A program made the position numbers and the translations under genes. A model generated the notes under the pieces. The model saw only the letters and a list, made by a program, of their open reading frames with translations, was not told the DNA's origin and made no database searches. Below are positions 1 through 64,000 of a stretch of 64,000 nucleotides of DNA, piece after piece. Positions within the stretch are counted from its first letter, which is position 1. Each line of letters begins with the position of its first letter. The stretch covers positions 7,275,001 to 7,339,000 of the forward strand of contig NZ_CP135275.1 of assembly GCF_032302195.1 (NCBI RefSeq), written 5' to 3'. The stretch comes from Paenibacillus sp. MMS20-IR301. GTDB lineage: Bacteria; Bacillota; Bacilli; Paenibacillales; Paenibacillaceae.

Positions 1-737
1 AATTTGAATACAGATGGATTAATGGCAACGCCCGCCTTTTGAATTTTCTTTAAATACGTTTTTAAAGTGACTGTGATTTGGTGTGCCGTTTTCCGGGTTC
101 TGGCTGTTTTTTCGTCAATGATCTTATGTCCAGCATGTAAACTGCCAACGAGTGCAATGTCCGATACTGAATGTGTGATTAGATACGCCTTCATATCCTT
201 ATGAATTGAGCAGGGGAGCTCTGCTGTTCTAAATAATTTTGTGAGGTTTTCTACACGTTCTGTCACTACACCGTTTACTTCACCAAACACAGTAGCCACC
301 AGAAACTTTGGCGGAAACCGGGCATACAAAACCTCCTTTTTAATCTGTCCGCCGGCACCCGGAAAAGCCGGTAACAGCCTGTTTCCCACAATGTCCTGCC
401 ACGCAGAGAAGCCGATTGAATTATTAGTCATTGTAACAATGGTTTTGCTCTGATTGTCTTTTAGCGCTGGCAATGCGGATCCGGCTTGATCGTAACGCAC
501 GGTAACGAAAATAAAATCATATACATCATCATTTTCAAGTGTATCAATAACCTTTACTTTCAAAGATTTAACCGTACCTTTGTCGTTATACTGCAGGCCC
601 TTTTCCTGCAATGTTCTAAATCTGCCGGAACGTGCAAACAGGGTGACGTCAGTCCCTGCCTCCATGAATTTGATTGCGTATGCGCTCCCTATCACACCTG
701 CGCCAAAAATTAAAATCCGCTGCTGTTTCCCTGACAT
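1..737 (-). CDS. Ketopantoate reductase (ApbA/PanE) family protein, partial
   Basis: The gene runs off the left window edge, so only the first 245 residues are visible. The N-terminus carries a Rossmann dinucleotide-binding motif (ILIFGAGVIGSAYA, about residues 8-21), followed by the strand/helix pattern and the NNSIGF segment typical of NAD(P)-dependent 2-dehydropantoate 2-reductase-like proteins. True PanE makes pantoate for coenzyme A, but many family members reduce other 2-keto acids; the substrate cannot be assigned here. The ATG at 737 is the first possible Met before the Rossmann motif. The gene is divergent from a TetR regulator and shares its promoter region, which suggests it is that regulator's target. 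The segment is more AT-rich than most of the window. Confidence 0.8.
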   Translation of the reverse strand, partial: MSGKQQRILIFGAGVIGSAYAIKFMEAGTDVTLFARSGRFRTLQEKGLQYNDKGTVKSLKVKVIDTLENDDVYDFIFVTVRYDQAGSALPALKDNQSKTIVTMTNNSIGFSAWQDIVGNRLLPAFPGAGGQIKKEVLYARFPPKFLVATVFGEVNGVVTERVENLTKLFRTAELPCSIHKDMKAYLITHSVSDIALVGSLHAGHKIIDEKTARTRKTAHQITVTLKTYLKKIQKAGVAINPSVFK

Positions 738-768
738 GAAAATCACCCCTGTGTTTTCTTCTTTTCTC

Positions 769-828
769 TTGACTATCAGACAACGTGTTGTATGATGTGA
801 TCATAAAGCTTTACTATCCCTTCATCAA
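769..828. promoter_or_regulatory. Overlapping divergent promoters with TetR-type operator
   Basis: On the plus strand TTGACT (769-774), a 16-base spacer and TATGAT (791-796) point to the TetR gene. On the minus strand TTGATG (828-823), a 17-base spacer and TATGAT (805-800) point to the reductase gene. The two -10 boxes are the two arms of one perfect inverted repeat, TATGAT-GTG-ATCATA (791-805). A second short dyad, CAAC-GT-GTTG, lies at 781-790. A repressor bound here would cover both promoters. The promoters are read directly; the operator role is inferred. Confidence 0.6.
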
Positions 829-883
829 CCAGCAGATTCTCAGGATTTGTCGGATGGTATCCTTGTTTGCATAGGAGTATACA

Positions 884-1435
884 ATGAAAAAGCAGCCCGA
901 AATTACGGATAAAACAAGACGGATTTTTATAGGTGTTTTTTGTGAGTTATATAGTCAAAAGCCGATCGAAAAAATCTCGATTCAAGAGATTGCGAATAAG
1001 TCGGGGTATAACCGCAGCACATTTTATCAATACTTTACGGATATCTACGATTTGCTGGACTTTGTTGAAAATGATTTATTGAACTACATCAAAGAAGGTT
1101 TGGCGGATAAAGAGCTGTCAACCTACACGGTGCAGAATGCGCTTCATTGTCTGGAGGATAAAGAACATTTCTCGGCGCTGCAGGCCCTTTTGGGCGATTA
1201 TGGGAGCATCCGTTTTCTGGAACACCTGAAAAGAGAAATGACCCTGGATAGCCTGGCATTGAACTTTCCGCAAAATGATCCCATCACGCCATACTTAATT
1301 GAGTTTCACATCTCCACATCGCTTTCTTTATTCCGGCTTTGGCTTCAGCGGGAGAAGGATTTACCGCCGGAAGAATTTTTCAAGCTGATGGATAGCCTGT
1401 ACACAACGGGGGTAACGCCATATACTAAAAAATAA
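884..1435 (+). CDS. TetR/AcrR family transcriptional regulator
   Basis: This 183-residue protein has the usual TetR size. The N-terminal helix-turn-helix is clear (about residues 25-50: KISIQEIANKSGYNRSTFYQ, followed by YF and an acidic residue), and the C-terminal ligand-binding half is divergent. The start is set by AGGAG at 873-877, six bases before the ATG. It is divergent from a ketopantoate-reductase-family gene with only 146 bp between them, so autoregulation and control of that neighbour are likely. Base composition is AT-rich compared with the genes to the right. The ligand is unknown. Confidence 0.9.
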   Translation: MKKQPEITDKTRRIFIGVFCELYSQKPIEKISIQEIANKSGYNRSTFYQYFTDIYDLLDFVENDLLNYIKEGLADKELSTYTVQNALHCLEDKEHFSALQALLGDYGSIRFLEHLKREMTLDSLALNFPQNDPITPYLIEFHISTSLSLFRLWLQREKDLPPEEFFKLMDSLYTTGVTPYTKK

Positions 1436-1480
1436 TTTGGCTCAGGGTGCATTCCAATGTGCTATGGCTGGTATATAATA

Positions 1481-1525
1481 AAAACCCCGCTTAAGGTACA
1501 CTCACGTGTCCTTAAGCGGGGTTTT
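1481..1525. terminator. Bidirectional rho-independent terminator
   Basis: A perfect 16-base inverted repeat (arms 1481-1496 and 1510-1525) has A4 on the left and T4 on the right. It sits between the convergent ends of the TetR gene and psd and can serve both strands. Confidence 0.9.
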
Positions 1526-1583
1526 GTCTTTCCTATGGTTTCATCTTATGTGGATTCGTCTGAAACGGGATACGGCTAGTCTC

Positions 1584-2375
1584 TTAAGTAGCCCGCCGCA
1601 TTTCCCCCAGCAGACTGCCCATCTTCACCTTGGTATCTGCTTTAAGGCCGGGAGCCGGTGTAAAGGTTCCGCTCTCCAGTAACAGGACTACGGTGGAGCC
1701 GAATTCGAAATAGGCCAGATCGTCACCCCGCTGCCACTCCCGGGCAGCTTCATCCGTATAGCGGATGCTGCTCACATTCATTGCGCCAACCTTGACTACG
1801 GCTGCTTCTCCGCAGCTGCCGGCAATATAAGTAATCAGCCGTTCGTTGCGGCTTAGTACAGTCTTCATGTTCCGCATTCCGAAATCATTCACGGGATAGG
1901 CGCGTCCGCGGATATAATCACTCTCTCTCAGCTGGCCGGTCAACGGTGAATGAATCCGGTGATAATCGGTCGGACTCAGGTAAAGGACGAAAAAGTAGCC
2001 CTTCTTATACAGCTCGAGGTGAGGTGAATGATTGAGCAGCTCTTCCAGGGTGTAATCCTGCCCCTTCACATTCATGATCGTACCGCAGTTAATCTCGCCC
2101 ATCGCAGTAATCATAGCATCCACAGGACTTGCTACAGTGTGGTCACCGCTTGCGACCGGGCGCATTCCCGGCTTCAGGCGGCGGCTGAAGAATTCATTAA
2201 GTGTACGGTATTCTCCGGCAGTTTTCTCCGCCTCAGCGGCCGGAATATGGTAAGAACGAATAAATACCGGGATCATAAAACGGCTGATTCTGCTGTGGGC
2301 AAAAGCACCCATTAACCGGGACAGCCATCTGTATGAGGATAGCTCGGTCATCAGCCGCAGCAATTGTTTAACCAT
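1584..2375 (-). CDS. psd: Phosphatidylserine decarboxylase
   Basis: Psd converts phosphatidylserine to phosphatidylethanolamine at the membrane. The protein is 263 residues. It shows the family signatures: YRTLNEFFSR near the N-terminus, ASPVDA, LSPTDYHRIHSP, and the self-cleavage site FGST near the C-terminus (encoded around 1690-1702), where the Ser becomes the pyruvoyl cofactor. The reading frame stays open far upstream, but GGAAGGGAG places the start at the ATG at 2375 (M-V-K-Q-L-L). The gene lies 91 bases downstream of a YheC/YheD-type ATP-grasp gene on the same strand and probably shares its transcript. A phosphatidylserine synthase gene is not in the window. Confidence 0.93.
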   Translation of the reverse strand: MVKQLLRLMTELSSYRWLSRLMGAFAHSRISRFMIPVFIRSYHIPAAEAEKTAGEYRTLNEFFSRRLKPGMRPVASGDHTVASPVDAMITAMGEINCGTIMNVKGQDYTLEELLNHSPHLELYKKGYFFVLYLSPTDYHRIHSPLTGQLRESDYIRGRAYPVNDFGMRNMKTVLSRNERLITYIAGSCGEAAVVKVGAMNVSSIRYTDEAAREWQRGDDLAYFEFGSTVVLLLESGTFTPAPGLKADTKVKMGSLLGEMRRAT

Positions 2376-2466
2376 GCCCATCTCCCTTCCATCATGCAGG
2401 GGTACGGTTCCTGTGCCAGGGACCTCCACCCGCTCTGCATTATATTGACATAGAATAGGAGACAAA

Positions 2467-3561
2467 TCAATAAGAGTTATGCATTGCGGCAGCTTCATAC
2501 AAGTACCTGGCATAACCCATGGGCCGGCGGTAGCTGTCTTTCCAGAGCCCGTCAAGTCCGGCTTTGCGGAAGCCGTAGCGCTGGTCGCGGCCGTTACATT
2601 CGATGAAAAAAAGGCGGCCTGTGTCCGTAATGCCGATGTCCAGCCCGATGTCGGCCAGCCCCGGGAGGCTCTGCTCCAGTTCCCGGGCAACTGCGAGGCT
2701 CAGGGTAAGAACGGACATGCGCAGCTGTGCTGCCGCCTCCCCTGGAAACGCCTGCTCCAGGGCGAAGGAGGAATTCAGTGCTTCACCGCCTCTGGCAATA
2801 TTCGAGACGAAGCCGCCCCGCGCAGCCAGCTTGGCGAACATGCCGGTCACCTGCCACTCTCCGCCCCAGCCGCGCTGCACACTAACGCGCAGGTCGAAAG
2901 GGCGTCCGCTGATCTCGGCCAGCGGTATTCGCTCCTGCACCAGATAAGGCACCGAGGTGAGCCTTGCGCGCAGTGCGCCGGGGAGAACCTCGCGGTCCAC
3001 AGGAATGGTGAACCAGCGTTTGGAGCCGGAAGGGGAATAGCTGAGCTTCCAGCGGCGCGTGCTGCTGCGCTTCAGCCGCATTACCCCGTTACCGACGCTT
3101 CCCCGGCAAGGCTTGAGGATGAGGTCCTGGCAGCTCTCCATCATCTCCCGCAGCCCGGAGAGGCCGGATTTTGTAGCGGGCAGATGCATACGCAGTTCCG
3201 GGCTCCGCTCCAGAAGACCCTGTATCTGGTCCTTGCCGTAGCGGTTGCAGATATTGTATACCTGAATTCCTTGCCGGAGCAGCCGCTCTGTCCCGCTGCT
3301 GCCCGGATCATAGATAGCCCGGTTATGAATAACCTCCGGTGTCGGGATGACCACCTTCTTGTATCCTTGAGTACCCTTTATATAGGCCCTGCTGTAGCCG
3401 GTCTGCGTATCGATGTCGGACAGCTTCAAATAGCAAGGGGTTAGTCCGTATGCGGCGGCGGCCTCTTCATAATTGGCCAGAGATTCCTGTCCGGTTTTTA
3501 ACCGGGGAACGCCCCCGTGCACAGCGGCATTTAGCAGTATTCCAACGAGCTTTTGCCCCAT
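2467..3561 (-). CDS. YheC/YheD family ATP-grasp protein (endospore coat-associated)
   Basis: The protein has 364 residues and starts at the ATG at 3561, behind GGGAGGAAC. It has an N-terminal domain of about 100 residues and an ATP-grasp core (LILKPCRGSVGNGV for the ATP lysine and glycine loop, VQERIPLAEISGRPFDLRV, and LGLDIGIT-like and FIECNGRDQRYGF segments for metal binding). This matches the YheC/YheD group known from Bacillus spore coats. ATP-grasp enzymes join carboxylates to amines or thiols, but the substrate of this family is not established. It probably heads a two-gene unit with psd. Confidence 0.85.
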   Translation of the reverse strand: MGQKLVGILLNAAVHGGVPRLKTGQESLANYEEAAAAYGLTPCYLKLSDIDTQTGYSRAYIKGTQGYKKVVIPTPEVIHNRAIYDPGSSGTERLLRQGIQVYNICNRYGKDQIQGLLERSPELRMHLPATKSGLSGLREMMESCQDLILKPCRGSVGNGVMRLKRSSTRRWKLSYSPSGSKRWFTIPVDREVLPGALRARLTSVPYLVQERIPLAEISGRPFDLRVSVQRGWGGEWQVTGMFAKLAARGGFVSNIARGGEALNSSFALEQAFPGEAAAQLRMSVLTLSLAVARELEQSLPGLADIGLDIGITDTGRLFFIECNGRDQRYGFRKAGLDGLWKDSYRRPMGYARYLYEAAAMHNSY

Positions 3562-3844
3562 GTTCGTTCCTCCCGTTATCTGTAAGTGGCTTCCCGCCTG
3601 CTTCCCGTCTCCTGTCATTGTATGTTTGTACGTGCTGCCGGGGGATGGACGGATGCGCGGCGGCAGATGCCCTTTTTTTAGAAAGATCAGAATTTATACA
3701 ATTGTGGTCCCGCAAAGCTGCTGAGTAATCCGCAGGGCTAAAGCCTGATTTTGTAGGGAGATCACCCGGGCAAATGGTGTCATCCGCCTATTCCACTGCA
3801 TATGATGCCTAGAAGAAACAACAGATGGAAGGAGGAGACTGCTT
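3562..3844. other. Intergenic region between divergent genes
   Basis: This 283-base gap holds the upstream regions of the minus-strand ATP-grasp gene and of the giant repeat gene. AAGGAGGAG at 3830-3838 is the ribosome binding site of the latter. A GCATATGATGC segment near 3799 resembles part of a sporulation-type -10 box, but no matching -35 is seen. No coding signal was recognised. Confidence 0.5.
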
Positions 3845-6800
3845 GTGAAGAGCTCCAGAAAAAATCAGCAGCGCAATGCCAATGCCAAGAAACGGCTTTA
3901 TTATGTGGATGATCCCAATAAGACAGAACTTAGCATGCTGAGAAGCAGTCCCAAAATACTTGAGAGTACAGAAGCCGCTGCAGCTCAGGCGGCAGCTGCG
4001 AAAGAAGAAACGATACAGGTTAGCGGTGTAGGCACGCTGGAAGCAGCAGAAGCGGCCCCGCAAACACAGCCGGAACAGGAAACTGTAGCAGAAGCGGCGG
4101 CCGAAGGGCCTTCCCTGCCGGAAGAAGAAGTGACTCTGATCCAGACAACAGTGCCCGCCCCGGTGCCCGCTCCTGTGGAAAAGGAACGACTTCAGCCGGT
4201 ATACACCGATGATATCTCCGATGCAGCTGTCACCGGTGCCAAAATTGCGCCGCGTACCATTGACGGCTCCAAGCTGAAGTTCGGCAGTATCGGCACGCCC
4301 TGGCTGCAGGATTATGCCGTGCAGAGCATTAATATTGCGGATAAGGCAGTGACTTCGGCGAAGATTGCCCCGGAGTCCGTCTCCGGCGAGCATCTGGCGG
4401 AGAGCAGCATCAGCGGCGGCAAGCTGCTGGATCATTCCATCGGCGGTGAAAAGCTTAAAAACGGCAGCATCGGACCGGAGAAGCTGGCTGACCGGATCAT
4501 CGGCGGAGGACAGATCGCAGACGGGGCAATATCCAGCCGTCATCTCAGCGAGTTCATCATTACCAGCGATCTGCTGGAGGAAGGCGCGGTTACAGGCGAG
4601 AAAATTCTCAGCAGCAGCATACTCAGCCGCCATCTCGGCAATGGCAGCGTGGACCGCTCCAAACTGGCGGATGAAGCGGTGTCCGGCGACAAAATCGCCA
4701 ATGGCGAAATCAGCAGCGCTAAGCTGAGCGATGGGGTGATCGAGAGCCGCCACCTGGGGGACGGTGTTATTACCGCCAAGCATCTGGCGCCGGGGGCAAT
4801 CGGCCGGGAACAGCTGGCTACGCGGCTGATCGGCAAGGAGCAGCTTCAGCCCGGTATTATTGACAGCGCCCATCTCGGGGACGGTGCAGTAGGCTCGCGG
4901 CAGCTTGGAGACAAGGCAGTACGCAGCCAGCACTTGAATCCGGAAAGCATCAATGCCGGCCATATTGCGGAGGGGGAGATTAACGGGCGGCATCTGGCCG
5001 ACCGCAGCATTTCCTTCGTGAAGCTGACTGAAGGGGCGGTAGGCACTGCGCAGCTGGTAGAACAGGCAGTAACCTCCTCCAAAATTGCTGACCAAAGCAT
5101 TCTGTCCCATAAGCTGGCCGATGAGGCAGTGACTACACGGCATATTGCCAAATCTGCTATCCGCGGGCCTCAGCTTGCGATGCAGGCAGTCACTTCGGCC
5201 CATTTACAGCGTGAGTCTGTTGATCATACCCATCTGGCCGAAGCCTCAGTTGGTTCTGCACAGCTTCAGGAGCAGGCTGTACTCACTGCTCATCTGGCTG
5301 CAGGTGCCGTGACAGAAAACCAGCTGGCCTATGAGGCGGTTACCGGCGAGCATCTCAGCCCGCACAGTGTCACTTCTGTTAAACTGGCGGACGGAAGTGT
5401 TATTTCCGCCAAGCTGGCAGCGGGAGCAGTTGGCGGAAATGCGCTTGCCCGCGAAGCGGTAAGCGGTGAGCATATCGCTATCTGTGCCGTAGAAGAGAAG
5501 CATCTCTCGGACGGAAGCATCAGCGGGCGTGTACTCCAGGAAGCGGCAGTAGATGCAGAGCATCTGGCTCCGGGAGCCATAGAGCGCCGTCATCTGGGTG
5601 AGAACAGTGTGACGGCCTCTGCCCTGCAGGCCGGCTCGGTATCTGCGGATAAACTGGCGACTGGCGCGGTCAAGGAGATTCATCTGGCTGCCGGCGCAGT
5701 CCAGCCGCATCATCTGGCCGATCATGCCGTCACTTCATTGAAATTATCGCCGGAGAGTGTCTCAACGGATAAGCTGGGAGATCTGGCGGTTACCTCTGTC
5801 AAGCTGGCGGACGGCAGTGTGGAGAGTGTGAAGCTGGCTGCGCTTGCCGTGCAGACGGAGCATGTCTCTGCCGGGGCTATTACTGCCCAGGCTATAGCGG
5901 ATACGGCGGTGCAGGGCAGACATCTCGCGCCGGGCAGTGTCGGCGGAGCCCATATCCGGCCGATGTCAATCGGCAACGGGCATATCATCCCGAGCTCCGT
6001 CTCCTCCATTCAAATCCAGGATGGAAGCATCGGTGCCGCCAAGCTGGCGGATGGTGCAGTTGCCTCGCGCCATCTGTCTGCCGGAAGCATCGCAGGGTCT
6101 CATCTGGCCGATGGTGCAGTGTTAAGCCGTCATATTGCAGACGGTGAGATTACACTGGCCCATCTGGCTGAAGAGGTACGAAGCAGTGACCTGCTCCCGG
6201 ACGGCAGCATCGGAGCCGATAAGCTGGCTGAAGGAGCGGTGAACGGCGGCCATCTGGCCCCGGCAAGCATCGAAGGCATTCATCTGACGCCGGAGGCGGT
6301 AACCGGGCTTCATATCGGCAGCGGAGAAATTACGCTGGCCCATCTGGCTGACGAAACGCGCAGTGCAGAGCTGCTTCCGGACGGCAGCATCGGCGGACAG
6401 AAGCTGGCAGCACAATCCGTGGGCCCGGATCATCTGGTCCCCGGAAGTGTATCAGGCAGCCACCTGGCTGCGGACAGTGTAGACAGCCGCCACATCCGTG
6501 CCGGCAGCCTCTCGCTGCAGCATTTTGCGAAGGGTGAATGGACAGCTGAGCTGCTGGCGGACGGCAGTGTCAGCGGCGACATGCTGGCCGCCGGAGCAGT
6601 GAATTCTTTGCATCTGCAGCCGGAGAGCATCTACGGTGAGCATCTCGTCGGCGGCAGCGTGCAGGAAAGACATCTGCGTGCGGGGATCATCAAGCTGGCG
6701 CACCTGGCGGAAGAGACCCGCAGCGCGGAGCTGCTGCCGGACGGCAGTATCGGAGGCAGCAAGCTGGCGGAGGGTGCCGTAGAGCAGCGGCATCTGCGCA

Positions 6801-8611
6801 AGGGCAGTATCACGCTTGCCCATCTGGCGGAAGAGACCCGCAGTGCAGAGCTGCTGCCGGACGCCAGCATTAGCGGCAGCAAGCTGGCAGAGGGGGCTGT
6901 GAATGCCTTCCATCTGGCACCGGGCAGCGTATATGGGGGACATCTGGCACAGGGTGCGGTCGGCAGCCGTCATGTCCGGCCCGGCAGTATTACGCTTGAG
7001 CATCTGGCGCTGGAGACGCTGACTGCGGAGCTGTTGCCCGATGGCAGCATTCACGGCAGTAAGCTGGCCGGAGTATCCGTAAGCACGGAGCATCTGCAGC
7101 CGGAGAGCATTCACGGCAGCCATCTTGCCGACGGGATTATTGAGCAGCGCCATCTGCGCAGCGGCAGCATCACGCTCGCGCATCTGGCACAAGAAACCCG
7201 CAGTGCAGAGCTGCTGCCGGACGGCAGCATTGCCGGAAGCAAGCTGGCTGAAGGTGCAGTAGACGCTGTTCATCTGGCACCAGAGAGTGTATATGGCGGA
7301 CATCTGTCAGAAGGCGCAGTAGAGGGCCGTCATATCGCTCCCGGCAGTATTGTGCTTGAGCATCTGGCACCGGGAACGCTGACCTCGGAACAGCTGCCGG
7401 ACGGCAGCATCGGCAGCGGCAAGCTGGCTGCCGGAGCGGTGAGTGCCGAGCACCTGCAGCCGGAGAGCATTCACGGCAGCCATCTTGCGGATGAGGCTGT
7501 CGGCGAGCGTCATCTGTGTGCAGGCAGCATCAAGCAGGGCCACCTGGCGGATGGAGTAATTGAGGAGCGTCATCTGCGTGCCGGCGTTATTAAGCAGGAG
7601 CATCTGGCGGACGGAGTGATTGAGGAGCGCCATCTGCGTGCCGGCAGCATTAAGCTTGCGCATCTGGCGGAAGAGGCCCGCAGCACAGAGCTTCCGGATG
7701 GCAGTATCAGCAGCAGCAAGCTGGCAGAAGGTGCAGTAGATGCCTTCCATCTGGCGCCGGAGAGTGTCTATGGGGGACATCTGGCCCCAAGCGCGGTGGA
7801 GGGCCGTCATGTCCGGCCCGGCAGTATCACGCTTGCGCATCTGGCGGAAGAGGCCCGCAGTACAGAGCTTCCGGACGGCAGTATCAGCAGCAGCCAGCTG
7901 GCAGAAGAAGCGGTGGGTGCGGAGCATCTGCAGCCGGCAAGTATTCACGGGAGCCATCTGGCCGATGGAGTAATTGAGGAGCGCCATCTGCGTGCCGGCA
8001 GCATTAAGCTGGAACATCTGGCGGAGGAGGCCCGCAGCAGCGGAGCGCTGCCGGACGGCAGTATAACTTCAGCGCAAATAGCCGCAGGAAGCATTGGAAC
8101 AGAGCAGCTTGCAGCCGGAGCTGTAGGAGCGGCGGAGCTTCAGGATGAAGCGGTGGATGGTTCCAAAATCACCTCATTCGCTGTGCAGTCCCGCCACCTG
8201 GAAGAAGAAAGCGTGCAGGGCTATCACATAGCATCCGGTGCGGTTACCGGCGAGCATATTGCCCAGGGCTCGCTGACTGCAGAGCACCTGTCCTTCAGTC
8301 CGGTACAGAGCGTGGGGAACCGCGAGGTGCTGCAGCAGTTCGGCATGACGGCGTTTATGTTCACCGGTACCGTGGAGAGTGTAGATGTAACGGTAGCCTT
8401 TGACGAAAGCTTCGGCCATACCGGGTATGTGCTCGTTGCCATGACCAACCAGCCGTTCTTCCATGCTTCATTAAAAAGCAGAGCAGGCAGTGAAGCAGTC
8501 ATCCAGGTAAACCGGCTGCGTGATACACCGCATTTCTACGGGGTGTTGTCATGGATTGCCATCGGTTCACCGCTCGTGAAGCCTTCTACGGAACGCCGCG
8601 CTTTTGATTAA
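3845..8611 (+). CDS. Giant decapeptide-repeat protein with C-terminal WIAIG domain
   Basis: The product has 1588 residues, with a GTG start behind AAGGAGGAG. There is no signal peptide or membrane segment. Residues 1-30 are basic; about 30-120 are Ala/Glu/Pro-rich low complexity. From about residue 125 to 1480 the protein is an almost unbroken ten-residue repeat, consensus x-G-x-H/K-L-A-x-G-A/S-V/I, roughly 135 copies. The last 110 residues are non-repetitive, with FMFTGTVESVDVTVAF and VLSWIAIGSP. From memory this matches the 'WIAG-tail' domain of Paenibacillus repeat proteins and also resembles the end of H-type lectin folds. The regular repeat suggests a long solenoid or fibre. With glycosyltransferases downstream, a spore-surface scaffold that becomes glycosylated is likely, but this is inference. 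Confidence 0.88.
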   Translation: MKSSRKNQQRNANAKKRLYYVDDPNKTELSMLRSSPKILESTEAAAAQAAAAKEETIQVSGVGTLEAAEAAPQTQPEQETVAEAAAEGPSLPEEEVTLIQTTVPAPVPAPVEKERLQPVYTDDISDAAVTGAKIAPRTIDGSKLKFGSIGTPWLQDYAVQSINIADKAVTSAKIAPESVSGEHLAESSISGGKLLDHSIGGEKLKNGSIGPEKLADRIIGGGQIADGAISSRHLSEFIITSDLLEEGAVTGEKILSSSILSRHLGNGSVDRSKLADEAVSGDKIANGEISSAKLSDGVIESRHLGDGVITAKHLAPGAIGREQLATRLIGKEQLQPGIIDSAHLGDGAVGSRQLGDKAVRSQHLNPESINAGHIAEGEINGRHLADRSISFVKLTEGAVGTAQLVEQAVTSSKIADQSILSHKLADEAVTTRHIAKSAIRGPQLAMQAVTSAHLQRESVDHTHLAEASVGSAQLQEQAVLTAHLAAGAVTENQLAYEAVTGEHLSPHSVTSVKLADGSVISAKLAAGAVGGNALAREAVSGEHIAICAVEEKHLSDGSISGRVLQEAAVDAEHLAPGAIERRHLGENSVTASALQAGSVSADKLATGAVKEIHLAAGAVQPHHLADHAVTSLKLSPESVSTDKLGDLAVTSVKLADGSVESVKLAALAVQTEHVSAGAITAQAIADTAVQGRHLAPGSVGGAHIRPMSIGNGHIIPSSVSSIQIQDGSIGAAKLADGAVASRHLSAGSIAGSHLADGAVLSRHIADGEITLAHLAEEVRSSDLLPDGSIGADKLAEGAVNGGHLAPASIEGIHLTPEAVTGLHIGSGEITLAHLADETRSAELLPDGSIGGQKLAAQSVGPDHLVPGSVSGSHLAADSVDSRHIRAGSLSLQHFAKGEWTAELLADGSVSGDMLAAGAVNSLHLQPESIYGEHLVGGSVQERHLRAGIIKLAHLAEETRSAELLPDGSIGGSKLAEGAVEQRHLRKGSITLAHLAEETRSAELLPDASISGSKLAEGAVNAFHLAPGSVYGGHLAQGAVGSRHVRPGSITLEHLALETLTAELLPDGSIHGSKLAGVSVSTEHLQPESIHGSHLADGIIEQRHLRSGSITLAHLAQETRSAELLPDGSIAGSKLAEGAVDAVHLAPESVYGGHLSEGAVEGRHIAPGSIVLEHLAPGTLTSEQLPDGSIGSGKLAAGAVSAEHLQPESIHGSHLADEAVGERHLCAGSIKQGHLADGVIEERHLRAGVIKQEHLADGVIEERHLRAGSIKLAHLAEEARSTELPDGSISSSKLAEGAVDAFHLAPESVYGGHLAPSAVEGRHVRPGSITLAHLAEEARSTELPDGSISSSQLAEEAVGAEHLQPASIHGSHLADGVIEERHLRAGSIKLEHLAEEARSSGALPDGSITSAQIAAGSIGTEQLAAGAVGAAELQDEAVDGSKITSFAVQSRHLEEESVQGYHIASGAVTGEHIAQGSLTAEHLSFSPVQSVGNREVLQQFGMTAFMFTGTVESVDVTVAFDESFGHTGYVLVAMTNQPFFHASLKSRAGSEAVIQVNRLRDTPHFYGVLSWIAIGSPLVKPSTERRAFD
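4210..8300 (+). repeat. 30-bp tandem coding repeat of the giant protein
   Basis: The DNA repeats with a 30-bp period in exact codon phase from about 4210. From about 6120 a longer module appears, built from lines such as TLAHLAEE-TRSAELLPDG-SIGGSKLAEG-AV. It recurs at about 6151, 6331, 6691, 6811, 7171, 7651 and 7831 with high nucleotide identity, showing recent internal amplification. Near 7690 and 7870 one Leu codon is missing (RSTELPDGS instead of RSAELLPDGS). Confidence 0.9.
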
Positions 8612-8639
8612 GCCGGGAAGAAAGAATGATATGAATCTG

Positions 8640-8667
8640 GCGCAGCCGTCGGCTGCGCTTTTTTCTT
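8640..8667 (+). terminator. Rho-independent terminator after the giant repeat gene
   Basis: GCGCAGCCG, one base, CGGCTGCGC (8640-8658), then TTTTTTCTT. It lies 29 bases after the stop codon. The glycosyltransferase genes that follow are therefore either read through or have their own promoter in 8668-8863. Confidence 0.85.
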
Positions 8668-8863
8668 GTGATATAAGCACAGCTGCGGGGGAAGGCTGGC
8701 AAGCCCGCTGCGGATGTGAGCAGAGGAAGAGAGATGCCCGGGCGGCATTTGTCCAATTATGCAGGGCAGGGGAGACACTTGCCGTTACATGGGACGGACG
8801 ATTACATAGACTGTGTTGTAACCCTCAGCCCGGAAGCAGCCCTGGAAGGAAGGTGGATGAGCA

Positions 8864-9697
8864 ATGAAGCATAAACGAACATCAGCCCGCCGCACGGGGC
8901 GGCGGGGATCCCGGACGATAATCCGGCCGGTGCGGTCTGCTGCGCCGCTGCCTGCGGTGAATCATCCGGAGCCGTATGTGTCGGTCATCATTCCTGCTAT
9001 GAATGAGGAACGGACGATATTAGGAGTGATTGCCGGAGCCAGGGGTGTACATCCCCGCTGTGAGGTTATTGTGGTTGTAAACGGTTCTGCTGACCGGACG
9101 GCAGACATTGCGCGCTCAGCGGGAGCGGATGTAATAGTGTATGAACAGCCGCTCGGACATGATGTCGGGCGAAGTGTCGGTGCATCAGCGGCCAAAGGAG
9201 AGATCCTGCTGTTTACGGATGGAGATCTGGTCATTCCCGCACCGCAGCTGCGCCCGTTTGTAAAGGCGGTCGGCGGCGGTGCGGATATTGCCTTGAATGA
9301 TTATTCCGGTCCGGTGCGCAGCAGTATTCCGCACCCGGTAGTGTTATCCAAGCATGTCCTGAATCTCCTGCTCGGACGGTCCGATCTGAAGGGCTGTTCA
9401 CTGACGGCTGTTCCTCATGCGATCAGCCGCAGGGCACTGGATATGCTGGGTACTCCCCTGCTGTCCCGGCCCCCGCTGGCCCATGCCCGCGCTGTACTGG
9501 ACGGATTGCAGGTGACCGCGGTGCGCGGTGTGCCCGTGGGCAGGATGAATGCAGTGCGCCGGAAGTCAGGCGGCAGTGACCCCTTGAAGGAGGTCATCCT
9601 CCTGGACCATCTGGAGGCGGTGGCCTTGCTGCTGGAGCGCCGGGGCCAGCGTGCCGGCTTCAGTGACGGGACCCGCCGAAGGGAGATGGTCAAGTGA
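8864..9697 (+). CDS. Family 2 glycosyltransferase with basic N-terminal tail
   Basis: The protein has 277 residues. Residues 1-30 are strongly basic (KHKRTSARRTGRRGSR). A GT-A domain starts near residue 38 (YVSVIIPAMNEERT), with the nucleotide-sugar/metal motif D-G-D at 119-121. It looks soluble; no transmembrane segment is seen. It is paralogous to the next gene: both share GHDVGRS-G-A, LLF-DGD, LGRSDL and SMTAVPHA/SLTAVPHA. The stop overlaps the start of the next gene (GTGATG), so the two are translationally coupled. The donor sugar is unknown. The position behind the giant repeat protein suggests that protein as the acceptor. Confidence 0.88.
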   Translation: MKHKRTSARRTGRRGSRTIIRPVRSAAPLPAVNHPEPYVSVIIPAMNEERTILGVIAGARGVHPRCEVIVVVNGSADRTADIARSAGADVIVYEQPLGHDVGRSVGASAAKGEILLFTDGDLVIPAPQLRPFVKAVGGGADIALNDYSGPVRSSIPHPVVLSKHVLNLLLGRSDLKGCSLTAVPHAISRRALDMLGTPLLSRPPLAHARAVLDGLQVTAVRGVPVGRMNAVRRKSGGSDPLKEVILLDHLEAVALLLERRGQRAGFSDGTRRREMVK

Positions 9698-10671
9698 TGG
9701 CAAAGATATACCGGACAGTGCCGGCCGCACCGGCCCAAGACAGAAGATCTGGCGGCAAAGGCCCGGCCGTCCGGAAACAGGCTGCCCGACGGCCGGTTGG
9801 CAGCCGGGCGGCCGGGAGCCGCAGCAAGCGGGCAGCGGCAGGCCGCCCGCTGCGCTCCCGGACCCGGCAGGCTGCCGCATCCGGCCGGGCAGTGTTGGCC
9901 TTTCCGGCAAGGCGCGGCGCCTTGTCGGTAATTATCTCGGCAAGGAACGAGGAACGGACCTTGCCGAAGCTGCTGGAGCAGGTGACGCTGCTCCAGCCGC
10001 TGGAAATTATCGTAGTGCTGAACGGCTGCGACGACCGCAGCTTCCAGCGCACCCGGCTGTGCCGCCAGGCGACCGTTATTCATATTCCGGAGTCTGCCGG
10101 ACATGATGTAGGGCGGTCGATCGGCGCCAAGCTCAGCCGGGGGGATATCCTGCTTTTTCTGGATGGCGATATGAGTATTCCCGCCCGGCAGCTTGCAGGG
10201 TTTGTGACGGCAGTGGATGGCGGAGTCGATGTGGCGCTTAATAACCTTGACCCGCTTCTGCCTTCCTTCGGCCTGAGTGATGCTGTTACCCGCTGTAAGC
10301 TGTATTTGAACAGCGCCCTCGGCCGGAGTGATCTCGGAGCCAGCTCCATGACGGCTGTACCTCACGCTTTGTCCCGCAGGGCACTGCAGGTCATCGGTTA
10401 CCGGGAGCTGATGGTTCCGCCCAAAGCGCAGGCTATTTCAATCCTGAGACAGCTGCGGGTGGAGAAGGCGGGTGCAGTCGATGTGATTAAGCATAACCGG
10501 CTGCGCCAGGGCAACACGGGGACCGGAAATGCTATGGAGCAGCTGATTGCCGGTGACCATGCGGAAGCTCTCGTCCAGGTTCTGGAACAGCACCGGACCG
10601 GGGTGCAGCTCTCCGAGGCCCATCTGCTGGAGCAGCGGCGTCAGCTGGCAGCCTGGAGGAATGCTTTATGA
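9694..10671 (+). CDS. Family 2 glycosyltransferase with long Arg-rich N-terminal tail
   Basis: The protein has 325 residues from the GTG at 9694; the ATG at 9697 is an equal alternative, but GGGAG at 9681-9685 is better spaced for the GTG. Residues 1-75 are rich in Arg, Ala and Pro (for example RSKRAAAGRPLRSRTRQAA), followed by a GT-A domain from about residue 77 (LSVIISARNEERT) with D-G-D at 157-159. It is a clear paralogue of the preceding gene with a longer tail. The end overlaps the next glycosyltransferase by 4 bases (ATGA). The tail looks like an anchor or electrostatic targeting segment, which is inference. Confidence 0.88.
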   Translation: MMAKIYRTVPAAPAQDRRSGGKGPAVRKQAARRPVGSRAAGSRSKRAAAGRPLRSRTRQAAASGRAVLAFPARRGALSVIISARNEERTLPKLLEQVTLLQPLEIIVVLNGCDDRSFQRTRLCRQATVIHIPESAGHDVGRSIGAKLSRGDILLFLDGDMSIPARQLAGFVTAVDGGVDVALNNLDPLLPSFGLSDAVTRCKLYLNSALGRSDLGASSMTAVPHALSRRALQVIGYRELMVPPKAQAISILRQLRVEKAGAVDVIKHNRLRQGNTGTGNAMEQLIAGDHAEALVQVLEQHRTGVQLSEAHLLEQRRQLAAWRNAL

Positions 10672-11405
10672 CGCTGACCAGTATTATCATTCCAACATAT
10701 AACAGGCTTGGGCTGCTGCGCTCCTGTATTGAATCCATCCGGGAGCATACGGGCTCGCCCTATGAAATTATTGTGGTTGATAATGGTTCAAGTGACGGTA
10801 CGGATGCCTACTGCCGCGCCAGCAAGCTGACCTTCATCTCGCTTCCGGAGAACCGCGGCTTTCCGCTGGCCTGTAATATGGGACTGACGCTTGCGGCAGG
10901 CGATGAGCTGCTGCTCCTGAACAACGATGTTATTGTGTCGAAGGGATGGCTGGATAACCTGAAGCGCGCCTTGTACAGCGCCCCGGATATCGGAATTGTC
11001 GGGCCGGTAACCAATTATGCCAGCGGGCGGCAGCAGGTGCAGACCGGGTATGCGGATATTGCGGGTTATCATGCGGAAGCCGGCCGGGCCAATGTCCCGG
11101 ATGCGGCGAAATGGTCAGAGACCCGGAGGCTTGTAGGGCTGTGCTTTTTATTCAAAAGACAACTGCTGGATGCTATCGGCCTGCTGGATGAACGGTACTC
11201 GCCGGGACATTATGAGGATGATGATTACTGCTACCGCGCGCGGCTTCAGGGCTACCGGCTGCTGATTGCCGGAGATTGCCTGGTGCACCATGAAGGCAGC
11301 GCCAGCTTTAAAGAGGTTTATCCCGCTTCACTACAGGAACTGGTAGAGCGTAACCGCAGGGTTTTTATCGAGAAATGGCATGTGGACCCTGCGATATTCA
11401 TCTGA
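10668..11405 (+). CDS. Family 2 glycosyltransferase, rhamnosyltransferase-like
   Basis: The protein has 245 residues. The GT-A start is SIIIPTYNRLGLL, then IIVVDNGSSDGTD, NRGFPLACNMG, the LLLLNNDVIV motif near residue 85 and the acceptor-side HYEDDDYCYRARLQGY. This pattern is typical of GT2 enzymes of O-antigen, capsule and spore polysaccharide loci, often annotated as rhamnosyltransferases. It is the third gene of a coupled GT trio (4-base overlap with the previous gene). The actual sugar is not determined. Confidence 0.88.
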   Translation: MTLTSIIIPTYNRLGLLRSCIESIREHTGSPYEIIVVDNGSSDGTDAYCRASKLTFISLPENRGFPLACNMGLTLAAGDELLLLNNDVIVSKGWLDNLKRALYSAPDIGIVGPVTNYASGRQQVQTGYADIAGYHAEAGRANVPDAAKWSETRRLVGLCFLFKRQLLDAIGLLDERYSPGHYEDDDYCYRARLQGYRLLIAGDCLVHHEGSASFKEVYPASLQELVERNRRVFIEKWHVDPAIFI

Positions 11406-11452
11406 GGCACCTGGCCGAAGGCTAAAGACACAGATAAAAGGGAGGAAAGTAA

Positions 11453-12184
11453 GTGAAAGGAGTCATACTCGCGGGCGGAACAGGAACAAGACTTTACCCG
11501 CTCACCCGGCTTATGAACAAACATTTGCTTCCGGTCGGTAAATATCCTATGGTGTGCTATGGTATTGAGCGGCTGCGCCGGGGGGGTATAACCGATATTC
11601 TCCTGGTCATCAGCAAACAGTCTGCTGGGCAATACACCGACTTTTTGGGCAGCGGGGCGGAATTCGGCGTATCCCTGACTTACAAAATCCAGGAAGCCGC
11701 AGGAGGCATCGCCGAAGCGCTTGAGCTGGCGAAAGGATTTATTTTGCCGGGGGAACGGTTTGTTGTGCTGCTTGGTGACAATCTGTTTATGGATGATCTG
11801 AAGCCTTATGTGGAGAGTTATCTGCAGCAGCCGGAAGGAACGGCGAAGGTGCTCCTGAAACCGGTCGATGATGCGCGGAGGTACGGGGTCCCGGTGTTTG
11901 ACAGCAGTGATTCCTCGCTCATAGCGTACATCGAAGAGAAGCCGGAGCATCCGAAGACGAAGTTCTGCGTTACCGGGATCTATATGTACGATGAGGCGGT
12001 GTTCGATATCATCCTCCGGATCTCGCCTTCCAAGCGGGGGGAGCTGGAAATTACCGATGTGAACAATATTTACGCCGCAGACCGGAAGCTCAGCTATGAT
12101 GTGCTTAAGGGCTGGTGGAGCGATGCGGGAACCTTTCAGTCCTTGCGTGAAGCCGGTGACAAGCTTAAAGATACGCTGCCCTGA
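11453..12184 (+). CDS. spsI: Sugar-1-phosphate nucleotidyltransferase, SpsI/RmlA-like
   Basis: The protein has 243 residues with a GTG start behind GGGAGGAAAG. It has the nucleotidyltransferase signature GGTGTRLYPLT at residues 8-18, LLGDNLF, YIEEKPEHP and a WSDAGTF end. It makes an NDP-sugar, probably dTDP-glucose, from the sugar phosphate and NTP. The length, shorter than RmlA of about 290 residues, matches Bacillus SpsI from the spore coat polysaccharide operon. It is the last gene of the giant-repeat/glycosyltransferase block and probably supplies activated sugar to it. No RmlB, C or D partner lies beside it. Confidence 0.82.
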   Translation: MKGVILAGGTGTRLYPLTRLMNKHLLPVGKYPMVCYGIERLRRGGITDILLVISKQSAGQYTDFLGSGAEFGVSLTYKIQEAAGGIAEALELAKGFILPGERFVVLLGDNLFMDDLKPYVESYLQQPEGTAKVLLKPVDDARRYGVPVFDSSDSSLIAYIEEKPEHPKTKFCVTGIYMYDEAVFDIILRISPSKRGELEITDVNNIYAADRKLSYDVLKGWWSDAGTFQSLREAGDKLKDTLP

Positions 12185-12199
12185 GGGGCGGCGTTTTTT
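12174..12199 (+). terminator. Rho-independent terminator overlapping the spsI-like stop
   Basis: CGCTGCCC-TGAG-GGGCGGCG followed by six T. The left arm contains the last codons of the gene. Confidence 0.8.
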
Positions 12200-12235
12200 C
12201 TGTATAGCGGGAAGGGGCTGCTGCACACCGTTTAT

Positions 12236-12271
12236 GCACGGAGACCGTCTTAACTAAGCCGGCCTCCGTGC
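12236..12271. other. Hairpin between convergent genes
   Basis: GCACGGAG (12236-12243) and CTCCGTGC (12264-12271) form a perfect 8-bp stem. No T-run follows on either strand. It lies just beyond the 3' end of the minus-strand GNAT gene and may protect or end that transcript. Confidence 0.4.
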
Positions 12272-12310
12272 GTGCTTGAGCTGGAGCTGAAGCTGAGGTT
12301 GGAGCTTCTA

Positions 12311-12838
12311 TCACCCAGCCTTCACCGGCCGGGCAATCCTCCACCAGAGGAGATCTTCAGTCTCGCGGTACAGCTCAGCGCCCAGATGCTGCAGGACGCG
12401 GTGCGAGGCTATGTTATCCTTCTCAGTATCTGCTATGATCCAGTGCGCTTCCGGGTGGCTGAAGATCCAGCGGCTGATCCCCTGCAATGCTTCGGTTGCA
12501 TAACCTTGGCCCCAATCCCGCTCATCGATGACGTATCCGACGATAACTTCGCCCTGTTCATTCGGGGTCCCTTTGAGGATGAGGAAGCCGATAATCCGCT
12601 GCTCTTCCCGGTGTATAATAGCCCAATTGGTCAGCCACGGGCAGTTCTTCTCGTCCTGCAGGACTTTGGTACGCCGTATCCGCATGACGTACTGCATCTC
12701 TTCATCATCCAGCAGTGTCCCGTTTGTGGTAACCTTTAAGCCCAGCGTCTGCTCCAGCTCTGCATAATTCTCTATAGCTAAGGCCAGTTCAGCAGCAGCC
12801 AGCGGCCGCAGATCCAGGCGGTTGTCTGTAAGTTTCAT
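12311..12838 (-). CDS. GNAT family N-acetyltransferase (RimJ/RimL type)
   Basis: The protein has 175 residues. The N-terminus (LRPLAAAELALAIENY), the central beta strands (WAIIHREEQRIIGFLILKG) and the acetyl-CoA loop region (VGYVIDERDWGQGYATEAL, then IADTEKDNIASHRVLQHLGA) follow the RimJ/RimL pattern: R/Q-x-x-G-x/Y-A with the following N-x-A-S-x-x-V-L-x-x-L-G. The substrate may be an amine, a protein N-terminus or an antibiotic; it cannot be told. GGGGG precedes the ATG. It is a single minus-strand gene between two plus-strand blocks. Confidence 0.88.
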   Translation of the reverse strand: MKLTDNRLDLRPLAAAELALAIENYAELEQTLGLKVTTNGTLLDDEEMQYVMRIRRTKVLQDEKNCPWLTNWAIIHREEQRIIGFLILKGTPNEQGEVIVGYVIDERDWGQGYATEALQGISRWIFSHPEAHWIIADTEKDNIASHRVLQHLGAELYRETEDLLWWRIARPVKAG

Positions 12839-13559
12839 AGAATGCCCCCGTTTCTAAACGATAAGATACATAGTAAACCATAATGTTTGCCGGATAGATT
12901 CCGATCTGGTATTTACATTTTAACCCAGCATAGTCCCGGGGCCAGCTTTTTGTCAATCTCCCTCAGCGGTTCTCTTTGTTGAGAGAAAGCTGCCCCCCCT
13001 GAGGATGCTATTGCCGCTCTGCCTAGTGTGTAATAAGCCGTACATCTGCCGCTCGCCGCCGCTATATGAAGGAAATAGTTGGATTTTCTACACTTAAATA
13101 TCTGGATTTCCCTTCACTTCCGGAAATAAGTGGATAAATGACATCTATATTCTCCTCTATGCCTGATAATGCTCAATTATGGTCTGAATAAGTGTTGTTT
13201 TTCCAACTATTTTCATAAGGAACCTATAATACCAATGAAATAAGTGACGTTTTTCCAATTATTTCCGGTTAGGTCCTAGAATGTAACCACCATAACGCCA
13301 CATGCCGCAACTCCACGCTGCCAACGCCAGTCCCATCCCCGCCAACCATAACTCCAAGTTACTAACGCCCGCCCGAGCTCTACGCACGTCTACATCCTAT
13401 GCTGACAACCCCATCCACCACTACCGCCGCCGCAACACCCCCCCCCCCCGCCCTCATCCGTCCACTCCCCTCATTCCCCTCCGCAACTTGCGGAGTTTCT
13501 CCGGCACCGTCACGGCTGATGCCGCATATGCTGTAGCAGGGCGTTTGAGCAAAGGAGAC
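12839..13559. other. Intergenic region: repeats and a C-rich tract
   Basis: This 720-base region has no supported gene. It holds a cluster of short related repeats (13071-13266), a strongly C-rich and G-poor stretch (about 13280-13500) with a run of twelve C at 13438-13449, and a small hairpin CTCCGC-AACTT-GCGGAG followed by TTT (13479-13498). An open frame from 13302 continues into the following gene, but its composition simply reflects the C-rich tract. Confidence 0.6.
13071..13266. repeat. Cluster of short related intergenic repeats
   Basis: A motif of about 27 bases, AATAAGTGNNGTTTTTCC followed by AAYTATTTYC, occurs at 13187-13214 and 13239-13266. It occurs inverted at 13071-13097, and a degenerate inverted copy lies near 13132-13156. 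Confidence 0.65.
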
Positions 13560-13853
13560 ATGAAGGTGCAGAGTAAAATAACGAAAGTCCTGCAGCACAT
13601 GGCCCATACGCACGAACAGATGGCACGGATTCTCGACGCCGAACGCCACGTAGCCGTCCGTATGTCGCAAATAGTCCACGATCTGCCGGATGCGGACCCT
13701 GATTTTGGCGGATTCAGTGGGCTGGTGGAAAGCTCAGGTCAGGTTAACAAGAACATTATTGCTTACCTCAACGCACTTGCCGATCTTGAAGAAGCGATGG
13801 CTGAGGGAGTAGGCAGAGTGATCAAGGAATTAAACGGCCAGGAAGAAGAGTAA
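13560..13853 (+). CDS. Small helical protein A of a four-gene cassette
   Basis: The protein has 97 residues and no recognised family. The ATG at 13560 follows AAAGGAG; the frame is open upstream but low in coding character there. It is predicted to be all helical: VLQHMAHTHEQMARILDAE, then a short Asp/Pro/Gly turn (DLPDADPDFGGFSG), then a second long helix (VNKNIIAYLNALADLEEAM). The two-helix pattern with a central A-x-I-L-D/E-A motif recurs in the next two genes, so the three look paralogous. The start of the next gene is 28 bases downstream with its own strong ribosome site. A spore role is guessed from the neighbours only. Confidence 0.75.
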   Translation: MKVQSKITKVLQHMAHTHEQMARILDAERHVAVRMSQIVHDLPDADPDFGGFSGLVESSGQVNKNIIAYLNALADLEEAMAEGVGRVIKELNGQEEE

Positions 13854-13880
13854 GGCGTAACCTGAGCAAGGAGGCGGAAG

Positions 13881-14219
13881 ATGAGCAGAGAAAAGGCTTA
13901 TCTGCAAATGCTGGAGTCGACCGCTGTAATCCAGTGGAACATCGCGATGATCCTGGAGGCCAAGGCGGTGGAAGCGGAGAAAGTGAAGCAGTGGACCCAT
14001 CATCATGTCCACGCCAGAGCGTTCGACTCCCATGAGGACCAGCTGAAGGAATCAATCTCCATCCACGAGGTGATTGTGGAGATGGTTGAAGGGCTGACGA
14101 AGCTGGAGAACGGGCTTTACAGCAATCTGAAGGCGGTGCTGGGCAGCGGTGAGGATGAAGGCGGCGGCTTCGGCGGAGACGGTGAGGACGGCTTCAGCTT
14201 CGGAGACGACAGCAAATGA
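13881..14219 (+). CDS. Small helical protein B with Gly/Asp-rich acidic tail
   Basis: The protein has 112 residues; family not recognised. The ATG follows AAGGAGGCGG. The first helix carries IQWNIAMILEAKAVEAEKV, matching the A-x-I-L-E/D-A pattern of the previous gene. A His-rich turn follows (WTHHHVHARAF), then a second helix IHEVIVEMVEGLTKLENGL. The last 25 residues are Gly/Asp/Phe-rich (EDEGGGFGGDGEDGFSFGDD), a flexible acidic tail. This acidic tail and the extremely basic protein two genes downstream could pair electrostatically (inference). The stop overlaps the next start (ATGA). Confidence 0.75.
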   Translation: MSREKAYLQMLESTAVIQWNIAMILEAKAVEAEKVKQWTHHHVHARAFDSHEDQLKESISIHEVIVEMVEGLTKLENGLYSNLKAVLGSGEDEGGGFGGDGEDGFSFGDDSK

Positions 14220-14506
14220 GCGGCGGGCTTCTCTCCGAACATGCCGTCAAGCTGGAGATGATCCGCTCGATCGCCCGCAGCCAGGCTGCGCTCGCGGCCA
14301 TCCTGGAGAGCATTGCCGAAGTTACGGGGCAATCGGAGCTGACAGCCCGCAAGCTAAGCGATAATGTCAGGATTCTCAGTGAGTACCAGAGTACGATGTG
14401 CCGGATGATCTCCGGCATTTCGCTGCATGAGCCCAAACAGGGTGTTCCTGCTGCACCTTGGCTGAATAAGGCCTGCTCGGAGGGCACCGCTGCAAGAAGG
14501 ACATGA
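14216..14506 (+). CDS. Small helical protein C of the cassette
   Basis: The protein has 96 residues; family not recognised. It overlaps the previous gene by 4 bases. It is helical: VKLEMIRSIARSQAALAAIL, with the same I-x-x-x-x-x-x-L-A-A-I-L-E-S motif as its two upstream neighbours, then ARKLSDNVRILSEYQSTM and a short C-terminal tail. The end overlaps a possible upstream ATG of the basic protein. Conserved order and overlap suggest the four products act together. Confidence 0.72.
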   Translation: MSGGLLSEHAVKLEMIRSIARSQAALAAILESIAEVTGQSELTARKLSDNVRILSEYQSTMCRMISGISLHEPKQGVPAAPWLNKACSEGTAARRT

Positions 14507-14526
14507 AGTACAGGAGGAGTAGAAGG

Positions 14527-14928
14527 ATGAAGAGAAAGAGACTTGGCAAGCTGCATCCGGGCAGCAAGCGGCGCAGACGCACACTGCTGCTGTCACGGAA
14601 AACGCGCGTGCGCAAAACCCTTGGACGCAAAACGCGCAGAGGACTGATCCGTAAGGCAGGCAAGAGACCGCTGCTGCTGCGCAAAAAAAGAAGACTCCGC
14701 CGCCGGCTTAGCCGCCGGGTACAGGTGGCTAAGCCGGTACAGGTGATTCCGGCAGTTGAAGCCCCGCCGGCGCCGCAGGTTGTCCCGCTCCCCCCGGATC
14801 TGGGCGTCCCTCCGGAGCTCCCGCCGGGAGACGCCTTTCAGCAGGGCTACACCGAAGCATACAACGTGGGGTTCGACGCAGGTTTCGCCAAGGGCTTCGA
14901 GGACGGGCATAAGCTGGAGCTGGGCTGA
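14527..14928 (+). CDS. Arg/Lys-rich basic protein with Gly-Tyr/Phe motif tail
   Basis: The protein has 133 residues. AGGAGG at 14512-14517, nine bases upstream, selects the ATG at 14527; the ATG at 14503 would add eight basic residues. Residues 1-70 are about half Arg/Lys (KLHPGSKRRRRTLLLSRK, LLRKKRRLRRRLSRRV) and resemble protamine or ribosomal extensions. A Pro-rich linker follows (about 75-105). The C-terminus carries a four-residue periodic motif, GYTEAYNVGFDAGFAKGFED. The same kind of motif opens both CgeB-like proteins at 24.3 and 25.4 kb. Nucleic-acid or polyanion binding in the spore is possible. No known family was recognised. Confidence 0.75.
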   Translation: MKRKRLGKLHPGSKRRRRTLLLSRKTRVRKTLGRKTRRGLIRKAGKRPLLLRKKRRLRRRLSRRVQVAKPVQVIPAVEAPPAPQVVPLPPDLGVPPELPPGDAFQQGYTEAYNVGFDAGFAKGFEDGHKLELG

Positions 14929-14957
14929 AGCATCTGCTGCCGCAGTGTAGCTGAGGC

Positions 14958-14996
14958 GCTATAGAGGTTGGCACAATTCCCCGCCGCCTCTATAGC
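14958..14996. other. Hairpin after the small-protein cassette
   Basis: GCTATAGAGG (14958-14967) and CCTCTATAGC (14987-14996) are perfect inverted arms. No T-run follows, so it is a weak or rho-assisted terminator at best, or an mRNA 3'-end stabiliser. Confidence 0.5.
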
Positions 14997-15091
14997 ATAA
15001 GTTGGACTATCGGAATTTGCACCCGGATGTGTTAGACTTCTTAACAGACCTTTACCGGGTCCAAAAGACGACAGGAAAGCGGGGAAGCTGC

Positions 15092-15604
15092 ATGAGTGGG
15101 AATGAGATACGCAGAGGCCGGCAGAAGGAAACCGGGGAAATTATGAATCTGATTTCCAAATGTGTACAAGTTATGCAGGCAGGCGGAAGTGATCAATGGG
15201 ACGAGCATTACCCGAACCGCGAAGTCATCACGGAGGATATTAACAAGGGTACCTTATTTGTCCTTGCGGAGGGCGAAGCCATCGCCGGCATCATCGTGCT
15301 GGATGAGAATCAGGCGCAGCAATACGGGGCCATCGAGTGGAAGGAGCAGCAGGGGCCTCAATTAATTATGCACCGGCTTGCAGTTCATCCTGAGATTCAG
15401 GGCAAGGGGATTGCCCGCCGGCTCATTGCTTTTGCCGAAGAATTTGCCCGCAGCGGCGGTTACAGCAGCATCCGGCTTGATACCTACGCGAAGAATAGCA
15501 GAGCACTGAAGCTGTATCCCGCCCTTGGATATGCACAGCGGGGTGAGATTCATTTTCCCGGACGTACAGCAGCTTTTCCTGTATTCGAGAAGGTACTGGC
15601 ATAG
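15092..15604 (+). CDS. GNAT family N-acetyltransferase
   Basis: The protein has 170 residues from the ATG at 15092. Key segments are LFVLAEGEAIAGIIVLDEN, then MHRLAVHPEIQGKGIARRLI (the acetyl-CoA pyrophosphate loop Q-x-G-K-G-x-A), then IRLDTYAKNSRALKLYPALGY (N-x-x-A-x-x-L-Y-x-x-L-G-Y). This is a standard small-molecule or protein GNAT fold; the substrate is unknown. An upstream TTG at 15002 would add 30 residues that do not look like the family. The ribosome site before 15092 (GGGGAAG) is only fair. Confidence 0.85.
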   Translation: MSGNEIRRGRQKETGEIMNLISKCVQVMQAGGSDQWDEHYPNREVITEDINKGTLFVLAEGEAIAGIIVLDENQAQQYGAIEWKEQQGPQLIMHRLAVHPEIQGKGIARRLIAFAEEFARSGGYSSIRLDTYAKNSRALKLYPALGYAQRGEIHFPGRTAAFPVFEKVLA

Positions 15605-15745
15605 AAATATGACATTAGCACACCTTGAATCAACCTCAAATTATTACCTATATGTTATTTTATATAACGCAAAGTAACTAATTTACAGTAAATAGTTACT
15701 TAAATAGATATTAAATTAAGTTTGTGTAATGTTTAATAACTTTCG

Positions 15746-15775
15746 TTGACAATAAAGTTGTCTTTGATTTATGAT
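15746..15775 (+). promoter_or_regulatory. Sigma-A promoter of the riboswitch-deaminase transcript
   Basis: TTGACA (15746-15751), 18 bases, TATGAT (15770-15775). The expected start is near 15782, about 23 bases before the riboswitch P1 stem. Confidence 0.75.
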
Positions 15776-15776
15776 A

Positions 15777-15804
15777 GGACTATTCTTAAGCAATAGAATA
15801 GTCC
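15777..15804. promoter_or_regulatory. Inverted repeat over the transcription start
   Basis: GGACTATTCT (15777-15786) and AGAATAGTCC (15795-15804) are perfect 10-base arms followed by TTTT. If transcription starts near 15782, only half the left arm is in the RNA, so a DNA operator fits better than a terminator hairpin. Both readings are open. Confidence 0.5.
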
Positions 15805-15872
15805 TTTTCGTATATCCTTAATAATTGGTTTAAGGGTCTCTACCGGGAACCGTAAATTTCTGGCTACGAAAA
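15805..15872 (+). ncRNA. Purine riboswitch aptamer, guanine class
   Basis: The three-way junction is complete. P1 is TTTTCGTA with TACGAAAA. P2 is CCTTAA with TTAAGG around the ATAATTGG-type loop. P3 is CCGGGAA with TTTCTGG around the CCGTAAA loop. The core CTCTACC corresponds to the conserved TTTCTACC with the ligand-contacting U51 kept. GGCTACG corresponds to GACUAUG with C at the discriminating position 74, which selects guanine, hypoxanthine or xanthine over adenine. Differences from the usual consensus are C at position 48 and G at position 73. Confidence 0.85.
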
Positions 15873-15896
15873 TATGCTGAGGCATATTTTTGTGGC
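15869..15896 (+). terminator. Riboswitch expression-platform hairpin
   Basis: AAAATATGC-TGAG-GCATATTTTT (15869-15891), with more T-rich sequence at 15898-15902. Its left arm shares bases with the 3' side of aptamer P1, so the two structures compete. Confidence 0.6.
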
Positions 15897-15951
15897 CTTT
15901 TTGTGTTATACACCAGCTGGACATCGACAAGAGGATAAGGGGGAGCGGGTT

Positions 15952-17289
15952 ATGGCGAATATCCTGATCAAACATGCGGAGATCATTACAATGAATAAGC
16001 AGGAGGACATTATATACGGGGATATCCGTATTAAGGACAATCTGATCGTGGAGATCGGCAGCGGCCTTGAGGTACAGGGGGATGAGACCGTGATGGATGC
16101 GAAGAACCGCACGGTAATCCCTGGTTTTGTACAGACCCACATTCATCTGTGCCAGACGCTGTTCCGCGGCAAAGGCGATGACCTGGAGCTGATGGACTGG
16201 CTGCGCAAGCGGATCTGGCCGCTTGAAGCAGCGCATGATGAGGAGTCGCTGTATTATTCCGCCATGCTCGGTATTGGAGAGTTAATTACCAGCGGCACCA
16301 CGACGATTGTCGATATGGAGACGGTGAATCATACGGACTTTGCGTTCCAGGCGATTGCGGCAAGCGGCATCCGCGCCTTGTCGGGCAAGGTGATGATGGA
16401 TCAGAAGAACCCGGATGCCCCGGCGGCGCTGCAGGAAGAGACGGCGGCATCACTGCAGGAGAGCGTGGATCTGCTGGAGAAGTGGAACGGCTACGGCAAC
16501 GGCCGGATTAAGTATGCGTTCTCCCCGCGTTTTGTTATTTCCTGTACGGAGGCGCTGCTGAAGGAGGTGCGGGACCTCTCGGCACATTACGGGGTCAAAG
16601 TGCATACCCATGCTTCTGAGAATCAGGGGGAGATCGAGATTGTGCAGGCGATGACGGGGATGCGTAATGTGGTCTATCTGGAGCATCTGGGCCTCGCGAA
16701 TGAGCGCCTCATTCTGGCTCACTGTGTCTGGCTGGATGAGGAGGAGAAGCGGATTCTCCGTGACCGCGGGGTACATGTCAGCCACTGCCCCGGCTCCAAC
16801 CTGAAGCTGGCCTCCGGCATTGCCGACACTCCGGGGATGCTGCATAATCATATTCACCTCAGCCTGGGAGCGGACGGCGCTCCGTGCAACAATAATCTGG
16901 ATATGTTCAATGAGATGCGTCTGGCGGCGGTCATCCAGAAGCCGCAGCACGGTCCGACGACGATGGATGCCAGAAGCGTGTTCCGGATGGCGACGATTGG
17001 CGGAGCGAGGGCGGTAGGCATGGAGCAGGAGATCGGCAGCATTGAGGTCGGCAAAAAAGCGGATCTGGCCATTCTGAACCTGTACAATTTCCACACCTTC
17101 CCGTCCTATGATGTTGATCCGATCTCGCGCATTGTCTATTCCGCCACCCGCGCGGATGTGGAGACGACGATTGTTGACGGGGAAATTCTCATGCATAAGG
17201 GTCTGCTGAAGACCGTAGATAAGGAAACAGTGCTTCAGGAAGCTAACCGTTCGATTAAGAGACTGCTGGTGAAGACCCCGCTGGGATAG
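15952..17289 (+). CDS. Amidohydrolase family purine/nucleoside deaminase
   Basis: The protein has 445 residues; the ATG at 15952 follows AAGGGGGAG. The metal and active-site motifs of the SsnA/MtaD/TrzN-like cyclic deaminases are all present: VPGF-type VIPGFVQTHIHLCQTLFRG, HTHASEN, LILAHCVWL, HCPGSNLKLASG and SLGADGAPCNNNLDMF. This group includes guanine deaminase-like, 5'-deoxyadenosine/S-adenosylhomocysteine deaminases and chlorohydrolases. The guanine-class riboswitch in the leader argues for a purine-related substrate. Starting further upstream would run translation through the riboswitch hairpin and is rejected. Guanine deaminase or 5'-deoxyadenosine deaminase are the leading options. 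Confidence 0.87.
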   Translation: MANILIKHAEIITMNKQEDIIYGDIRIKDNLIVEIGSGLEVQGDETVMDAKNRTVIPGFVQTHIHLCQTLFRGKGDDLELMDWLRKRIWPLEAAHDEESLYYSAMLGIGELITSGTTTIVDMETVNHTDFAFQAIAASGIRALSGKVMMDQKNPDAPAALQEETAASLQESVDLLEKWNGYGNGRIKYAFSPRFVISCTEALLKEVRDLSAHYGVKVHTHASENQGEIEIVQAMTGMRNVVYLEHLGLANERLILAHCVWLDEEEKRILRDRGVHVSHCPGSNLKLASGIADTPGMLHNHIHLSLGADGAPCNNNLDMFNEMRLAAVIQKPQHGPTTMDARSVFRMATIGGARAVGMEQEIGSIEVGKKADLAILNLYNFHTFPSYDVDPISRIVYSATRADVETTIVDGEILMHKGLLKTVDKETVLQEANRSIKRLLVKTPLG

Positions 17290-17362
17290 CGGCTCTATTG
17301 GCCCTTTCTATAGCGGAGCTGAACCGTAATAGGCAAACGCCAGTTTAAGCTATATACTTTGC

Positions 17363-17390
17363 AGGGGACTTTGGTCCTCTGTTTTTTTTA
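17363..17390 (+). terminator. Terminator after the deaminase gene
   Basis: AGGGGAC-TTTG-GTCCTCT with one G-T pair, then GTTTTTTTT. Confidence 0.8.
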
Positions 17391-17424
17391 TTTTCAGTAA
17401 AAGTGCGGAATGTTTTGATATAAA

Positions 17425-18042
17425 ATGAACCCTTCCTCCTTTCTTGAGGTCAAATATAGTGAGGTGAGCCCGTTGGAACTGGATGGACTGGAGCAGGCTG
17501 AAGCAATTACGGAAGAGCAGCTGCGGGAAATTATGAAGCTTTATGGAGAAGAGGTCTGGAATTATATCTATTTTCTTACCAAAAACAGCGATCAGGCAGA
17601 TGAACTCACGCAGGAGGTGTTCATCAAATGTTATTACCGGATCAGGACATACCGCGGCGCTTCGTCACTGAAAACCTGGCTATTCACGATTGCCCGCAAT
17701 ACGGTGTTTACGTACCGGAAATCACGTTTCTACCGTTCCGGGCTGTGGGGCGGAGTGCAGCCGTTAGCGGCCGCGGGGCAGGAACAGCTTGCAGCAGCGG
17801 GAGGCGGCAGTGTATCCCGTTCAGCCGAGATGGAGTATCTGGGCAACCGGCAGGCGGATGAAATCTGGAGCCTGATTATGAAGCTGCCGGATAAGCTGCG
17901 CGAGGTGCTGGTGCTTGATCTGAAGGCGGAGCTGACGATCCGTGAGATTGCCGGGCTGATGCAGATCTCCCCCGGAACGGTCAAATCCAGGCTGCACCGT
18001 GCGCGTAAGCTTATCCAGGACAAATTAAGGAGGATGGAGTAA
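17425..18042 (+). CDS. ECF-type RNA polymerase sigma factor
   Basis: The frame is 205 residues from the ATG at 17425. That ATG has no ribosome site; AGGTGAG at 17462-17468 favours a start at the TTG at 17473 (L-E-L-D-G). Region 2 is clear (LYGEEVWNYIYFLTKNSDQADELTQEVFIKCYYRI, then TYRGASSLKTWLFTIARN), a variable linker follows, and region 4 carries a helix-turn-helix (KLREVLVLDLKAELTIREIAG, then GTVKSRLHRARK). It overlaps the next gene by one base (TAATG). That gene is a single-pass membrane protein, so this is a sigma/anti-sigma pair of the extracytoplasmic stress type. The signal and targets are not evident. Confidence 0.9.
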   Translation: MNPSSFLEVKYSEVSPLELDGLEQAEAITEEQLREIMKLYGEEVWNYIYFLTKNSDQADELTQEVFIKCYYRIRTYRGASSLKTWLFTIARNTVFTYRKSRFYRSGLWGGVQPLAAAGQEQLAAAGGGSVSRSAEMEYLGNRQADEIWSLIMKLPDKLREVLVLDLKAELTIREIAGLMQISPGTVKSRLHRARKLIQDKLRRME

Positions 18043-19292
18043 TGGAGAAGCATGAGCAGGAGCCCCAGTGGTACGATACCGCCCGGAAAGGGCCCTTCCG
18101 GGAAATGAAGTTTAAGGAAGCGGCCGCGGATCATGTGATCCGGCAGATTCATGCGGGCGGGGCGGCCGAAGACCTTGTGACACCAGCTGCACCGCGCCGC
18201 AGAACATTCCGTGTGCGAATGCTCTCTGCAGCGATCATCCTCCTGATGCTTGGCGCCGGGTTGCTGTATCTGGAGCTTGACGGAAGCGGGTCTGCGGGTG
18301 GATTCAATCCTACGGCAGCGGCGGCCCGGACCGGAATTTTCGAACCGCCGGTGGCGGGCCAGAGCGTGCTTACAGATGACGGTTTGATAGAAATTGCTGA
18401 TCAGACTATGCAGGCGCAGCTTGGCAAGAAGCTGCCAATTCTGTTTCTGGAGCGGCTTAAGGCGCCGGAGGAGGGCATCGCCGCTGTCCACTACAAGGAA
18501 GGAGAGGATTCGGCTGTAGTCTGGATTGACACAGCGACGGGTGAGGTCATCCGGACGAACATGAACGCCTATTATCCTCCTGAGGAGCTTGATCCGGCGT
18601 TCATTGCAGAAGCGCTCGGTCATCTGCAGGATGCCGGGTATAAGGGAGAATTCACAGTTACAGGTCTGAAGCATTTTGTGCACTACGGGCTGGACAGCGG
18701 GCGGCAAGGTGTACAGGTCACTGACGGTCTCATCGGGACCGAAGGGCAGATTGATTATGTTGATGGTGAATATGAGCGGTCAACCTTCAATGTTGAAGCG
18801 GGAGAGGCGACTTCAGTCGTACAAGCGGCAGGCCTGAAAGCGCTGAGACTGCTTAGAGGGCAGAGTGCGGAGCAGACAGATCATCTGTACTCGATTAAGC
18901 GGACGGTAGCTCCGAAATGGGATATCCTTGTTTTGACCTATGGAGACAACGAGTATGGTTCAGCTATAGTTATGATGGACTATGCCACCGGGAATATCCT
19001 CCAAGTCTTCGACTACACGCTGAGCGATGTAAGATCATCTGATTCCAAAATCCGCGGCGAGCAGGATACGGAGCTGCTCAATATGGACACAGCGGAGCTG
19101 CAGCGCTCAGCTGCTGCCATAGTGGATGAACTTTTCGGCATCCGCCTGGAAGATTATACGGTTGATACAAATATGAAATCACCGGGGATATTAACCTTCA
19201 CCAGCCCTGACGGGGCGGCTCCTGTAGTAGCTTCGTATAATTTGGACGGTACGTTTTATATGATTCAGCAGAGTTTAACGCCTGCCGAATAA
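18042..19292 (+). CDS. Membrane anti-sigma factor, partner of the ECF sigma
   Basis: The protein has 416 residues. A cytoplasmic N-terminus of about 58 residues is followed by one membrane helix (residues 59-79, MLSAAIILLMLGAGLLYLEL) and a large extracytoplasmic domain of about 335 residues with PepSY-like repeated segments (for example AVVWIDTATGEVIRTNM and AIVMMDYATGNILQVFDY). No HxxxCxxC zinc motif is seen. The one-base overlap with the sigma gene and the topology support the anti-sigma role. The outer domain probably senses envelope conditions. Confidence 0.75.
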   Translation: MEKHEQEPQWYDTARKGPFREMKFKEAAADHVIRQIHAGGAAEDLVTPAAPRRRTFRVRMLSAAIILLMLGAGLLYLELDGSGSAGGFNPTAAAARTGIFEPPVAGQSVLTDDGLIEIADQTMQAQLGKKLPILFLERLKAPEEGIAAVHYKEGEDSAVVWIDTATGEVIRTNMNAYYPPEELDPAFIAEALGHLQDAGYKGEFTVTGLKHFVHYGLDSGRQGVQVTDGLIGTEGQIDYVDGEYERSTFNVEAGEATSVVQAAGLKALRLLRGQSAEQTDHLYSIKRTVAPKWDILVLTYGDNEYGSAIVMMDYATGNILQVFDYTLSDVRSSDSKIRGEQDTELLNMDTAELQRSAAAIVDELFGIRLEDYTVDTNMKSPGILTFTSPDGAAPVVASYNLDGTFYMIQQSLTPAE

Positions 19293-19316
19293 TCTCTTCT
19301 CCTCTCCGCAAATGAT

Positions 19317-19352
19317 AAGAACGCGCGCCCCCATAAGGGCAGCGTTCTTTTT
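19317..19352 (+). terminator. Terminator after the sigma/anti-sigma operon
   Basis: AGAACGC (19318-19324) pairs with GCGTTCT (19342-19348), with an inner GCCC/GGGC stem, followed by T4. Confidence 0.85.
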
Positions 19353-19487
19353 GCATTTTATGGAAGTCACCGCTTTGATAACTATTTCAACTATTGCTAT
19401 ACTAGAGAAATCTGAACTTTTACAGAAAAATGGAATAGAGTTTACACAGTTTTTCAATATGAGAGAGTAAGAGGAGATATCATCATT

Positions 19488-21383
19488 ATGAACGAGCGGA
19501 AAAATAAGCCTCTGCAGGCACATTTTTATATTGTCGCAGGACTTCTGTGGCTGAAGCTGCTGCTGCTGCGCGGGCTCTTTTTTGACCGGATTGCCTGGCA
19601 ATGGATTGCTGCCGATCTCGCACCGGTGCTGCTGGTTATGGGCGTGCTGGCGCTAATTACTCCGGGACGGATGAAAAAAGCGGTTTTCTGGAGTCTTAAC
19701 ATTATATTATCGCTGCTGTTCTTCGCGGCCAGCGTCTACTTCAACCACTTTGGCTCGGTGCCGACCTACCTGGCGCTTTATGAGCTGAACCAGGTATTCC
19801 AGGTCAAAGAGAGTGTGGAATCTACAATTGAACTGGTCGATTATCTGTTTTTTGCCGATCTGGCGGCTGTGATGCTCTATTCGCTGTTCCGCAGGTGGAA
19901 GCACGGTTCGGTGCGGCACTTCAGCAGTCAACCCTCACGAAGCGCCCGGAGAGTATACCTGGTGGTACTGCTCGTAGCCATTATCGGCGGCGGCTCGCTG
20001 TCGGTGTATTCCATTGATTCTGCACGGGGCATTACCAATGAGCTGGTGCAGGCGGAAAGTGCCGGCTTCCTGAATTATGAGGTGGTTGCGGCGCTCAAAG
20101 CGCAGGAGGATAACGGCCTTATTGGCACCGGGGATATTAATGAAACGATTGCCAAGATTGCAGCGCTGGAAGCAACATATCCCTACAGGGACTCAGCAGG
20201 TGGATTGCCGGTGTATTTCGGCTCGCAAAGCGGTAAGAATGTAATTATCATCCAAATGGAGGCGTTTCAGAATTTCCCGCTGCATCAGTCGCTGGACGGC
20301 CAGGAGCTGACCCCGGTGCTGAATTCCCTTGCTGACGAAGGCTTTTATTTCCCGCGTGTCTATCAGCAGATTGGTCCCGGCAATACTTCCGATGCTGAAT
20401 TCATGAGCAATACCTCAATCTACCCGATTGGGACGCTGGCCATGTCCACGGGCTTCGGAGACCGGGAGCTGCCTAGCCTGCCGCGTCTGCTGCGGGATCA
20501 AGGATATGAAGCCTACACCTTCCATGTGAACAAGGTAGGATTCTGGAACCGCAATGAGCTGTACCCGGCGCTGGGCTTCAATGGGTATTATGACAAGGGT
20601 TACTTCAACAATGACCATTTCAATGCTTTCGGTGCCTCTGACGAGCAGCTGTATGCGACCGCTGTGGATAAGCTGGCAGCGCTGCAGAAGAAGGGAACGC
20701 CGTTTTACGCCCAGCTGGTGACAGCGTCGAGCCACCATCCCTTCCAGATCCCGGACAGCTTCAAGAAGATTACGGTTCCTGACAATCTGCAGGGCACGAT
20801 GCTCGGCGATTATCTGACAGCAATCAATTATACGGATTATGCGATAGGAACTTTAGTTGAGAGATTGAAGCAGCAGGGCCTGTGGGATAACACAGTGCTG
20901 GTGATGTATGGTGACCACTTCGGTCTGCAGCCAAAGGATGTTCCGGCGGAGCAGGTAGAAGAAGCACTTGGAACCCCTTATGATGAACGGGTCAGCCGTT
21001 TCAACATTCCGCTTATCATGCATGTGCCGGGTATGACGCAGGGGAGTGTAGTGGAGCGGACCGGAGGCCAGCTGGACATTCTGCCTACGGTAGCCAATCT
21101 GCTGGGAGTCTCACTGAAAGACGAAGGGTTTACCGCCTTCGGGCATGATCTGCTCAATATTAACAGGAATGTGATAGGGATGCGGTATTATCTGCCTTCA
21201 GGTTCATTTTTCAATGATGAAGTGATGTTCGTACCGGGAAAAGGGTTCGCTGACGGTCAGGCCGTCTCGCTGGATACGCTCCAGCCGGTAACCGACATCA
21301 GTAAATATCAGGGCGATTATGACTACATCCTGAAGCTGATGGGCTTATCGGATGAATATGTGAAGCTGCTGCCGCAGCGCTAG
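19488..21383 (+). CDS. Lipoteichoic acid synthase family protein (LtaS-like)
   Basis: The protein has 631 residues. About five N-terminal membrane helices (roughly residues 12-32, 39-57, 63-88, 117-137, 154-176) precede an extracellular sulfatase-fold domain. Catalytic features are visible: the metal-binding Glu258 in IIIQMEAFQNFP, the nucleophile Thr300 in GPGNTSDAEF, HVNKVGFWNR, and GDHFG. LtaS-type enzymes transfer glycerol phosphate from phosphatidylglycerol onto the growing teichoic acid on the outer face of the membrane. Several paralogues usually exist, including sporulation and primase versions, so the exact role is open. The next gene, nine bases on, is a polytopic membrane protein probably working on the same or a related polymer. 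Confidence 0.9.
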   Translation: MNERKNKPLQAHFYIVAGLLWLKLLLLRGLFFDRIAWQWIAADLAPVLLVMGVLALITPGRMKKAVFWSLNIILSLLFFAASVYFNHFGSVPTYLALYELNQVFQVKESVESTIELVDYLFFADLAAVMLYSLFRRWKHGSVRHFSSQPSRSARRVYLVVLLVAIIGGGSLSVYSIDSARGITNELVQAESAGFLNYEVVAALKAQEDNGLIGTGDINETIAKIAALEATYPYRDSAGGLPVYFGSQSGKNVIIIQMEAFQNFPLHQSLDGQELTPVLNSLADEGFYFPRVYQQIGPGNTSDAEFMSNTSIYPIGTLAMSTGFGDRELPSLPRLLRDQGYEAYTFHVNKVGFWNRNELYPALGFNGYYDKGYFNNDHFNAFGASDEQLYATAVDKLAALQKKGTPFYAQLVTASSHHPFQIPDSFKKITVPDNLQGTMLGDYLTAINYTDYAIGTLVERLKQQGLWDNTVLVMYGDHFGLQPKDVPAEQVEEALGTPYDERVSRFNIPLIMHVPGMTQGSVVERTGGQLDILPTVANLLGVSLKDEGFTAFGHDLLNINRNVIGMRYYLPSGSFFNDEVMFVPGKGFADGQAVSLDTLQPVTDISKYQGDYDYILKLMGLSDEYVKLLPQR

Positions 21384-21391
21384 GAGGAGCT

Positions 21392-22825
21392 ATGAAGAAA
21401 ATATTAAAATCAGAACATCTCGTAGCCGTGGCGGGCTGCGGACTGATCATCTATCTGCTGTTCGTGCGTCCCTTCACCGGGGTTGCCGACAACGGCGATT
21501 TCCTGCGGATGATGAATACGATCGGATTGAATTACTACGATGCTGCTGAGAGTTACGCTGACCGCTTTTTCAGCTTCAGCCATTCCCGGTTTTCTTATGA
21601 AAATATATTCCGCGGCTTCTATCCTTCCTCGCAGATTCTGCTCGTGCTGGTTCCGCGGCTTCTCGCGGGGCTCGTGCACGGAAGCTATTTCGATATCCGC
21701 CTGCTGGGGGCGGTATATGCCCTGCTGCTGCTGGCGGCTACGTGGATGATCGTCAAACTGGGGGCCAGGGAATCTTATGTAACCGGACTGCTGCTGGGTG
21801 CGGGCATCTTATTTGTTTTTTATGATATCGGCTATCTGGCCTACTTCAATTCCCTGTTCGGCGAACCGGTATCGATGGTGTTTATGCTGCTTACCTTTGC
21901 GCTGGGGCTGCGGCTTACCGGGCAGGAGACGCCGACGGCGAAAGGGCTGACGCTGTTCTTTGTGGCCGTACTGTTCCTGATCTGCTCCAAAATCCAGAAT
22001 GCGCCGGTCGGCCTCGCCTTCGCCCTGATCTTCCTGCGTCTGCGGACGCTGGACGGAGCCGGGAACTGGCGTAAGCTGGCACTCCGGTTCGCGGTGGCAA
22101 CAGCGCTTGTATCCGTAATCATGTACGTTGCCGCGCCGAAGGAGCTGAAGCATATCAATCTCTATCAGACGGTGTTCTTCGGTATCCTGAATGAGTCGCC
22201 GGATGTGCGCGGGGACCTGCGGGATCTGGGGCTGCCTTCGCGGCTTGAGGTGCTGGCGGGAACGAATTATTTTCAGGGGGATACGGCGATTAAGCAGGAT
22301 GATCCTTCGCTTAAGGCGGATTTCTATGACCGGGTATCGCATAAGGACGTACTTTTCTTTTATATGAAGCATCCCGTCAGGTTAATAGACAATATGAAAT
22401 ATGCTGCCGGGAACAGCATGTCTATCCGTCCTTATTATCTCGGAAGCTATGAGAAAAGTGCGGGCAAGCCGGCAGGAACGGTAGCCTTCGCCTACAGCGG
22501 CTGGAGTGAGTTCAAGAATAAACATCTGCCTGACTCGCTCGGGTTCCTCGCCTTATTCTATCTGGTCTATTATGCCGGAGTCCTGTTCTATTATTTCCGT
22601 ACAAGGGAGCCTGCGGGGCGGATTGCCGGAGAACTGCTGATGCTGCTTGGACTGATCGGACTATTCTCCTTCCTCGTGCCTATTCTTGGTGACGGAAGGG
22701 CGGATATCGGCAAGCATCTGTTCCTGTTCAATGTCTGCTTCGATATGATGGCCGTAGCCATGTTTGGGTGGATTGTGCATACGATCGTGAGATTTGTAAA
22801 ATTTGCTGCTTCTGCAAAGCGTTAA
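21392..22825 (+). CDS. Polytopic membrane protein, putative GT-C glycan transferase
   Basis: The protein has 477 residues with about ten membrane helices. After the first helix comes a long outside loop with an acidic VADNGDFLRMMN motif, as in GT-C-type lipid-linked sugar transferases. The general plan resembles WsfD-like hexose transferases of S-layer glycan loci, but that match is from memory and weak. AGGAGG precedes the ATG and the gap to the LTA-synthase-like gene is only 8 bases, so they form one operon. A role in teichoic-acid or membrane-glycan decoration is inferred. Confidence 0.7.
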   Translation: MKKILKSEHLVAVAGCGLIIYLLFVRPFTGVADNGDFLRMMNTIGLNYYDAAESYADRFFSFSHSRFSYENIFRGFYPSSQILLVLVPRLLAGLVHGSYFDIRLLGAVYALLLLAATWMIVKLGARESYVTGLLLGAGILFVFYDIGYLAYFNSLFGEPVSMVFMLLTFALGLRLTGQETPTAKGLTLFFVAVLFLICSKIQNAPVGLAFALIFLRLRTLDGAGNWRKLALRFAVATALVSVIMYVAAPKELKHINLYQTVFFGILNESPDVRGDLRDLGLPSRLEVLAGTNYFQGDTAIKQDDPSLKADFYDRVSHKDVLFFYMKHPVRLIDNMKYAAGNSMSIRPYYLGSYEKSAGKPAGTVAFAYSGWSEFKNKHLPDSLGFLALFYLVYYAGVLFYYFRTREPAGRIAGELLMLLGLIGLFSFLVPILGDGRADIGKHLFLFNVCFDMMAVAMFGWIVHTIVRFVKFAASAKR

Positions 22826-22921
22826 TTGACCCGTGATAAATTATAGAATACAATGTGTTTGGAACTTTAGTAAAAGTGTGGAAAATGGCTTGGAACAGCC
22901 TCATTCTGCAAGGGGGCCGCT

Positions 22922-23086
22922 ATGGGTAGTGAGGAATACAAGGACAGGATTGAACAGGCAAGACAAGAATTGAACAAATTAGCCCTGGAGTACGGCATGC
23001 AGGATGTACGGGTACTTCGCCAATCTGTGAAGCTGGATGCGCTTCTGAATGGATACAGTGAATGTCATCCGGAGAAGGACGACTAG
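22922..23086 (+). CDS. Spo0E-like aspartyl-phosphate phosphatase family protein
   Basis: The short protein has 54 residues; the ATG follows AGGGGG. The sequence pattern (RIEQARQELNKLALEYG, then VRVLRQSVKLDALLNGY) matches the two-helix Spo0E family, in which the motif S-Q-E-L-D contacts and dephosphorylates Spo0A~P. Here the motif reads S-V-K-L-D, so the usual Gln and Glu are replaced and activity may differ. Family members act as brakes on sporulation. The gene is monocistronic and ends before a strong bidirectional terminator. Confidence 0.8.
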   Translation: MGSEEYKDRIEQARQELNKLALEYGMQDVRVLRQSVKLDALLNGYSECHPEKDD

Positions 23087-23126
23087 CTTTATCCAATTGG
23101 GAATTACAGAGTATTGATGTAAATTC

Positions 23127-23169
23127 AAAAGACACTTTGACGGCAGCTGCGCCGCAAGGTGTCTTTTTT
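23127..23169. terminator. Bidirectional rho-independent terminator
   Basis: AAAAGACACTTTG and CAAGGTGTCTTTT arms (one G-T pair) around a CGGCAGCTGCGCCG inner stem, with A4 on the left and T6 on the right. It lies between the convergent Spo0E-like gene and the AAA ATPase gene. Confidence 0.85.
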
Positions 23170-23185
23170 CGTTATGAAACCTGAT

Positions 23186-23968
23186 TCAGCTGCCCGGAGG
23201 GCTATACGCATCGCCCAGCAGCTCGCGCAGCATTTTCTCGCGGTCGGTCATGAAGGCCCGCGTAACCGTGTAGTGATCTGTGTCCTCCAGCGCAACAGGC
23301 GTAATATTCTCACCCTCCAGCTGGAATATATCCGCTCCCGGATAAGACATGAGAATCGGGGAGTGGGTGACAATGATGAACTGTGAATTCTGCTCTGCCA
23401 GCTCATGCATCCGCACCAGCAGCGACATTTGCCGCAGCGGGGACAGGGCTGCTTCCGGCTCGTCCAGAATATAGATGCCTTGCCCGCCGAAGCGGTGAAC
23501 GAATGTCGAGAAGAAGGATTCCCCGTGTGACTGCTCATGCAGTGAATTTCCGCCGTAGGAGTCTTTGATCAGGGGGCCGTTGCCCGGTTCCTCATCCAGC
23601 TCATCGATATAAGTAGCCACGTTGTAATAGCTTTCCGCCCGCAGGAAAAAGCCGTCCTTCGGCCGCCGCACACCTTTGGCAATCCGCAAATATTCATATA
23701 AGCCTGAATGGGAGGCACGGGTGCCAAACGAGAAGTTCAGCGTCCCGCCTTCCGGGTTGAAGCCCCAGGCTGCAGCAATTCCCTCCAGCAGCGTCGATTT
23801 GCCGGTTCCATTCTCCCCCACAAGAAAAGTGACCTGCTTCCGGAAAACAAGCCGTTCCAGTACCCGTACCACGGGCAGGTTAAACGGATACACCCCGAAC
23901 GAAGGCACCTGCTCGCGCAGCAGCTCCGCATGCCGGAGATACAGCATCGGGCCATGCAATGAACTCAT
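23186..23968 (-). CDS. AAA/ABC-type ATPase (COG3910-like)
   Basis: The protein has 260 residues from the ATG at 23968, behind AAGGGGGAATTC. Walker A is FLVGENGTGKSTLL. A HGESFFSTF segment takes the place of a signature motif, Walker B is GIYILDEPEAALSP, and the switch His is in FIIVTHSPILM. It is a stand-alone SMC/RecF-like predicted ATPase with no transport partner nearby. Such proteins are common single genes of unknown role in Firmicutes. The frame is open upstream but no start there has a ribosome site. Confidence 0.87.
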   Translation of the reverse strand: MSSLHGPMLYLRHAELLREQVPSFGVYPFNLPVVRVLERLVFRKQVTFLVGENGTGKSTLLEGIAAAWGFNPEGGTLNFSFGTRASHSGLYEYLRIAKGVRRPKDGFFLRAESYYNVATYIDELDEEPGNGPLIKDSYGGNSLHEQSHGESFFSTFVHRFGGQGIYILDEPEAALSPLRQMSLLVRMHELAEQNSQFIIVTHSPILMSYPGADIFQLEGENITPVALEDTDHYTVTRAFMTDREKMLRELLGDAYSPPGS

Positions 23969-24215
23969 TTCTGAATTCCCCCTTTTTAGCCAAGTTACAC
24001 GGATGGTTGTTCTTTTGATTCTATATGAATTCCGGGGTCCCCGCAAAGTACTTGAATAAGCTTCGGTGAGTGGACTGCACTTTGTGGGGGATGTTGGTGG
24101 GGCATGTTTGTGGATGAAATCGCCGAAGGTGCGGGCCATGCGGGCGAAAGACAGGGGGCATGTGCCAATTTCGCCAGAGTACAGACAGATGACCATGAGG
24201 CGGATGCTGACTCCG

Positions 24216-24224
24216 CATATAGTA
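24216..24224 (+). promoter_or_regulatory. Possible sporulation-type -10 box
   Basis: CATATAGTA fits the CATANNNTA -10 consensus of sigma-K and partly that of sigma-E. It lies 30 bases before the CgeB-like gene. No convincing -35 is seen 15-17 bases upstream, so this is tentative. Confidence 0.3.
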
Positions 24225-24253
24225 CTACTGTCTTGAGAATATGACGGGGCAGG

Positions 24254-25351
24254 GTGAAGGCCGTGAAAGCAAAAAATAGAAACTTGCGTCCGCGGGACTA
24301 CCGCGACGGTTACCAGGAGGGATATCATCTGGGCTTATGCGAGGCCGTGAAGACTCTGAATTCTCCTGAGGTGGGAGCATGCCGTCCGTTCAAGCTGATG
24401 TATGTCCCGCAAGGGTTTCAGGCGATTGACACTGGAGTGACGGAAGCGCTGCGGCTGCTCGTAAGCGAGCTGCTTATCTGTTCTCCGGAGACCATGCTGG
24501 AGGTAGCGGCCCGCGAGTCTCCGGGAGCGGTGCTGGTGATGAACGGGCTGCATGTGTTTCCCGAGAACCATCTGGAACAGATTACGGAGATAAGAAAGCT
24601 GGGCATTCCGGCAGCGATCTGGTTTGTTGATGATCCCTATTTTACCGAAGATACCTCAGAGATCTGTAAGCATTATGATTATGTATTTACCCACGAGCTG
24701 GGCTGTGTGGAGTTTTACCGCTCACTCGGTGTGGCGTCCGTGCATTATCTCCCGCTGTGTGTTAACCCGCAGATGTTCTACCCGCGCCGCACCGGTCCGC
24801 AGCATCAATTCGATATTGTGTTCATCGGCAACGCCTTCCGTAACCGGACAGAGCTGTTTGATGAGCTGGCCCCTTTTCTCCGCGGGAAAAAAGTGCTGAT
24901 CGCCGGCGGCTTCTGGGAGCGCCTGAGTACCTTCGACGAGTTGTCTCCCTTCATTAGAAGCGGCTTCATCCCTCCGGAGGAAACGGCTAATTATTACAGC
25001 GGCGCCAAGCTGGTCATTAATATCCACCGCCCCTGGGAGGGCGGGCAGGATAACCGGAACACCTTCCAGCTGCCGTCCCGTTCGATTAATCCGCGGACCT
25101 ACGAGATCAGCGCCTGCGGAACGATGCAGCTGACTGATATCCGCGAGGATCTGGATCTTCATTACCGTCCGGGCCGTGATCTGGAGACCTTTGCTTCTGC
25201 GGATGAGCTGAAACGCAAAATTGACTATTTCCTGAAGCATGAGAAGGAGCGCCGCCAGTATGCGCTGCGGGGGCTGCAGACGACACTGCGCCATCACACC
25301 TTTACCGCACGGTTGCCCCATCTGCTGAATGTTCTTGCTGCACAACGCTAA
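24254..25351 (+). CDS. CgeB-like spore glycosyltransferase family protein 1
   Basis: The protein has 365 residues. GTG at 24254 or 24263 can start it; both lie near GGGGCAGGG. A basic lead (KAKNRNLRPRDY) runs into a GYQEGYHLG motif, then a Rossmann-like GT-B body with AAIWFVDDPYF, HYDYVFTHELGCVEFYRSLG and VHYLPLCVNPQMF. The second half has INPRTYEISACGTMQLTD, typical of the CgeB/spore-maturation glycosyltransferase group. In B. subtilis cgeB is a late mother-cell gene affecting spore-surface properties. A close paralogue follows 32 bases downstream. Confidence 0.83.
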   Translation: MKAVKAKNRNLRPRDYRDGYQEGYHLGLCEAVKTLNSPEVGACRPFKLMYVPQGFQAIDTGVTEALRLLVSELLICSPETMLEVAARESPGAVLVMNGLHVFPENHLEQITEIRKLGIPAAIWFVDDPYFTEDTSEICKHYDYVFTHELGCVEFYRSLGVASVHYLPLCVNPQMFYPRRTGPQHQFDIVFIGNAFRNRTELFDELAPFLRGKKVLIAGGFWERLSTFDELSPFIRSGFIPPEETANYYSGAKLVINIHRPWEGGQDNRNTFQLPSRSINPRTYEISACGTMQLTDIREDLDLHYRPGRDLETFASADELKRKIDYFLKHEKERRQYALRGLQTTLRHHTFTARLPHLLNVLAAQR

Positions 25352-25383
25352 AGTCCACTATGGGATAGAAGGAGCGAATACTC

Positions 25384-26517
25384 ATGAACAATGAATTTAT
25401 CATGCCTGCCCCGCCGCTGCCGCGGACCCCTGCGGAAGAACAAAAGCTGAGCGGACGCCTGACCGGCTTCAAGGTGGGATACGATGAGGGATACCTGCGC
25501 GGACGTCTGGCCATACTCGATGGCCGGCCGGAGGAGCCGGTTGCGGTCCGCAATATCCATGTCATGTATGTAGCCTCAGGCAAGGGGTATCCGTATTCCC
25601 CGCTTGATGATGCCGTGCTCTTCGCGCTGCAGCGACTGACCGCCCAGGTCACCATTACCGATGTCCGCCAGAATCTGGTGGAGCTGGCTTCGGCCCAGCG
25701 TCCTGATCTCGTGCTGGTGCTCGATGGTCTTGATCTGCCGCTGGATCAGGTGGCTGTTCTGCGCGGCAGAGGGATCAAGACAGCGATTTGGCTGACCGAT
25801 GACCCGTACTATACCGATTTCACTATGAAAATCGTTGCCCACTATGACTATGTCTTCACACTGGAGCGCAATTGTGTAGAGTTCTACAAGGGCCTCGGCT
25901 GCACAGAGGTGCATTACCTGCCGTTTGCTGCCCACCGGGAGCATTACCGCCCGACGACCGGACGTTCACCAGTCAGCCGTGATGTCAGCTTCATCGGCTC
26001 TGCGTACTGGAACCGGATTAATTTCTTCCGCGATATTATGCCGGAGCTGATGAGTTACAACACAGTGATTAACGGAATCTGGTGGGACCGCCTGCCTGAA
26101 GCGCCTCTCTACGGCGAGCGGATCGAGATCGGCAAGTGGATGTCCCCGCAGGAAACGGCAGTCACCTACAGCGGCTCGAAAATTGTCATCAACCTGCACC
26201 GCTCTCATATCGATGAGGTGGCGAATAACAATACGCTGTACATTCCGGCGGTATCCCCGAATCCGCGTACCTTCGAGATTGCCGCCAGCGGTACGCTGCA
26301 GCTCAGCGATGCCCGGGATGATATGGGCTCATTCTACAAGGTTGGCGAAGAGATCGATACCTTCTCAAGCCCGCAGGAGATGATGGATAAAATCCGTTAT
26401 TACCTGACGCATGAGGAAGAACGCCGGAATATGGCTTTGCGCGCTTTCGAACGGACGCTGAAGGACCACACCTACACCATACGCCTGAACCAGCTGCTTA
26501 GTGTCATCTACGGCTAA
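25384..26517 (+). CDS. CgeB-like spore glycosyltransferase family protein 2
   Basis: The protein has 377 residues; the ATG follows AAGGAGCG. It is a paralogue of the preceding gene along its whole length: GYDEGYLRGR near residue 35, TAIWLTDDPYYTDF, HYDYVFTLERNCVEFYKGLG, VHYLPFAAHREHY, NPRTFEIAASGTLQLSD. The pair arose by tandem duplication and has diverged clearly. Both probably add sugars to coat or crust components late in sporulation. The donor is unknown. Confidence 0.83.
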   Translation: MNNEFIMPAPPLPRTPAEEQKLSGRLTGFKVGYDEGYLRGRLAILDGRPEEPVAVRNIHVMYVASGKGYPYSPLDDAVLFALQRLTAQVTITDVRQNLVELASAQRPDLVLVLDGLDLPLDQVAVLRGRGIKTAIWLTDDPYYTDFTMKIVAHYDYVFTLERNCVEFYKGLGCTEVHYLPFAAHREHYRPTTGRSPVSRDVSFIGSAYWNRINFFRDIMPELMSYNTVINGIWWDRLPEAPLYGERIEIGKWMSPQETAVTYSGSKIVINLHRSHIDEVANNNTLYIPAVSPNPRTFEIAASGTLQLSDARDDMGSFYKVGEEIDTFSSPQEMMDKIRYYLTHEEERRNMALRAFERTLKDHTYTIRLNQLLSVIYG

Positions 26518-26930
26518 GACAAACAGCAGGGTCCCGGCTGCAGCCGGAGCAGGCAAAAATGTGCGTATCACCGGGGACAGGTGTCGTGCCGGCATCTGTG
26601 CCCCCTCAATATACTGGTTGAAGTACCGGGTTAGGATGTTTGCCTGCCTCCGGTGCGGAGCGTACACCGCCTTCTGACGTCTGCCCGCGGGCTGGCTAAC
26701 GGACCAACGGCTCTACAGTCCGTAAGGGAGAAAAGGGGACCCGCCGGAGATGCACAGCCGGACTTAAGCGGATGCTCCGTAGTAAGGCTTATGGTGAAGA
26801 AGTACCGTGTAGTGAAGCTTCGTACAACTTAAGCGGATGCTCAAGAAACGCCATGCTGCTAATGTTTCGTAAAACTTTCAGGGAGGTGAATGGCTGCTCC
26901 ACAGCCCTCGCGGAGGAGCGCCGAGACACC
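26518..26930 (+). other. Leader region with a 16-base direct repeat
   Basis: The stretch between the CgeB-like pair and the next glycosyltransferase contains ACTTAAGCGGATGCTC twice (26762-26777 and 26827-26842). Part of it is an open frame leading into the next gene, but it lacks similarity to the family. No promoter was recognised. Confidence 0.5.
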
Positions 26931-28418
26931 ATGGCCGACAAAGCTACAATCGTCCTCTTTTCCCATGTTTCCAATACACGCAGTATAACAGGTGCGGAGA
27001 AGCTGCTGTTGTTCTTCAGCCGGGAGCTGTCTCCTTACTTTAATTGTATTCTCGTAGCCCCGCAGGACGGAAAGCTTACACGCCTGGCTCGGAGCTACGG
27101 GATCAATGTCCAGCTGCTGCCGATCCCGCTTGTCTATGGTATGTATACTCCGTATGCAGGCCTTCCGGCTGATATCCGTAAGCTTCAGGAGGCCCGGGAA
27201 TACCAGGAGCTGGTCACCTGGCTTGCGGGTCTGCGCCCGTCGTTTATTATATCCAGTACCTGTGTGCATGCTCTGCCGCCGATGGCGGCGAAATCGCTGG
27301 GAATTCCGGTGGTCTGGAAAATCTCCGAGACCATTACGGACAACGAGTTCACCCCGCTCAGCGTAGAGCTGATTCACAGCAACAGTGATGAGATTCTGGC
27401 TATTTCGCAGACGGCTGCGGCCTGTTTCCCGGAGGATATCCGCGAAGGCAAGGTGACTCAGCTGCCTCCGTCATGGAATGATGCGGAGATGATGTTTGAA
27501 GCGTGGAGCAAGCTGCGGGGGGAGCGGCGGAATGAACTGCAGATCGCTCCGGAAGAACCGCTGGTCGGTTATGTCTCTTCCTTCATTAATAAGGAGAAAG
27601 GTCTGGAGCATTTCGTCAAAATGGCGGTGCTGGTGAATGAGCAGCATCCGGCTGCGCGCTACATGGTCGTCGGTTCCCCCGGAGATAAAAGCTACTACGA
27701 ACGCTGTGTCCGCAAGGTGAAGCTGGAGGGTCTGACTTCCCGGTTCAAATTTGTCGGATACGAGGAATGTCTGCCGGCAGCTTACTGCGCCATGGATCTG
27801 CTGGTTGTACCCAGCCTGATCCGTGAAGGCTTCGGAATGACCGCACTGGAGGGCTACGCCTTCGGCAAGCCTGTAGTTGCCTATGATTCCGGCGGCTTAC
27901 GGGAGATTCTGAACGCCGCAGGCTGCGGTGAGCTGCTTGTGCCTGCGGCGGACATCGGCACGCTTGCCGCGCAGGTGAACATGCTGCTGGCCGCTCCGGT
28001 CATGGCTGCGGCCATCGGCAGCCGGGCGCGCGAGCGCATCGAGGCCGTTTACGGCCCGGCGGCGTACCGCGCCCGCCTGCACGGCTTAGCGGAGAGGTGG
28101 TATCTCCGCTACTGCCTCCTGCCGCCGCAGACTGCCGGCGGCGATGATCCCCCGCCCGCAGCTCCGCCGGCGGGCGCGGGGACTGCCGCGGCTGCTGAGG
28201 CGCCGCGGGCTGGAACCGCGCGCCGCACGGCACGGCTGCGGCGTGCGAAGCTCCGGCGCGGCAAGCTCCGCCGCGCCAAATCCCGGGCGCGCGCAGCGAA
28301 GCGCCCGGGGCGTAAAAAGCGCGCGGCACGCTCCGCGCGCAGGAAGGCCGGCGGCGGGAAGCACCGCCGCGCGGGCCGTGCACGCCGCCGGGGCCACCGG
28401 CGGCGGAAGGCGGCCTGA
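26931..28418 (+). CDS. GT4-type glycosyltransferase with protamine-like C-terminal tail
   Basis: The protein has 495 residues from the ATG at 26931; GGAGG lies 14 bases upstream, and a start at an upstream in-frame codon is possible. The GT-B body includes LFSHVSNTRSITGAEKLLL (N-domain glycine loop region), VGYVSSFINKEKGLEHFV, FKFVGYEE and the donor-binding VVPSLIREGFGMTALEGYAFGKPVV, with the E-x7-E pattern. Residues about 398-495 form an extension absent from the family: first Pro/Ala/Gly-rich, then almost pure Arg/Lys/Ala (for example RAKLRRGKLRRAKSRARAAK). The tail DNA is extremely GC-rich. A polybasic tail may hold the enzyme on a polyanionic spore layer or on DNA. Confidence 0.85.
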   Translation: MADKATIVLFSHVSNTRSITGAEKLLLFFSRELSPYFNCILVAPQDGKLTRLARSYGINVQLLPIPLVYGMYTPYAGLPADIRKLQEAREYQELVTWLAGLRPSFIISSTCVHALPPMAAKSLGIPVVWKISETITDNEFTPLSVELIHSNSDEILAISQTAAACFPEDIREGKVTQLPPSWNDAEMMFEAWSKLRGERRNELQIAPEEPLVGYVSSFINKEKGLEHFVKMAVLVNEQHPAARYMVVGSPGDKSYYERCVRKVKLEGLTSRFKFVGYEECLPAAYCAMDLLVVPSLIREGFGMTALEGYAFGKPVVAYDSGGLREILNAAGCGELLVPAADIGTLAAQVNMLLAAPVMAAAIGSRARERIEAVYGPAAYRARLHGLAERWYLRYCLLPPQTAGGDDPPPAAPPAGAGTAAAAEAPRAGTARRTARLRRAKLRRGKLRRAKSRARAAKRPGRKKRAARSARRKAGGGKHRRAGRARRRGHRRRKAA

Positions 28419-28650
28419 GGTCCGCGGGGGAGGCGCGGACCGGGGGTGCCCTTGGCCGGCGCTGCGCCTGCCGGCCTGCACCATTCAGGGGCGTAACTGC
28501 CCCTGAACAGGCATCATCCGGCGGAACCGCCCGGATTAGGGGCAGAAGTGCCCCTAAATTGCTGCCCCCAGCGCCGGCGCTGCAACACATCCGCCTCAAC
28601 CTCGGCGTACAGCTCAGACAGGACCGCCTGCCATCATCCTGGCGGCAGGC
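28419..28650. repeat. Run of consecutive perfect hairpins
   Basis: Five short inverted repeats follow one another: GGTCCGCG/CGCGGACC (28419-28441), GGCCGGC/GCCGGCC (28454-28476), TTCAGGGGC/GCCCCTGAA (28484-28507), ATTAGGGGC/GCCCCTAAAT (28535-28559) and GCCTGCC/GGCAGGC (28626-28650). None has a T-run. The third and fourth are variants of one another. They separate the tailed glycosyltransferase from wecB. Confidence 0.7.
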
Positions 28651-28673
28651 CATAATCAAAGGGGAGTGAACCC

Positions 28674-29768
28674 ATGAAGATCATGACGATTTTGGGCACA
28701 CGGCCCGAAATTATCCGGCTCAGTGTCATCATTCCGCTGCTCGACCAGCATGCAGAGCGGCATGTGCTGGTGCACACGGGGCAGAATTTCACAGCCAGCC
28801 TCAGCGGGATATTCTTCGCCGAGCTGGGACTGCGTGCACCGGACTATGTGCTGCAGGATAAGCAGGCCGGACTCGGGGGCCAGCTGGCGGCAATGTTCGG
28901 CAGCCTGGAGAGCATTCTGCTGCAGGAGAAGCCGGACCGGATTCTGCTGCTCGGCGACACCAATAGTGCGCTGTGTGCTATTTTGGCCGAGCGGATGGGT
29001 ATTCCTGTAGTCCATATGGAAGCAGGCAACCGCTGCTACGATCTGAAAGTGCCGGAGGAGAAAAATCGCCGTGTCATAGATGCCGTATCCACCATAAATA
29101 TGCCGTATACCCAGCAGAGTAAACGGCATCTGCTCAGCGAGGGGTTCCCCAGCCAGCGTATCGTGTTAACCGGCAATCCGATCCATGAAGTGATTACGCA
29201 TTATGAAGACCGGATCGGCGCCAGTGATATTTTATCCCGGCTGAACCTTACGGCCGGCCGGTATCTGCTGGTTACAGCCCACCGGGCGGAGAATGTGGAT
29301 GATCCGGCATCCCTGCTGCAGATCATGAGCGGACTGAACCTGGTGGCTGAGCATTTCGGGCTCCGCCTGATCTGCAGCATCCATCCCCGCACACGCTCCA
29401 AGCTTACAGAGCAGTTCCCGCTGACCATGAATCCGCTGGTGGAGTTCCATGAGCCGTTCGGATTCTTCGATTTCGTCCATCTGGAGCGCTACGCCCTGTG
29501 CGCCATTACCGACAGCGGCACCGTTCAGGAGGAATGCTGCCTGATGGGAGTGCCGACGGTAACAATCCGCCGGACCACTGAGCGCCCGGAGACCGTCGAT
29601 TGCGGAAGTAATGTAGTGTCCGGCGTAGAGCAGAACAGCATTCTGCGCTGCACCGTGCTGATGACGTCGCTTAAGCCTGATTGGGAGGCGCCGGAAGGGT
29701 ACCTGACTCCCGATGTCTCGATCAAAGTAGTTAAATTTCTGCTTGGAGGGAACCTGCATGTTCAATAA
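28674..29768 (+). CDS. wecB: UDP-N-acetylglucosamine 2-epimerase family (WecB/WbvD/CapG type)
   Basis: The protein has 364 residues; the ATG follows AAAGGGGAG. Non-hydrolysing 2-epimerase motifs: LGTRPEIIRL (residues 7-16), HTGQNF, LLLGDTNSA, HMEAGNRCYDLKVPEEKNR, TAHRAEN, SIHPRTRSKL and ITDSGTVQEE. The RCYD-x-x-VPEE-x-NR wording is typical of the enzymes (CapG, WbjD, WbvD) that epimerise C2 of UDP-6-deoxy-L-hexosamines, not of the housekeeping MnaA. The next two genes supply the preceding steps. The start of the next gene overlaps by 11 bases. Confidence 0.88.
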   Translation: MKIMTILGTRPEIIRLSVIIPLLDQHAERHVLVHTGQNFTASLSGIFFAELGLRAPDYVLQDKQAGLGGQLAAMFGSLESILLQEKPDRILLLGDTNSALCAILAERMGIPVVHMEAGNRCYDLKVPEEKNRRVIDAVSTINMPYTQQSKRHLLSEGFPSQRIVLTGNPIHEVITHYEDRIGASDILSRLNLTAGRYLLVTAHRAENVDDPASLLQIMSGLNLVAEHFGLRLICSIHPRTRSKLTEQFPLTMNPLVEFHEPFGFFDFVHLERYALCAITDSGTVQEECCLMGVPTVTIRRTTERPETVDCGSNVVSGVEQNSILRCTVLMTSLKPDWEAPEGYLTPDVSIKVVKFLLGGNLHVQ

Positions 29769-30744
29769 TAAACGGATTCTGGTTACAGGCGGTACCGGTT
29801 CCTGGGGGCATGAGCTTATCCGGCAACTGCTGCCGCAGCATCCCAAAGAAATCATCGTATTCTCCCGCAGCGAGTCTGCACAGGTAGCCATGAGCCGTGA
29901 ATTTGAAGATAAGCGCCTCAGCTTCGTCATCGGTGATATCCGGGATAAGGACGCTCTCGTGGCTGCATGCCGCGGTGTGGATTATGTGTTCCATCTGGCG
30001 GCGCTCAAGCATGTTCCGGTCTGCGAAGACCAGCCGTATGAAGCGCTGAAGACCAACGTGGTCGGAACGCAGAATGTTATTGAAGCGGCCATTGCCAACA
30101 ATGTGGAAAAAGCGATCTACATCTCCACCGACAAAGCGGCTAATCCGTCAAACTTCTACGGGATGACTAAGGCGATCGGCGAGAAACTGTTCGTATATGC
30201 CAATCTGATCGGTTCAGGTACCCGGTTTGTTACCGTGCGCGGCGGCAATGTGCTTGGCACGAATGGCAGCGTAGTCCATCTGTTCATGAAGCAGATCAAG
30301 GATAAGGGGCAGGTACGCATTACCGACATGAACATGACCCGGTTCTTCTTCACCCTGCGCGATGCCATCACGCTGCTCTTCAAGGCTTCGGAGGTCAGCA
30401 TCGGCGGCGAGATCTTCGTAATGACCATGCCTACCTGCAGGATCGTGGATCTGGCCGAGGTGCTGATCGAAGCTTCGGGCCGGAAGGATGTCAGCATGAT
30501 TGAGGCCGGGATCCGTCCGGGTGAAAAAATCCATGAGATTCTCATGAGCGATTTCGAGAGTCTGACTACCGTTGTCTACGATGAGCAGTATCTGGTCATC
30601 CTTCCTACGCTGGATATGCCCGGGCTGAAGGAGCATTACCGCCCTTATCCGCATGTGTCCTTCAACAGCTTCAGCTCGGAGAATAATCTGATGGATCAGG
30701 CAGAGATCAAAGATATTCTGATCCGGGGAGGATTCCTGAAATGA
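29758..30744 (+). CDS. UDP-GlcNAc 4,6-dehydratase/epimerase (CapE/WbjB/WbvB type)
   Basis: The protein has 328 residues; GGAGG nine bases upstream picks the ATG at 29758. It is an extended SDR with RILVTGGTGSWGHEL at the N-terminus, VIGDIRDKDAL, VFHLAALKHVPVCE and the catalytic stretch ISTDKAANPSNFYGMTK. These features match the FlaA1/CapE class that converts UDP-GlcNAc into UDP-2-acetamido-2,6-dideoxy-4-keto hexose, here probably with C5/C3 epimerisation to the L series. It is the second gene of the amino-sugar block. The alternative is a PseB-type enzyme, but no other pse genes are present. Confidence 0.85.
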   Translation: MFNNKRILVTGGTGSWGHELIRQLLPQHPKEIIVFSRSESAQVAMSREFEDKRLSFVIGDIRDKDALVAACRGVDYVFHLAALKHVPVCEDQPYEALKTNVVGTQNVIEAAIANNVEKAIYISTDKAANPSNFYGMTKAIGEKLFVYANLIGSGTRFVTVRGGNVLGTNGSVVHLFMKQIKDKGQVRITDMNMTRFFFTLRDAITLLFKASEVSIGGEIFVMTMPTCRIVDLAEVLIEASGRKDVSMIEAGIRPGEKIHEILMSDFESLTTVVYDEQYLVILPTLDMPGLKEHYRPYPHVSFNSFSSENNLMDQAEIKDILIRGGFLK

Positions 30745-31580
30745 AACTGCTTATCCTCGGAGGAAACGGTATGGCGGGTCACATGCTGGCGGAGTATTTC
30801 CGCCGCCAGGGCAAGCATCACGTCTTCCATACAACCCGGGATAAGAGTGATCTTGGCGGGCTGTATGTAGATGCGGATGATATCGCCGGAGTAGAGAAGC
30901 TGGTCGAAATCGTGGCTCCCCATTGCATTATTAATGCAATGGGGGTGCTTAACCAATTTGCCGAACGCGACGCAATCGGCGCGTACCATGTTAACGGATT
31001 TCTGCCCCACCGCCTGCGGCGGGCAGCAGACGGCATTCATGCCCGGCTCATCCACATCAGTACCGACTGCGTGTTCGAAGGAACACGCGGAAGGTACACG
31101 GAGGAGGATGTGACTGATGGCACTTCGGTCTATGCCATCACGAAGAGCCTGGGAGAAGTGCGGGCCCCCGGCCATCTGACGATCCGTACCTCGATCATCG
31201 GTCCGGAAATCCGTACCGGCGGCATTGGGCTGATGGAATGGTTCCTGGCCCAGAAGGGCCGGGTAACCGGTTATGAACGTGTGATGTGGAACGGGGTAAC
31301 CACGCTGGAGCTGGCCAAGGTTATCGGCTCTCTGCTGGACTCGGACCTTTCCGGCTTGATCCACCTTGCCCACCCTGGCCCGGTGAGTAAATGTGAGCTG
31401 CTGCAGATGATGCAGTCGGCTTTTCATAAAGACGATGTGGAGATCATCCCCGAGCAGCTCCATATCCAGGACCGGACACTGGTCAGCACCAGGAGCGATG
31501 TGAGTATCAAGCTGCCTTCATATCCCGAGATGCTTGCTGAGCTTGCAGACTTCATGCATTCTGCAGAGATGACGACATGA
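30741..31580 (+). CDS. RmlD-like NDP-4-keto-sugar reductase (WbvR type)
   Basis: The protein has 279 residues and overlaps the previous gene by 4 bases. It is an SDR with KLLILGGNGMAGHML, IINAMGVLNQFAE, LIHISTDCVFEGTRG and the YAITK active site. The size and the STD-x-VF pattern match dTDP-4-dehydrorhamnose reductase. Together with the flanking 4,6-dehydratase and 2-epimerase it fits WbvR, which reduces the 4-keto group on the way to UDP-L-QuiNAc. CapF of the L-FucNAc route is longer and has a cupin end that is missing here. Confidence 0.83.
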   Translation: MKLLILGGNGMAGHMLAEYFRRQGKHHVFHTTRDKSDLGGLYVDADDIAGVEKLVEIVAPHCIINAMGVLNQFAERDAIGAYHVNGFLPHRLRRAADGIHARLIHISTDCVFEGTRGRYTEEDVTDGTSVYAITKSLGEVRAPGHLTIRTSIIGPEIRTGGIGLMEWFLAQKGRVTGYERVMWNGVTTLELAKVIGSLLDSDLSGLIHLAHPGPVSKCELLQMMQSAFHKDDVEIIPEQLHIQDRTLVSTRSDVSIKLPSYPEMLAELADFMHSAEMTT

Positions 31581-32575
31581 AGGGCCGGCGGCTGCTGATT
31601 ACCGGAGCCGGCGGATTTACCGGCAGGCATGCCGTGGAATACTTCGCAGCCGAAGGGGCAGAAGTGACTGCTGTGGTGCGCGGCACCGCAGCGGAAGCTT
31701 CAATCTTTCCCGCCGGAGTTCAGCAGGTGGCCTGTGACCTTGGTGACCGCAAAGCCGTATCCCGGATGATTGAAACGGTCCGCCCGGAGCTGGTGCTGCA
31801 CTTGGCCGGCAAGAATTCGGTTCCGGAGTCATGGCGTGACCCGCTGCTCTACATGGAGACTAATGTAATGGCTACCCTGTATTTGCTTGAGGCTCTGCGT
31901 GCCCGGCCGGCCAGCCGAATTCTGGTGGCCGGCTCCCGGCTTAAATACAGACCGGATTCCGCAGCAGGACCACCTCACCCCTATAGTCTAAGCAAGACGC
32001 TGGAGGAACTGGTTTCCCTGGCCTGGGGAACGCTGTTCAAGCAGCCGGTACTGATGGCGGAGCCTTCCAATCTGATCGGCCCCGGCCCTTCAACCGGCTT
32101 CTGTTCTCTCCTGGCACAGCATATTGTGCGCAGTGAAGCTGCTGCGGCTGCCGGGGAACCCGCGCCGGCTGCGTTCCGCCTCTCCTCACGCCATGCACAG
32201 CGTGACTTCCTGGATGTACGGGATGCCGTGAGGGCATACCGCTATATTCTGGACTCAGGGGAGACCGGGAAAATCTACCGGATCGGCTCCGGCACACAGC
32301 GGGAGCTGGGGGAGATTGCCGGGAAACTGCTGGCTCACGCTGCGGCACCGGTGGAGATCGACTGGGGGCCCCAGGCTGAGCAAGAGCGACAGGCAGAGTC
32401 TTCCCCGGCATCAGCCGTTCCGGAAAAGCCTCCGTCTGCATCTGCTGATAAAGAAGTGCCGCCTGCAGAGCCCGAGGACGATGCTGCTGCTCTCGGCTGG
32501 AGGCCGGAGACCCTATTTGCCCGGTCGCTTGCGGATATTATCGGCTATTACAGGGCCGGCAAGGAAGGAAGGTAG
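31577..32575 (+). CDS. NAD-dependent epimerase/dehydratase (extended SDR)
   Basis: The protein has 332 residues with a 4-base overlap to the previous gene. RLLITGAGGFTGRHAVEYF binds the cofactor. VLHLAGKNSVPESWRDP and the HPYSLSKTLEEL active site (Y-x-x-x-K) follow the GDP-mannose 4,6-dehydratase/UDP-glucose epimerase pattern. A Ser/Glu/Pro-rich insertion of about 50 residues (encoded around 32360-32480) separates the last two conserved segments; it looks like low-complexity drift. Its step is unclear: a second sugar, or a further epimerisation. Confidence 0.8.
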   Translation: MKGRRLLITGAGGFTGRHAVEYFAAEGAEVTAVVRGTAAEASIFPAGVQQVACDLGDRKAVSRMIETVRPELVLHLAGKNSVPESWRDPLLYMETNVMATLYLLEALRARPASRILVAGSRLKYRPDSAAGPPHPYSLSKTLEELVSLAWGTLFKQPVLMAEPSNLIGPGPSTGFCSLLAQHIVRSEAAAAAGEPAPAAFRLSSRHAQRDFLDVRDAVRAYRYILDSGETGKIYRIGSGTQRELGEIAGKLLAHAAAPVEIDWGPQAEQERQAESSPASAVPEKPPSASADKEVPPAEPEDDAAALGWRPETLFARSLADIIGYYRAGKEGR

Positions 32576-32577
32576 TT

Positions 32578-33294
32578 ATGAAGCCGAGAGTATCCGTGGT
32601 CATTCCTTTTTATAATTGCCCTTATATTGAGCAGGCGCTGCAAAGCGCCCTTTCTCAATCCTGGCAGCCTTATGAGATTATCGTGGTTGATGACGGTTCA
32701 ACGATGCATGCGGAGCGGATCACTCCTTATCTGCCCTATATCCACTACCTGGGTAAGGCTAACGGGGGGACTGCCTCTGCACTGAACCATGGAATTACCC
32801 ATGCTACGGGGGATTATGTTGTCTGGCTAAGTTCAGATGATATGTTCTACCACGATAAAATCAATAATCAGGTTCTGTTCATGGAGCAGAACCGTTTGCT
32901 GATCTCGTATACCAATTTCAATTTCATTAACGGCTATTCGCAATGTACCGAGATGAACGCATCCTTGATGTTTGGAAGCCAGCTTGATTACTTGCGCTGC
33001 TTCCTGCAAGGCAATCCGATCAACGGGTGTACGGTGATGTTCAAGCGGGAGATCTTTGCAGCCATCGGCCTGTTCAATGAAGCTCTGCCCTATACCCATG
33101 ATTATGATCTGTGGTACCGGGCGATTCTGAACGGTTATCCGCCGGTGATGCTCAACCAGTCATTGACCGCCTACAGGCGGCATGATGGAATGGGGACCCT
33201 TAAGCATTACGATGTCATTATGGCAGAAGCCGCTGCCACTAATGCCCGCTATCATGCCCCGCTCAGCCAGCTGATCGCTTCCATGGGCGGCTGA
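32578..33294 (+). CDS. Family 2 glycosyltransferase
   Basis: The protein has 238 residues; AAGGAAGG precedes the ATG. VSVVIPFYNCPYIEQAL starts the GT-A domain, then IIVVDDGST, NGGTASALNHG, VWLSSDDMFY (D-D metal motif) and YTHDYDLWYRAI. It is a close paralogue of the GT two genes downstream (33946). The two share a start nearly word for word, and the pair flanks a methyltransferase gene. It probably adds one sugar of the glycan made by this operon. Confidence 0.88.
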   Translation: MKPRVSVVIPFYNCPYIEQALQSALSQSWQPYEIIVVDDGSTMHAERITPYLPYIHYLGKANGGTASALNHGITHATGDYVVWLSSDDMFYHDKINNQVLFMEQNRLLISYTNFNFINGYSQCTEMNASLMFGSQLDYLRCFLQGNPINGCTVMFKREIFAAIGLFNEALPYTHDYDLWYRAILNGYPPVMLNQSLTAYRRHDGMGTLKHYDVIMAEAAATNARYHAPLSQLIASMGG

Positions 33295-33338
33295 AATGGT
33301 TAATTGCTCAATCTACTTAATCTGGGGAGGGAAAGCAT

Positions 33339-33914
33339 ATGTACCGGGAAATCGAAGTGAAAGACTTCCTGCCGGTCCTGCTGGAGCAGCTGAAATTCTC
33401 CGAGAGTATTCTGGATATCGGCAGCGGAACCGGTACGCTGCTTGAGCGTTATGAAGCGGCTGTTGTACTGGGACTGGATATCCACCGGCCGTATCTGCTG
33501 CACCGCAAGTATAAGTCGCCGCACATCATTCCGGTTCACGCCGATGCCAGCCATATCGATAAGCTGTTCCTGCCGGGCACCTTCTCCGCGGTTACGCTGA
33601 TTGATTCGCTGGAGCATTTCTCGATGAAGGATGGTGTGGAGCTGCTGAGAAAGGCGGAGCTGATTGCCGCGAGCCGGGTGGTTGTATTTACGCCGCGGGG
33701 TTTTTTTCCGCAGGAGGGCAAGGATCATTTCAATCTGCAGGGTGAGTATTATCAGCGGCACTGGAGCGGCTGGGAGCCGGAGGATTTTCTGAACCTGGGC
33801 TACGCTGTAACAGTGCTGAAAGGCTATCACCATGCAGAGAATCCTTCCTTCCGGGAAGCGTTCGGTGACGATCATGCTCCGCTGGATGCGCTTCTCGCCT
33901 GCAAAACAGTCTAA
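33339..33914 (+). CDS. Class I SAM-dependent methyltransferase
   Basis: The protein has 191 residues; GGAGGG precedes the ATG. Motif I is SILDIGSGTGTLL, then VVLGLDIHRPYL (acidic end of beta 2), and FSAVTLIDSLEHFSMKDG (motif with the DSLEH seen in many sugar and small-molecule methyltransferases). It lies between two paralogous glycosyltransferases, so O-methylation of the glycan is likely. The target is unknown. Confidence 0.85.
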   Translation: MYREIEVKDFLPVLLEQLKFSESILDIGSGTGTLLERYEAAVVLGLDIHRPYLLHRKYKSPHIIPVHADASHIDKLFLPGTFSAVTLIDSLEHFSMKDGVELLRKAELIAASRVVVFTPRGFFPQEGKDHFNLQGEYYQRHWSGWEPEDFLNLGYAVTVLKGYHHAENPSFREAFGDDHAPLDALLACKTV

Positions 33915-33945
33915 AACACAAACCGGGAAGGAGGAGGATGAGCAT

Positions 33946-34668
33946 ATGAACCATAAATCCAGGGTTTCAGTGGTTATTCCGTTCTACAATTGTCCCTATG
34001 TGGACCAGGCAGTCGAAAGCGTGCTGGCCCAGACCTATACGGATATTGAACTGATTGTCGTGGATGACGGATCAACGCGCTATATGGAGAAGCTTGAGCC
34101 GTACAGGGACAGAATTGTGTATATCCGCAAAAAAAACGGCGGTACCGCCTCAGCGCTTAACCTTGGAATCAAGGCGTCCAGCGGAGCCTATTTTGCCTGG
34201 CTAAGTGCTGATGATCTGTTCCATCCGGATAAAATCCGCAGACAGCTGGAGACCATCCGCAGCTATGGCACCTCCTTCTGTCATACAGCCTATTACTATA
34301 TCAATGAGCTTGGGGAAAGATTCTCCGGAGTGATCGGTATGCAGTTTGACAGCAGAAGCCACCTGATTGAGACGATGATGTCCGGATGCCCGGTGAACGG
34401 CAGCTCTGTGCTGCTGGATATGCAGATTTTTTCCCGGGTAGGGATGTTTAATGAAGGCTTTCTGTATACCCAGGATTATGATTTGTGGCTGCGTATTCTG
34501 CCGCATTATAAGTGGTCTTATATTGCGGAGCCGCTGCTCGATTACCGTGTGCATCAGGAGATGGGCTCAGTCATCCATAATGAGGCGCAGAACCGGGAGA
34601 TTGCGCTGGTGCAGGCGAGGCATAAAGGCATTCTGACACAGCTGCTGAGAGAGGAGAAAGCGAAATGA
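33946..34668 (+). CDS. Family 2 glycosyltransferase, paralogue of the one at 32578
   Basis: The protein has 240 residues; AAGGAGGAGG sets the start at 33946. RVSVVIPFYNCPYVDQAV, LIVVDDGST, NGGTASALNLG, AWLSADDLFHPDKI and YTQDYDLWLRIL repeat the pattern of the GT gene at 32578. The shared NGGTASALN and S-x-DD motifs show tandem duplication. The end overlaps the next gene by 4 bases. Confidence 0.88.
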   Translation: MNHKSRVSVVIPFYNCPYVDQAVESVLAQTYTDIELIVVDDGSTRYMEKLEPYRDRIVYIRKKNGGTASALNLGIKASSGAYFAWLSADDLFHPDKIRRQLETIRSYGTSFCHTAYYYINELGERFSGVIGMQFDSRSHLIETMMSGCPVNGSSVLLDMQIFSRVGMFNEGFLYTQDYDLWLRILPHYKWSYIAEPLLDYRVHQEMGSVIHNEAQNREIALVQARHKGILTQLLREEKAK

Positions 34669-35708
34669 GGCTGACATTCCCGATTCTGACCCTGTCCAGA
34701 GGCGGCGCCCAGCGGATGCTGGCGGAGCTGGCTAACCGTCTGTTTGAAGCCGGCCATGAGGTTGTGGTGCTTATGCCCTCTTACGCCACGGTAGAATATG
34801 AAATGAAATGTCCGATTGTGATCTCTCCTTCAGCCGTGTTGACTGAACATGATTTCCCCTACGGGGATGTGATCATCTCCAACTACTATACAACAGTACC
34901 GGTTTCTGAGCGGGCCAGTGCACAGGGGAAGGGGCTGCATGTCCGGCTGGCCTTATGTTATGAGCCGACATTTTTGCCGGATAACAACCAGTCCTTTGCT
35001 TCCTATAACAGTACCCGCAATCTGCTGGTGCTGTCCCGCTGGCAGCAGGAGATTATCCGGATTAACCATGGCATTAAGGGCCGGATTGTCCCCATCGGAG
35101 TAAATCCTGATTTCAGCAACACCCATCTGCGCGGCAGAGGGGGAGGGAAGATTGTTATCTCGGCAATCATGAGGAAGCCGGAGGGAGGGTTCTCGGGCCA
35201 CCGGGAACAGGACTATCTGCTTCAGGAGCTGGATACAGTGAAGCAGCTTCATCCGGAGGTGGACATCTATATTATTACGCCTCCGGCAGAGTATGCTTCG
35301 TCTTCGTATCTGCAGAAGCTTTTCGGCGAAGGGCGATATGAGATCCGTACACCGGGGAACGATTCGGAGCTGTCTTATCACTATAATGAGAGCGATATTT
35401 TCGTCAGCTCCAGCACATATGATACGGGCTCGCTGCCCGGGCTTGAAGCCATGCGCTGCGGGGCTGCGCTGGTGACAGTGTATTCCGGGGGGAACCTCGA
35501 ATACTGTGTCCACGGGCATAATTGCCTGATGTCCTACAGGTATGAGAACCGGCTGGCAGAGGATATTTCAGCACTGGTGAAGGATAAGGAGCTGCGCCAG
35601 CGCCTGGCGGCAAGAGGAGAGCTGGATTCACAGCGCTTTACGTGGGAGCGGAGCATGCAGATTTTCCAGTCAGAGCTGTTTGAAATTGTGTCAAGACAAG
35701 GCGGATGA
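34665..35708 (+). CDS. GT1/GT4-type glycosyltransferase
   Basis: The protein has 347 residues and starts in the ATGA overlap with the preceding GT gene. A short N-domain (FPILTLSRGGAQRMLAELAN) precedes a GT-B C-domain with FVSSSTYDTGSLPGLEAMRCG, the donor phosphate and nucleotide-binding stretch. It closes the eight-gene run that begins at wecB; a terminator follows at 35774. The acceptor is unknown. Confidence 0.86.
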   Translation: MRLTFPILTLSRGGAQRMLAELANRLFEAGHEVVVLMPSYATVEYEMKCPIVISPSAVLTEHDFPYGDVIISNYYTTVPVSERASAQGKGLHVRLALCYEPTFLPDNNQSFASYNSTRNLLVLSRWQQEIIRINHGIKGRIVPIGVNPDFSNTHLRGRGGGKIVISAIMRKPEGGFSGHREQDYLLQELDTVKQLHPEVDIYIITPPAEYASSSYLQKLFGEGRYEIRTPGNDSELSYHYNESDIFVSSSTYDTGSLPGLEAMRCGAALVTVYSGGNLEYCVHGHNCLMSYRYENRLAEDISALVKDKELRQRLAARGELDSQRFTWERSMQIFQSELFEIVSRQGG

Positions 35709-35773
35709 TTCTGCAGGGCAGACAGATGCTGATGCGTTCGTTCAGCTCAGAAACAACCCCAAAACATAGTTAA

Positions 35774-35820
35774 AAAGAACCTTCAGCCCCGTAATCTGCG
35801 GGATTTGAGGGTTCTTTTGA
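35774..35820 (+). terminator. Terminator of the amino-sugar glycan operon
   Basis: AAGAACC and GGTTCTT arms around a CCCGTAATCTGCGGG inner hairpin, followed by TTTT. The mirror A-run also allows use by the convergent gene. Confidence 0.8.
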
Positions 35821-35855
35821 TATTTGGCTGGTCAGCGTCCAGCGGATCTTAATCG

Positions 35856-36926
35856 TTAGAAGATGGAGAAGGAGTTCATCATCTCCCGGAAAGAATGGGC
35901 ATATTTCTCGAATCCGAAATGGGAAACCATATGCTGGCGGCCCTGATAGCGGATTACTTCGCGCAGCGGAATGTTATCCATCAGCTCGAGTGCCTGGGTT
36001 ACGGCTGCATCTACATTGCCGAGCGGATAGAATTTGCCTGTAATGTTATGTCTGATGAACGATCTGACCCCGTCGGAATCCGTACTGAGCACTGGACAGG
36101 TACAGCAGACAGCTTCGGCCACCGCATAACCGAATCCTTCTGTAATCGAGCTCGACAGCAGAAAGCCGCCTGAACCGGCAATGGATGAATAATATACCGG
36201 CATCATATGGTTCGGCATATTCGTGAATACACTTAGCCGGTCGTTCAGGCCGAGGGCATGAAGCTCTTCATGAAACTTTTCCTTTTGATTGTCGGCAGCC
36301 AGATTAGGATCGTGGAACATCCAGAGGTGAAGATCAGGTTTATGGAGGCGGAGCTGATATGCAATCTTGAGATACTCACTCCAGTTCTTGTTGGCTTCAA
36401 GCCGTCCTACCCAGGCAATAACCGGATCGCAGGGCAGTTCGCCGGGAATATACCGGAATGAGTGTACATCAACGATATTCGGAATAACATAACGGTGCAG
36501 CCAGGGGCAGATTTCTATGAACAGCTCCAGCAGGTGGTCCGTTGGCGGGATCAGCACCGCATTGCAATAAGACTGCAGATAAGGCACTGCGTCAATAATC
36601 ATATCCCGCGCATCGCTGCGTTTGCCCAGGCCTTGCGATTCATATATCAGTATGCCGTTGTAACCCAGCCGGCGGATACGTTCCATCAGCAAATAATCTG
36701 AAGTGACAATAATAGCATCATAGTTATGCTCATCCAGGAGCCCTTTCAGTTCCGTATCCTCGGAGGTGATGAACACCGGGAAAGTGGTCTTGTTGTGACT
36801 TCCGGACCCCGGCATTAAATAGAGCACATGACATTCGATCCCGCTGCGCTGAAGACTCTCACACCGCAGCTTGTTCAGTGTTTCCACTCCGCCGCTCGGT
36901 ACATAAAACGTAAATAAAACCTTCAA
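35856..36926 (-). CDS. GT4-type glycosyltransferase
   Basis: The protein has 356 residues. AGGAGGGGTGAGC places the start at the TTG at 36926 (then K-V-L-F-T-F-Y-V); an ATG 18 bases upstream lies before the ribosome site. N-domain VPSGGVETLNKLR, central WVGRLEANKNWSEYLKIA, donor site FLLSSSITEGFGYAVAEAVCCTCPVL. It is a stand-alone minus-strand gene convergent with the preceding operon, probably part of the same glycan system by position. Confidence 0.86.
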   Translation of the reverse strand: MKVLFTFYVPSGGVETLNKLRCESLQRSGIECHVLYLMPGSGSHNKTTFPVFITSEDTELKGLLDEHNYDAIIVTSDYLLMERIRRLGYNGILIYESQGLGKRSDARDMIIDAVPYLQSYCNAVLIPPTDHLLELFIEICPWLHRYVIPNIVDVHSFRYIPGELPCDPVIAWVGRLEANKNWSEYLKIAYQLRLHKPDLHLWMFHDPNLAADNQKEKFHEELHALGLNDRLSVFTNMPNHMMPVYYSSIAGSGGFLLSSSITEGFGYAVAEAVCCTCPVLSTDSDGVRSFIRHNITGKFYPLGNVDAAVTQALELMDNIPLREVIRYQGRQHMVSHFGFEKYAHSFREMMNSFSIF

Positions 36927-37115
36927 GCTCACCCCTCCTGACATTAACCTTACGGAGAAACACTTCTGCTGTTTATAAGATACGCCAGAGGCTCCTTACG
37001 CGTGACGGTAATAGGGGCGATGTACCAAATCCTTTCAGCATAGCCCGGCTGGCCGGAGGTCATGCTAAAGCTTGTTACGCTGCACTTCACAAATCTGTAG
37101 ATGGGGGATGAATGG

Positions 37116-38054
37116 ATGTTACGGTCGAAATTCGGTTTATCTGTTTCTGCAGCACTGCTGCTTGGTGCGGTAAGTATTACGGGCTGCGGTGCCAATAACA
37201 CTGCAACAGGCAATGTGGAGACGAAAAGTGTACGGGGCACAGACGGGCGTATTCACGTGAATTCTGTCCAGAACGGGATGCGGGCGGGCGACTTTGACAG
37301 TATGGAGGTAAGCAAAGAGCTGGCAGACCGCGTGGCGGCTATGCCGGAGGTGCGTTCGGCTAATGTCATGCTGGTCGGCAAAAGCGCTTATGTCGCCGTG
37401 ATGCTGGAAAATGCCTCGGGTGGCGTTCATGCCAAAGGTACCCGGGGAGTACAGCCATACAGCTTCGGCAGCGGCACAGCCGGCATGCTGGGCGGGTCAG
37501 GCAGACCTGGCGGGCTGGAAACCGGGATTGGCGCGGGAATGGGCGGAAACGTTAGTGGAACCGGAAGAGGGACAGCTGCCGGTAATCCCGGTATGACCGG
37601 AACAGGCGGTTCAATTGCCGGAATTCCGGGAAATCTGACCGGTACAGGTACGGTAGGCGGCACAGGCATGACAGATCCGGCCAATTATCCCGGGAACGGA
37701 AATAATGGCATCATGTCAGGTAATAATATGGTTGACGGGTCCCGGCTCAAGCAGGATATTGATGAAAGCATGGGCCGGAGATCTGTGGGCATCCGCAGTG
37801 TAACGCCGGACAATGGAACACAGGTAATCCGGGATAATGATACTCTAACCCAGGATCTGAAGGACAAGATTGCCGATCAGGTAAAAAAATCAAATCCGGA
37901 CATTAAAAATGTATATGTGTCCGCAAATCCTGATTTCGTGGAACGCGCAGATTATTATGCCAGGGAGTTCCGTGCAGGCCATCCGCTAAAAGGCTTTGCC
38001 AATGAATTCCGGACAATGGTTGAACGGATTTTCCCTACGCGCAGCGGATATTAA
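37116..38054 (+). CDS. YhcN/YlaJ-type sporulation lipoprotein
   Basis: The protein has 312 residues from the ATG at 37116. The signal peptide ends in a lipobox (SITGCG, Cys at about residue 22). A first conserved segment, VSKELADRVAAMPEVRSANVMLVGKSAYVAV, and a second near the C-terminus, LKDKIADQVKKSNPDIKNVYVSANPDF, are the two halves of the YhcN/YlaJ domain known from spore lipoproteins. Between them lies a Gly-rich insertion of about 100 residues (many GTG, GMGG, GNP steps). The protein is expected in the forespore or spore membrane. Confidence 0.85.
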   Translation: MLRSKFGLSVSAALLLGAVSITGCGANNTATGNVETKSVRGTDGRIHVNSVQNGMRAGDFDSMEVSKELADRVAAMPEVRSANVMLVGKSAYVAVMLENASGGVHAKGTRGVQPYSFGSGTAGMLGGSGRPGGLETGIGAGMGGNVSGTGRGTAAGNPGMTGTGGSIAGIPGNLTGTGTVGGTGMTDPANYPGNGNNGIMSGNNMVDGSRLKQDIDESMGRRSVGIRSVTPDNGTQVIRDNDTLTQDLKDKIADQVKKSNPDIKNVYVSANPDFVERADYYAREFRAGHPLKGFANEFRTMVERIFPTRSGY

Positions 38055-38142
38055 GCTCCAGCCTGCCTGGATTAGGATAGTATTCCAGCGGAAGAGGCAG
38101 CTTATACAGACCGGCTGTGCCGGCACAGCCGAACAGAGAAAT

Positions 38143-38188
38143 AAAAAGCAGCAATGCAGCCATCAACTAATGGAGGCTGCATTGCTGC
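38143..38188 (-). terminator. Terminator of the nag operon
   Basis: Arms 38148-38161 and 38175-38188 (GCAGCAATGCAGCC and its complement) form a perfect 14-bp stem with five T on the minus strand. It lies 30 bases beyond nagA. Confidence 0.88.
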
Positions 38189-38217
38189 GTTATACATAAG
38201 AGGTTATTTTGTTGTGC

Positions 38218-39420
38218 TTACTCGCAGTCAGACTCCAGCTTCTGTCCGCCGATCCAGACGCCGCGAAGGTTCAGGCTGTCATCGAGCAGCAGAATATCAG
38301 CTTGTTTGCCTGCCTCTATTGACCCGATGGAGCGCTCCATGCCAAGGGATAGGGCCGGGGTAAGGCTGGCCGCCTGCGAGGCCTCCAGCAGACTGAGTCC
38401 GACCTCTTCCACAAGGTAGCGGAAGCCGCGGATCATGGTCAGTGTACTTCCGGCCAGTGATTCGGGATGCTCCTTCAATGTAGCAATCCCGCCGCTGACA
38501 ATGACGGGCAGATCGCCGATGGCATACTCTCCGTCGCTCAGTCCGGTTGCCGACATCGCATCTGTAATCAGCAGCAGATTCTGCTTGTTCTTCAGCCGGG
38601 TGACGATGCTGATCGCTGCCGGATGGACATGAATTCCGTCAGCAATAATCTCGGCGCGAATCCTTGCATCGAACATTACTGCACCGGCAGTTCCCGGCTT
38701 GCGGTGATGCAGCGGCGTCATGGCATTGAACATATGCACGGCCTGATTCAGGCCGGCATCCGCAGCAGCAATAACCTGTTCAAATGAGGCATCGGTATGC
38801 CCAAGCGCTGCTGTAATGCCGTGCCGGCGCAGCCACCCGATTGCTTCGAGTGCACCTTCACGTTCCGGAGCCAGTGTAACCTGGCGGATCATGCCCGGAT
38901 AACGGTCTTCCCATTCTTCCAGCCAGGGAATGCTCGCAGGAACAATGTGCTCAGGATTCTGCGCACCGGGCCAGCGCTGGCTGATGAACGGCCCCTCCAG
39001 ATGGACACCGGCGAGCTTTGCGTAAGGCATGCCGCCTTCGGCAGCGCGATAAGCATCCACTTCCGCTAATACCCGGTCAATATCTTCTTTGGCGGCAGTC
39101 ATGGTGGTAGCCAGCATAGATGTGGTTCCTTGCGAAGCATGGAAGCGGGTTATGGTGTCCAGAGCAGCAGCATCACTGTACATGAAATCATAACCGGCGC
39201 CGCCGTGCACATGCACATCGACAAATCCGGGAATCAGGAGCCCTTTAGGCTCATGGGTTGCCGCCTCCCAGTGTTCGTAAGCAGCCGGCAGCCAGGCGGC
39301 TTCCCCGGCGTACTGGATCAGACCTTCCGCTACAGCGATTACGCCGTGCTCTACGACCCCGGCTGGGGTCAACACTTTACCGTACAGTAGTGCACCGTCT
39401 GCAGCTTTTATTTCAGCCAT
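38218..39420 (-). CDS. nagA: N-acetylglucosamine-6-phosphate deacetylase
   Basis: The protein has 400 residues. It removes the acetyl group from GlcNAc-6-P in amino-sugar breakdown and cell-wall recycling. Motifs: LIPGFVDVHVHGGAGYDFM (metal His pair), GVHLEGPFIS, AALGHTDASFEQV, VHMFNAMTPLHHRKPG, and LLITDAMSATGL with the catalytic Asp. The length is normal. The start overlaps the nagB end by 13 bases, so the two are coupled; a RpiR-type regulator leads the operon. Confidence 0.95.
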   Translation of the reverse strand: MAEIKAADGALLYGKVLTPAGVVEHGVIAVAEGLIQYAGEAAWLPAAYEHWEAATHEPKGLLIPGFVDVHVHGGAGYDFMYSDAAALDTITRFHASQGTTSMLATTMTAAKEDIDRVLAEVDAYRAAEGGMPYAKLAGVHLEGPFISQRWPGAQNPEHIVPASIPWLEEWEDRYPGMIRQVTLAPEREGALEAIGWLRRHGITAALGHTDASFEQVIAAADAGLNQAVHMFNAMTPLHHRKPGTAGAVMFDARIRAEIIADGIHVHPAAISIVTRLKNKQNLLLITDAMSATGLSDGEYAIGDLPVIVSGGIATLKEHPESLAGSTLTMIRGFRYLVEEVGLSLLEASQAASLTPALSLGMERSIGSIEAGKQADILLLDDSLNLRGVWIGGQKLESDCE

Positions 39421-40136
39421 TTTGCCGCTCCTTCGTCAAGCAGGACTACGACATTCGGATGGCTCTGCAGCAGGGAGGCCGGGCATTGGGTGGTGATCGG
39501 CCCCTCCAGCGCATTCTTCACGGCTTCGGCCTTCTCTTCCCCGCGCACCAGCAGCACGATCTGTTTAGCTTTAAGGATGCCGCCGATACCCATCGTTACA
39601 GCCTGCTGCGGCACATCCTCCAGCTTGTCGAAGAAACGGGCATTCGCCTCCCGCGTTTCCTCCAGCAGATCAACAACATGGGTGCCGCTGCTGAGGCTGG
39701 CATCCGGTTCGTTGAAGCCGATATGGCCATTGCTGCCGATGCCGAGGATCTGCAGATCCACTGGGCCGTTATCCTCCAGCATCCGGTCATAAGCGAGGCA
39801 TTCAGCAGCGAGGTCCGGAGCATTTCCGTCAGGGACATGTGTACGGGCCGAATCTATATCAATATGGTTGAACAGATGCTCATTCATGAAGCTGCGGTAG
39901 CTCTGCGGATGATCTGCGGGCAGGCCGACATATTCATCGAGGTTATAGGAGGAGGCTTTGGCGAAGCTCACGATTCCTTTGCGGTGCATATCCACGAGCC
40001 TTGCGTATACGCCGACCGGAGAGCTTCCGGTAGCCAGGCCGAGTACAGCCTTGGGATTGCTCTGCAGCAGGCTCGCGATAAGGTTTGCTCCGGTCACCGC
40101 GAAATCTTCTTCATTCTGGAATTTTAAAATATTCAT
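39408..40136 (-). CDS. nagB: Glucosamine-6-phosphate deaminase
   Basis: The protein has 242 residues and converts GlcN-6-P to fructose-6-P and ammonia. Motifs: ATGSSPVGVYARLV, YNLDEYVGLPADHPQSYRSFM, LQILGIGSNGHIGFNEP and GTHVVDLLEETREANARFF. This is the short Bacillus-type form without the E. coli C-terminal extension. Its ATG overlaps the stop of the regulator gene by one base (TAATG) behind GGAGGTC. Confidence 0.95.
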   Translation of the reverse strand: MNILKFQNEEDFAVTGANLIASLLQSNPKAVLGLATGSSPVGVYARLVDMHRKGIVSFAKASSYNLDEYVGLPADHPQSYRSFMNEHLFNHIDIDSARTHVPDGNAPDLAAECLAYDRMLEDNGPVDLQILGIGSNGHIGFNEPDASLSSGTHVVDLLEETREANARFFDKLEDVPQQAVTMGIGGILKAKQIVLLVRGEEKAEAVKNALEGPITTQCPASLLQSHPNVVVLLDEGAAKWLK

Positions 40137-41014
40137 TAATGTTGACCTCCCCGTTTATGACGGTAATGTTGGACGTTCAGATAAGACTGCTCCAGCTTAG
40201 GGATGAAATCCCCGAACCGGGTGCTGACCATGCCGGTGAACAGAATATCGATGATATGCAGCTGGGCGATGCGTGAAGCCATATCTCCGCGCCGCATGCC
40301 CTGCTCAAGGGACGAAGAGAACAGCGGAATATCAGCCAGGGCCGCCAGGGTGCTGCTTCCATAAGAGGTGAGCGATACGGTAGCGGCGCCGCTTGCGGCA
40401 GCACAGGTTAAGGCGTCGATGGTCTCCGGGGTTTCCCCTGAATAAGACACGGCAAAGGCCACATCACCGGCAGATAGCGAAGAAGCGGAAGTAATCTGCA
40501 TATGTGAATCGGCAAAAGCTGTGCAGTTCACGCCAATGCGGATCAGCTTCTGGTAGAAATCCTGGGCGACAATGGAGGAAGTGGCCATTCCGTACAGATC
40601 AACCCGCTTTGCCCGGCACAGCAGATCAATGACACTTTTCAGCCGCCCGAGATCAAGCAGTGAAGTGGTATCCCGGATCGAAGCCAGATGATTGGCCTGC
40701 ATCGCCTCCACAATGAACGGCAGCGGGTTGCCTGCCACGATGTCCTGGTAAGAGGACCCGCCGTCCTGCGGCAAAGCCTCGCTATGGGCCAGCTCAGCAG
40801 CCAGCTTGACCTTGAAATCGGGGAACCCTTTGAAATGCAGCATCTTGCAAAACCGCGTAATCGTCGCCGGGCTGACCCCGCATTCCTCCGCGAGCTCCGT
40901 AATCCCCATATGAACAATCTCTCCCGGAGAAGCCAGAATCCGCTCCGCCAGCTTGCGTTCCATTTGCGACAGCTTGGGCTTGTCATGCTCTAGAGCATGT
41001 AAGATAGGGGACAA
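40136..41014 (-). CDS. RpiR/MurR family transcriptional regulator of the nag operon
   Basis: The protein has 292 residues with a TTG start behind AAGGTGA. The N-terminal helix-turn-helix (ITELAEECGVSPATITRFCKMLHFKGFPDFKVKL) is the HTH_6 signature. The C-terminal SIS sugar-phosphate domain includes VDLYGMATSSIVAQDF and AFAVSYSGETPETIDAL. It leads nagB and nagA in one overlapping operon, so control by GlcN-6-P or GlcNAc-6-P is likely. A perfect 16-base palindrome lies inside its first codons and A/T dyads lie upstream. Confidence 0.92.
   Translation of the reverse strand: MSPILHALEHDKPKLSQMERKLAERILASPGEIVHMGITELAEECGVSPATITRFCKMLHFKGFPDFKVKLAAELAHSEALPQDGGSSYQDIVAGNPLPFIVEAMQANHLASIRDTTSLLDLGRLKSVIDLLCRAKRVDLYGMATSSIVAQDFYQKLIRIGVNCTAFADSHMQITSASSLSAGDVAFAVSYSGETPETIDALTCAAASGAATVSLTSYGSSTLAALADIPLFSSSLEQGMRRGDMASRIAQLHIIDILFTGMVSTRFGDFIPKLEQSYLNVQHYRHKRGGQH
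40984..40999. promoter_or_regulatory. Perfect palindrome in the 5' end of the rpiR-type gene
   Basis: CATGCTCTAGAGCATG is a perfect 16-base dyad that covers codons 6-10 of the regulator. It may be an operator or an mRNA hairpin near the start codon. Confidence 0.45.
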
Positions 41015-42132
41015 GTATTCACCTTCTTTTGTTGGTAGTTGGTTCTTTCCTTTTTTGGTTTTTAGTTTTTGTTTTGTGTGCAGAAAATAGGCCGTAAGCT
41101 GAAAATGTTATTTTGAAATTATTTTAGTTTATTTACTCATATTAAAGAAAATTATTTTCATATTCAGAATAAATCAAAATGCCAAAGGAAGCAATAGTCA
41201 GTTTGCCTCAAGGGTAAAATTGGAGAGAATACAAACCCGCTACTATGGATTAATGTAGAACTGCGTAATCCATTGAGCATCGCCAAAGAACTAGTGTATC
41301 CGTCATAGGCCCACTTTAGTTCTGGTGTATACTCGTTGCAGATCCGCCGCAGACTCACTGCATTTCTGCCGCTAGCTCACCGTAGTTCTGCTGTAGATAA
41401 CCCTCAATTTTGATGTCCGGCTGAAAGAATGCCCAAAGAACTTCTTGCTGAACGGCCGAAATTCATTCTATTATTTCACCGCCACCCGCGCGACAGCTTA
41501 TTGTACACGATTGTTGGCGTTCGGCTCCCACTACTAAGGAAGCCAACCGTAGGGGGAGCAGGTTATAGAGAGCCAATCCCATCTGTCTGGTTCAAATACA
41601 ATTCTAAGCTGACCTTTACGGACGCCACAGCCTTTATTCGCTCAAAAAAGGTCATTTGGGCGGGCTTACGGACATGACGGCCCTTATCCGCCGCTTTTCA
41701 TGGGCAAACTCCACTTTTCCGGTGAAAAAACGGCGCTCATGTTTTAATTCTGTAACTCAGGGGGTCGCTAGTGCCCCTACACATGAAGGACAAAGCTTAT
41801 GGGCAGTCTGAAGGGACATTTGCTCACAGCGGGAGCCGGGAGAGAGAGGACCGGGGATGTAAGTGAGATTCTAACTGCAGAGTAGTGTATAGAAGTCAAT
41901 GGGCGAAGGATAGAGGGTTGGGGGCGAGGCTGGAGTGAGGACGGAAGGCGGAAGGAAAAAGAATCAGGAGGAGTTGAGATTGAGATTGAGCTGAGCCAAT
42001 GCCGGGGAACGGAGGTGCAGGAAGCGATGATAGCGAAGGGGGCTAAGTAAAGGGATACGTAATAGCGGCCTGTAAATTTTAAAGTTGCAGCCTGTGTGTT
42101 TGTGATGAGTCACGCAAGCTGCAGTAGTTTGA
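41015..42132. other. Long intergenic region upstream of the nag operon
   Basis: No gene is supported in these 1.1 kb. The first 150 bases are AT-rich. They contain A/T dyads suited to an RpiR-type regulator: CTGAAAATGTTATTTTGA (41100-41117) and GAAAAT-T-ATTTTC (41148-41160). The middle has degenerate sequence, with part of an intergenic repeat (GGCTTACGGACATGA at 41663-41677) that recurs near 56.9 kb. Near 42083-42124 a weak TTGCAGC/GCTGCAG stem may end the efe operon on the minus strand. An 82-codon frame at 41429-41677 looks accidental. Confidence 0.55.
41100..41160. promoter_or_regulatory. A/T dyads, candidate operators for the RpiR-type regulator
   Basis: GAAAAT-T-ATTTTC (41148-41160) is perfect in both arms. 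A relative with a three-base centre lies at 41102-41115. RpiR-family sites often read GAAA-N-TTTC. The function is inferred from position, about 90-150 bases before the start codon. Confidence 0.4.
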
Positions 42133-43944
42133 TTACTTGGTTAACCGGTTTGTAGTGCGCGCTGTGACTGCGGATCGTCTGCCGCGCAGCAGCGTAAGCA
42201 GGATGAACGCAAGAATAAGCAGCTGAGGCACGAAGGTCTCCCAGGTCGGGTACAAGCCGAGCCAGCTGATGGATGGCAGGCTGCTCTCTGCATGCGCAGG
42301 GATTTTGCCGGCTACCTGCAGGGAGTGGATACTCTCTCCAAGGAAACGGAATACAAGATAATAGATCAGTATGGCGGCTGCCCGGAAGAAGGCGGCAACC
42401 GGCAACTTGGCGCTAAGCACAATAATGGCATAGGCCAGGATGAACAGCACCACTAGTGCGCCCGCAATTCCGAGCAGCAGCTGTGAGGCGGCGATAGAAG
42501 TAGCCATACCCGCGTAGAAAATTGTCGTCTCTGCTCCTTCGCGCAGAACAGCCAGTGCGGAAACAAAGAACAGGGACCAGAGGTTGCCTCTCTCCAGCGC
42601 GCCTTGAACCTGGCTTCCAACATACTTATTCCAGGCGGCTGTGCTGGATTTGCCATGCAGCCAGCGGCCGATGGTGAGCATCATTACTACCGCGAACAGC
42701 CCGGCGATTCCCTCAATGAGTTCCCGTGCGCCCCCGGAGGCCGCCTGGGAGATGGTATAGGTCAGCAGTACAGCCAGGGCGATGCTTCCGGCCAGTCCCG
42801 CTGCTGCTCCGGACCAGACCCAGCGCCGGGCTGCCGGCGCCGCTTCCCTGCGGAGGTAGGCGAGGAGTGCAGAAAGCACAAGAATTGCCTCCAGTCCTTC
42901 ACGCAGCAGAATCAGTGCGGCATCCCAGGCTGTGTACGTTTGCTCCACGGTCAGCGGTGTCAGCTCATTAAGCATGTTGTCCATGATCTTAGTTGCTTCG
43001 GCAAGCTTCGGGGGATCGGAGAGCAGATAGCCGGTGACTGCGGTGCTTTCATTCTCAATGTTCGCATAGACCTTGGATGAAGCGATCTGCACTGCGCCTT
43101 CTGCCGAAGGCCAGGCCGTGATGAATTGCTCCATCACTGCTGCCGCTGCCGCGCTGTCTCCTGCAGCTGCTGAGGCTGAGGCTTTGTTCAGGTAGCTGAT
43201 CAGCCCCTCAATTGAGGCTGGTTCTGCTGCCCCGCCGGTATCAACCGCCTTGCCTTCGCTGTAGTCGGCCAGCAGCGAGGACAGCGCTTCAGCTTCCGCG
43301 AGCGCGGCCTCCTCGCGGAGCGGCTCTGCCTGCAGCGCAATGCGCAGCAGGCTCATCTTCGTCTCCAGCAGGCCGTAGACGGCGGGATTGTCCCCGCGGA
43401 TGCCGCGCTCTGCCGGCGTCCAGCCGCTTACGACAGCGCGGTAGGCTTCCGCCGCCGCGCTCCAGTCGGCGCTGCGCGCCGCATCCCGCGTGCGCTCCGC
43501 CGCGGGAAGCAGCTCCGCCGCAGCTGCGCGGCCGGCGGAGCCGGTGTCACCGCCGCCATCGCCTGCGGCGGCGGTGACGTACGCGTCCACGCTGCGGGCG
43601 AGCGTGGACAAAGCGGCCTTGGCGGGCGCTCCGCCGCCGGCCGCAAGGGCCTCCGCCGCGGCGCTCAGCGCGGCGTCGACAGCAGCAGCCGGACCGGCGA
43701 GTGCCGGGTCCGGCGTGCTCTCGTTCGCGGTGCGCCACAGCGCTGCGAACGCATCCACATCGGCCGCCGCCGCCTCCCAGCGGCTCTGGCCGGCCTCAAC
43801 AAGCGCGCTGCCTACAGGCGGCAGCAGCTCATCGGCCGGTGCGCCTGACGCAGAAGCCGGCGCGCTGAGCAGGAGCAGGCAGCTTAGCAGCACAGCTGCC
43901 GCGGACTGCCGCCGCCATGAATGAAATATTGCAATGAATGCCAT
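42133..43944 (-). CDS. efeU: EfeU/FTR1-type iron permease with N-terminal extracytoplasmic domain
   Basis: The protein has 603 residues; GAAGGG places the start at the ATG at 43944. A signal peptide (about residues 1-30) leads into a very Ala-rich helical domain of about 300 residues. The FTR1 membrane domain of about seven helices follows, with two iron-binding motifs: LLREGLEAIL near residue 346 and VLREGAETTIF near 465. Uptake of ferric iron or of iron delivered by EfeO/EfeB is expected. The N-terminal domain is encoded by a GC-rich segment (around 43200-43850). Third gene of the efe operon. Confidence 0.9.
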   Translation of the reverse strand: MAFIAIFHSWRRQSAAAVLLSCLLLLSAPASASGAPADELLPPVGSALVEAGQSRWEAAAADVDAFAALWRTANESTPDPALAGPAAAVDAALSAAAEALAAGGGAPAKAALSTLARSVDAYVTAAAGDGGGDTGSAGRAAAAELLPAAERTRDAARSADWSAAAEAYRAVVSGWTPAERGIRGDNPAVYGLLETKMSLLRIALQAEPLREEAALAEAEALSSLLADYSEGKAVDTGGAAEPASIEGLISYLNKASASAAAGDSAAAAAVMEQFITAWPSAEGAVQIASSKVYANIENESTAVTGYLLSDPPKLAEATKIMDNMLNELTPLTVEQTYTAWDAALILLREGLEAILVLSALLAYLRREAAPAARRWVWSGAAAGLAGSIALAVLLTYTISQAASGGARELIEGIAGLFAVVMMLTIGRWLHGKSSTAAWNKYVGSQVQGALERGNLWSLFFVSALAVLREGAETTIFYAGMATSIAASQLLLGIAGALVVLFILAYAIIVLSAKLPVAAFFRAAAILIYYLVFRFLGESIHSLQVAGKIPAHAESSLPSISWLGLYPTWETFVPQLLILAFILLTLLRGRRSAVTARTTNRLTK

Positions 43945-44057
43945 CCGGATCATCCCTTCAAGAATAAATATAACATCCCCTGCCTGTATATTTAGACAGG
44001 CCAGGCCTACAGCTCTCGGAACAGCCACGGGCAGCAACACTGCCGGGCGGCAATGGC

Positions 44058-45413
44058 CTAGCCCAGCAGCGTTTCCCCGATAGTTCCGCCTTCCCGCACA
44101 CCGGGGAAGCAGGCGAATACGGCGCTTCCGGTGTGGACCATATATTCATTCAGCCGGTCATTCCTGGAGAGGCGCTCCTGGATGCCGACGAACTGCTTCA
44201 CCAGATCCTTCTGGAAGCTGATGAAGACTAGTCCCGCATCCAGCTGTCCGGTCTTCAGATCCATCCCGCTCGAATAAGAGTAGGAACGGCGGAGCATTTT
44301 GACCGAGCCGTCCCCGTGCGCGAGGGCGGAATGGGAGTCCGGCGGAATGACCGGCTTGCCGCTGGAATCGGTTGCCTCAAGATTCAGCTTGGCGAATTCA
44401 TCACTTGCCCCGATAGGTGCCCCGCTCTGCCGGTGCCGCCCGAATGTGGCCTCCTGGTCGCTCAGGTTCGAGCGGTCCCAGACCTCAATGCGGAACCGCA
44501 CGCGGCGCAGCGCCAGATACGTGCCGCCGTTCATCCAGGCCGGCTCGTCCGCGCTGCCGCTCCAGACGACACTCTTCATCTCGGCATCATCGCTGACGTC
44601 GGGATTGCCCGTGCCGTCCTTGAAGCCGAGCAGATTGCGCGGTGTACCGCCTGCGGGATCGGCACTGCCTGTGCGCTGGAAGCCTTCCTGTGTCCAGCGG
44701 AGTACCGCAGTGCCGCGGGCGATGCGGGCAAGATTGCGGATTGCATGGAATGCTACCTGCAGATCATCGGCACAGGCCTGCACGCAGAGATCACCGCCGG
44801 ACCACTGCGGCTCCAGGCTGTCTCCCCGGAATGCGGGAAGGTCAGAGAAGGTAGCGGGCCGCCTAGCAGCGAGGCCGAACCGCCCGTCGAAGAATGACGG
44901 TCCAACCCCGAACGTTAGCGTGCATTTCGCCGGGGTCAGCCCATCCGCTTCGCCGGTATCCGTGGGCGGAAGATTAGGGTTATCATTCACGCTGCCAATC
45001 AGCGTGCCGGAAGTGAGGGCTGCCGCAGCCGCCGTCCAGGCCTGGAACAGCTGTCGAACCTCGCTGAGCTTCGCGGTCGTCAGATCAAACGAAGCGAAGC
45101 AGAGGAAATTCTGCGCAGGAGTAAGGATACCGGCCTGATGCTCGCCGTAGAAGGGAATAGTGTCCGCTGCAGCCCCGGCGCCTGCTGCCTGCGGGACTGA
45201 GGCGGCGGGGCTTACCGCCTTGCCTTGTGCAGCCATAATACTGAAAGTACCGCCGCCGCCCAGCAGCAGGCCGAGACCGGAGGCGCCGGTAAGCCGCAGC
45301 ATATCGCGGCGGCTTACTTTTTTAGCTAATAGAGGGGAATCGTTAGAACCTTTCTTGAGCTGCTCATGCTGAGCATCCGGGCTTACACCGGCAGCTTTAT
45401 TTCTCCGTTTCAT
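44058..45413 (-). CDS. efeB: Dyp-type haem peroxidase EfeB, Tat-exported
   Basis: The protein has 451 residues; the ATG at 45413 lies 5 bases after the efeO stop. A twin-arginine signal is plain: KKVSRRDMLRLTGASGLGLLL, with Arg35-Arg36. The mature part has the Dyp signature GFKDGTGNPD (haem-side Asp), RIARGTAVLRWTQEGF and a conserved late FISFQKDL. EfeB oxidises ferrous iron or handles haem/peroxide at the cell surface for the EfeU permease. It is the second gene of the Fur-controlled operon. Confidence 0.93.
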   Translation of the reverse strand: MKRRNKAAGVSPDAQHEQLKKGSNDSPLLAKKVSRRDMLRLTGASGLGLLLGGGGTFSIMAAQGKAVSPAASVPQAAGAGAAADTIPFYGEHQAGILTPAQNFLCFASFDLTTAKLSEVRQLFQAWTAAAAALTSGTLIGSVNDNPNLPPTDTGEADGLTPAKCTLTFGVGPSFFDGRFGLAARRPATFSDLPAFRGDSLEPQWSGGDLCVQACADDLQVAFHAIRNLARIARGTAVLRWTQEGFQRTGSADPAGGTPRNLLGFKDGTGNPDVSDDAEMKSVVWSGSADEPAWMNGGTYLALRRVRFRIEVWDRSNLSDQEATFGRHRQSGAPIGASDEFAKLNLEATDSSGKPVIPPDSHSALAHGDGSVKMLRRSYSYSSGMDLKTGQLDAGLVFISFQKDLVKQFVGIQERLSRNDRLNEYMVHTGSAVFACFPGVREGGTIGETLLG

Positions 45414-45418
45414 GCCGG

Positions 45419-46312
45419 TCACACTCCCAGAATAGTTCCCATGTTGGACAGAGGCTCAGCTAATGCATCCAGATTCTGGCTTAGCCTGCGGATTTCATCT
45501 TCCTTCAGTGTTTCGTAAGAAACGTATCCGTCTCCGGATTTGAACGGTGCCAGCTCATTCAGCAGGGCGGTGAAGCGTTCGCCAATAGTTTGTTCCAGGG
45601 CAGGGTCTTTTTTGGCCAGCTCGGGCTGCAGCAGCTCATAGATTTTCTGGGCACCCTCCACATTGGCGACAAAATCATACAAGTCCGTGTGGGAGTAACG
45701 CTCTTCCTCACCGGTTACTTTGGAGGAGGAGACTTCATTCAGCAGCTCCACAGCTCCGGTAACGAGCAGATTGGCATCAATATCAACCGTCTCTACCTTT
45801 GCCCGCAGCAGCTGTGCATCCTTCAGCAGTTGATCGGCTACATCCGTCATGCCTTCCGTAGTATTATTCTGCCAGAGTGCCTGCTCAAGCTTATGGAATC
45901 CGCGCCAGTCGGCGGCATCTACATCATTCTCACGGGCATCGATATTCGGATCAAGGTCCCCCAGAGCTTCAGCGATAGGCTCGATCCGTTCATAGTACAT
46001 GCGTGACGGAGCATAGAGCGCCTTGGCTTCTTCCAGCTTGCCTGCTTTTACAGCATCGGTGAAGCCTTCGGTCTGCTTGACGAATTCATCGCATTGCTCG
46101 ATCACGTACAGCCGGTAGTTTTCGGTCGCAGCGGTAAAATCTGCTGTGCCGGCAGCTGCCGGAGGGCTGGTTACCCCGCTCTGATCCGTAGCCGCAGCAT
46201 TATTACCGGAGCTGCTGCCATTCGTATTATTGTTGTTATTATTGCTTGCACAACCGGCAAACAGCAGGGAAGCTGCCAGCAAGCCTGCGGGAACTGCATA
46301 ACCTATCTTCAT
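45419..46312 (-). CDS. efeO: EfeO/EfeM iron-binding lipoprotein
   Basis: The protein has 297 residues; GAAGGGGTG puts the start at the ATG at 46312. The lipobox is SLLFAGC, followed by an Asn-rich linker. The mature part is the M75/imelysin-like EfeO domain with YRLYVIEQCDEFVKQTEGF, AKALYAPSRMYYERIEPIAE and the H-x-x-E motif in GFHKLEQALW. The cupredoxin domain of proteobacterial EfeO is absent, as is usual for Firmicutes. First gene of efeO-efeB-efeU, 30 bases behind a Fur box. Confidence 0.92.
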   Translation of the reverse strand: MKIGYAVPAGLLAASLLFAGCASNNNNNNTNGSSSGNNAAATDQSGVTSPPAAAGTADFTAATENYRLYVIEQCDEFVKQTEGFTDAVKAGKLEEAKALYAPSRMYYERIEPIAEALGDLDPNIDARENDVDAADWRGFHKLEQALWQNNTTEGMTDVADQLLKDAQLLRAKVETVDIDANLLVTGAVELLNEVSSSKVTGEEERYSHTDLYDFVANVEGAQKIYELLQPELAKKDPALEQTIGERFTALLNELAPFKSGDGYVSYETLKEDEIRRLSQNLDALAEPLSNMGTILGV

Positions 46313-46343
46313 TCTGGACACCCCTTCTTTTTATACGTGACAA

Positions 46344-46358
46344 TGATAATCGTTATCA
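46344..46358. promoter_or_regulatory. Fur box of the efe operon
   Basis: TGATAATCGTTATCA matches the 7-1-7 Fur box TGATAATNATTATCA in all but one position. It lies 32 bases before the efeO start codon. Confidence 0.85.
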
Positions 46359-46406
46359 ATAATGGACTTATCATAATTCGCTCTAATACAGCTGTCAACA
46401 AAAATG

Positions 46407-46418
46407 TGATAATTATCA
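46407..46418. promoter_or_regulatory. Second Fur-like site
   Basis: TGATAATTATCA is a perfect 12-base dyad containing Fur half-sites, 48 bases beyond the first box. It may lie near the -35 region of efeO. Confidence 0.6.
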
Positions 46419-46434
46419 TAGCGGGCTGAATACA

Positions 46435-46462
46435 CAAAAAAACGTCTCCGGAGCAGAAGACG
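46435..46462 (-). terminator. Terminator of the LacI-type gene
   Basis: On the minus strand CGTCT (46462-46458), a ten-base loop containing CTCCGG, AGACG (46447-46443), then seven T. It separates the regulator gene from the efe promoter. Confidence 0.7.
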
Positions 46463-46502
46463 CTGTTCAGCAATATTTTCAGTTTTTATAGCCGGAACCG
46501 GC

Positions 46503-47480
46503 CTATACTGTAGACCGCTCAATAATCCGGTGATCCAGCTTGCGGTAGACCGGTCCGCCGCAGGCTCCGTTAATCTGTTCATGAATAATACGGAAGGCGG
46601 CTGTCCCCATCTCATACAGATGATTATCTATAGTGGTAATCTCCAGCAATCTGCCGATCGGCTGGTTATCAAAGCCCAGCACGGCGAGATCGCCGGGAAT
46701 GCTGAGACCTGCTTTGCGCGCTTCAATAATTAGCCCGGCAGCTACATGATCACCTGTAATAATCATTGCATCAGGCCGCTTCGGCATATCCAGCAGGGAA
46801 CGTGCTACAGCCGCGCCATCCTCCTCGGTGGTACAGTCAAAGATCATCCATTCTTCACGGAAGTCCAGCCCGTTCGCTTCGATGAATTCGCGGTAAGCCG
46901 TTTGCCGGATCAAGGCGCTGTTGCCGTGCTGCCTGCCTTCGCAGTATCCGATGCCGCGGCAGCCCTTATCTGCCAGATACTGCAGTCCCTGCCGGAAAGC
47001 GGCATAATGCTGGGTATATACCGAAGAATAGCGGCGCTGTCCGCTGTCCTGGCAGGACACAATCGGACCATAGGCCGTATATTCCTCGATCGTTTCCGGC
47101 TGGAGCGCCGTCGATACGATAATTACGCCGTCGATTTCTTTATTCCGCAGCATCTCCAGCACCTTAAGCTCTTCATCGGCCACGTAATTGCTCTGGCAGA
47201 GAATCAGCCGGCACTGGGCCTGCAGCGCCTCATGGGCTAGTCCGTTCATAATAATCGAGAAGTAAAAAGCGCTGATATAAGGCAGAATTACCCCCACTGC
47301 ACCGGTACGGCCGGTAATCAGATGAACCGCGTTCATATTGCGGGTATAGTTTAATTGCTCGATGGTTTCCAGCACGGCGGCTCTTTTGTCTTTACTGACA
47401 TAAGGATGATTATTCAGCACCCGTGAGACCGTGGTTACGGAAACTCCGGCAATCCGGGCGATTTCTTTAATATTTGCCAT
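46503..47480 (-). CDS. LacI family transcriptional regulator
   Basis: The protein has 325 residues. The N-terminus NIKEIARIAGVSVTTVSRVLNNHPYVS is the LacI headpiece, and the remainder is a periplasmic-binding-like sugar-sensing domain (GVILPYISAFYFSIIMNGL, DAMIITGDHVAAGLI, LAVLGFDNQPIG). AGGAGG precedes the ATG. The downstream genes are iron uptake and are separated by a terminator, so the target is elsewhere or the regulator itself. An ATGGA-A-TCCAT dyad (47566-47576) in its upstream region could be its own operator. Confidence 0.92.
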   Translation of the reverse strand: MANIKEIARIAGVSVTTVSRVLNNHPYVSKDKRAAVLETIEQLNYTRNMNAVHLITGRTGAVGVILPYISAFYFSIIMNGLAHEALQAQCRLILCQSNYVADEELKVLEMLRNKEIDGVIIVSTALQPETIEEYTAYGPIVSCQDSGQRRYSSVYTQHYAAFRQGLQYLADKGCRGIGYCEGRQHGNSALIRQTAYREFIEANGLDFREEWMIFDCTTEEDGAAVARSLLDMPKRPDAMIITGDHVAAGLIIEARKAGLSIPGDLAVLGFDNQPIGRLLEITTIDNHLYEMGTAAFRIIHEQINGACGGPVYRKLDHRIIERSTV

Positions 47481-47599
47481 GGCGAATGCTGCCTCCTGAT
47501 CCGGGAATGGAATGGTTTTATTTTATCATAGAAGTTTTTAGATTTTCGCATATTTAAAGCTTGCTATGGAATCCATTTCATAAATTACACTGGGGGTGC

Positions 47600-47784
47600 A
47601 AGAGCATTACCGGACTAAACCGGCGTGACCGCAAGGGCGTGACGGACCGGTAAGGTTGCTGTGCATGCCTGCCGGCAGACAGATTTCATCCTCACCTTTT
47701 AGCTAACCACCGGGAATTGTATTTGATCGGAGTATGACCTGTACGGCTGATGCCTAGAACGACTGCGGGCTGCAGCCGTTTTTT
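47600..47784 (+). ncRNA. Candidate structured RNA ending at an orphan terminator
   Basis: TTACCGG (47607-47613) and CCGGTAA (47647-47653) enclose an inner GCGTGACCGCAAGGGCGTGAC loop. Downstream is TGCCGGCAGACAG and then GGCTGCAGCC with six T. No known riboswitch consensus (TPP, SAM, cobalamin, c-di-GMP, c-di-AMP) fits. The promoter is not clear, so transcription is a guess. Confidence 0.3.
47764..47784 (+). terminator. Orphan intrinsic terminator upstream of gerE
   Basis: A CGGGCTGCAGCCG hairpin followed by TTTTTT, on the plus strand, with no plus-strand gene in the preceding 1.2 kb. Confidence 0.6.
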
Positions 47785-47870
47785 CTGTTTTTTTGGGTCA
47801 GGCTGTCCTTGGTTGCTCCTGGTTGTCCCTGATCCGCGGCTGTCCCCGCCCATTTTAATACTGCAACAGC

Positions 47871-47898
47871 ACCATTAAGTGCCCCCCTACATAGTATG
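47871..47898 (+). promoter_or_regulatory. Candidate sigma-K promoter of gerE
   Basis: ACC (47871-47873), 16 bases, CATAGTATG (47890-47898), one base off the sigma-K -10 consensus CATANNNTA. In B. subtilis gerE is transcribed by sigma-K RNA polymerase, which supports the reading. Confidence 0.5.
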
Positions 47899-47961
47899 TT
47901 TTGACTGTATCCCTTTACCTTGTTATACCAAACAAACCCAGGGCAAGGAGGGGTGACACCA

Positions 47962-48186
47962 TTGAAAGGGAACGAACATCATAGCAAATTTCTGTTGACG
48001 CATCGTGAGCGCGAAGTATTCGAGCTTCTGGTTCAGGACAAAACAACACGGGATATTGCAGGACTGTTATTCATCAGCGAAAAAACCGTCCGCAACCATA
48101 TCTCCAACGTCATGCAAAAATTAAACGTAAAAGGCCGTTCGCAAGCGGTTGTCGAGCTGATCAAGCTTGGGGAGCTGAAAATATAG
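47962..48186 (+). CDS. gerE: Spore germination/late mother-cell regulator GerE
   Basis: The protein has 74 residues, the same length as B. subtilis GerE. A TTG start (L-K-G-N-E) lies ten bases after AAGGAGG. The LuxR-type helix-turn-helix REREVFELLVQDKTTRDIA and LFISEKTVRNHISNVMQKL is nearly identical to the Bacillus protein as remembered. GerE is a DNA-binding protein that adjusts coat-gene transcription with sigma-K in the mother cell. Its targets here could include the coat and glycan genes of this window, which is inference. Confidence 0.95.
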   Translation: MKGNEHHSKFLLTHREREVFELLVQDKTTRDIAGLLFISEKTVRNHISNVMQKLNVKGRSQAVVELIKLGELKI

Positions 48187-48502
48187 CTGCCGTGCTTCAG
48201 AGGTGACGCGTTTAAGCCTTCTCTTATCCTACGGGGTGAGGGGAGGTTTTTTGTTTTGCATAAATGGAAAAAGACTTCCCATTCTTGACTACAGTCCATG
48301 CTCGATACCGTGAAAAAATCGGGATTTTATGATTACGGTTGGATTTAACCGAACTACAGTGGTGATATTCAGGTGGTGATGTTTTTTTGTTGCCGCTTGT
48401 CTTGTTTGTTTAACCATAGCAAAAAATTCATATACAAAGGAAAGCTCTGTAAGTAATATGTAACTGATATTGCATGAATGCTAACTTGGGAGGGAATTGA
48501 TT
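48187..48502. other. Intergenic region after gerE
   Basis: It holds a terminator (48212-48257) and an AT-rich stretch that must include the promoter of the next gene. No gene or further structured element was recognised. Confidence 0.5.
48212..48257 (+). terminator. Terminator of gerE
   Basis: CCTTCTCTTA pairs with GTGAGGGGAGG through several G-T pairs, followed by TTTTTT. Confidence 0.65.
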
Positions 48503-49762
48503 TTGAAACGCATCTGGTCATTTTTATTAGTCATAAGTTTCGTCTCTGTGTTTGCTGCAAGTGCAGAAGCGGCTTCCGGCAATAAAGATATTACGGTTAT
48601 TATTGATGGAGTCAAACAGAATTACAGTGCAAAGCCGGTAAATGTGAAGGGTTCCGTGCTTGTGCCGATGCGGGCGATTTTTGAAACACTGCAGGCCAAG
48701 GTGTATTGGAATCAAGCCAAACAACAGATTACAGCAGCCAGAGGCACCTCAATTATTACGCTCACTCTTAATTCCACAGATGCATCTATTGATGGGAAAT
48801 TAACTACACTCAATGCACCGCCACAGACTGTGAATGGCAACACTATGATTCCGCTGCGTTTTGTCGCAGATGCGCTGCGTGCTGATGTGAAATGGGACAC
48901 AGCCAGCCAGACCGTTACAATTGACTCTAAAGGGCATTCTACAGCCGTATCCAATGTCGCGCCTCCGGCAGCCAATCCCGAAGAGGACAAGGCGCAAATT
49001 GTAGCGGTTCTTGCCCAAAGTATTGATTCTTTAAGTAATGGGGATGGGCCAGGGTACCTTGATGCTTGGGATAAAACTTCTGAGACGCTGCAGAGCTTGG
49101 AGAACTACTTCAGCACCCAATCTTATCGCTACTCCATGGAAGGCACTCCACAGATTCAATTAAACGGCTCAAGCGCTTCTGCTCAGTTAACACAAATAGC
49201 TTCGCGGGTTGAGGATAAGGGCTTGGCGAGTGAGCGGCCAGAGTCTGTTCAACGTGGTTTTTATACTGTGAACCTGATTAAACGAACAGGTGGATGGAAA
49301 ATACAAAGCTTAACTCTATACCGTACACCAGAGAATGTCCCGGTTGCCGACTCCAAAGTAGATTTCGGGGTATACGGCCTTATCCGCAATATGACCGTAG
49401 CTGAGTATGACCGGGATATTCAAGCATATACGAACAGCTTCACCGGCCAGTCTCCTTCGACGGAGGCGATCCAGCAATGGATGGACCGGATTCATCTGAA
49501 TGAAACGCTTGTGCCGGGCTCCAAATTAATATCCGCCGAAGGAACAGCCTTTAGTGGACCTGCAGCCAGCCTGGAAATAACAATGAACGTCTTCCCCATT
49601 GATGCAGGCGGTAATTTCCTTGAGAATCAGGCACCGTTCGTTGTTGTTTATACGATTGATGCTGCCAAGGAAAATGATGTCTGGAGAATTACAAGCATCA
49701 GGCTGAAAAGCAAACTTGAGCCGGAACAGGCGAAGCTGCTTAGTCCTTACGTTCAGCAGTAG
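48503..49762 (+). CDS. Secreted copper amine oxidase N-terminal domain protein
   Basis: The protein has 419 residues. GGGAGGG at 48488-48494 favours the TTG at 48503 (K-R-I-W-S-F), which begins a signal peptide cleaved after about residue 24 (AEA). Two copies of the copper-amine-oxidase-N repeat follow (about 25-145): VNVKGSVLVPMRAIFETLQA with VYWNQAKQQITA, and VNGNTMIPLRFVADALRA with VKWDTASQTVTI. Despite the name these beta domains in Paenibacillus are wall-associated modules and are not enzymes. The C-terminal 270 residues resemble NTF2-like repeats but were not recognised for certain. Confidence 0.85.
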   Translation: MKRIWSFLLVISFVSVFAASAEAASGNKDITVIIDGVKQNYSAKPVNVKGSVLVPMRAIFETLQAKVYWNQAKQQITAARGTSIITLTLNSTDASIDGKLTTLNAPPQTVNGNTMIPLRFVADALRADVKWDTASQTVTIDSKGHSTAVSNVAPPAANPEEDKAQIVAVLAQSIDSLSNGDGPGYLDAWDKTSETLQSLENYFSTQSYRYSMEGTPQIQLNGSSASAQLTQIASRVEDKGLASERPESVQRGFYTVNLIKRTGGWKIQSLTLYRTPENVPVADSKVDFGVYGLIRNMTVAEYDRDIQAYTNSFTGQSPSTEAIQQWMDRIHLNETLVPGSKLISAEGTAFSGPAASLEITMNVFPIDAGGNFLENQAPFVVVYTIDAAKENDVWRITSIRLKSKLEPEQAKLLSPYVQQ

Positions 49763-49824
49763 TTTTTCGAGTGCATGAGGGATATCTCTTTAGCAAAAAA
49801 TGAGTGTTTACCTTGTAACAAAAC

Positions 49825-49873
49825 AAACCAAGCGATTACTGTCATGGCTAAATGGCGTCGCTTGGTTTATTTA
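49825..49873 (+). terminator. Terminator after the secreted protein gene
   Basis: AAACCAAGCGA (49825-49835) and TCGCTTGGTTT (49858-49868) are perfect 11-base arms followed by ATTTAAT. Confidence 0.8.
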
Positions 49874-50046
49874 ATAAGCTCATAACCATAAGATTCTTAA
49901 ATCGAAACAAACTGAATTTATAAGTAACCTATCTAAGGTTATTTCCATCGGAGAGATTACAAAAAACAAGGAAATTAGTCCCATTCTGTCGAATACCTTT
50001 ACCCGTACCCTAACAATTCCAATCCAAAAAGGAATTCACCAAACCA

Positions 50047-51357
50047 ATGCGATTAAATAAGATCAGGTTTAACAAGATGCTTACCTATTTCGTGGGGCTT
50101 TCTTTATTTCTTCTGTGCAGCCTGACCGGGATGAAGGTGCTGATTACTCACTATTCGGTCGGGAAAGCAGCGCAAATAGCGCTGGCCGAGCAGTATATTG
50201 GGATCGCTGAGAATATCGCCGGGCAGCTTGATAAAGAAGCTTATGAACAGTTTTTGCTGACGAAGCAGGATAATGCGCACAGACAAGAAATAAAAACATA
50301 TTTGGAGCAATACCGTGCTCCCATGGACGCGCTTTTTGTATATATATTGCTTCTGGACGAAACGGATATCTCTAAAGTAATGGTATCTGCCCTGCCTCCA
50401 CACGTAAATGATGTTCCCATCGGCTCGCCTTGTACAGTCCCTCCTGCTAAAGTGATTCAAGCGAAAAATGGGCTTAGCTACTATACAGATATTGTAAAGG
50501 GAGAACATGACGGCTCTTATTTATCGGTCGGGGTGCCTTTTTATAGTAAAGACGGGACTATGCTTGGCGTACTGGGGATTGATATTGATGCTAAGGATTT
50601 AGCGGATGTGAGCCGGCAGGTAGTGAGCAGCGATGCCTTTATATATGGTATTGATGTAATCTTTGCGGTTGCCTTATTGGCTGTAGTGTTCATCCTGAAC
50701 CGGTTGTACAAATCACGGTTGAAGCGGAATTTGAAGGAAACGGAAGAGGTCTACCTGTCTGAGCTTGAAAAAGTGATGGATACGATAAAATCAAGCAGGC
50801 ATGATATCATGAATCATCTTCACGTGATAAGCGGGTTGATCGATATGGAAATGTATAGCGATGTTGCTGAGTATTTGAAGCAGTTGAAGATTGAATCCCA
50901 GCCGTTAGACTTGTCGCTGCGGGTTAAGAGTCCGATTCTGCTGGTATTGTTCCATAGTAAGTGGGAGCTTGCCTATTCGCTTAATATTCAGATGAGCTTT
51001 GAGACGGACTGGCAGGAGTATGACCGTATAGAATCATTTGACCTGGTTAAGATCTACGCAAATCTGCTCGATAATGCATTGGAAGCGACAGCGGTATATT
51101 CCGGGCAGCAGCCCAAAAATATTCACGTAATCTGTAAGTCCCTCGGGAAAAAATATGTGTTTGCTGTTGAAAATACAGCCCTGCTATCACCCGAAGCACA
51201 AAAGAGGCTTTTCCAAAGGGGATATACAACGAAAAAAAGCGGGAAATCCGTCCGCGGGAATGGCCTGACGATTGTAAAGAATACGGTGGAGAAGTACCAG
51301 GGCGATATTTATTATCACTATGAGCAAGAAAAAGTGTTTATCCAAATTATGTTATAG
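50047..51357 (+). CDS. Sensor histidine kinase of the Spo0B/CitA/AgrC-like GHKL type
   Basis: The protein has 436 residues. Membrane helix at about 13-33, an extracellular sensor of about 165 residues, second helix at about 201-222, then the dimerisation segment SSRHDIMNHLHVISGLIDM with the phospho-acceptor His252, and an ATPase with N-box NLLDNALEA (Asn339) and a short G-rich GNGLTIVKNTV. The HD-x-x-NHL box is the one found in CitA/DcuS and peptide-sensing kinases. The partner response regulator lies 14 bases downstream. No signal-peptide gene was seen nearby. AT-richer than most of the window. Confidence 0.9.
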   Translation: MRLNKIRFNKMLTYFVGLSLFLLCSLTGMKVLITHYSVGKAAQIALAEQYIGIAENIAGQLDKEAYEQFLLTKQDNAHRQEIKTYLEQYRAPMDALFVYILLLDETDISKVMVSALPPHVNDVPIGSPCTVPPAKVIQAKNGLSYYTDIVKGEHDGSYLSVGVPFYSKDGTMLGVLGIDIDAKDLADVSRQVVSSDAFIYGIDVIFAVALLAVVFILNRLYKSRLKRNLKETEEVYLSELEKVMDTIKSSRHDIMNHLHVISGLIDMEMYSDVAEYLKQLKIESQPLDLSLRVKSPILLVLFHSKWELAYSLNIQMSFETDWQEYDRIESFDLVKIYANLLDNALEATAVYSGQQPKNIHVICKSLGKKYVFAVENTALLSPEAQKRLFQRGYTTKKSGKSVRGNGLTIVKNTVEKYQGDIYYHYEQEKVFIQIML

Positions 51358-51371
51358 ACAAAGGTGATGTA

Positions 51372-52112
51372 ATGATCCAGGTTCCATTGAATTTGCTCAT
51401 AGTGGAGGACAATCCTGCACAACTCAGTCTGCTGAAGGCTCATCTCGCAGCAGTGCCGCATGTGAAGATTACCGATTGCGTTACATCGGCGAAGGAGTAC
51501 ATCAACGCGCTCACTGTTAACAATGAGATTAATGCGGTTATGCTTGATGAAGAGCTGAGCGGGAATATGAATGGATTAGAGGCGTGCGGCCTGCTGCAGA
51601 TCCGCGGTATAAAGGTCCCCACCTTATTAATGACCGGGCATGTCCCGTCTGCCAGTCATGCAGCTGATTTAGGCATTATTGATACGCTGGAGAAGCCCTT
51701 TACGGCCAGCAGATTAAAGACAGCCTTGGAGAAGCTGCGCCACCACCTGCACTATCAGCATTATTTAGCCAGCGGCGGTGTATTTGTACCGGTCATCTCC
51801 GAACATATTGTTCAATTGCTGCCGGATGATATTTATTTCATCGAATCCATTAACCGGACAATATTTGTACATACGCAAAAAGGAATTTATGAAACAAAGG
51901 TTCCATTAAAGCTCTATGAAGAATATTTATCTTCGTTTGAGTTTGTATTGACCCACCGGTCCTGTTTGGTGAACCTGCAGAAAATAAAGAGAATCGATCT
52001 GGATACCATCCATTTCCGGGATTATTCACGTACGGCAATTATTTTGGAGGATAAGGCCGGGGATATCATGCGGTTGTGGCAGGCTACCTGTTCCAAAGCG
52101 GAATTCTTTTGA
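51372..52112 (+). CDS. LytTR-family response regulator
   Basis: The protein has 246 residues. Receiver domain: LLIVEDNPAQLSLL acidic pair, Asp59 in VMLDEELSG as phosphorylation site, TLLMTGH, and Lys in LEKPFTASRL. The C-terminal LytTR DNA-binding domain (about 150-240) has DDIYFIESINRTIFVHT and the conserved HRSCLVNLQKIKRI. It works with the kinase just upstream. The 3' end overlaps the convergent PIN-protein gene by 29 bases. Confidence 0.92.
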   Translation: MIQVPLNLLIVEDNPAQLSLLKAHLAAVPHVKITDCVTSAKEYINALTVNNEINAVMLDEELSGNMNGLEACGLLQIRGIKVPTLLMTGHVPSASHAADLGIIDTLEKPFTASRLKTALEKLRHHLHYQHYLASGGVFVPVISEHIVQLLPDDIYFIESINRTIFVHTQKGIYETKVPLKLYEEYLSSFEFVLTHRSCLVNLQKIKRIDLDTIHFRDYSRTAIILEDKAGDIMRLWQATCSKAEFF

Positions 52113-52788
52113 CAGAGGAAGTCTCAGTAACTTCAAGGACCGTAAGGCCTGTATTACCGGCAATAAGCCTGACACCACGGTCATTGGATACGAGGCAGGT
52201 GCTGCAGGTTTCTTTATCATATTTCAAGTAAGCAGCGACAATCCGGTTATCCGTAGTATCATTAAGTCTAAACTCCTTAATCGTGTCCAGCTCAGGAGGG
52301 GGCAGGATTGTAATCCGTTGGCCGTTCCTCTGCGCTGCTTCCACAGCTCTCGATGCATGCCGGGCACTCAAAGACACGGTTTTGTCCAGGCTGTATTTCT
52401 GCCCGTTCACTTCATTCTGAACCTCATGGCTGATCAGGATAGATTCATTCTTTAGCGCCTCAAAGAGTTCGTCCGGAAACTGCATTAACATACTTGTATC
52501 TATTCCAAAAGCAATGCCTTGGCTGAGTTGTGCTGAAAGGGCTTGCTTAACCTGTGTAAACGACTTGCTGCGCTGCAATTCCCGGATACGGGCAGAGAAC
52601 AGCGAAAGAGAATAGAGCAAGAGTGAAAATGCCGCTAGTGAAATGAAGATCCTTATGTATGCTGCAGTCTTCGCGCTGCTCAGGTTATGCATGTCCTGAA
52701 ATCTATCATTGCCCGCAAAGACGGAATAACAGATCATAAGTAGCCCTATGACGGATAATGTAAGGCTAAATGTAAGCTGTTTTTTCAT
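52084..52788 (-). CDS. Membrane-anchored PIN-domain protein
   Basis: The protein has 234 residues. Two N-terminal membrane helices (about 5-25 and 44-64) are followed by a cytoplasmic PIN-like domain with the acidic set of a metal nuclease: Asp97 in FGIDTSML, Glu122 or Glu126 in SHEVQNEV, Asp180 in TDNRIVAAYL, Asp203 in VSNDRGVRLIA. PIN domains are single-strand RNases; two-helix membrane versions are uncommon. No antitoxin partner is adjacent. It is convergent with, and overlaps, the LytTR regulator gene, so antisense effects are possible. Confidence 0.72.
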   Translation of the reverse strand: MKKQLTFSLTLSVIGLLMICYSVFAGNDRFQDMHNLSSAKTAAYIRIFISLAAFSLLLYSLSLFSARIRELQRSKSFTQVKQALSAQLSQGIAFGIDTSMLMQFPDELFEALKNESILISHEVQNEVNGQKYSLDKTVSLSARHASRAVEAAQRNGQRITILPPPELDTIKEFRLNDTTDNRIVAAYLKYDKETCSTCLVSNDRGVRLIAGNTGLTVLEVTETSSVKRIPLWNR

Positions 52789-52970
52789 TGCTAATACTCT
52801 CCCCTGTTAAGTACTACTGTTTATTGTAAGTGAAGAAGGAGAGGATATCAGGAAATTCGGTTAAGACAAAGATCATTCGGTTATGACAGAACTAAAAGTG
52901 AATGAAATCACAATCTATTTTTGCCGGAGTGGTAAAGTTAAGCTATCAAGATAAGCCAGGAGGATCTGTT

Positions 52971-53732
52971 ATGACCAGGTATGAACAGCAAAGAGCGTTT
53001 CTGAAATCCAATTTCCATGAATTCAAACATATCAAAACAGATAAGATCAAGGGCCTTCCCCAGCCGCCGGTGGTTAAGCCCTTTGATCCGGAGTCAAGGC
53101 TGATTGATCTGCCGAAGGTCAGCAGGGAGGTTGTGGGTCATGCGGATATTTATGATTGTATTGACCAGAGAAGAAGTACGAGGTTCTATTCTGCAGAAGC
53201 ATTAAGCCTGGACGAGCTGTCGTATTTATTGTGGGCGACCCAAGGGATTACCGGAATGAGCAAGAACGGGCTTACCCTGCGGACGGTACCTTGCAGCGGA
53301 GCGACTCACACCTTCGAGACTTACCTGCTGATTATGCGGGTAGAAGGCGTAGATCAAGGCATCTACAGATACCTCCCGGCAGAGCATAAGCTTTTATTCA
53401 TGTTTGAACTGGATCAGCTCGAACAGAAGGTGGATGCGATTACGCTGGATCAGCCCTTCGTCCCTAACTTTGCCAAGAAGGCTTCGGTGATGTTTGCCTG
53501 GAGTACCACGCCGTACCGTTCCGAATGGAAATATGATATTTCAGCCCATAAGAAGATCCTTATCGATGCCGGGCATGTCTGCCAGAACCTCTACTTAGCC
53601 AGTGAATCCATCGGTGCCGGCGCCTGTGCTGTCGGGATCTATGATCAAAAGCTGATCGATGAGATTCTGGAGCTGGACGGCGAGGAGGAATTTGTGATTT
53701 ATATGGGTGCGGTGGGGAAGAAGCGGGAATAG
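52971..53732 (+). CDS. SagB/ThcOx-type nitroreductase-family protein
   Basis: The protein has 253 residues; AGGAGG puts the start at 52971. The FMN-binding nitroreductase fold is seen in CIDQRRSTRFYSAEALSLDELSYLLWATQGI, VPCSGATHTFETYLLI, GIYRYLPAEHKL, and HVCQNLYLASESIGAGACAVGIYD. This wording is typical of SagB-type dehydrogenases. In thiopeptide and TOMM clusters they oxidise azolines, but here no cyclodehydratase or leader peptide gene is present, so it is a stand-alone member of unknown substrate. Confidence 0.87.
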   Translation: MTRYEQQRAFLKSNFHEFKHIKTDKIKGLPQPPVVKPFDPESRLIDLPKVSREVVGHADIYDCIDQRRSTRFYSAEALSLDELSYLLWATQGITGMSKNGLTLRTVPCSGATHTFETYLLIMRVEGVDQGIYRYLPAEHKLLFMFELDQLEQKVDAITLDQPFVPNFAKKASVMFAWSTTPYRSEWKYDISAHKKILIDAGHVCQNLYLASESIGAGACAVGIYDQKLIDEILELDGEEEFVIYMGAVGKKRE

Positions 53733-53831
53733 CAGAGTAGCAGTAATTCAATGTAATGTATTTGAGCCTTCTTTTACTCTTGGCGGTATTTAAATGATTA
53801 TTTAAGAAATGGATAAAGGAGCTGACCAGCT

Positions 53832-54239
53832 ATGCCAAATATTAATAATCTTGATCTGATAACTGCGAAAGTAACTGACTTCACAATTAGTGATTTGAAA
53901 TTCGTTACGGATTTTAGATATTGGGTTGAAATAGATACGGTACAGCTCTTCGATGAATACAACATTCCCATGCTGCTGATTAATTTTGTTTTGATTCCTA
54001 AAAGGGGAGCAACAACCTTTAAGATCACCATTCAATTTAGTAAAGTCGCCAGCCTGCAACTGGCTTCTGGAGGAGCGGTAATTCAATTGAGCTTGTTTGA
54101 AATTCTAGATATATCGGATAGTGGCTGGGATTCCGTCAAGTATTGCGTCAGAGATATGGAAAGTGAAGAAAACTTTAAATTTTACTGTGATAACATTGAA
54201 GTTATTGCTGTTGAGGAAATGGATTGGGTTGTTGGCTAG
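53832..54239 (+). CDS. Uncharacterised small protein
   Basis: The protein has 135 residues; AAAGGAG lies 11 bases before the ATG. It is AT-rich relative to its neighbours. Predicted mostly beta: TAKVTDFTISDLKFVTDFRYWVEI, MLLINFVLIPKRGATTFKITIQF, then a segment with ISDSGWDSVKYCVRDMESEENFKFYC. There is no signal peptide or membrane helix. The look is that of small cytoplasmic proteins sometimes found as immunity proteins, but no family is recognised and no toxin is nearby. Confidence 0.65.
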   Translation: MPNINNLDLITAKVTDFTISDLKFVTDFRYWVEIDTVQLFDEYNIPMLLINFVLIPKRGATTFKITIQFSKVASLQLASGGAVIQLSLFEILDISDSGWDSVKYCVRDMESEENFKFYCDNIEVIAVEEMDWVVG

Positions 54240-54256
54240 CTGTGAAATTTGCATCA

Positions 54257-54285
54257 TTGACATTAGTTTGATATCAAACTATAAT
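54257..54285 (+). promoter_or_regulatory. Consensus sigma-A promoter with embedded MarR operator
   Basis: TTGACA (54257-54262), 17 bases, TATAAT (54280-54285): both hexamers match the consensus fully. The spacer holds the perfect palindrome AGTTTGATATCAAACT (54265-54280). The start site is expected at about 54292, the ATG of the MarR gene itself. Confidence 0.85.
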
Positions 54286-54291
54286 CCAATC

Positions 54292-54714
54292 ATGGAAACT
54301 AGAGATGTAATATCACTGATCTCGAAGATCAGGGAGAAGGTTAACCGGTTCATTGTCCAGGAGATGGAGAAGCAGGGGGTAGAAGGGATCGGCACCTCGC
54401 ACGGGGATATTATCTATGCGCTGCTGCAGAAGCCGAAGATGACTATGGCGGATATTGCCCGCCGGATTCATAAGGATAAATCGACAGTTACACCGCTGGT
54501 CAACAAGCTGGCCGGGCTGGGCATAGTGACGAAGGAAAGGGATAAGGAGGACACAAGGTTTGTGTATGTGACTCTGACTGCTAAGGGGCGTGAGCTGGAA
54601 GGTGTTTTTGAAGTGGTCTCGGCTGAAATGCTGGGGCAGTTTTACCGCAATGTCTCCGAAGAGGAGCAGGAAATACTGCTGCAGATTTTGCTGAAAATCA
54701 ATAACAACTTCTAA
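54292..54714 (+). CDS. MarR family transcriptional regulator
   Basis: The protein has 140 residues. The winged helix is clear: DIIYALLQKPKMTMADIARRIHKDKSTVTPLVNKLAGLGIVTKERDKEDTRFVYVTLTAKG, with the D-x-R wing. No ribosome site precedes the ATG, and the perfect promoter upstream predicts transcription from the ATG itself, so the mRNA is probably leaderless. Its likely operator lies between the -35 and -10 and is repeated before the hydrolase gene downstream, pointing to autoregulation and control of that gene. Longer in-frame starts upstream overlap the preceding gene and are rejected. Confidence 0.9.
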   Translation: METRDVISLISKIREKVNRFIVQEMEKQGVEGIGTSHGDIIYALLQKPKMTMADIARRIHKDKSTVTPLVNKLAGLGIVTKERDKEDTRFVYVTLTAKGRELEGVFEVVSAEMLGQFYRNVSEEEQEILLQILLKINNNF

Positions 54715-54729
54715 AAAAATATGCCATAT

Positions 54730-54744
54730 AGTTTGATATCAAAC
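54730..54744 (+). promoter_or_regulatory. Second MarR operator copy
   Basis: AGTTTGATATCAAAC is identical over 15 bases to the operator in the marR promoter and lies 24 bases before the hydrolase start codon. Confidence 0.75.
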
Positions 54745-54768
54745 CATTATTGAAAAGGAGCGGTTGAG

Positions 54769-55596
54769 ATGAGAGATTACACGAAAGAGCTTCCGCAGCA
54801 TACAGAGAAGTATGTCGGTGAGCACGATTTGTTCCTGGAGATATATGCAGGAGCGAATATCCGGGACGATGCCGGCAACAGGCCACCGTTGCTATTCGTG
54901 CATGGTGCCTATACCGGAAGCTGGATGTGGAGCAAATACATTCCCCATTATGTCAATGCCGGGTGGACCTGTTATGTCATGAATCTGCGGAGCCATTACA
55001 GAAGCAGGGTGCTGGATATGAGTGTGATTACTTTTGAGGACTATCTGCACGATATCAGGGAGATTATTGCCGAATGCGGCACTCCACCCGTGCTGATCGG
55101 GTTCAGTATGGGCGGGATCTTAGGCCAAAAGCTGGCGGAAACGGCAGAGCTGGCCGGACTGGTGCTGATTGATTCAAGTCTCAGTAAGGAGGTCCATGAG
55201 CTTATGCCTTATCAGGATATCATCCCGGCAGTACCCGGCCTCATTGTACCTGCTCCGGCTCGTAAAGAGCTTGCGAGCATCGATGAATCGGCAGAGGACA
55301 TAGCTTTTCAAAGGAAATACTTAAGTATGGAGTCCGCCAAAGCGTTTAGCGCATTCTCCTTCCACTTTGGTGCAGCAGGAATTTCTGTAGACAGCCGCCG
55401 CATTGCATGCCCCGGCCTGGTTATTCACGCAGTAAACAGCGAAGAGGATGACCGCCGGGGCAGAGTGAATGCCGGCTATTTCGCTGCAGAATATAAAGGT
55501 CTGTGGAACACCACTCATACCGGCCTGCTTGTAGGACAGCGGTATCTGGAACCGGCTGAGACGGTTTTGAACTGGCTGGCTGCGAAATTACTTTAG
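54769..55596 (+). CDS. Alpha/beta hydrolase
   Basis: The protein has 275 residues; AAAAGGAGCGG precedes the ATG. Oxyanion-side PPLLFVHGAYTGSWMWSKY, nucleophile elbow IGFSMGGILG with Ser113, and a late His in NTTHTGLLVG complete the fold, with an Asp or Glu before it (NSEEDD). The substrate is unknown. The operator copy directly upstream and the MarR gene before it suggest induction by a small, perhaps aromatic or ester, compound. Confidence 0.88.
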   Translation: MRDYTKELPQHTEKYVGEHDLFLEIYAGANIRDDAGNRPPLLFVHGAYTGSWMWSKYIPHYVNAGWTCYVMNLRSHYRSRVLDMSVITFEDYLHDIREIIAECGTPPVLIGFSMGGILGQKLAETAELAGLVLIDSSLSKEVHELMPYQDIIPAVPGLIVPAPARKELASIDESAEDIAFQRKYLSMESAKAFSAFSFHFGAAGISVDSRRIACPGLVIHAVNSEEDDRRGRVNAGYFAAEYKGLWNTTHTGLLVGQRYLEPAETVLNWLAAKLL

Positions 55597-55640
55597 AGGG
55601 GCCGGAGGGGGATGCGGTGTAACGCAACAGGAAAATTCTG

Positions 55641-55669
55641 TTGACTAATAACCCCCCTAGGGGGATACT
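55641..55669 (+). promoter_or_regulatory. Promoter with CsoR-type G/C palindrome
   Basis: TTGACT (55641-55646), 17 bases, GATACT (55664-55669). The spacer contains CCCCCTAGGGGG (55653-55664), a perfect 12-base dyad of the kind bound by CsoR/FrmR/CstR-family repressors. No such regulator gene is in the window. Confidence 0.55.
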
Positions 55670-55723
55670 TGGAGCAGTTGTTACAGACAACTTTATACTC
55701 TAAGGAACAGGCGGGATACTGAA

Positions 55724-56605
55724 TTGAAGACCAAATCCAAAACTGCGGTAACGTGGGCGATTCTTGCGGCTGCTCTGTATGCAATCAGCACGCCGGTGTC
55801 CAAAGAGCTTTTGCATGAAATTCCGGGAGTGATGATGGCTGCGCTGCTGTATCTGGGGGCGGGAATCGGAATGTCGGTGCTCGGATGGTTTCGTTCCAGA
55901 CAGGGGACCGTGAAGCAGGAAAGGCGGCTGACCAGAGAGGAGCTGCCTTTTACAGTGGGGATGGTTGTGCTCGACATTGCCGCGCCGATTTTCCTCATGA
56001 TTGGATTGACAGTGACTACGCCGGCCACAGTCTCACTCTTGAATAATTTTGAGATTGTGGCCACCTCGCTGATTGCCCTGCTGTTATTCAAGGAATCGGT
56101 TCATTCCAGGTTGTGGATCGCCATCGGCCTCATTACGGTTGCCAGTGTAATTCTTTCAGTTGAAGACATCGGCAGTATCACCTTGTCCTGGGGCTCGGTC
56201 CTGGTGCTGCTTGCTGCCGTCTGCTGGGGCCTTGAGAATAATCTGACCTCTAAGCTCTCCGCTAAAGATCCGTTGCAGGTTGTAGTCATCAAAGGTTTCG
56301 GCTCCGGGCTGGGGTCACTATTCATCGCCATCATGCTTGGTGAGACTACAACACATATCGGTTACATCGCCATCGCTCTATTGCTGGGATTTGTAGCGTA
56401 CGGGCTGAGTATCTATTTCTACGTATATGCGCAGCGGTATCTGGGGGCGGCGAAGACGAGTGCCTACTATGCCATCTCTCCTTTTATAGGCGTACTGCTG
56501 TCGCTGATTATGTTTACAGAAATACCGGCATTCTCCTTTATTGTTGCGCTGATTATTATGATTGCCGGCACCTATTTCGCCTCCACGGACCGCAGGAGTA
56601 CTTAA
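55724..56605 (+). CDS. EamA/DMT superfamily transporter
   Basis: The protein has 293 residues with a TTG start. Ten membrane helices form two EamA repeats, the first from VTWAILAAALYAISTPVSKELL, the second from LSWGSVLVLLAAVCWGLENNLTSKL. Such proteins export or import small metabolites. The promoter has a C5-TA-G5 dyad in its spacer, so expression may respond to copper, formaldehyde or persulfide through a CsoR-type repressor encoded elsewhere. Confidence 0.9.
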   Translation: MKTKSKTAVTWAILAAALYAISTPVSKELLHEIPGVMMAALLYLGAGIGMSVLGWFRSRQGTVKQERRLTREELPFTVGMVVLDIAAPIFLMIGLTVTTPATVSLLNNFEIVATSLIALLLFKESVHSRLWIAIGLITVASVILSVEDIGSITLSWGSVLVLLAAVCWGLENNLTSKLSAKDPLQVVVIKGFGSGLGSLFIAIMLGETTTHIGYIAIALLLGFVAYGLSIYFYVYAQRYLGAAKTSAYYAISPFIGVLLSLIMFTEIPAFSFIVALIIMIAGTYFASTDRRST

Positions 56606-56713
56606 GAAGAGGATGGCAAACTGGAACTGGCCGGTGTCTAAAGAGGCTTATGCGGGATGGACGGCGGGACTTTTATCTGTACACTGCGGCTAAGACGCGG
56701 GATACGATGTAAT

Positions 56714-56775
56714 AGTAGGGACTAGTAGGGACTAGTAGGGACTAGTAGGGACTAGTAGGGACAGTAGGGACAGTA
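56714..56775. repeat. Tandem repeat AGTAGGGACT
   Basis: AGTAGGGACT occurs four times (56714-56753), then AGTAGGGAC twice (56754-56771) and a partial copy. Confidence 0.95.
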
Positions 56776-56840
56776 CTTAGTACGGACCTGTATGGGCCTA
56801 TACGGACCTATAATCACTTGTAATGACTTGTAATGACCCG

Positions 56841-57030
56841 TAACGGACATGAGCGCTCTTATTTCGCTGCATATCGTTCTTTTGCCCGGCTTACGGACAT
56901 GAGCGCCGTTATTTGCTGCAGATGAACTGAATTGGGGCGATTTGCGTGATGATAAGGTCTGTGGTGTCCGTTAGCCTGCCAGAATAGACGAATTGGATAG
57001 AATAAGAGCTGTGGTGTCCGCAAGGCTGCG
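56841..57030. repeat. Dispersed intergenic repeat, several copies
   Basis: TAACGGACATGAGCGC (56841-56856) and GGCTTACGGACATGAGCG (56888-56905) are followed by TTATTT and a GC-containing end. Inverted relatives carry GGTGTCCG near 56965 and 57015. GGCTTACGGACATGA is also found at 41663-41677. Confidence 0.7.
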
Positions 57031-57079
57031 CTTAGACAAGCAAATTGGAACAATAAGAACCGGCACTTCATCCCGGGTA

Positions 57080-57124
57080 AAATAAAAGGCCGCTTGACCG
57101 GATTGCTCCGGTACTGGCGGCCTT
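57080..57124 (-). terminator. Terminator of the small minus-strand gene
   Basis: On the minus strand AAGGCCGC and GCGGCCTT arms enclose an ACCGGAGCAATCCGGT inner hairpin, followed by TTATTTTA. Confidence 0.8.
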
Positions 57125-57168
57125 ATGGCAATATAGTAATCAGCAGTCTGTATATGCATCCACCTGAA

Positions 57169-57354
57169 TTAGTGGAATTTGACAGTCTTGATGCGGGATT
57201 CCTGCTCGTAAGTAAGGGGACTTGGAGTTGGCGGCGTGTGCAGATGGCGGTGAGCGTTGTACTCCATCTTCTGGTAGTCTTCTTCTCCCGAAGTCATCCC
57301 TGGCTGCCACATTCCGGTTACCCAATTCTTCAGTTCCTTAATTCCTGCCAGCAT
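57169..57354 (-). CDS. Small conserved-looking protein
   Basis: The protein has 61 residues. AAGGAGG lies exactly nine bases before the ATG at 57354; the ATG at 57363 is too close to it. The sequence begins AGIKELKNWVTGMWQPGMTS and ends in a charged, Pro/His-rich half. There is no signal peptide; the N-terminus is an amphipathic helix with two Trp. A matching minus-strand terminator follows 45 bases later, so this is a real monocistronic unit. The function is unknown. Confidence 0.7.
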   Translation of the reverse strand: MLAGIKELKNWVTGMWQPGMTSGEEDYQKMEYNAHRHLHTPPTPSPLTYEQESRIKTVKFH

Positions 57355-57563
57355 TGCATTCATCCTCCTTGGCGATGAAATCCGATGAAAGATTTTGGTT
57401 GTGAACTCTTTTTGTTTACGCTTTCATTATAACATAGAAAACCGGAAAATCAATTGTGTGTCCGTCTGAAAAAGACAAAAAAACAGAATTAATCGTGTTA
57501 ATTAGCGTGAATGTGCACCGTATAAAGAAATATGTCCTCGTGGAGAGGACGTTTAAAGAAAAC

Positions 57564-57597
57564 AAAAAAGCGGCTGCCGGATAAAAGGCAGCCGCTT
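57564..57597 (-). terminator. Terminator of the coiled-coil gene
   Basis: On the minus strand AAGCGGCTGCC, eight bases, GGCAGCCGCTT, then TTTTT. Confidence 0.88.
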
Positions 57598-57618
57598 GCG
57601 TTAGAATGAATTGAACCG

Positions 57619-58080
57619 TTATTTAATCCGCTTAAGGGCGGCTTCCTGATCGATAGAGCGCCGGGCCAGCATATCTAGTGTGGCATCATGCCCGCTTAAT
57701 GTTTTATCAATCCGTTCAAGTGTATCACGGGTGGTAATGACTTCCGTATTCACTTCAAATACCGCCTGCTGAATAAGCGGAATAAGCTTCGTATCTTCCT
57801 TAATACTCTCAATATCAGCTTTCATGGTACTTAGATCAGACTTAACCTCGCCCAGCTCGGATTTAACGCTGCTCAGATCAGACTTAACCTCGCCCAGCTC
57901 GGACTTAACAGTGCCTAGATCAGACTTAACCTCGCCCAGCTCGGATTTAACGCTGCTTAGCTCTGACTTAACCTCGCTCAGCTCTGTATGGATAATTTGT
58001 ACATCTGACTTCAAATCGGTGATTTCGGACTTCATGCCTTGTAGTTCTGTCAGAATCTGCTGGAGAATAATGTCGCTCAT
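57619..58080 (-). CDS. Heptad-repeat coiled-coil protein
   Basis: The protein has 153 residues; GGAGG eight bases upstream sets the ATG at 58080. The central part is a near-perfect coiled coil made of 14-residue units (SSVKSELGEVKSDL and variants, three tandem copies) flanked by looser heptads from about residue 15 to 105. The remainder (IPLIQQAVFEVNTEVITTRDTLERIDKTL and so on) is also helical. There is no signal peptide. It resembles small phage-tail-like or BhlA-type coiled-coil annotations but no family was recognised; such proteins act as oligomerisation rods. Confidence 0.78.
   Translation of the reverse strand: MSDIILQQILTELQGMKSEITDLKSDVQIIHTELSEVKSELSSVKSELGEVKSDLGTVKSELGEVKSDLSSVKSELGEVKSDLSTMKADIESIKEDTKLIPLIQQAVFEVNTEVITTRDTLERIDKTLSGHDATLDMLARRSIDQEAALKRIK
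57826..57965 (-). repeat. 42-bp tandem repeat in the coiled-coil gene
   Basis: Three consecutive 42-bp units, nearly identical at nucleotide level, encode the 14-residue coiled-coil unit. Confidence 0.85.
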
Positions 58081-58480
58081 CGTCTCAGCCTCCAAAGATA
58101 TCTTTGTAAATTATTATTTGCTCAGGTAAGTATAACATAGTTCAGGAGGACAGGCCCCAAGCGATTGAATAATATTCGCGGCAGAATCATGTCCGTGAAT
58201 TATTTCAATTTATAAATATACAAAATAGGGCAATGGGTGTAAAATTGCATTACTTAGGTGTTCCGGAGAGCATGTTACGAATAGCTTTACATGGAAACGA
58301 GAACCGCTGCCTTAAGGGCGGCGTAACCGTTTCTACTTTTATGCCTATATGTGAATAAATGCGCATGCGCTTCTGGCCTGGGAGGCTGCATGTGAATTCA
58401 CTAGAGTTAGCTGCTGCCGGAAGCTGAAGTGAAGTAACAGCAAGAAGAGAAACAGAACAGAGATGGAGGAGTCAGGGTTC
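58081..58480. other. Intergenic region with a leader hairpin before the ABC operon
   Basis: The divergent upstream regions of the coiled-coil gene and the ABC importer. It contains a long imperfect hairpin at 58294-58342 (GAAACG/CGTTTC outer stem, GCTGCC/GGGCGGC inner stem) followed by TACTTTT. No known riboswitch consensus was found in front of it. Confidence 0.55.
58294..58350 (+). terminator. Possible attenuator hairpin in the ABC operon leader
   Basis: The outer GAAACG/CGTTTC and inner CGCTGCC-TTAAG-GGCGGCG stems are followed by TACTTTT. It is 130 bases before the lipoprotein gene and could be an attenuator or a plain terminator. Confidence 0.4.
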
Positions 58481-59515
58481 ATGGAAAGAAAACAATGGAA
58501 ACACCTTATGATGTTATTTATGCTGATCGCTGCGGTCAGTATGGTGGCAGTCGGCTGCGGGTCTAATAATGCAGGCAATGCCAATAATGCAAGTGCAGGA
58601 AATGCCGGAAATACAGAAGGTACAGCCAGTGCCGGAGAAGCTGCGGCAGACACCTCTGCTGAGCCGGTAACCGTATCGCTGGGGCTGCTGCCTTCGATTG
58701 ATGCCATTCCTTTTATTATTGCCCATGAGCAAGGATTCGATAAGGAGCATAATGTAAATCTGGATATTCAGACCTTCAAGAGTGCGAAGGACCGCGATGT
58801 AGCCTTCCAGGCTGGTAAGGTAGACGGGCTTAGTGCTGACCTGGTAGCAATCTCGATCTACAATGAGGCAGGCCTTGATGTGAAGATTACCAGCACAACG
58901 ACAGGTGAATTTGATCTGCTGACCGGAAATGATGAAGTGAAAGAGGTTAAGGATCTGAAGGGCAAGACAGTGATTCTGTCCAAAAATACCTCGACCCAAT
59001 ATACAGTGGCAATGATGCTGAAGCAGGCCGGCCTGACGGAAGACGATATTACGGTAACAGAAGTGCCGCAGATTCCTACCCGCCTCGAGCTGCTGAAGAA
59101 TAACAAAGCAGATGCGGCGGTTCTGCCGGAGCCGTTCGTGACGATGGGCAAAACTGCGGGTCTGCGCGTCCTCAGCTCCACCCACAGTGCCGGAATTAAT
59201 CCGTTCGTGCTGGCTTTCCCGCAAAGCGCCATTGATGCCAAGGGACAAGCCATCCGTGACATGTACGCGGCTTATGATGAAGCTGTTGCTTATATGAAAT
59301 CCCATGACCAGTCGGAATACATCGACCTGATTATTAAGGAAGTGGGCTACCCGGACACGCTGAAGGACGAAATCACTGTACCTGAATACCTGCCTGCCTA
59401 CCAGGTCGATACCAAGGAAGTGGAAGCTGCGTTCGCCTGGGCGCGTGAAAAAGGACTGCTGACCAAAAATATATCGGCTGAAGATGTGATCTCCGATGTC
59501 CAGTTTAAAAAATAG
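58481..59515 (+). CDS. ABC transporter substrate-binding lipoprotein (NMT1/SsuA type)
   Basis: The protein has 344 residues from the ATG at 58481. Signal peptide with lipobox MVAVGC, an Asn/Ala/Gly linker of about 40 residues, then an NMT1-like fold: VSLGLLPSIDAIPFIIAHEQGFDKE, FQAGKVDGLSADLVAISIY, LKGKTVILSKNTSTQYTVAMML, and PTRLELLKNNKADAAVLPEPF. The family binds sulfonates, nitrate, pyrimidine or purine precursors. The ligand is not deducible. It is the first gene of a three-gene importer and overlaps the ATPase gene by 20 bases. Confidence 0.9.
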   Translation: MERKQWKHLMMLFMLIAAVSMVAVGCGSNNAGNANNASAGNAGNTEGTASAGEAAADTSAEPVTVSLGLLPSIDAIPFIIAHEQGFDKEHNVNLDIQTFKSAKDRDVAFQAGKVDGLSADLVAISIYNEAGLDVKITSTTTGEFDLLTGNDEVKEVKDLKGKTVILSKNTSTQYTVAMMLKQAGLTEDDITVTEVPQIPTRLELLKNNKADAAVLPEPFVTMGKTAGLRVLSSTHSAGINPFVLAFPQSAIDAKGQAIRDMYAAYDEAVAYMKSHDQSEYIDLIIKEVGYPDTLKDEITVPEYLPAYQVDTKEVEAAFAWAREKGLLTKNISAEDVISDVQFKK

Positions 59516-60278
59516 CGGACTCCGCATACACGAACTGCAAGTCGAATACAAAAACGGCCAGCTGGCTCTGGGCGGGATCAATCTGACCTTGCCGGAGCAC
59601 GGCATCCATACGGTCATCGGTCCTTCGGGCAGCGGCAAGTCGACCATGCTGCGGGCGATTGCCGGGCTGCTGCCTGCCTATGAGGGGGAGCTGCTCTTCA
59701 ACGGCAGGCCGGTTCATGAGAAGGATACGCTAATCGGTCTGGTGCCGCAGAATTACGGGCTGCTGCCCTGGAAGACGGTCCGCGACAATATCCGCATTGC
59801 GATGAGGATTGCCCGTTCCGGAAGGGGGCAGCCCAGCAGGCAGGAGCAGGATGCGCAGATTATGCACTGGCTCACATCCATGGGAATTGCAGAGCTGGCC
59901 GGCCGGTTCCCGCTGTCGCTGAGCGGCGGACAGCAGCAGCGGGTGGCAATTGCCCGCGCTTTCGCTATTCAGCCGACCATTCTGCTGCTGGATGAGCCGT
60001 TCTCGGCTCTGGACGCGATTACGCGGGAGGGGCTGCAGCAGATTTTTATCGACAATTGGCAGACTCATCCCGCAACGACACTGTTTGTTACCCACGATGT
60101 GGAAGAGGCAATTCTCCTGGGGCAGAAGATTATTGTCATGCCGTCAGGACCGCAGGATCACCCTGAGATTCTCGATAATTCCGCTGTCTTTGCTATGAAG
60201 CATGGTGACAAACGGGAGAGCAATGAGTACTTTGCGCAGAGTAAGACAATCAGAAAGGTAATGATGGAGAAATGGTGA
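59496..60278 (+). CDS. ABC transporter ATP-binding protein (SsuB/TauB type)
   Basis: The protein has 260 residues. Walker A GPSGSGKST (residues 42-50), Q-loop LVPQNYGLLPWKTVRDNI, signature LSGGQQQRVAIARAF, Walker B ILLLDEPFSALD, H-loop LFVTHDVEEAILLG. The Q-loop wording NYGLLPWKTV is typical of nitrate/sulfonate/taurine-type importers. It overlaps both neighbours in the operon. Confidence 0.95.
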   Translation: MSSLKNSGLRIHELQVEYKNGQLALGGINLTLPEHGIHTVIGPSGSGKSTMLRAIAGLLPAYEGELLFNGRPVHEKDTLIGLVPQNYGLLPWKTVRDNIRIAMRIARSGRGQPSRQEQDAQIMHWLTSMGIAELAGRFPLSLSGGQQQRVAIARAFAIQPTILLLDEPFSALDAITREGLQQIFIDNWQTHPATTLFVTHDVEEAILLGQKIIVMPSGPQDHPEILDNSAVFAMKHGDKRESNEYFAQSKTIRKVMMEKW

Positions 60279-61024
60279 AAAAACGGCATCTCCCTCATCT
60301 GCTGCGGCTGCTGTTAGTTTTTGCGGGGATGAATCTCATCTGGTATATTGCTTACCTGCTGATGAATCATGCCATTCTGCCGAGCCCCGGGGCGGTATAT
60401 GAAGCCATGTTCCAGCTGGGAGTGCGCGATGTGGCGCTGAATGTCGGCTACAGCCTGCTCCGGATCTTCGAAGGAGTGCTGCTTGCACTGCTGCTCGGGC
60501 TGATGGTCGGTCTGTTAATGGGCCGCTCCCCGCTCTGGAACAGATTGCTCGACCCGGTGGTCTACCTGACGTATCCGATTCCCAAGATTGCACTCCTGCC
60601 GGTAGTGATGCTGTTCTTCGGTCTGGGGGAGACTTCGAAGGTACTGATGATCATGCTGATTCTGCTGTTCCAGGTTATTATTTCTGTACGTGACGGTGTG
60701 AAGGCAATCCCGGAGAGCACCTATGATGTTCTGACAAGTATCGGCGCCAGCTCCATGCAGAAATTCTGGAATGTCACGCTGCCCGGCGCACTGTCGGTCA
60801 TTCTTAGTACAATCCGAATCTCGCTCGGAACAGCGATTTCTGTACTGTTCTTTACCGAGATTTACGGGACGGAGCACGGCATGGGCTTTTTCATTATGGA
60901 TGCCTGGCTGCGGCTGGATTACCCGGAGATGTATGCCGGAATCATGCTGTTCAGTCTGGTCGGCTTCATCCTCTTCCTGCTGGTCGATCTGCTGGATTAC
61001 CGGTTCATGAAGTGGCGGAATTAA
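60272..61024 (+). CDS. ABC transporter permease (SsuC/TauC type)
   Basis: The protein has 250 residues with about six membrane helices. The EAA loop is IPESTYDVLTSIGASSMQKFWNVTLPGALSVILSTIR, and the segment before it, YLTYPIPKIALLPVVMLFFGLGE, is diagnostic for the SsuC/TauC group. It starts 7 bases inside the ATPase gene and ends the operon. Confidence 0.93.
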   Translation: MVKKRHLPHLLRLLLVFAGMNLIWYIAYLLMNHAILPSPGAVYEAMFQLGVRDVALNVGYSLLRIFEGVLLALLLGLMVGLLMGRSPLWNRLLDPVVYLTYPIPKIALLPVVMLFFGLGETSKVLMIMLILLFQVIISVRDGVKAIPESTYDVLTSIGASSMQKFWNVTLPGALSVILSTIRISLGTAISVLFFTEIYGTEHGMGFFIMDAWLRLDYPEMYAGIMLFSLVGFILFLLVDLLDYRFMKWRN

Positions 61025-61045
61025 GGGAATATATCATGCAAGATG

Positions 61046-61087
61046 AGCTTTCTTATGTCCTTATTGGGCGTAAGGAAGCTTTTTTTA
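61046..61087 (+). terminator. Terminator of the ABC importer operon
   Basis: AGCTTTCTTATG pairs with CGTAAGGAAGCT (one mismatch or G-T pair per arm), followed by seven T. Confidence 0.85.
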
Positions 61088-61464
61088 ATAGGGCGAGAAG
61101 GGGCAGAGGGCGTTGTCTAGTGGCAAAAAATCAAACTTATTTTTGTTGCAGCCAAATATAAAGTAAAAAATAAATTGATAAAATAAACTTGAAATCAAAA
61201 CTGGAAAAGTGGAGGATTTCCCCTCAAACCCGCGTTTAATTCATGTAAATATAAACAAAAGTAAGATGAGGCAATGATTTTGTTTTAAAAAAGTTATAAA
61301 ATTCTCGCGAAATCAGCAAAAACGAAAATATTAAGTTCATATAAATATAAAATGGTTTAGTTAAATATGTTTACATTGTAATTTGAGTATGGTATTTTAA
61401 TTTTGCAAACGGATTCATTTAGGTTTTATGAAATGATTTCATATATTTTCAAATGTAAGTAGTA

Positions 61465-61478
61465 TGGAAGCGCATTTT
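61465..61478 (+). promoter_or_regulatory. Possible catabolite-repression (cre) site
   Basis: TGGAAGCGCATTTT keeps the central GCGC and half of the usual WTGNAANCGNWNNCA pattern. It is placed where CcpA could block transcription of the glycosidase gene. Weak match. Confidence 0.3.
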
Positions 61479-61497
61479 GATAAAGGAGTGGGGGATT

Positions 61498-64000
61498 CTG
61501 GGCAGATTTAGAAAAAGGGCCGGAGTGGCAGCAGCATTCCTGCTGATTTCTGCCGGTGCGTTGTATTACGGGGCTTCCGGAAAAACGGGTGACAGCCAAA
61601 CCTCGTTAATGGAGGCAGATTCCGTGCAAGACAAAGTCACTTTAAGTGCTACACCGGCTCCCGCAGCTGACAGCGGCCCGGCTTACAGCCTGACAGTGGA
61701 TACGGCGAACCCCGGAGCGGAGATCAGCCCGATGCTGTATGGAGCTTTTTTCGAAGAGATTAACCATGCGGGCGACGGAGGGTTATACGCAGAGCTGATC
61801 TCGAACCGCTCCTTCGAGGATAGTCCGGATACGCTGTTCAACTGGTGGGTGGAGGAGCAGGGCGGAAGCCAGGGCAATATTTCACTGATCAGCAGCGGAC
61901 TGCTGATTGATGTACAGAAGAGAGCCATGAAGCTTGATGCCCTGGCTGCCCCTGAGGGCGGGCGTGTCTCGGCAGTCAATAACGGCTTCTGGGGGATTCC
62001 GGTGGTGAAGGATGCTGAATACAAGCTGTCGTTCTATGCTAAGCCTGAGCCGGGTAAAGGTATGCCGCTGCGGATAACACTGGAGAGTGCTGACGGAAAG
62101 CAGGTTTTTGCCGAGCAGGTTGTGGACGAATGGAAGGAAGGCTGGAATCAGTATACATATGCCCTGACCGCATCGGGGACAGCCGGCAATGCACGGATTC
62201 TATTCTCGGCTGACCAGCCGGGGGCGATCTATCTCGATATGGTTTCATTATTCCCGCAGACCTGGAAGGACAGGGAGAATGGCCTGCGCATAGATCTTGC
62301 CGAGAAGGTCGCGGCCATGAAGCCGTCATTCGTCCGTTTCCCGGGAGGCTGCTTCGTGGAAGGGAAGACGCCGGAGAATGCCTACCGCTGGAAAACAACG
62401 ATAGGCCCGCTTGAGACGCGGCCGGGTCATGCGGCTTACTGGAATTACCGCTCTTCAGACGGACTGGGCTTCCATGAATATCTGCAGTGGGCCGAGGATT
62501 TGCAGGCGGAGCCGCTGTACGTTGCCTATATCGGTATCTCGCATGACGGTGACCCGGTTACCAAAGCCAATACGGTGCCGCTGAATGAAATTCAGCCCTG
62601 GATTCAGGATGTGCTGGATGCGATCGAATATGCGAACGGTCCGGTTACCAGCAAGTGGGGGGCAGAGCGGGCAGCTAACGGACATCCGGAGCCGTTTAAC
62701 CTGAAGTATGTGGAGATCGGCAACGAGAACAACTTCCAGTTGAGCGAATATGTCCAGCGTTACGGCTTGTTCTACAAGGCCATTAAAGAGAAGTATCCCG
62801 AAATGAACCTCATCGCTAATACCGCGGTGGAGGGTGAGACGATTGAAATGATTGATGAGCATTATTACGAGTCGTCGGAATGGTTCATGAGCAATGCCAA
62901 CCGGTATGACACCTATGACCGCAGCGGTCCCGGCATCTATGTCGGCGAGTATGCCGTCACCAAGGGGGCGGGTGAAGGGAATCTGAATGCTGCACTTGGT
63001 GAGGCGGCCTTCATGACGGGAATGGAACGCAATTCCGATATTGTGCGGATGTCCTCCTATGCGCCGCTCTTTGTGAATACGAAGGACCGGACCTGGAACC
63101 CGGATGCGATTGTGTTCGACACCTCATCCAGCTTCGGAACACCGTCCTATCATGTTCAGCAGATGTTTGGCAGCAACAAAGGCGATGTTGTTCTGCCTGC
63201 GGTACTCTCAGCCTCCGGCAGCGGTGAAGCAGATGTGAAGGCGGCCATACAAGGAGGCATCGGGCTGGGCACCTGGTCAACCCAGGCAGAGTACAGCAAT
63301 GTGAAGGTTACCCAGGGCGATACGGTCCTCTTCGCAGATGATTTCAGCACTGATTCCGGTGCCTGGACCGTGAAGAGCGGCAGCTGGGAGCAAGCGGACG
63401 GTGTCTTCAGACAGACCAGCAGTGATACCGATATCCGGGCTGTTGCCGGAGACGCTTCCTGGAGCGATTACACCTTGTCGCTGAAAGCCAGAAAGACGGG
63501 CGGGGCGGAAGGGATGCTGATCATGTTTGGCTCGAAGGACGACGGCACCTTCTACTGGTGGAATCTTGGCGGCTGGGGCAATACACAGAGCGCAATTGAG
63601 AAGTCTGTCGGCGGTTCAAGATCTGTGATCGGGCAGACGGTTCCCATCAGTATCGCTACAGGGGAGTGGTACGATATCCGCATTGAGCTGTCAGGCGGCA
63701 ATATCCGCACCTACCTGAATAATCAGCTGATTCAGGAAGTAAATGATCAGAACTCATCCGGACCTATGTTTACGACCGCCAGCCGTGATCTGGCCACCGG
63801 CGAGATTATCGTCAAGGTGGTTAACAGCGGGGATACTGCGCACAAGACGAAGCTGGTGCTCGCAGGTCTTGAGTCCCGGAAACTGACCGGAACGGCAACG
63901 GTTCTGAAGTCGGATGATCCGAGTGATCAGAACAGCTTTACTGCACCGGACAAAGTTGCACCCGTATCCAGTGAAATCCAATGGACAGCAGGTAGTCAAG
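61498..64000 (+). CDS. Secreted GH51 alpha-L-arabinofuranosidase, partial
   Basis: The gene runs off the right edge; 834 codons are visible. AAAGGAG at 61483-61489 precedes a CTG (61498) as the only initiator-like codon at the right distance, giving G-R-F-R-K-R-A and a hydrophobic signal segment. The GH51 body begins with ISPMLYGAFFEEINHAGDGG, then FVRFPGGCFVEG, the acid/base Glu410 in KYVEIGNENNF and the nucleophile Glu484 in YVGEYAV. An inserted jelly-roll/LamG-like domain (about residues 615-740, LFADDFSTDSGAWTVKSGSW) follows, then the C-terminal beta domain. It should release arabinose from arabinan or arabinoxylan outside the cell. Confidence 0.88.
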   Translation, partial: MGRFRKRAGVAAAFLLISAGALYYGASGKTGDSQTSLMEADSVQDKVTLSATPAPAADSGPAYSLTVDTANPGAEISPMLYGAFFEEINHAGDGGLYAELISNRSFEDSPDTLFNWWVEEQGGSQGNISLISSGLLIDVQKRAMKLDALAAPEGGRVSAVNNGFWGIPVVKDAEYKLSFYAKPEPGKGMPLRITLESADGKQVFAEQVVDEWKEGWNQYTYALTASGTAGNARILFSADQPGAIYLDMVSLFPQTWKDRENGLRIDLAEKVAAMKPSFVRFPGGCFVEGKTPENAYRWKTTIGPLETRPGHAAYWNYRSSDGLGFHEYLQWAEDLQAEPLYVAYIGISHDGDPVTKANTVPLNEIQPWIQDVLDAIEYANGPVTSKWGAERAANGHPEPFNLKYVEIGNENNFQLSEYVQRYGLFYKAIKEKYPEMNLIANTAVEGETIEMIDEHYYESSEWFMSNANRYDTYDRSGPGIYVGEYAVTKGAGEGNLNAALGEAAFMTGMERNSDIVRMSSYAPLFVNTKDRTWNPDAIVFDTSSSFGTPSYHVQQMFGSNKGDVVLPAVLSASGSGEADVKAAIQGGIGLGTWSTQAEYSNVKVTQGDTVLFADDFSTDSGAWTVKSGSWEQADGVFRQTSSDTDIRAVAGDASWSDYTLSLKARKTGGAEGMLIMFGSKDDGTFYWWNLGGWGNTQSAIEKSVGGSRSVIGQTVPISIATGEWYDIRIELSGGNIRTYLNNQLIQEVNDQNSSGPMFTTASRDLATGEIIVKVVNSGDTAHKTKLVLAGLESRKLTGTATVLKSDDPSDQNSFTAPDKVAPVSSEIQWTAGSQ

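Follow-up and report, generated by a model that had tools for sequence, protein, structure and literature searches.

Four small genes, designated A, B, C and D, stand in a row in the window (the whole stretch of 64,000 nucleotides that was analysed), and A, B and C, perhaps together with D, may form a module of the Paenibacillus spore surface, made by the mother cell late in sporulation, that assembles or anchors a glycosylated layer, a reading to which we give slightly better than even weight. A role of the cassette in the outer layer of the spore is considered quite likely, a structural or anchoring role for A to C falls a little short of an even chance, and a role of D as a recruitment scaffold is possible though rather doubtful. 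The computational support consists of promoter boxes, the co-inheritance of A, B and C, and a cluster of glycosyltransferase and sugar-nucleotide genes near sporulation genes. Against it stand the glycosyltransferase genes, most of which have no such box close by, and the 21 of 98 genomes from which A and B are missing.

All four open reading frames that the earlier note had described were found on the forward strand. Gene A (13,566 to 13,853) encodes 95 aa, a predicted helical hairpin with an acidic C-terminus; gene B (13,881 to 14,219) encodes 112 aa, a predicted helical hairpin followed by a disordered, acidic and Gly-rich tail; gene C (14,216 to 14,506) encodes 96 aa, with an ARILxSxADV block and a GxPxxPWL sequence near the C-terminus; and gene D (14,527 to 14,928) encodes 133 aa, with a polybasic stretch and a C-terminal QGYTEAYNVGFDAGFAKGFEDGH motif. 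The start of A is more likely the GTG at 13,566 (95 aa), 8 nt after AAGGAG, than the previously chosen 13,560 (97 aa), because of this ribosome-binding site and because relatives of A are mostly 95 aa in length among the 120 of 237 matches listed. Likewise, D probably starts at the ATG at 14,527, which lies behind the ribosome-binding site AGGAGG, and not at 14,503 (141 aa), and therefore the overlap of C and D is probably not real. The genes had been said to overlap or nearly touch, and this stands for B and C, where C starts within an ATGA overlap, and for A and B, which are 27 nt apart, but probably not for the overlap of C and D.

The three short helical motifs MARILDAE, IAMILEAK and LAAILESI are present, each inside a conserved block of its own family. 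AlphaFold2 returned hairpins for A (helices 2–41 and 51–96, mean pLDDT of 76.5 and pTM of 0.47) and B (helices 3–42 and 51–88, with the tail from residue 90 below a pLDDT of 50, mean pLDDT of 76.2 and pTM of 0.45), in agreement with the two-helix architecture proposed earlier, and both proteins are predicted with moderate confidence to be long helical hairpins. The suggestion of three paralogues holds only in part. In profile comparisons with hhalign, the A–C score of 39.4 was reached by 0 of 100 heptad-preserving column permutations, so that A and C are supported as paralogues, whereas the A–B score was reached by 7 of 100 such permutations and the B–C score by 1 of 100, with a reversed control of 20.4 vs 25.3. 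A single paralogous family of A, B and C is thus not supported for the pair A–B and is borderline for B–C.

Though A to D gave no match above the Pfam and NCBIfam cut-offs, in line with the earlier note, which saw no resemblance to a known family, B is not wholly undescribed, since the precomputed label PF26595 was found on all 116 listed homologues of B; no Pfam label was found on the homologues of A among the matches listed. Domain matches of A to DUF3755 (0.007) and Methyltransf_19 (0.016) fell under the curated cut-offs and were rejected, as was a below-cut-off match of C to ASL_C (0.11). Every match in the PDB sequence searches was insignificant, and Foldseek returned no match for B at E-values up to 10 and none better than 2.3 for A, so that none was significant.

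Many homologues of A are named 'nucleoside-diphosphate sugar epimerase' in the source records and many homologues of B 'restriction endonuclease subunit S'; both names look like propagated errors. That these names given by the sources are nevertheless correct, with A an epimerase and B a restriction specificity subunit, has a practically negligible probability, as no such Pfam or NCBIfam match was obtained. In particular, no Pfam match to a Rossmann-fold epimerase domain was found in A, which is predicted to be a helical hairpin of 95 aa, or to a target-recognition domain in B and six homologues, and the sole PDB hint for B was an HsdS chain at E = 1.4.

The claim of a coupled, conserved and little-described set holds for A, B and C. 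Within the family to which the window belongs, 197 genomes were searched for B and C, which were detected in 156 and 153 of them, and 98 for A, which was detected in 77. A and B were both present in 77 and both absent in 21 of the 98 genomes, with no discordant case, while B and C agreed in 192 of the 197 genomes (152 with both and 40 with neither), the exceptions being four genomes with B only (G024, G069, G106 and G161) and one with C only (G039, E = 0.002); the genomes are related to one another, and these counts are not counts of independent events. Of the 98 genomes, 87 have the D tail motif, comprising all 77 with A and B (in some weakly) and 10 of the 21 without them, the other 11 of the 21 having none of the three. 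Independent distribution of the genes, which had been named as a ground for abandoning the idea of a cassette, is therefore not what was observed for A, B and C, but D is partly independent by these last counts.

In samples of the class, A and B gave no convincing match in other families. The profile of B, searched against 299 class genomes, matched 25 genomes of the family and elsewhere gave only four short and weak matches (E-values of 0.01–0.09), and that of A, searched against 250, matched 21, all of them in the family and none outside it. One close homologue of B is labelled Bacillus sp. FJAT-27264. A mobile island is not favoured, because the genes are single-copy in most genomes of the family, with second matches found only in G159 for B and in G099 for C.

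A total of 41 annotated stretches from 38 genomes were compared, of which the 40 fetched ones were chosen and not random, the second 20 including genomes picked for D or A to C standing apart. In the first 20 loci fetched, A, B, C and D occur in this order in all, with C of L040 found only on a second pass and the start of D unclear in L042 and L051. Across the 41 stretches, D comes after C in 29 of the 33 loci that contain A, and the remaining four (L074, L076, L080 and L085) have A, B and C downstream of REP, a large candidate surface protein, without D. In these four loci, of which L085 belongs to G150 of the same genus, A, B and C stand apart from D and from most glycosyltransferases. Eight further stretches have D without A to C, directly after a GT2 gene. 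D is separable from A to C, because it adjoins a glycosyltransferase gene where A to C are missing, and since A to C lie away from D in four loci, the linkage does not require contact between A or B and D. Five of the 21 genomes lacking A and B, picked for having D, were inspected: REP, glycosyltransferases and D remain in four of them (G004, G015, G073 and G078), and glycosyltransferases and D remain in G027, where REP lies outside the view.

The REP gene (3,845 to 8,611, forward strand) encodes 1588 aa with a periodicity of about 10 residues and a C-terminal stretch ending in WIAIG; it matched Pfam only below cut-off (DUF6420) and has no significant PDB relative. It lies upstream of A, B and C in the fetched loci with REP in view. 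The usual order in the locus is REP, GT2 genes, an RmlA-like gene, a GT-D-like gene (PF22882), another GT2 gene and A-B-C-D, followed after D by two PF13524+PF12996 glycosyltransferases, a GT4 glycosyltransferase, a UDP-GlcNAc 2-epimerase, and Polysacc_synt_2, RmlD-like and epimerase-like genes. The window contains a comparable gene set, divided by other genes at 15–24 kb. On its forward strand it harbors three GT2 glycosyltransferases (8,864 to 11,405, at 8,864–9,697, 9,694–10,671 and 10,668–11,405), the first two with N-termini that are basic by eye; an RmlA-like sugar nucleotidyltransferase (11,453 to 12,184; PF00483, with RmlA models below cut-off); two PF13524+PF12996 glycosyltransferases (24,254 to 26,517), each with a GYxxG motif near the N-terminus; a GT4 glycosyltransferase with a polybasic C-terminal tail (26,772 to 28,418); and sugar-nucleotide genes (28,674 to 32,575) for a UDP-GlcNAc 2-epimerase (WecB model over cut-off) and for Polysacc_synt_2, RmlD-like and epimerase-like proteins. 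No NCBIfam model names the PF13524+PF12996 glycosyltransferases, which we call 'CgeB-like' here. The window has no GT2 gene bearing the motif before A and no GT-D-like gene; the latter was found in 0 of 9 genomes of the same genus, and G150, also of this genus, does have one, in L085. Beyond REP lies a gene for a YheC/D-like ATP-grasp protein (2,467 to 3,618, reverse strand; PF14398, E = 1.1e-57), and a YhcN/YlaJ sporulation lipoprotein gene occurs at 37,101, about 22 kb beyond D.

A putative sigma-K-type promoter precedes A on the forward strand, with a −35 element GCACC (13,504 to 13,508), which fits KCACM, and a −10 element GCATATGCTG (13,524 to 13,533), which matches GCATANNNTR; a further sigma-K-type −10, GCATATGATG, lies upstream of REP (3,798 to 3,807, forward strand). 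These elements were scored against the Bacillus subtilis sigma-K consensus, given as KCACM (−35) and GCATANNNTA (−10) in the part of PMC3416734 used here. The box GGCATATGYTGTA is found upstream of A in most loci, at a varying distance from the start codon. After dereplication of 82 A upstream regions to 45, of which 8 to 10 are from the same genus, GCATANNNTR was present in 43 of 45 (300 dinucleotide shuffles gave 1.23 on average) and in 33 of 35 outside the genus, while the strict form CATANNNTA was present in 15 of 45, against 1.77 in shuffles. In 29 of the 43 boxes before A, the −10 ends in G, where the consensus has A. At the position where the sigma-E −10, KCATANANTN in the part of PMC3416734 used here, has A, all 43 carry G.

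Anchored only on the box, with a −10 pattern that partly fixes its own inner bases, the match to KCACM was best among 56 offsets at −20, with a mean of 3.23 of 5 bases and 1.19–2.28 at the others. At this offset, the mean was 4.50 of 5 in the same genus (10 regions, at least 4 of 5 bases in 8), and 2.85 in other genera (33 regions, with 0.94–2.36 at other offsets and only 3 regions reaching 4 or more of the 5 bases), where the second base is C in 1 of 33; a clear −35 is therefore seen within the genus and a weak one outside it. In the same genome, dpaA, a sigma-K-controlled gene chosen as a control, carries TCACC and GCATAAGATG with this same offset, and its −10 ends in G as does that of the window; it is a single control gene for the GCATANNNTG form.

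With gene starts picked by rule, the box was found within 150 nt of the start in 31 of 33 A genes and 8 of 11 REP genes over the 41 stretches, compared with 3 of 33 for B, 0 of 33 for C, 1 of 37 for D, 5 of 48 for PF13524 glycosyltransferases, 2 of 112 for GT2, and 0 or 1 for each of the other families. Thus, glycosyltransferase and sugar-nucleotide genes are present around the cassette, and the consistent box occurs only before A and REP. A search for sigma-70-type promoters gave one match, on the reverse strand, and one terminator-like match lies inside gene A. An attempt to define a regulon from the exact box GCATATGYTRTA was abandoned, with five genome sites, one of them that of A itself, against three for the backwards pattern, and no evident spore gene by eye among the open reading frames after the other four. 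As side observations, the variable bases of the −10 in relatives are mostly TGC or TGT, giving a CATATG palindrome that is possibly a second binding site, and the stretch from the box to A (window 13,524–13,565) is nearly identical in the same-genus loci L003–L021 (L011, for example, has one extra base), a conservation that seems beyond the needs of a plain leader.

A late mother-cell role at the spore surface is likely in view of the promoter and the setting, and so is the link to sporulation that had been suggested earlier. The locus might otherwise serve a vegetative surface polysaccharide or an S-layer glycan, given that its enzymes are generic surface-glycan enzymes, that most of their genes lack the box and that the −35 is weak outside the genus; the −10 box, with its control in the same genome, and the YheC/D-like and YhcN/YlaJ genes in the window argue against this, and we regard it as improbable.

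The charges proposed for D and B were confirmed: the first 70 residues of D contain 51% Lys and Arg, and the acidic Gly-rich tail of B carries a net negative charge in all 51 aligned members. Moreover, the net charge of D ranges from +15 to +38 in 20 of 20 proteins, and the C-terminus of A has at least three Asp or Glu among its last eight residues in 31 of 31, so that opposite charges, with the end of A and the tail of B against D, are supported across the families. D consists of a polybasic stretch and a GYxxGFxxGF tail, a glycine-zipper-like sequence (GYxxGFxxG), and these two tags were counted in proteins whose starts were picked by rule as the first M, V or L after a stop, some of which may include untranslated residues. 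The GYxxG motif was found in 37 of 37 D proteins, 44 of 50 PF13524 glycosyltransferases, 14 of 25 GT-D, 33 of 122 GT2 (pooling several genes per locus here and below) and 0 of 29 GT4, compared with 2 of 71 control open reading frames, which were drawn from 21 of the 41 stretches and some of which may be spurious. A polybasic stretch, defined as 30 residues with at least 40% Lys and Arg, was found in 36 of 37 D, 23 of 25 GT-D, 19 of 29 GT4, 48 of 122 GT2 and 9 of 50 PF13524 proteins, compared with 1 of 71 controls. Both tags occur together in 36 of 37 D, 14 of 25 GT-D, 13 of 122 GT2 and 8 of 50 PF13524 proteins, and in 0 of 29 GT4 and 0 of 71 controls; thus the tags are shared, mostly singly. 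The motif was also scored in 5 of 33 B proteins, owing to the Gly-rich tail of B, and the polybasic stretch in 5 of 33 C proteins. Below-cut-off matches of the D tail to Yae1_N (E = 0.0054) and FliH models (0.025 and worse) were set aside; they may reflect only the GxxxG pattern, because both families carry repeated GxxxG.

Proteins of the CotG type share a chromosomal organisation, taken here as adjoining cotH. That D is a CotG-like coat protein, with A to C as unrelated neighbours, would accord with its charge, CotG being strongly positive and located in the outermost layer according to the part of PMC9765600 used here. Yet the lag-identity test for tandem repeats was significant (p < 0.01) in only 1 of 20 D proteins, which is not that of the window (251 of 1000 shuffles reached its value), the C-terminal motif of D is common to glycosyltransferases, and the frequent position of D after C speaks against mere neighbourhood. 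The CotH matches lie at 2.59 and 2.62 Mb and the cassette at 7.29 Mb of the 7.69 Mb genome, so that both genes are at least 3 Mb away; the two homologues occupy 2,587,626–2,588,546 and 2,618,587–2,619,537 of contig C1 of this genome (G000). D is therefore not CotG-like by the criteria tested, as far as these are set out in that part of PMC9765600, despite the shared charge, and we hold this alternative to have little chance of being right.

In the module that we favour, the sigma-K-type promoter before A and the similar −10 box before REP would provide late mother-cell expression, and A, B and C would be small structural or assembly proteins that contribute to the assembly or anchoring of REP, itself a candidate for a glycosylated fibre of the surface. 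D would represent, as a separate protein, the polybasic and glycine-zipper-like tags borne by many glycosyltransferases of the cluster, and may bring these enzymes to the surface under assembly or keep them there, perhaps through electrostatic contact with the acidic ends of A and B. Alternatively, A, B and C might act in the mother-cell cytoplasm, as chaperones or regulators of either the glycosyltransferases or REP, and not end up in the spore; their linkage to these genes, the small predicted hairpins of A and B, and the position of A to C beside REP in the four split loci would suit this, but the disordered, acidic and Gly-rich tail of B is judged untypical of chaperones, and we consider this account rather unlikely. 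More speculative, and less probable still, is a tag code, in which many of the cluster glycosyltransferases bear one or both of two tags, the polybasic stretch and an aromatic glycine-zipper-like motif (GYxxGYxxG). D, as the bare double tag, would gather these enzymes on the forespore and be linked through A and B, together with C, to the REP layer as it grows. If true, the tag code would amount to a self-assembling spore-surface glycosylation machine, of which we know of no described counterpart.

No literature on the cassette, and likewise no mention of PF26595, was found among open-licence PMC articles, and to our knowledge far less work has been devoted to the spore surfaces of Paenibacillus than to those of Bacillus. 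The analysis provides a defined set of four genes with a candidate fibre protein and a candidate promoter, casts doubt on two names that many database records bear, and suggests that glycosyltransferases could be brought together on the spore in a modular fashion. Among known families and systems, PF26595 covers all listed homologues of B and none of those of A. The CotG-like coat proteins resemble D in being small and strongly basic and in their sporulation setting, whereas 19 of 20 D proteins have no tandem repeats, cotH is not nearby and D has the conserved GYxxGFxxGF C-terminus. The crust proteins CotV and CotX are two related small spore-surface proteins (PMC7439481, in part), as A and C would be, although A and C have no Pfam match to such a family. 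Closest in content are the crust glycosylation genes of B. subtilis (sps, yfn and cgeAB-cgeCDE), which also combine spore-surface glycosyltransferases with sugar-nucleotide enzymes; CgeB is counted among the crust glycosyltransferases (PMC7439481 and PMC10502511, in part), and the sps genes have sigma-K promoters (PMC7439481, in part), as here a sigma-K-type promoter is proposed before A. A point of difference is that A and B have no convincing match in the class samples, and the cassette is most likely a variant of a known theme, the assembly and glycosylation of the spore surface.
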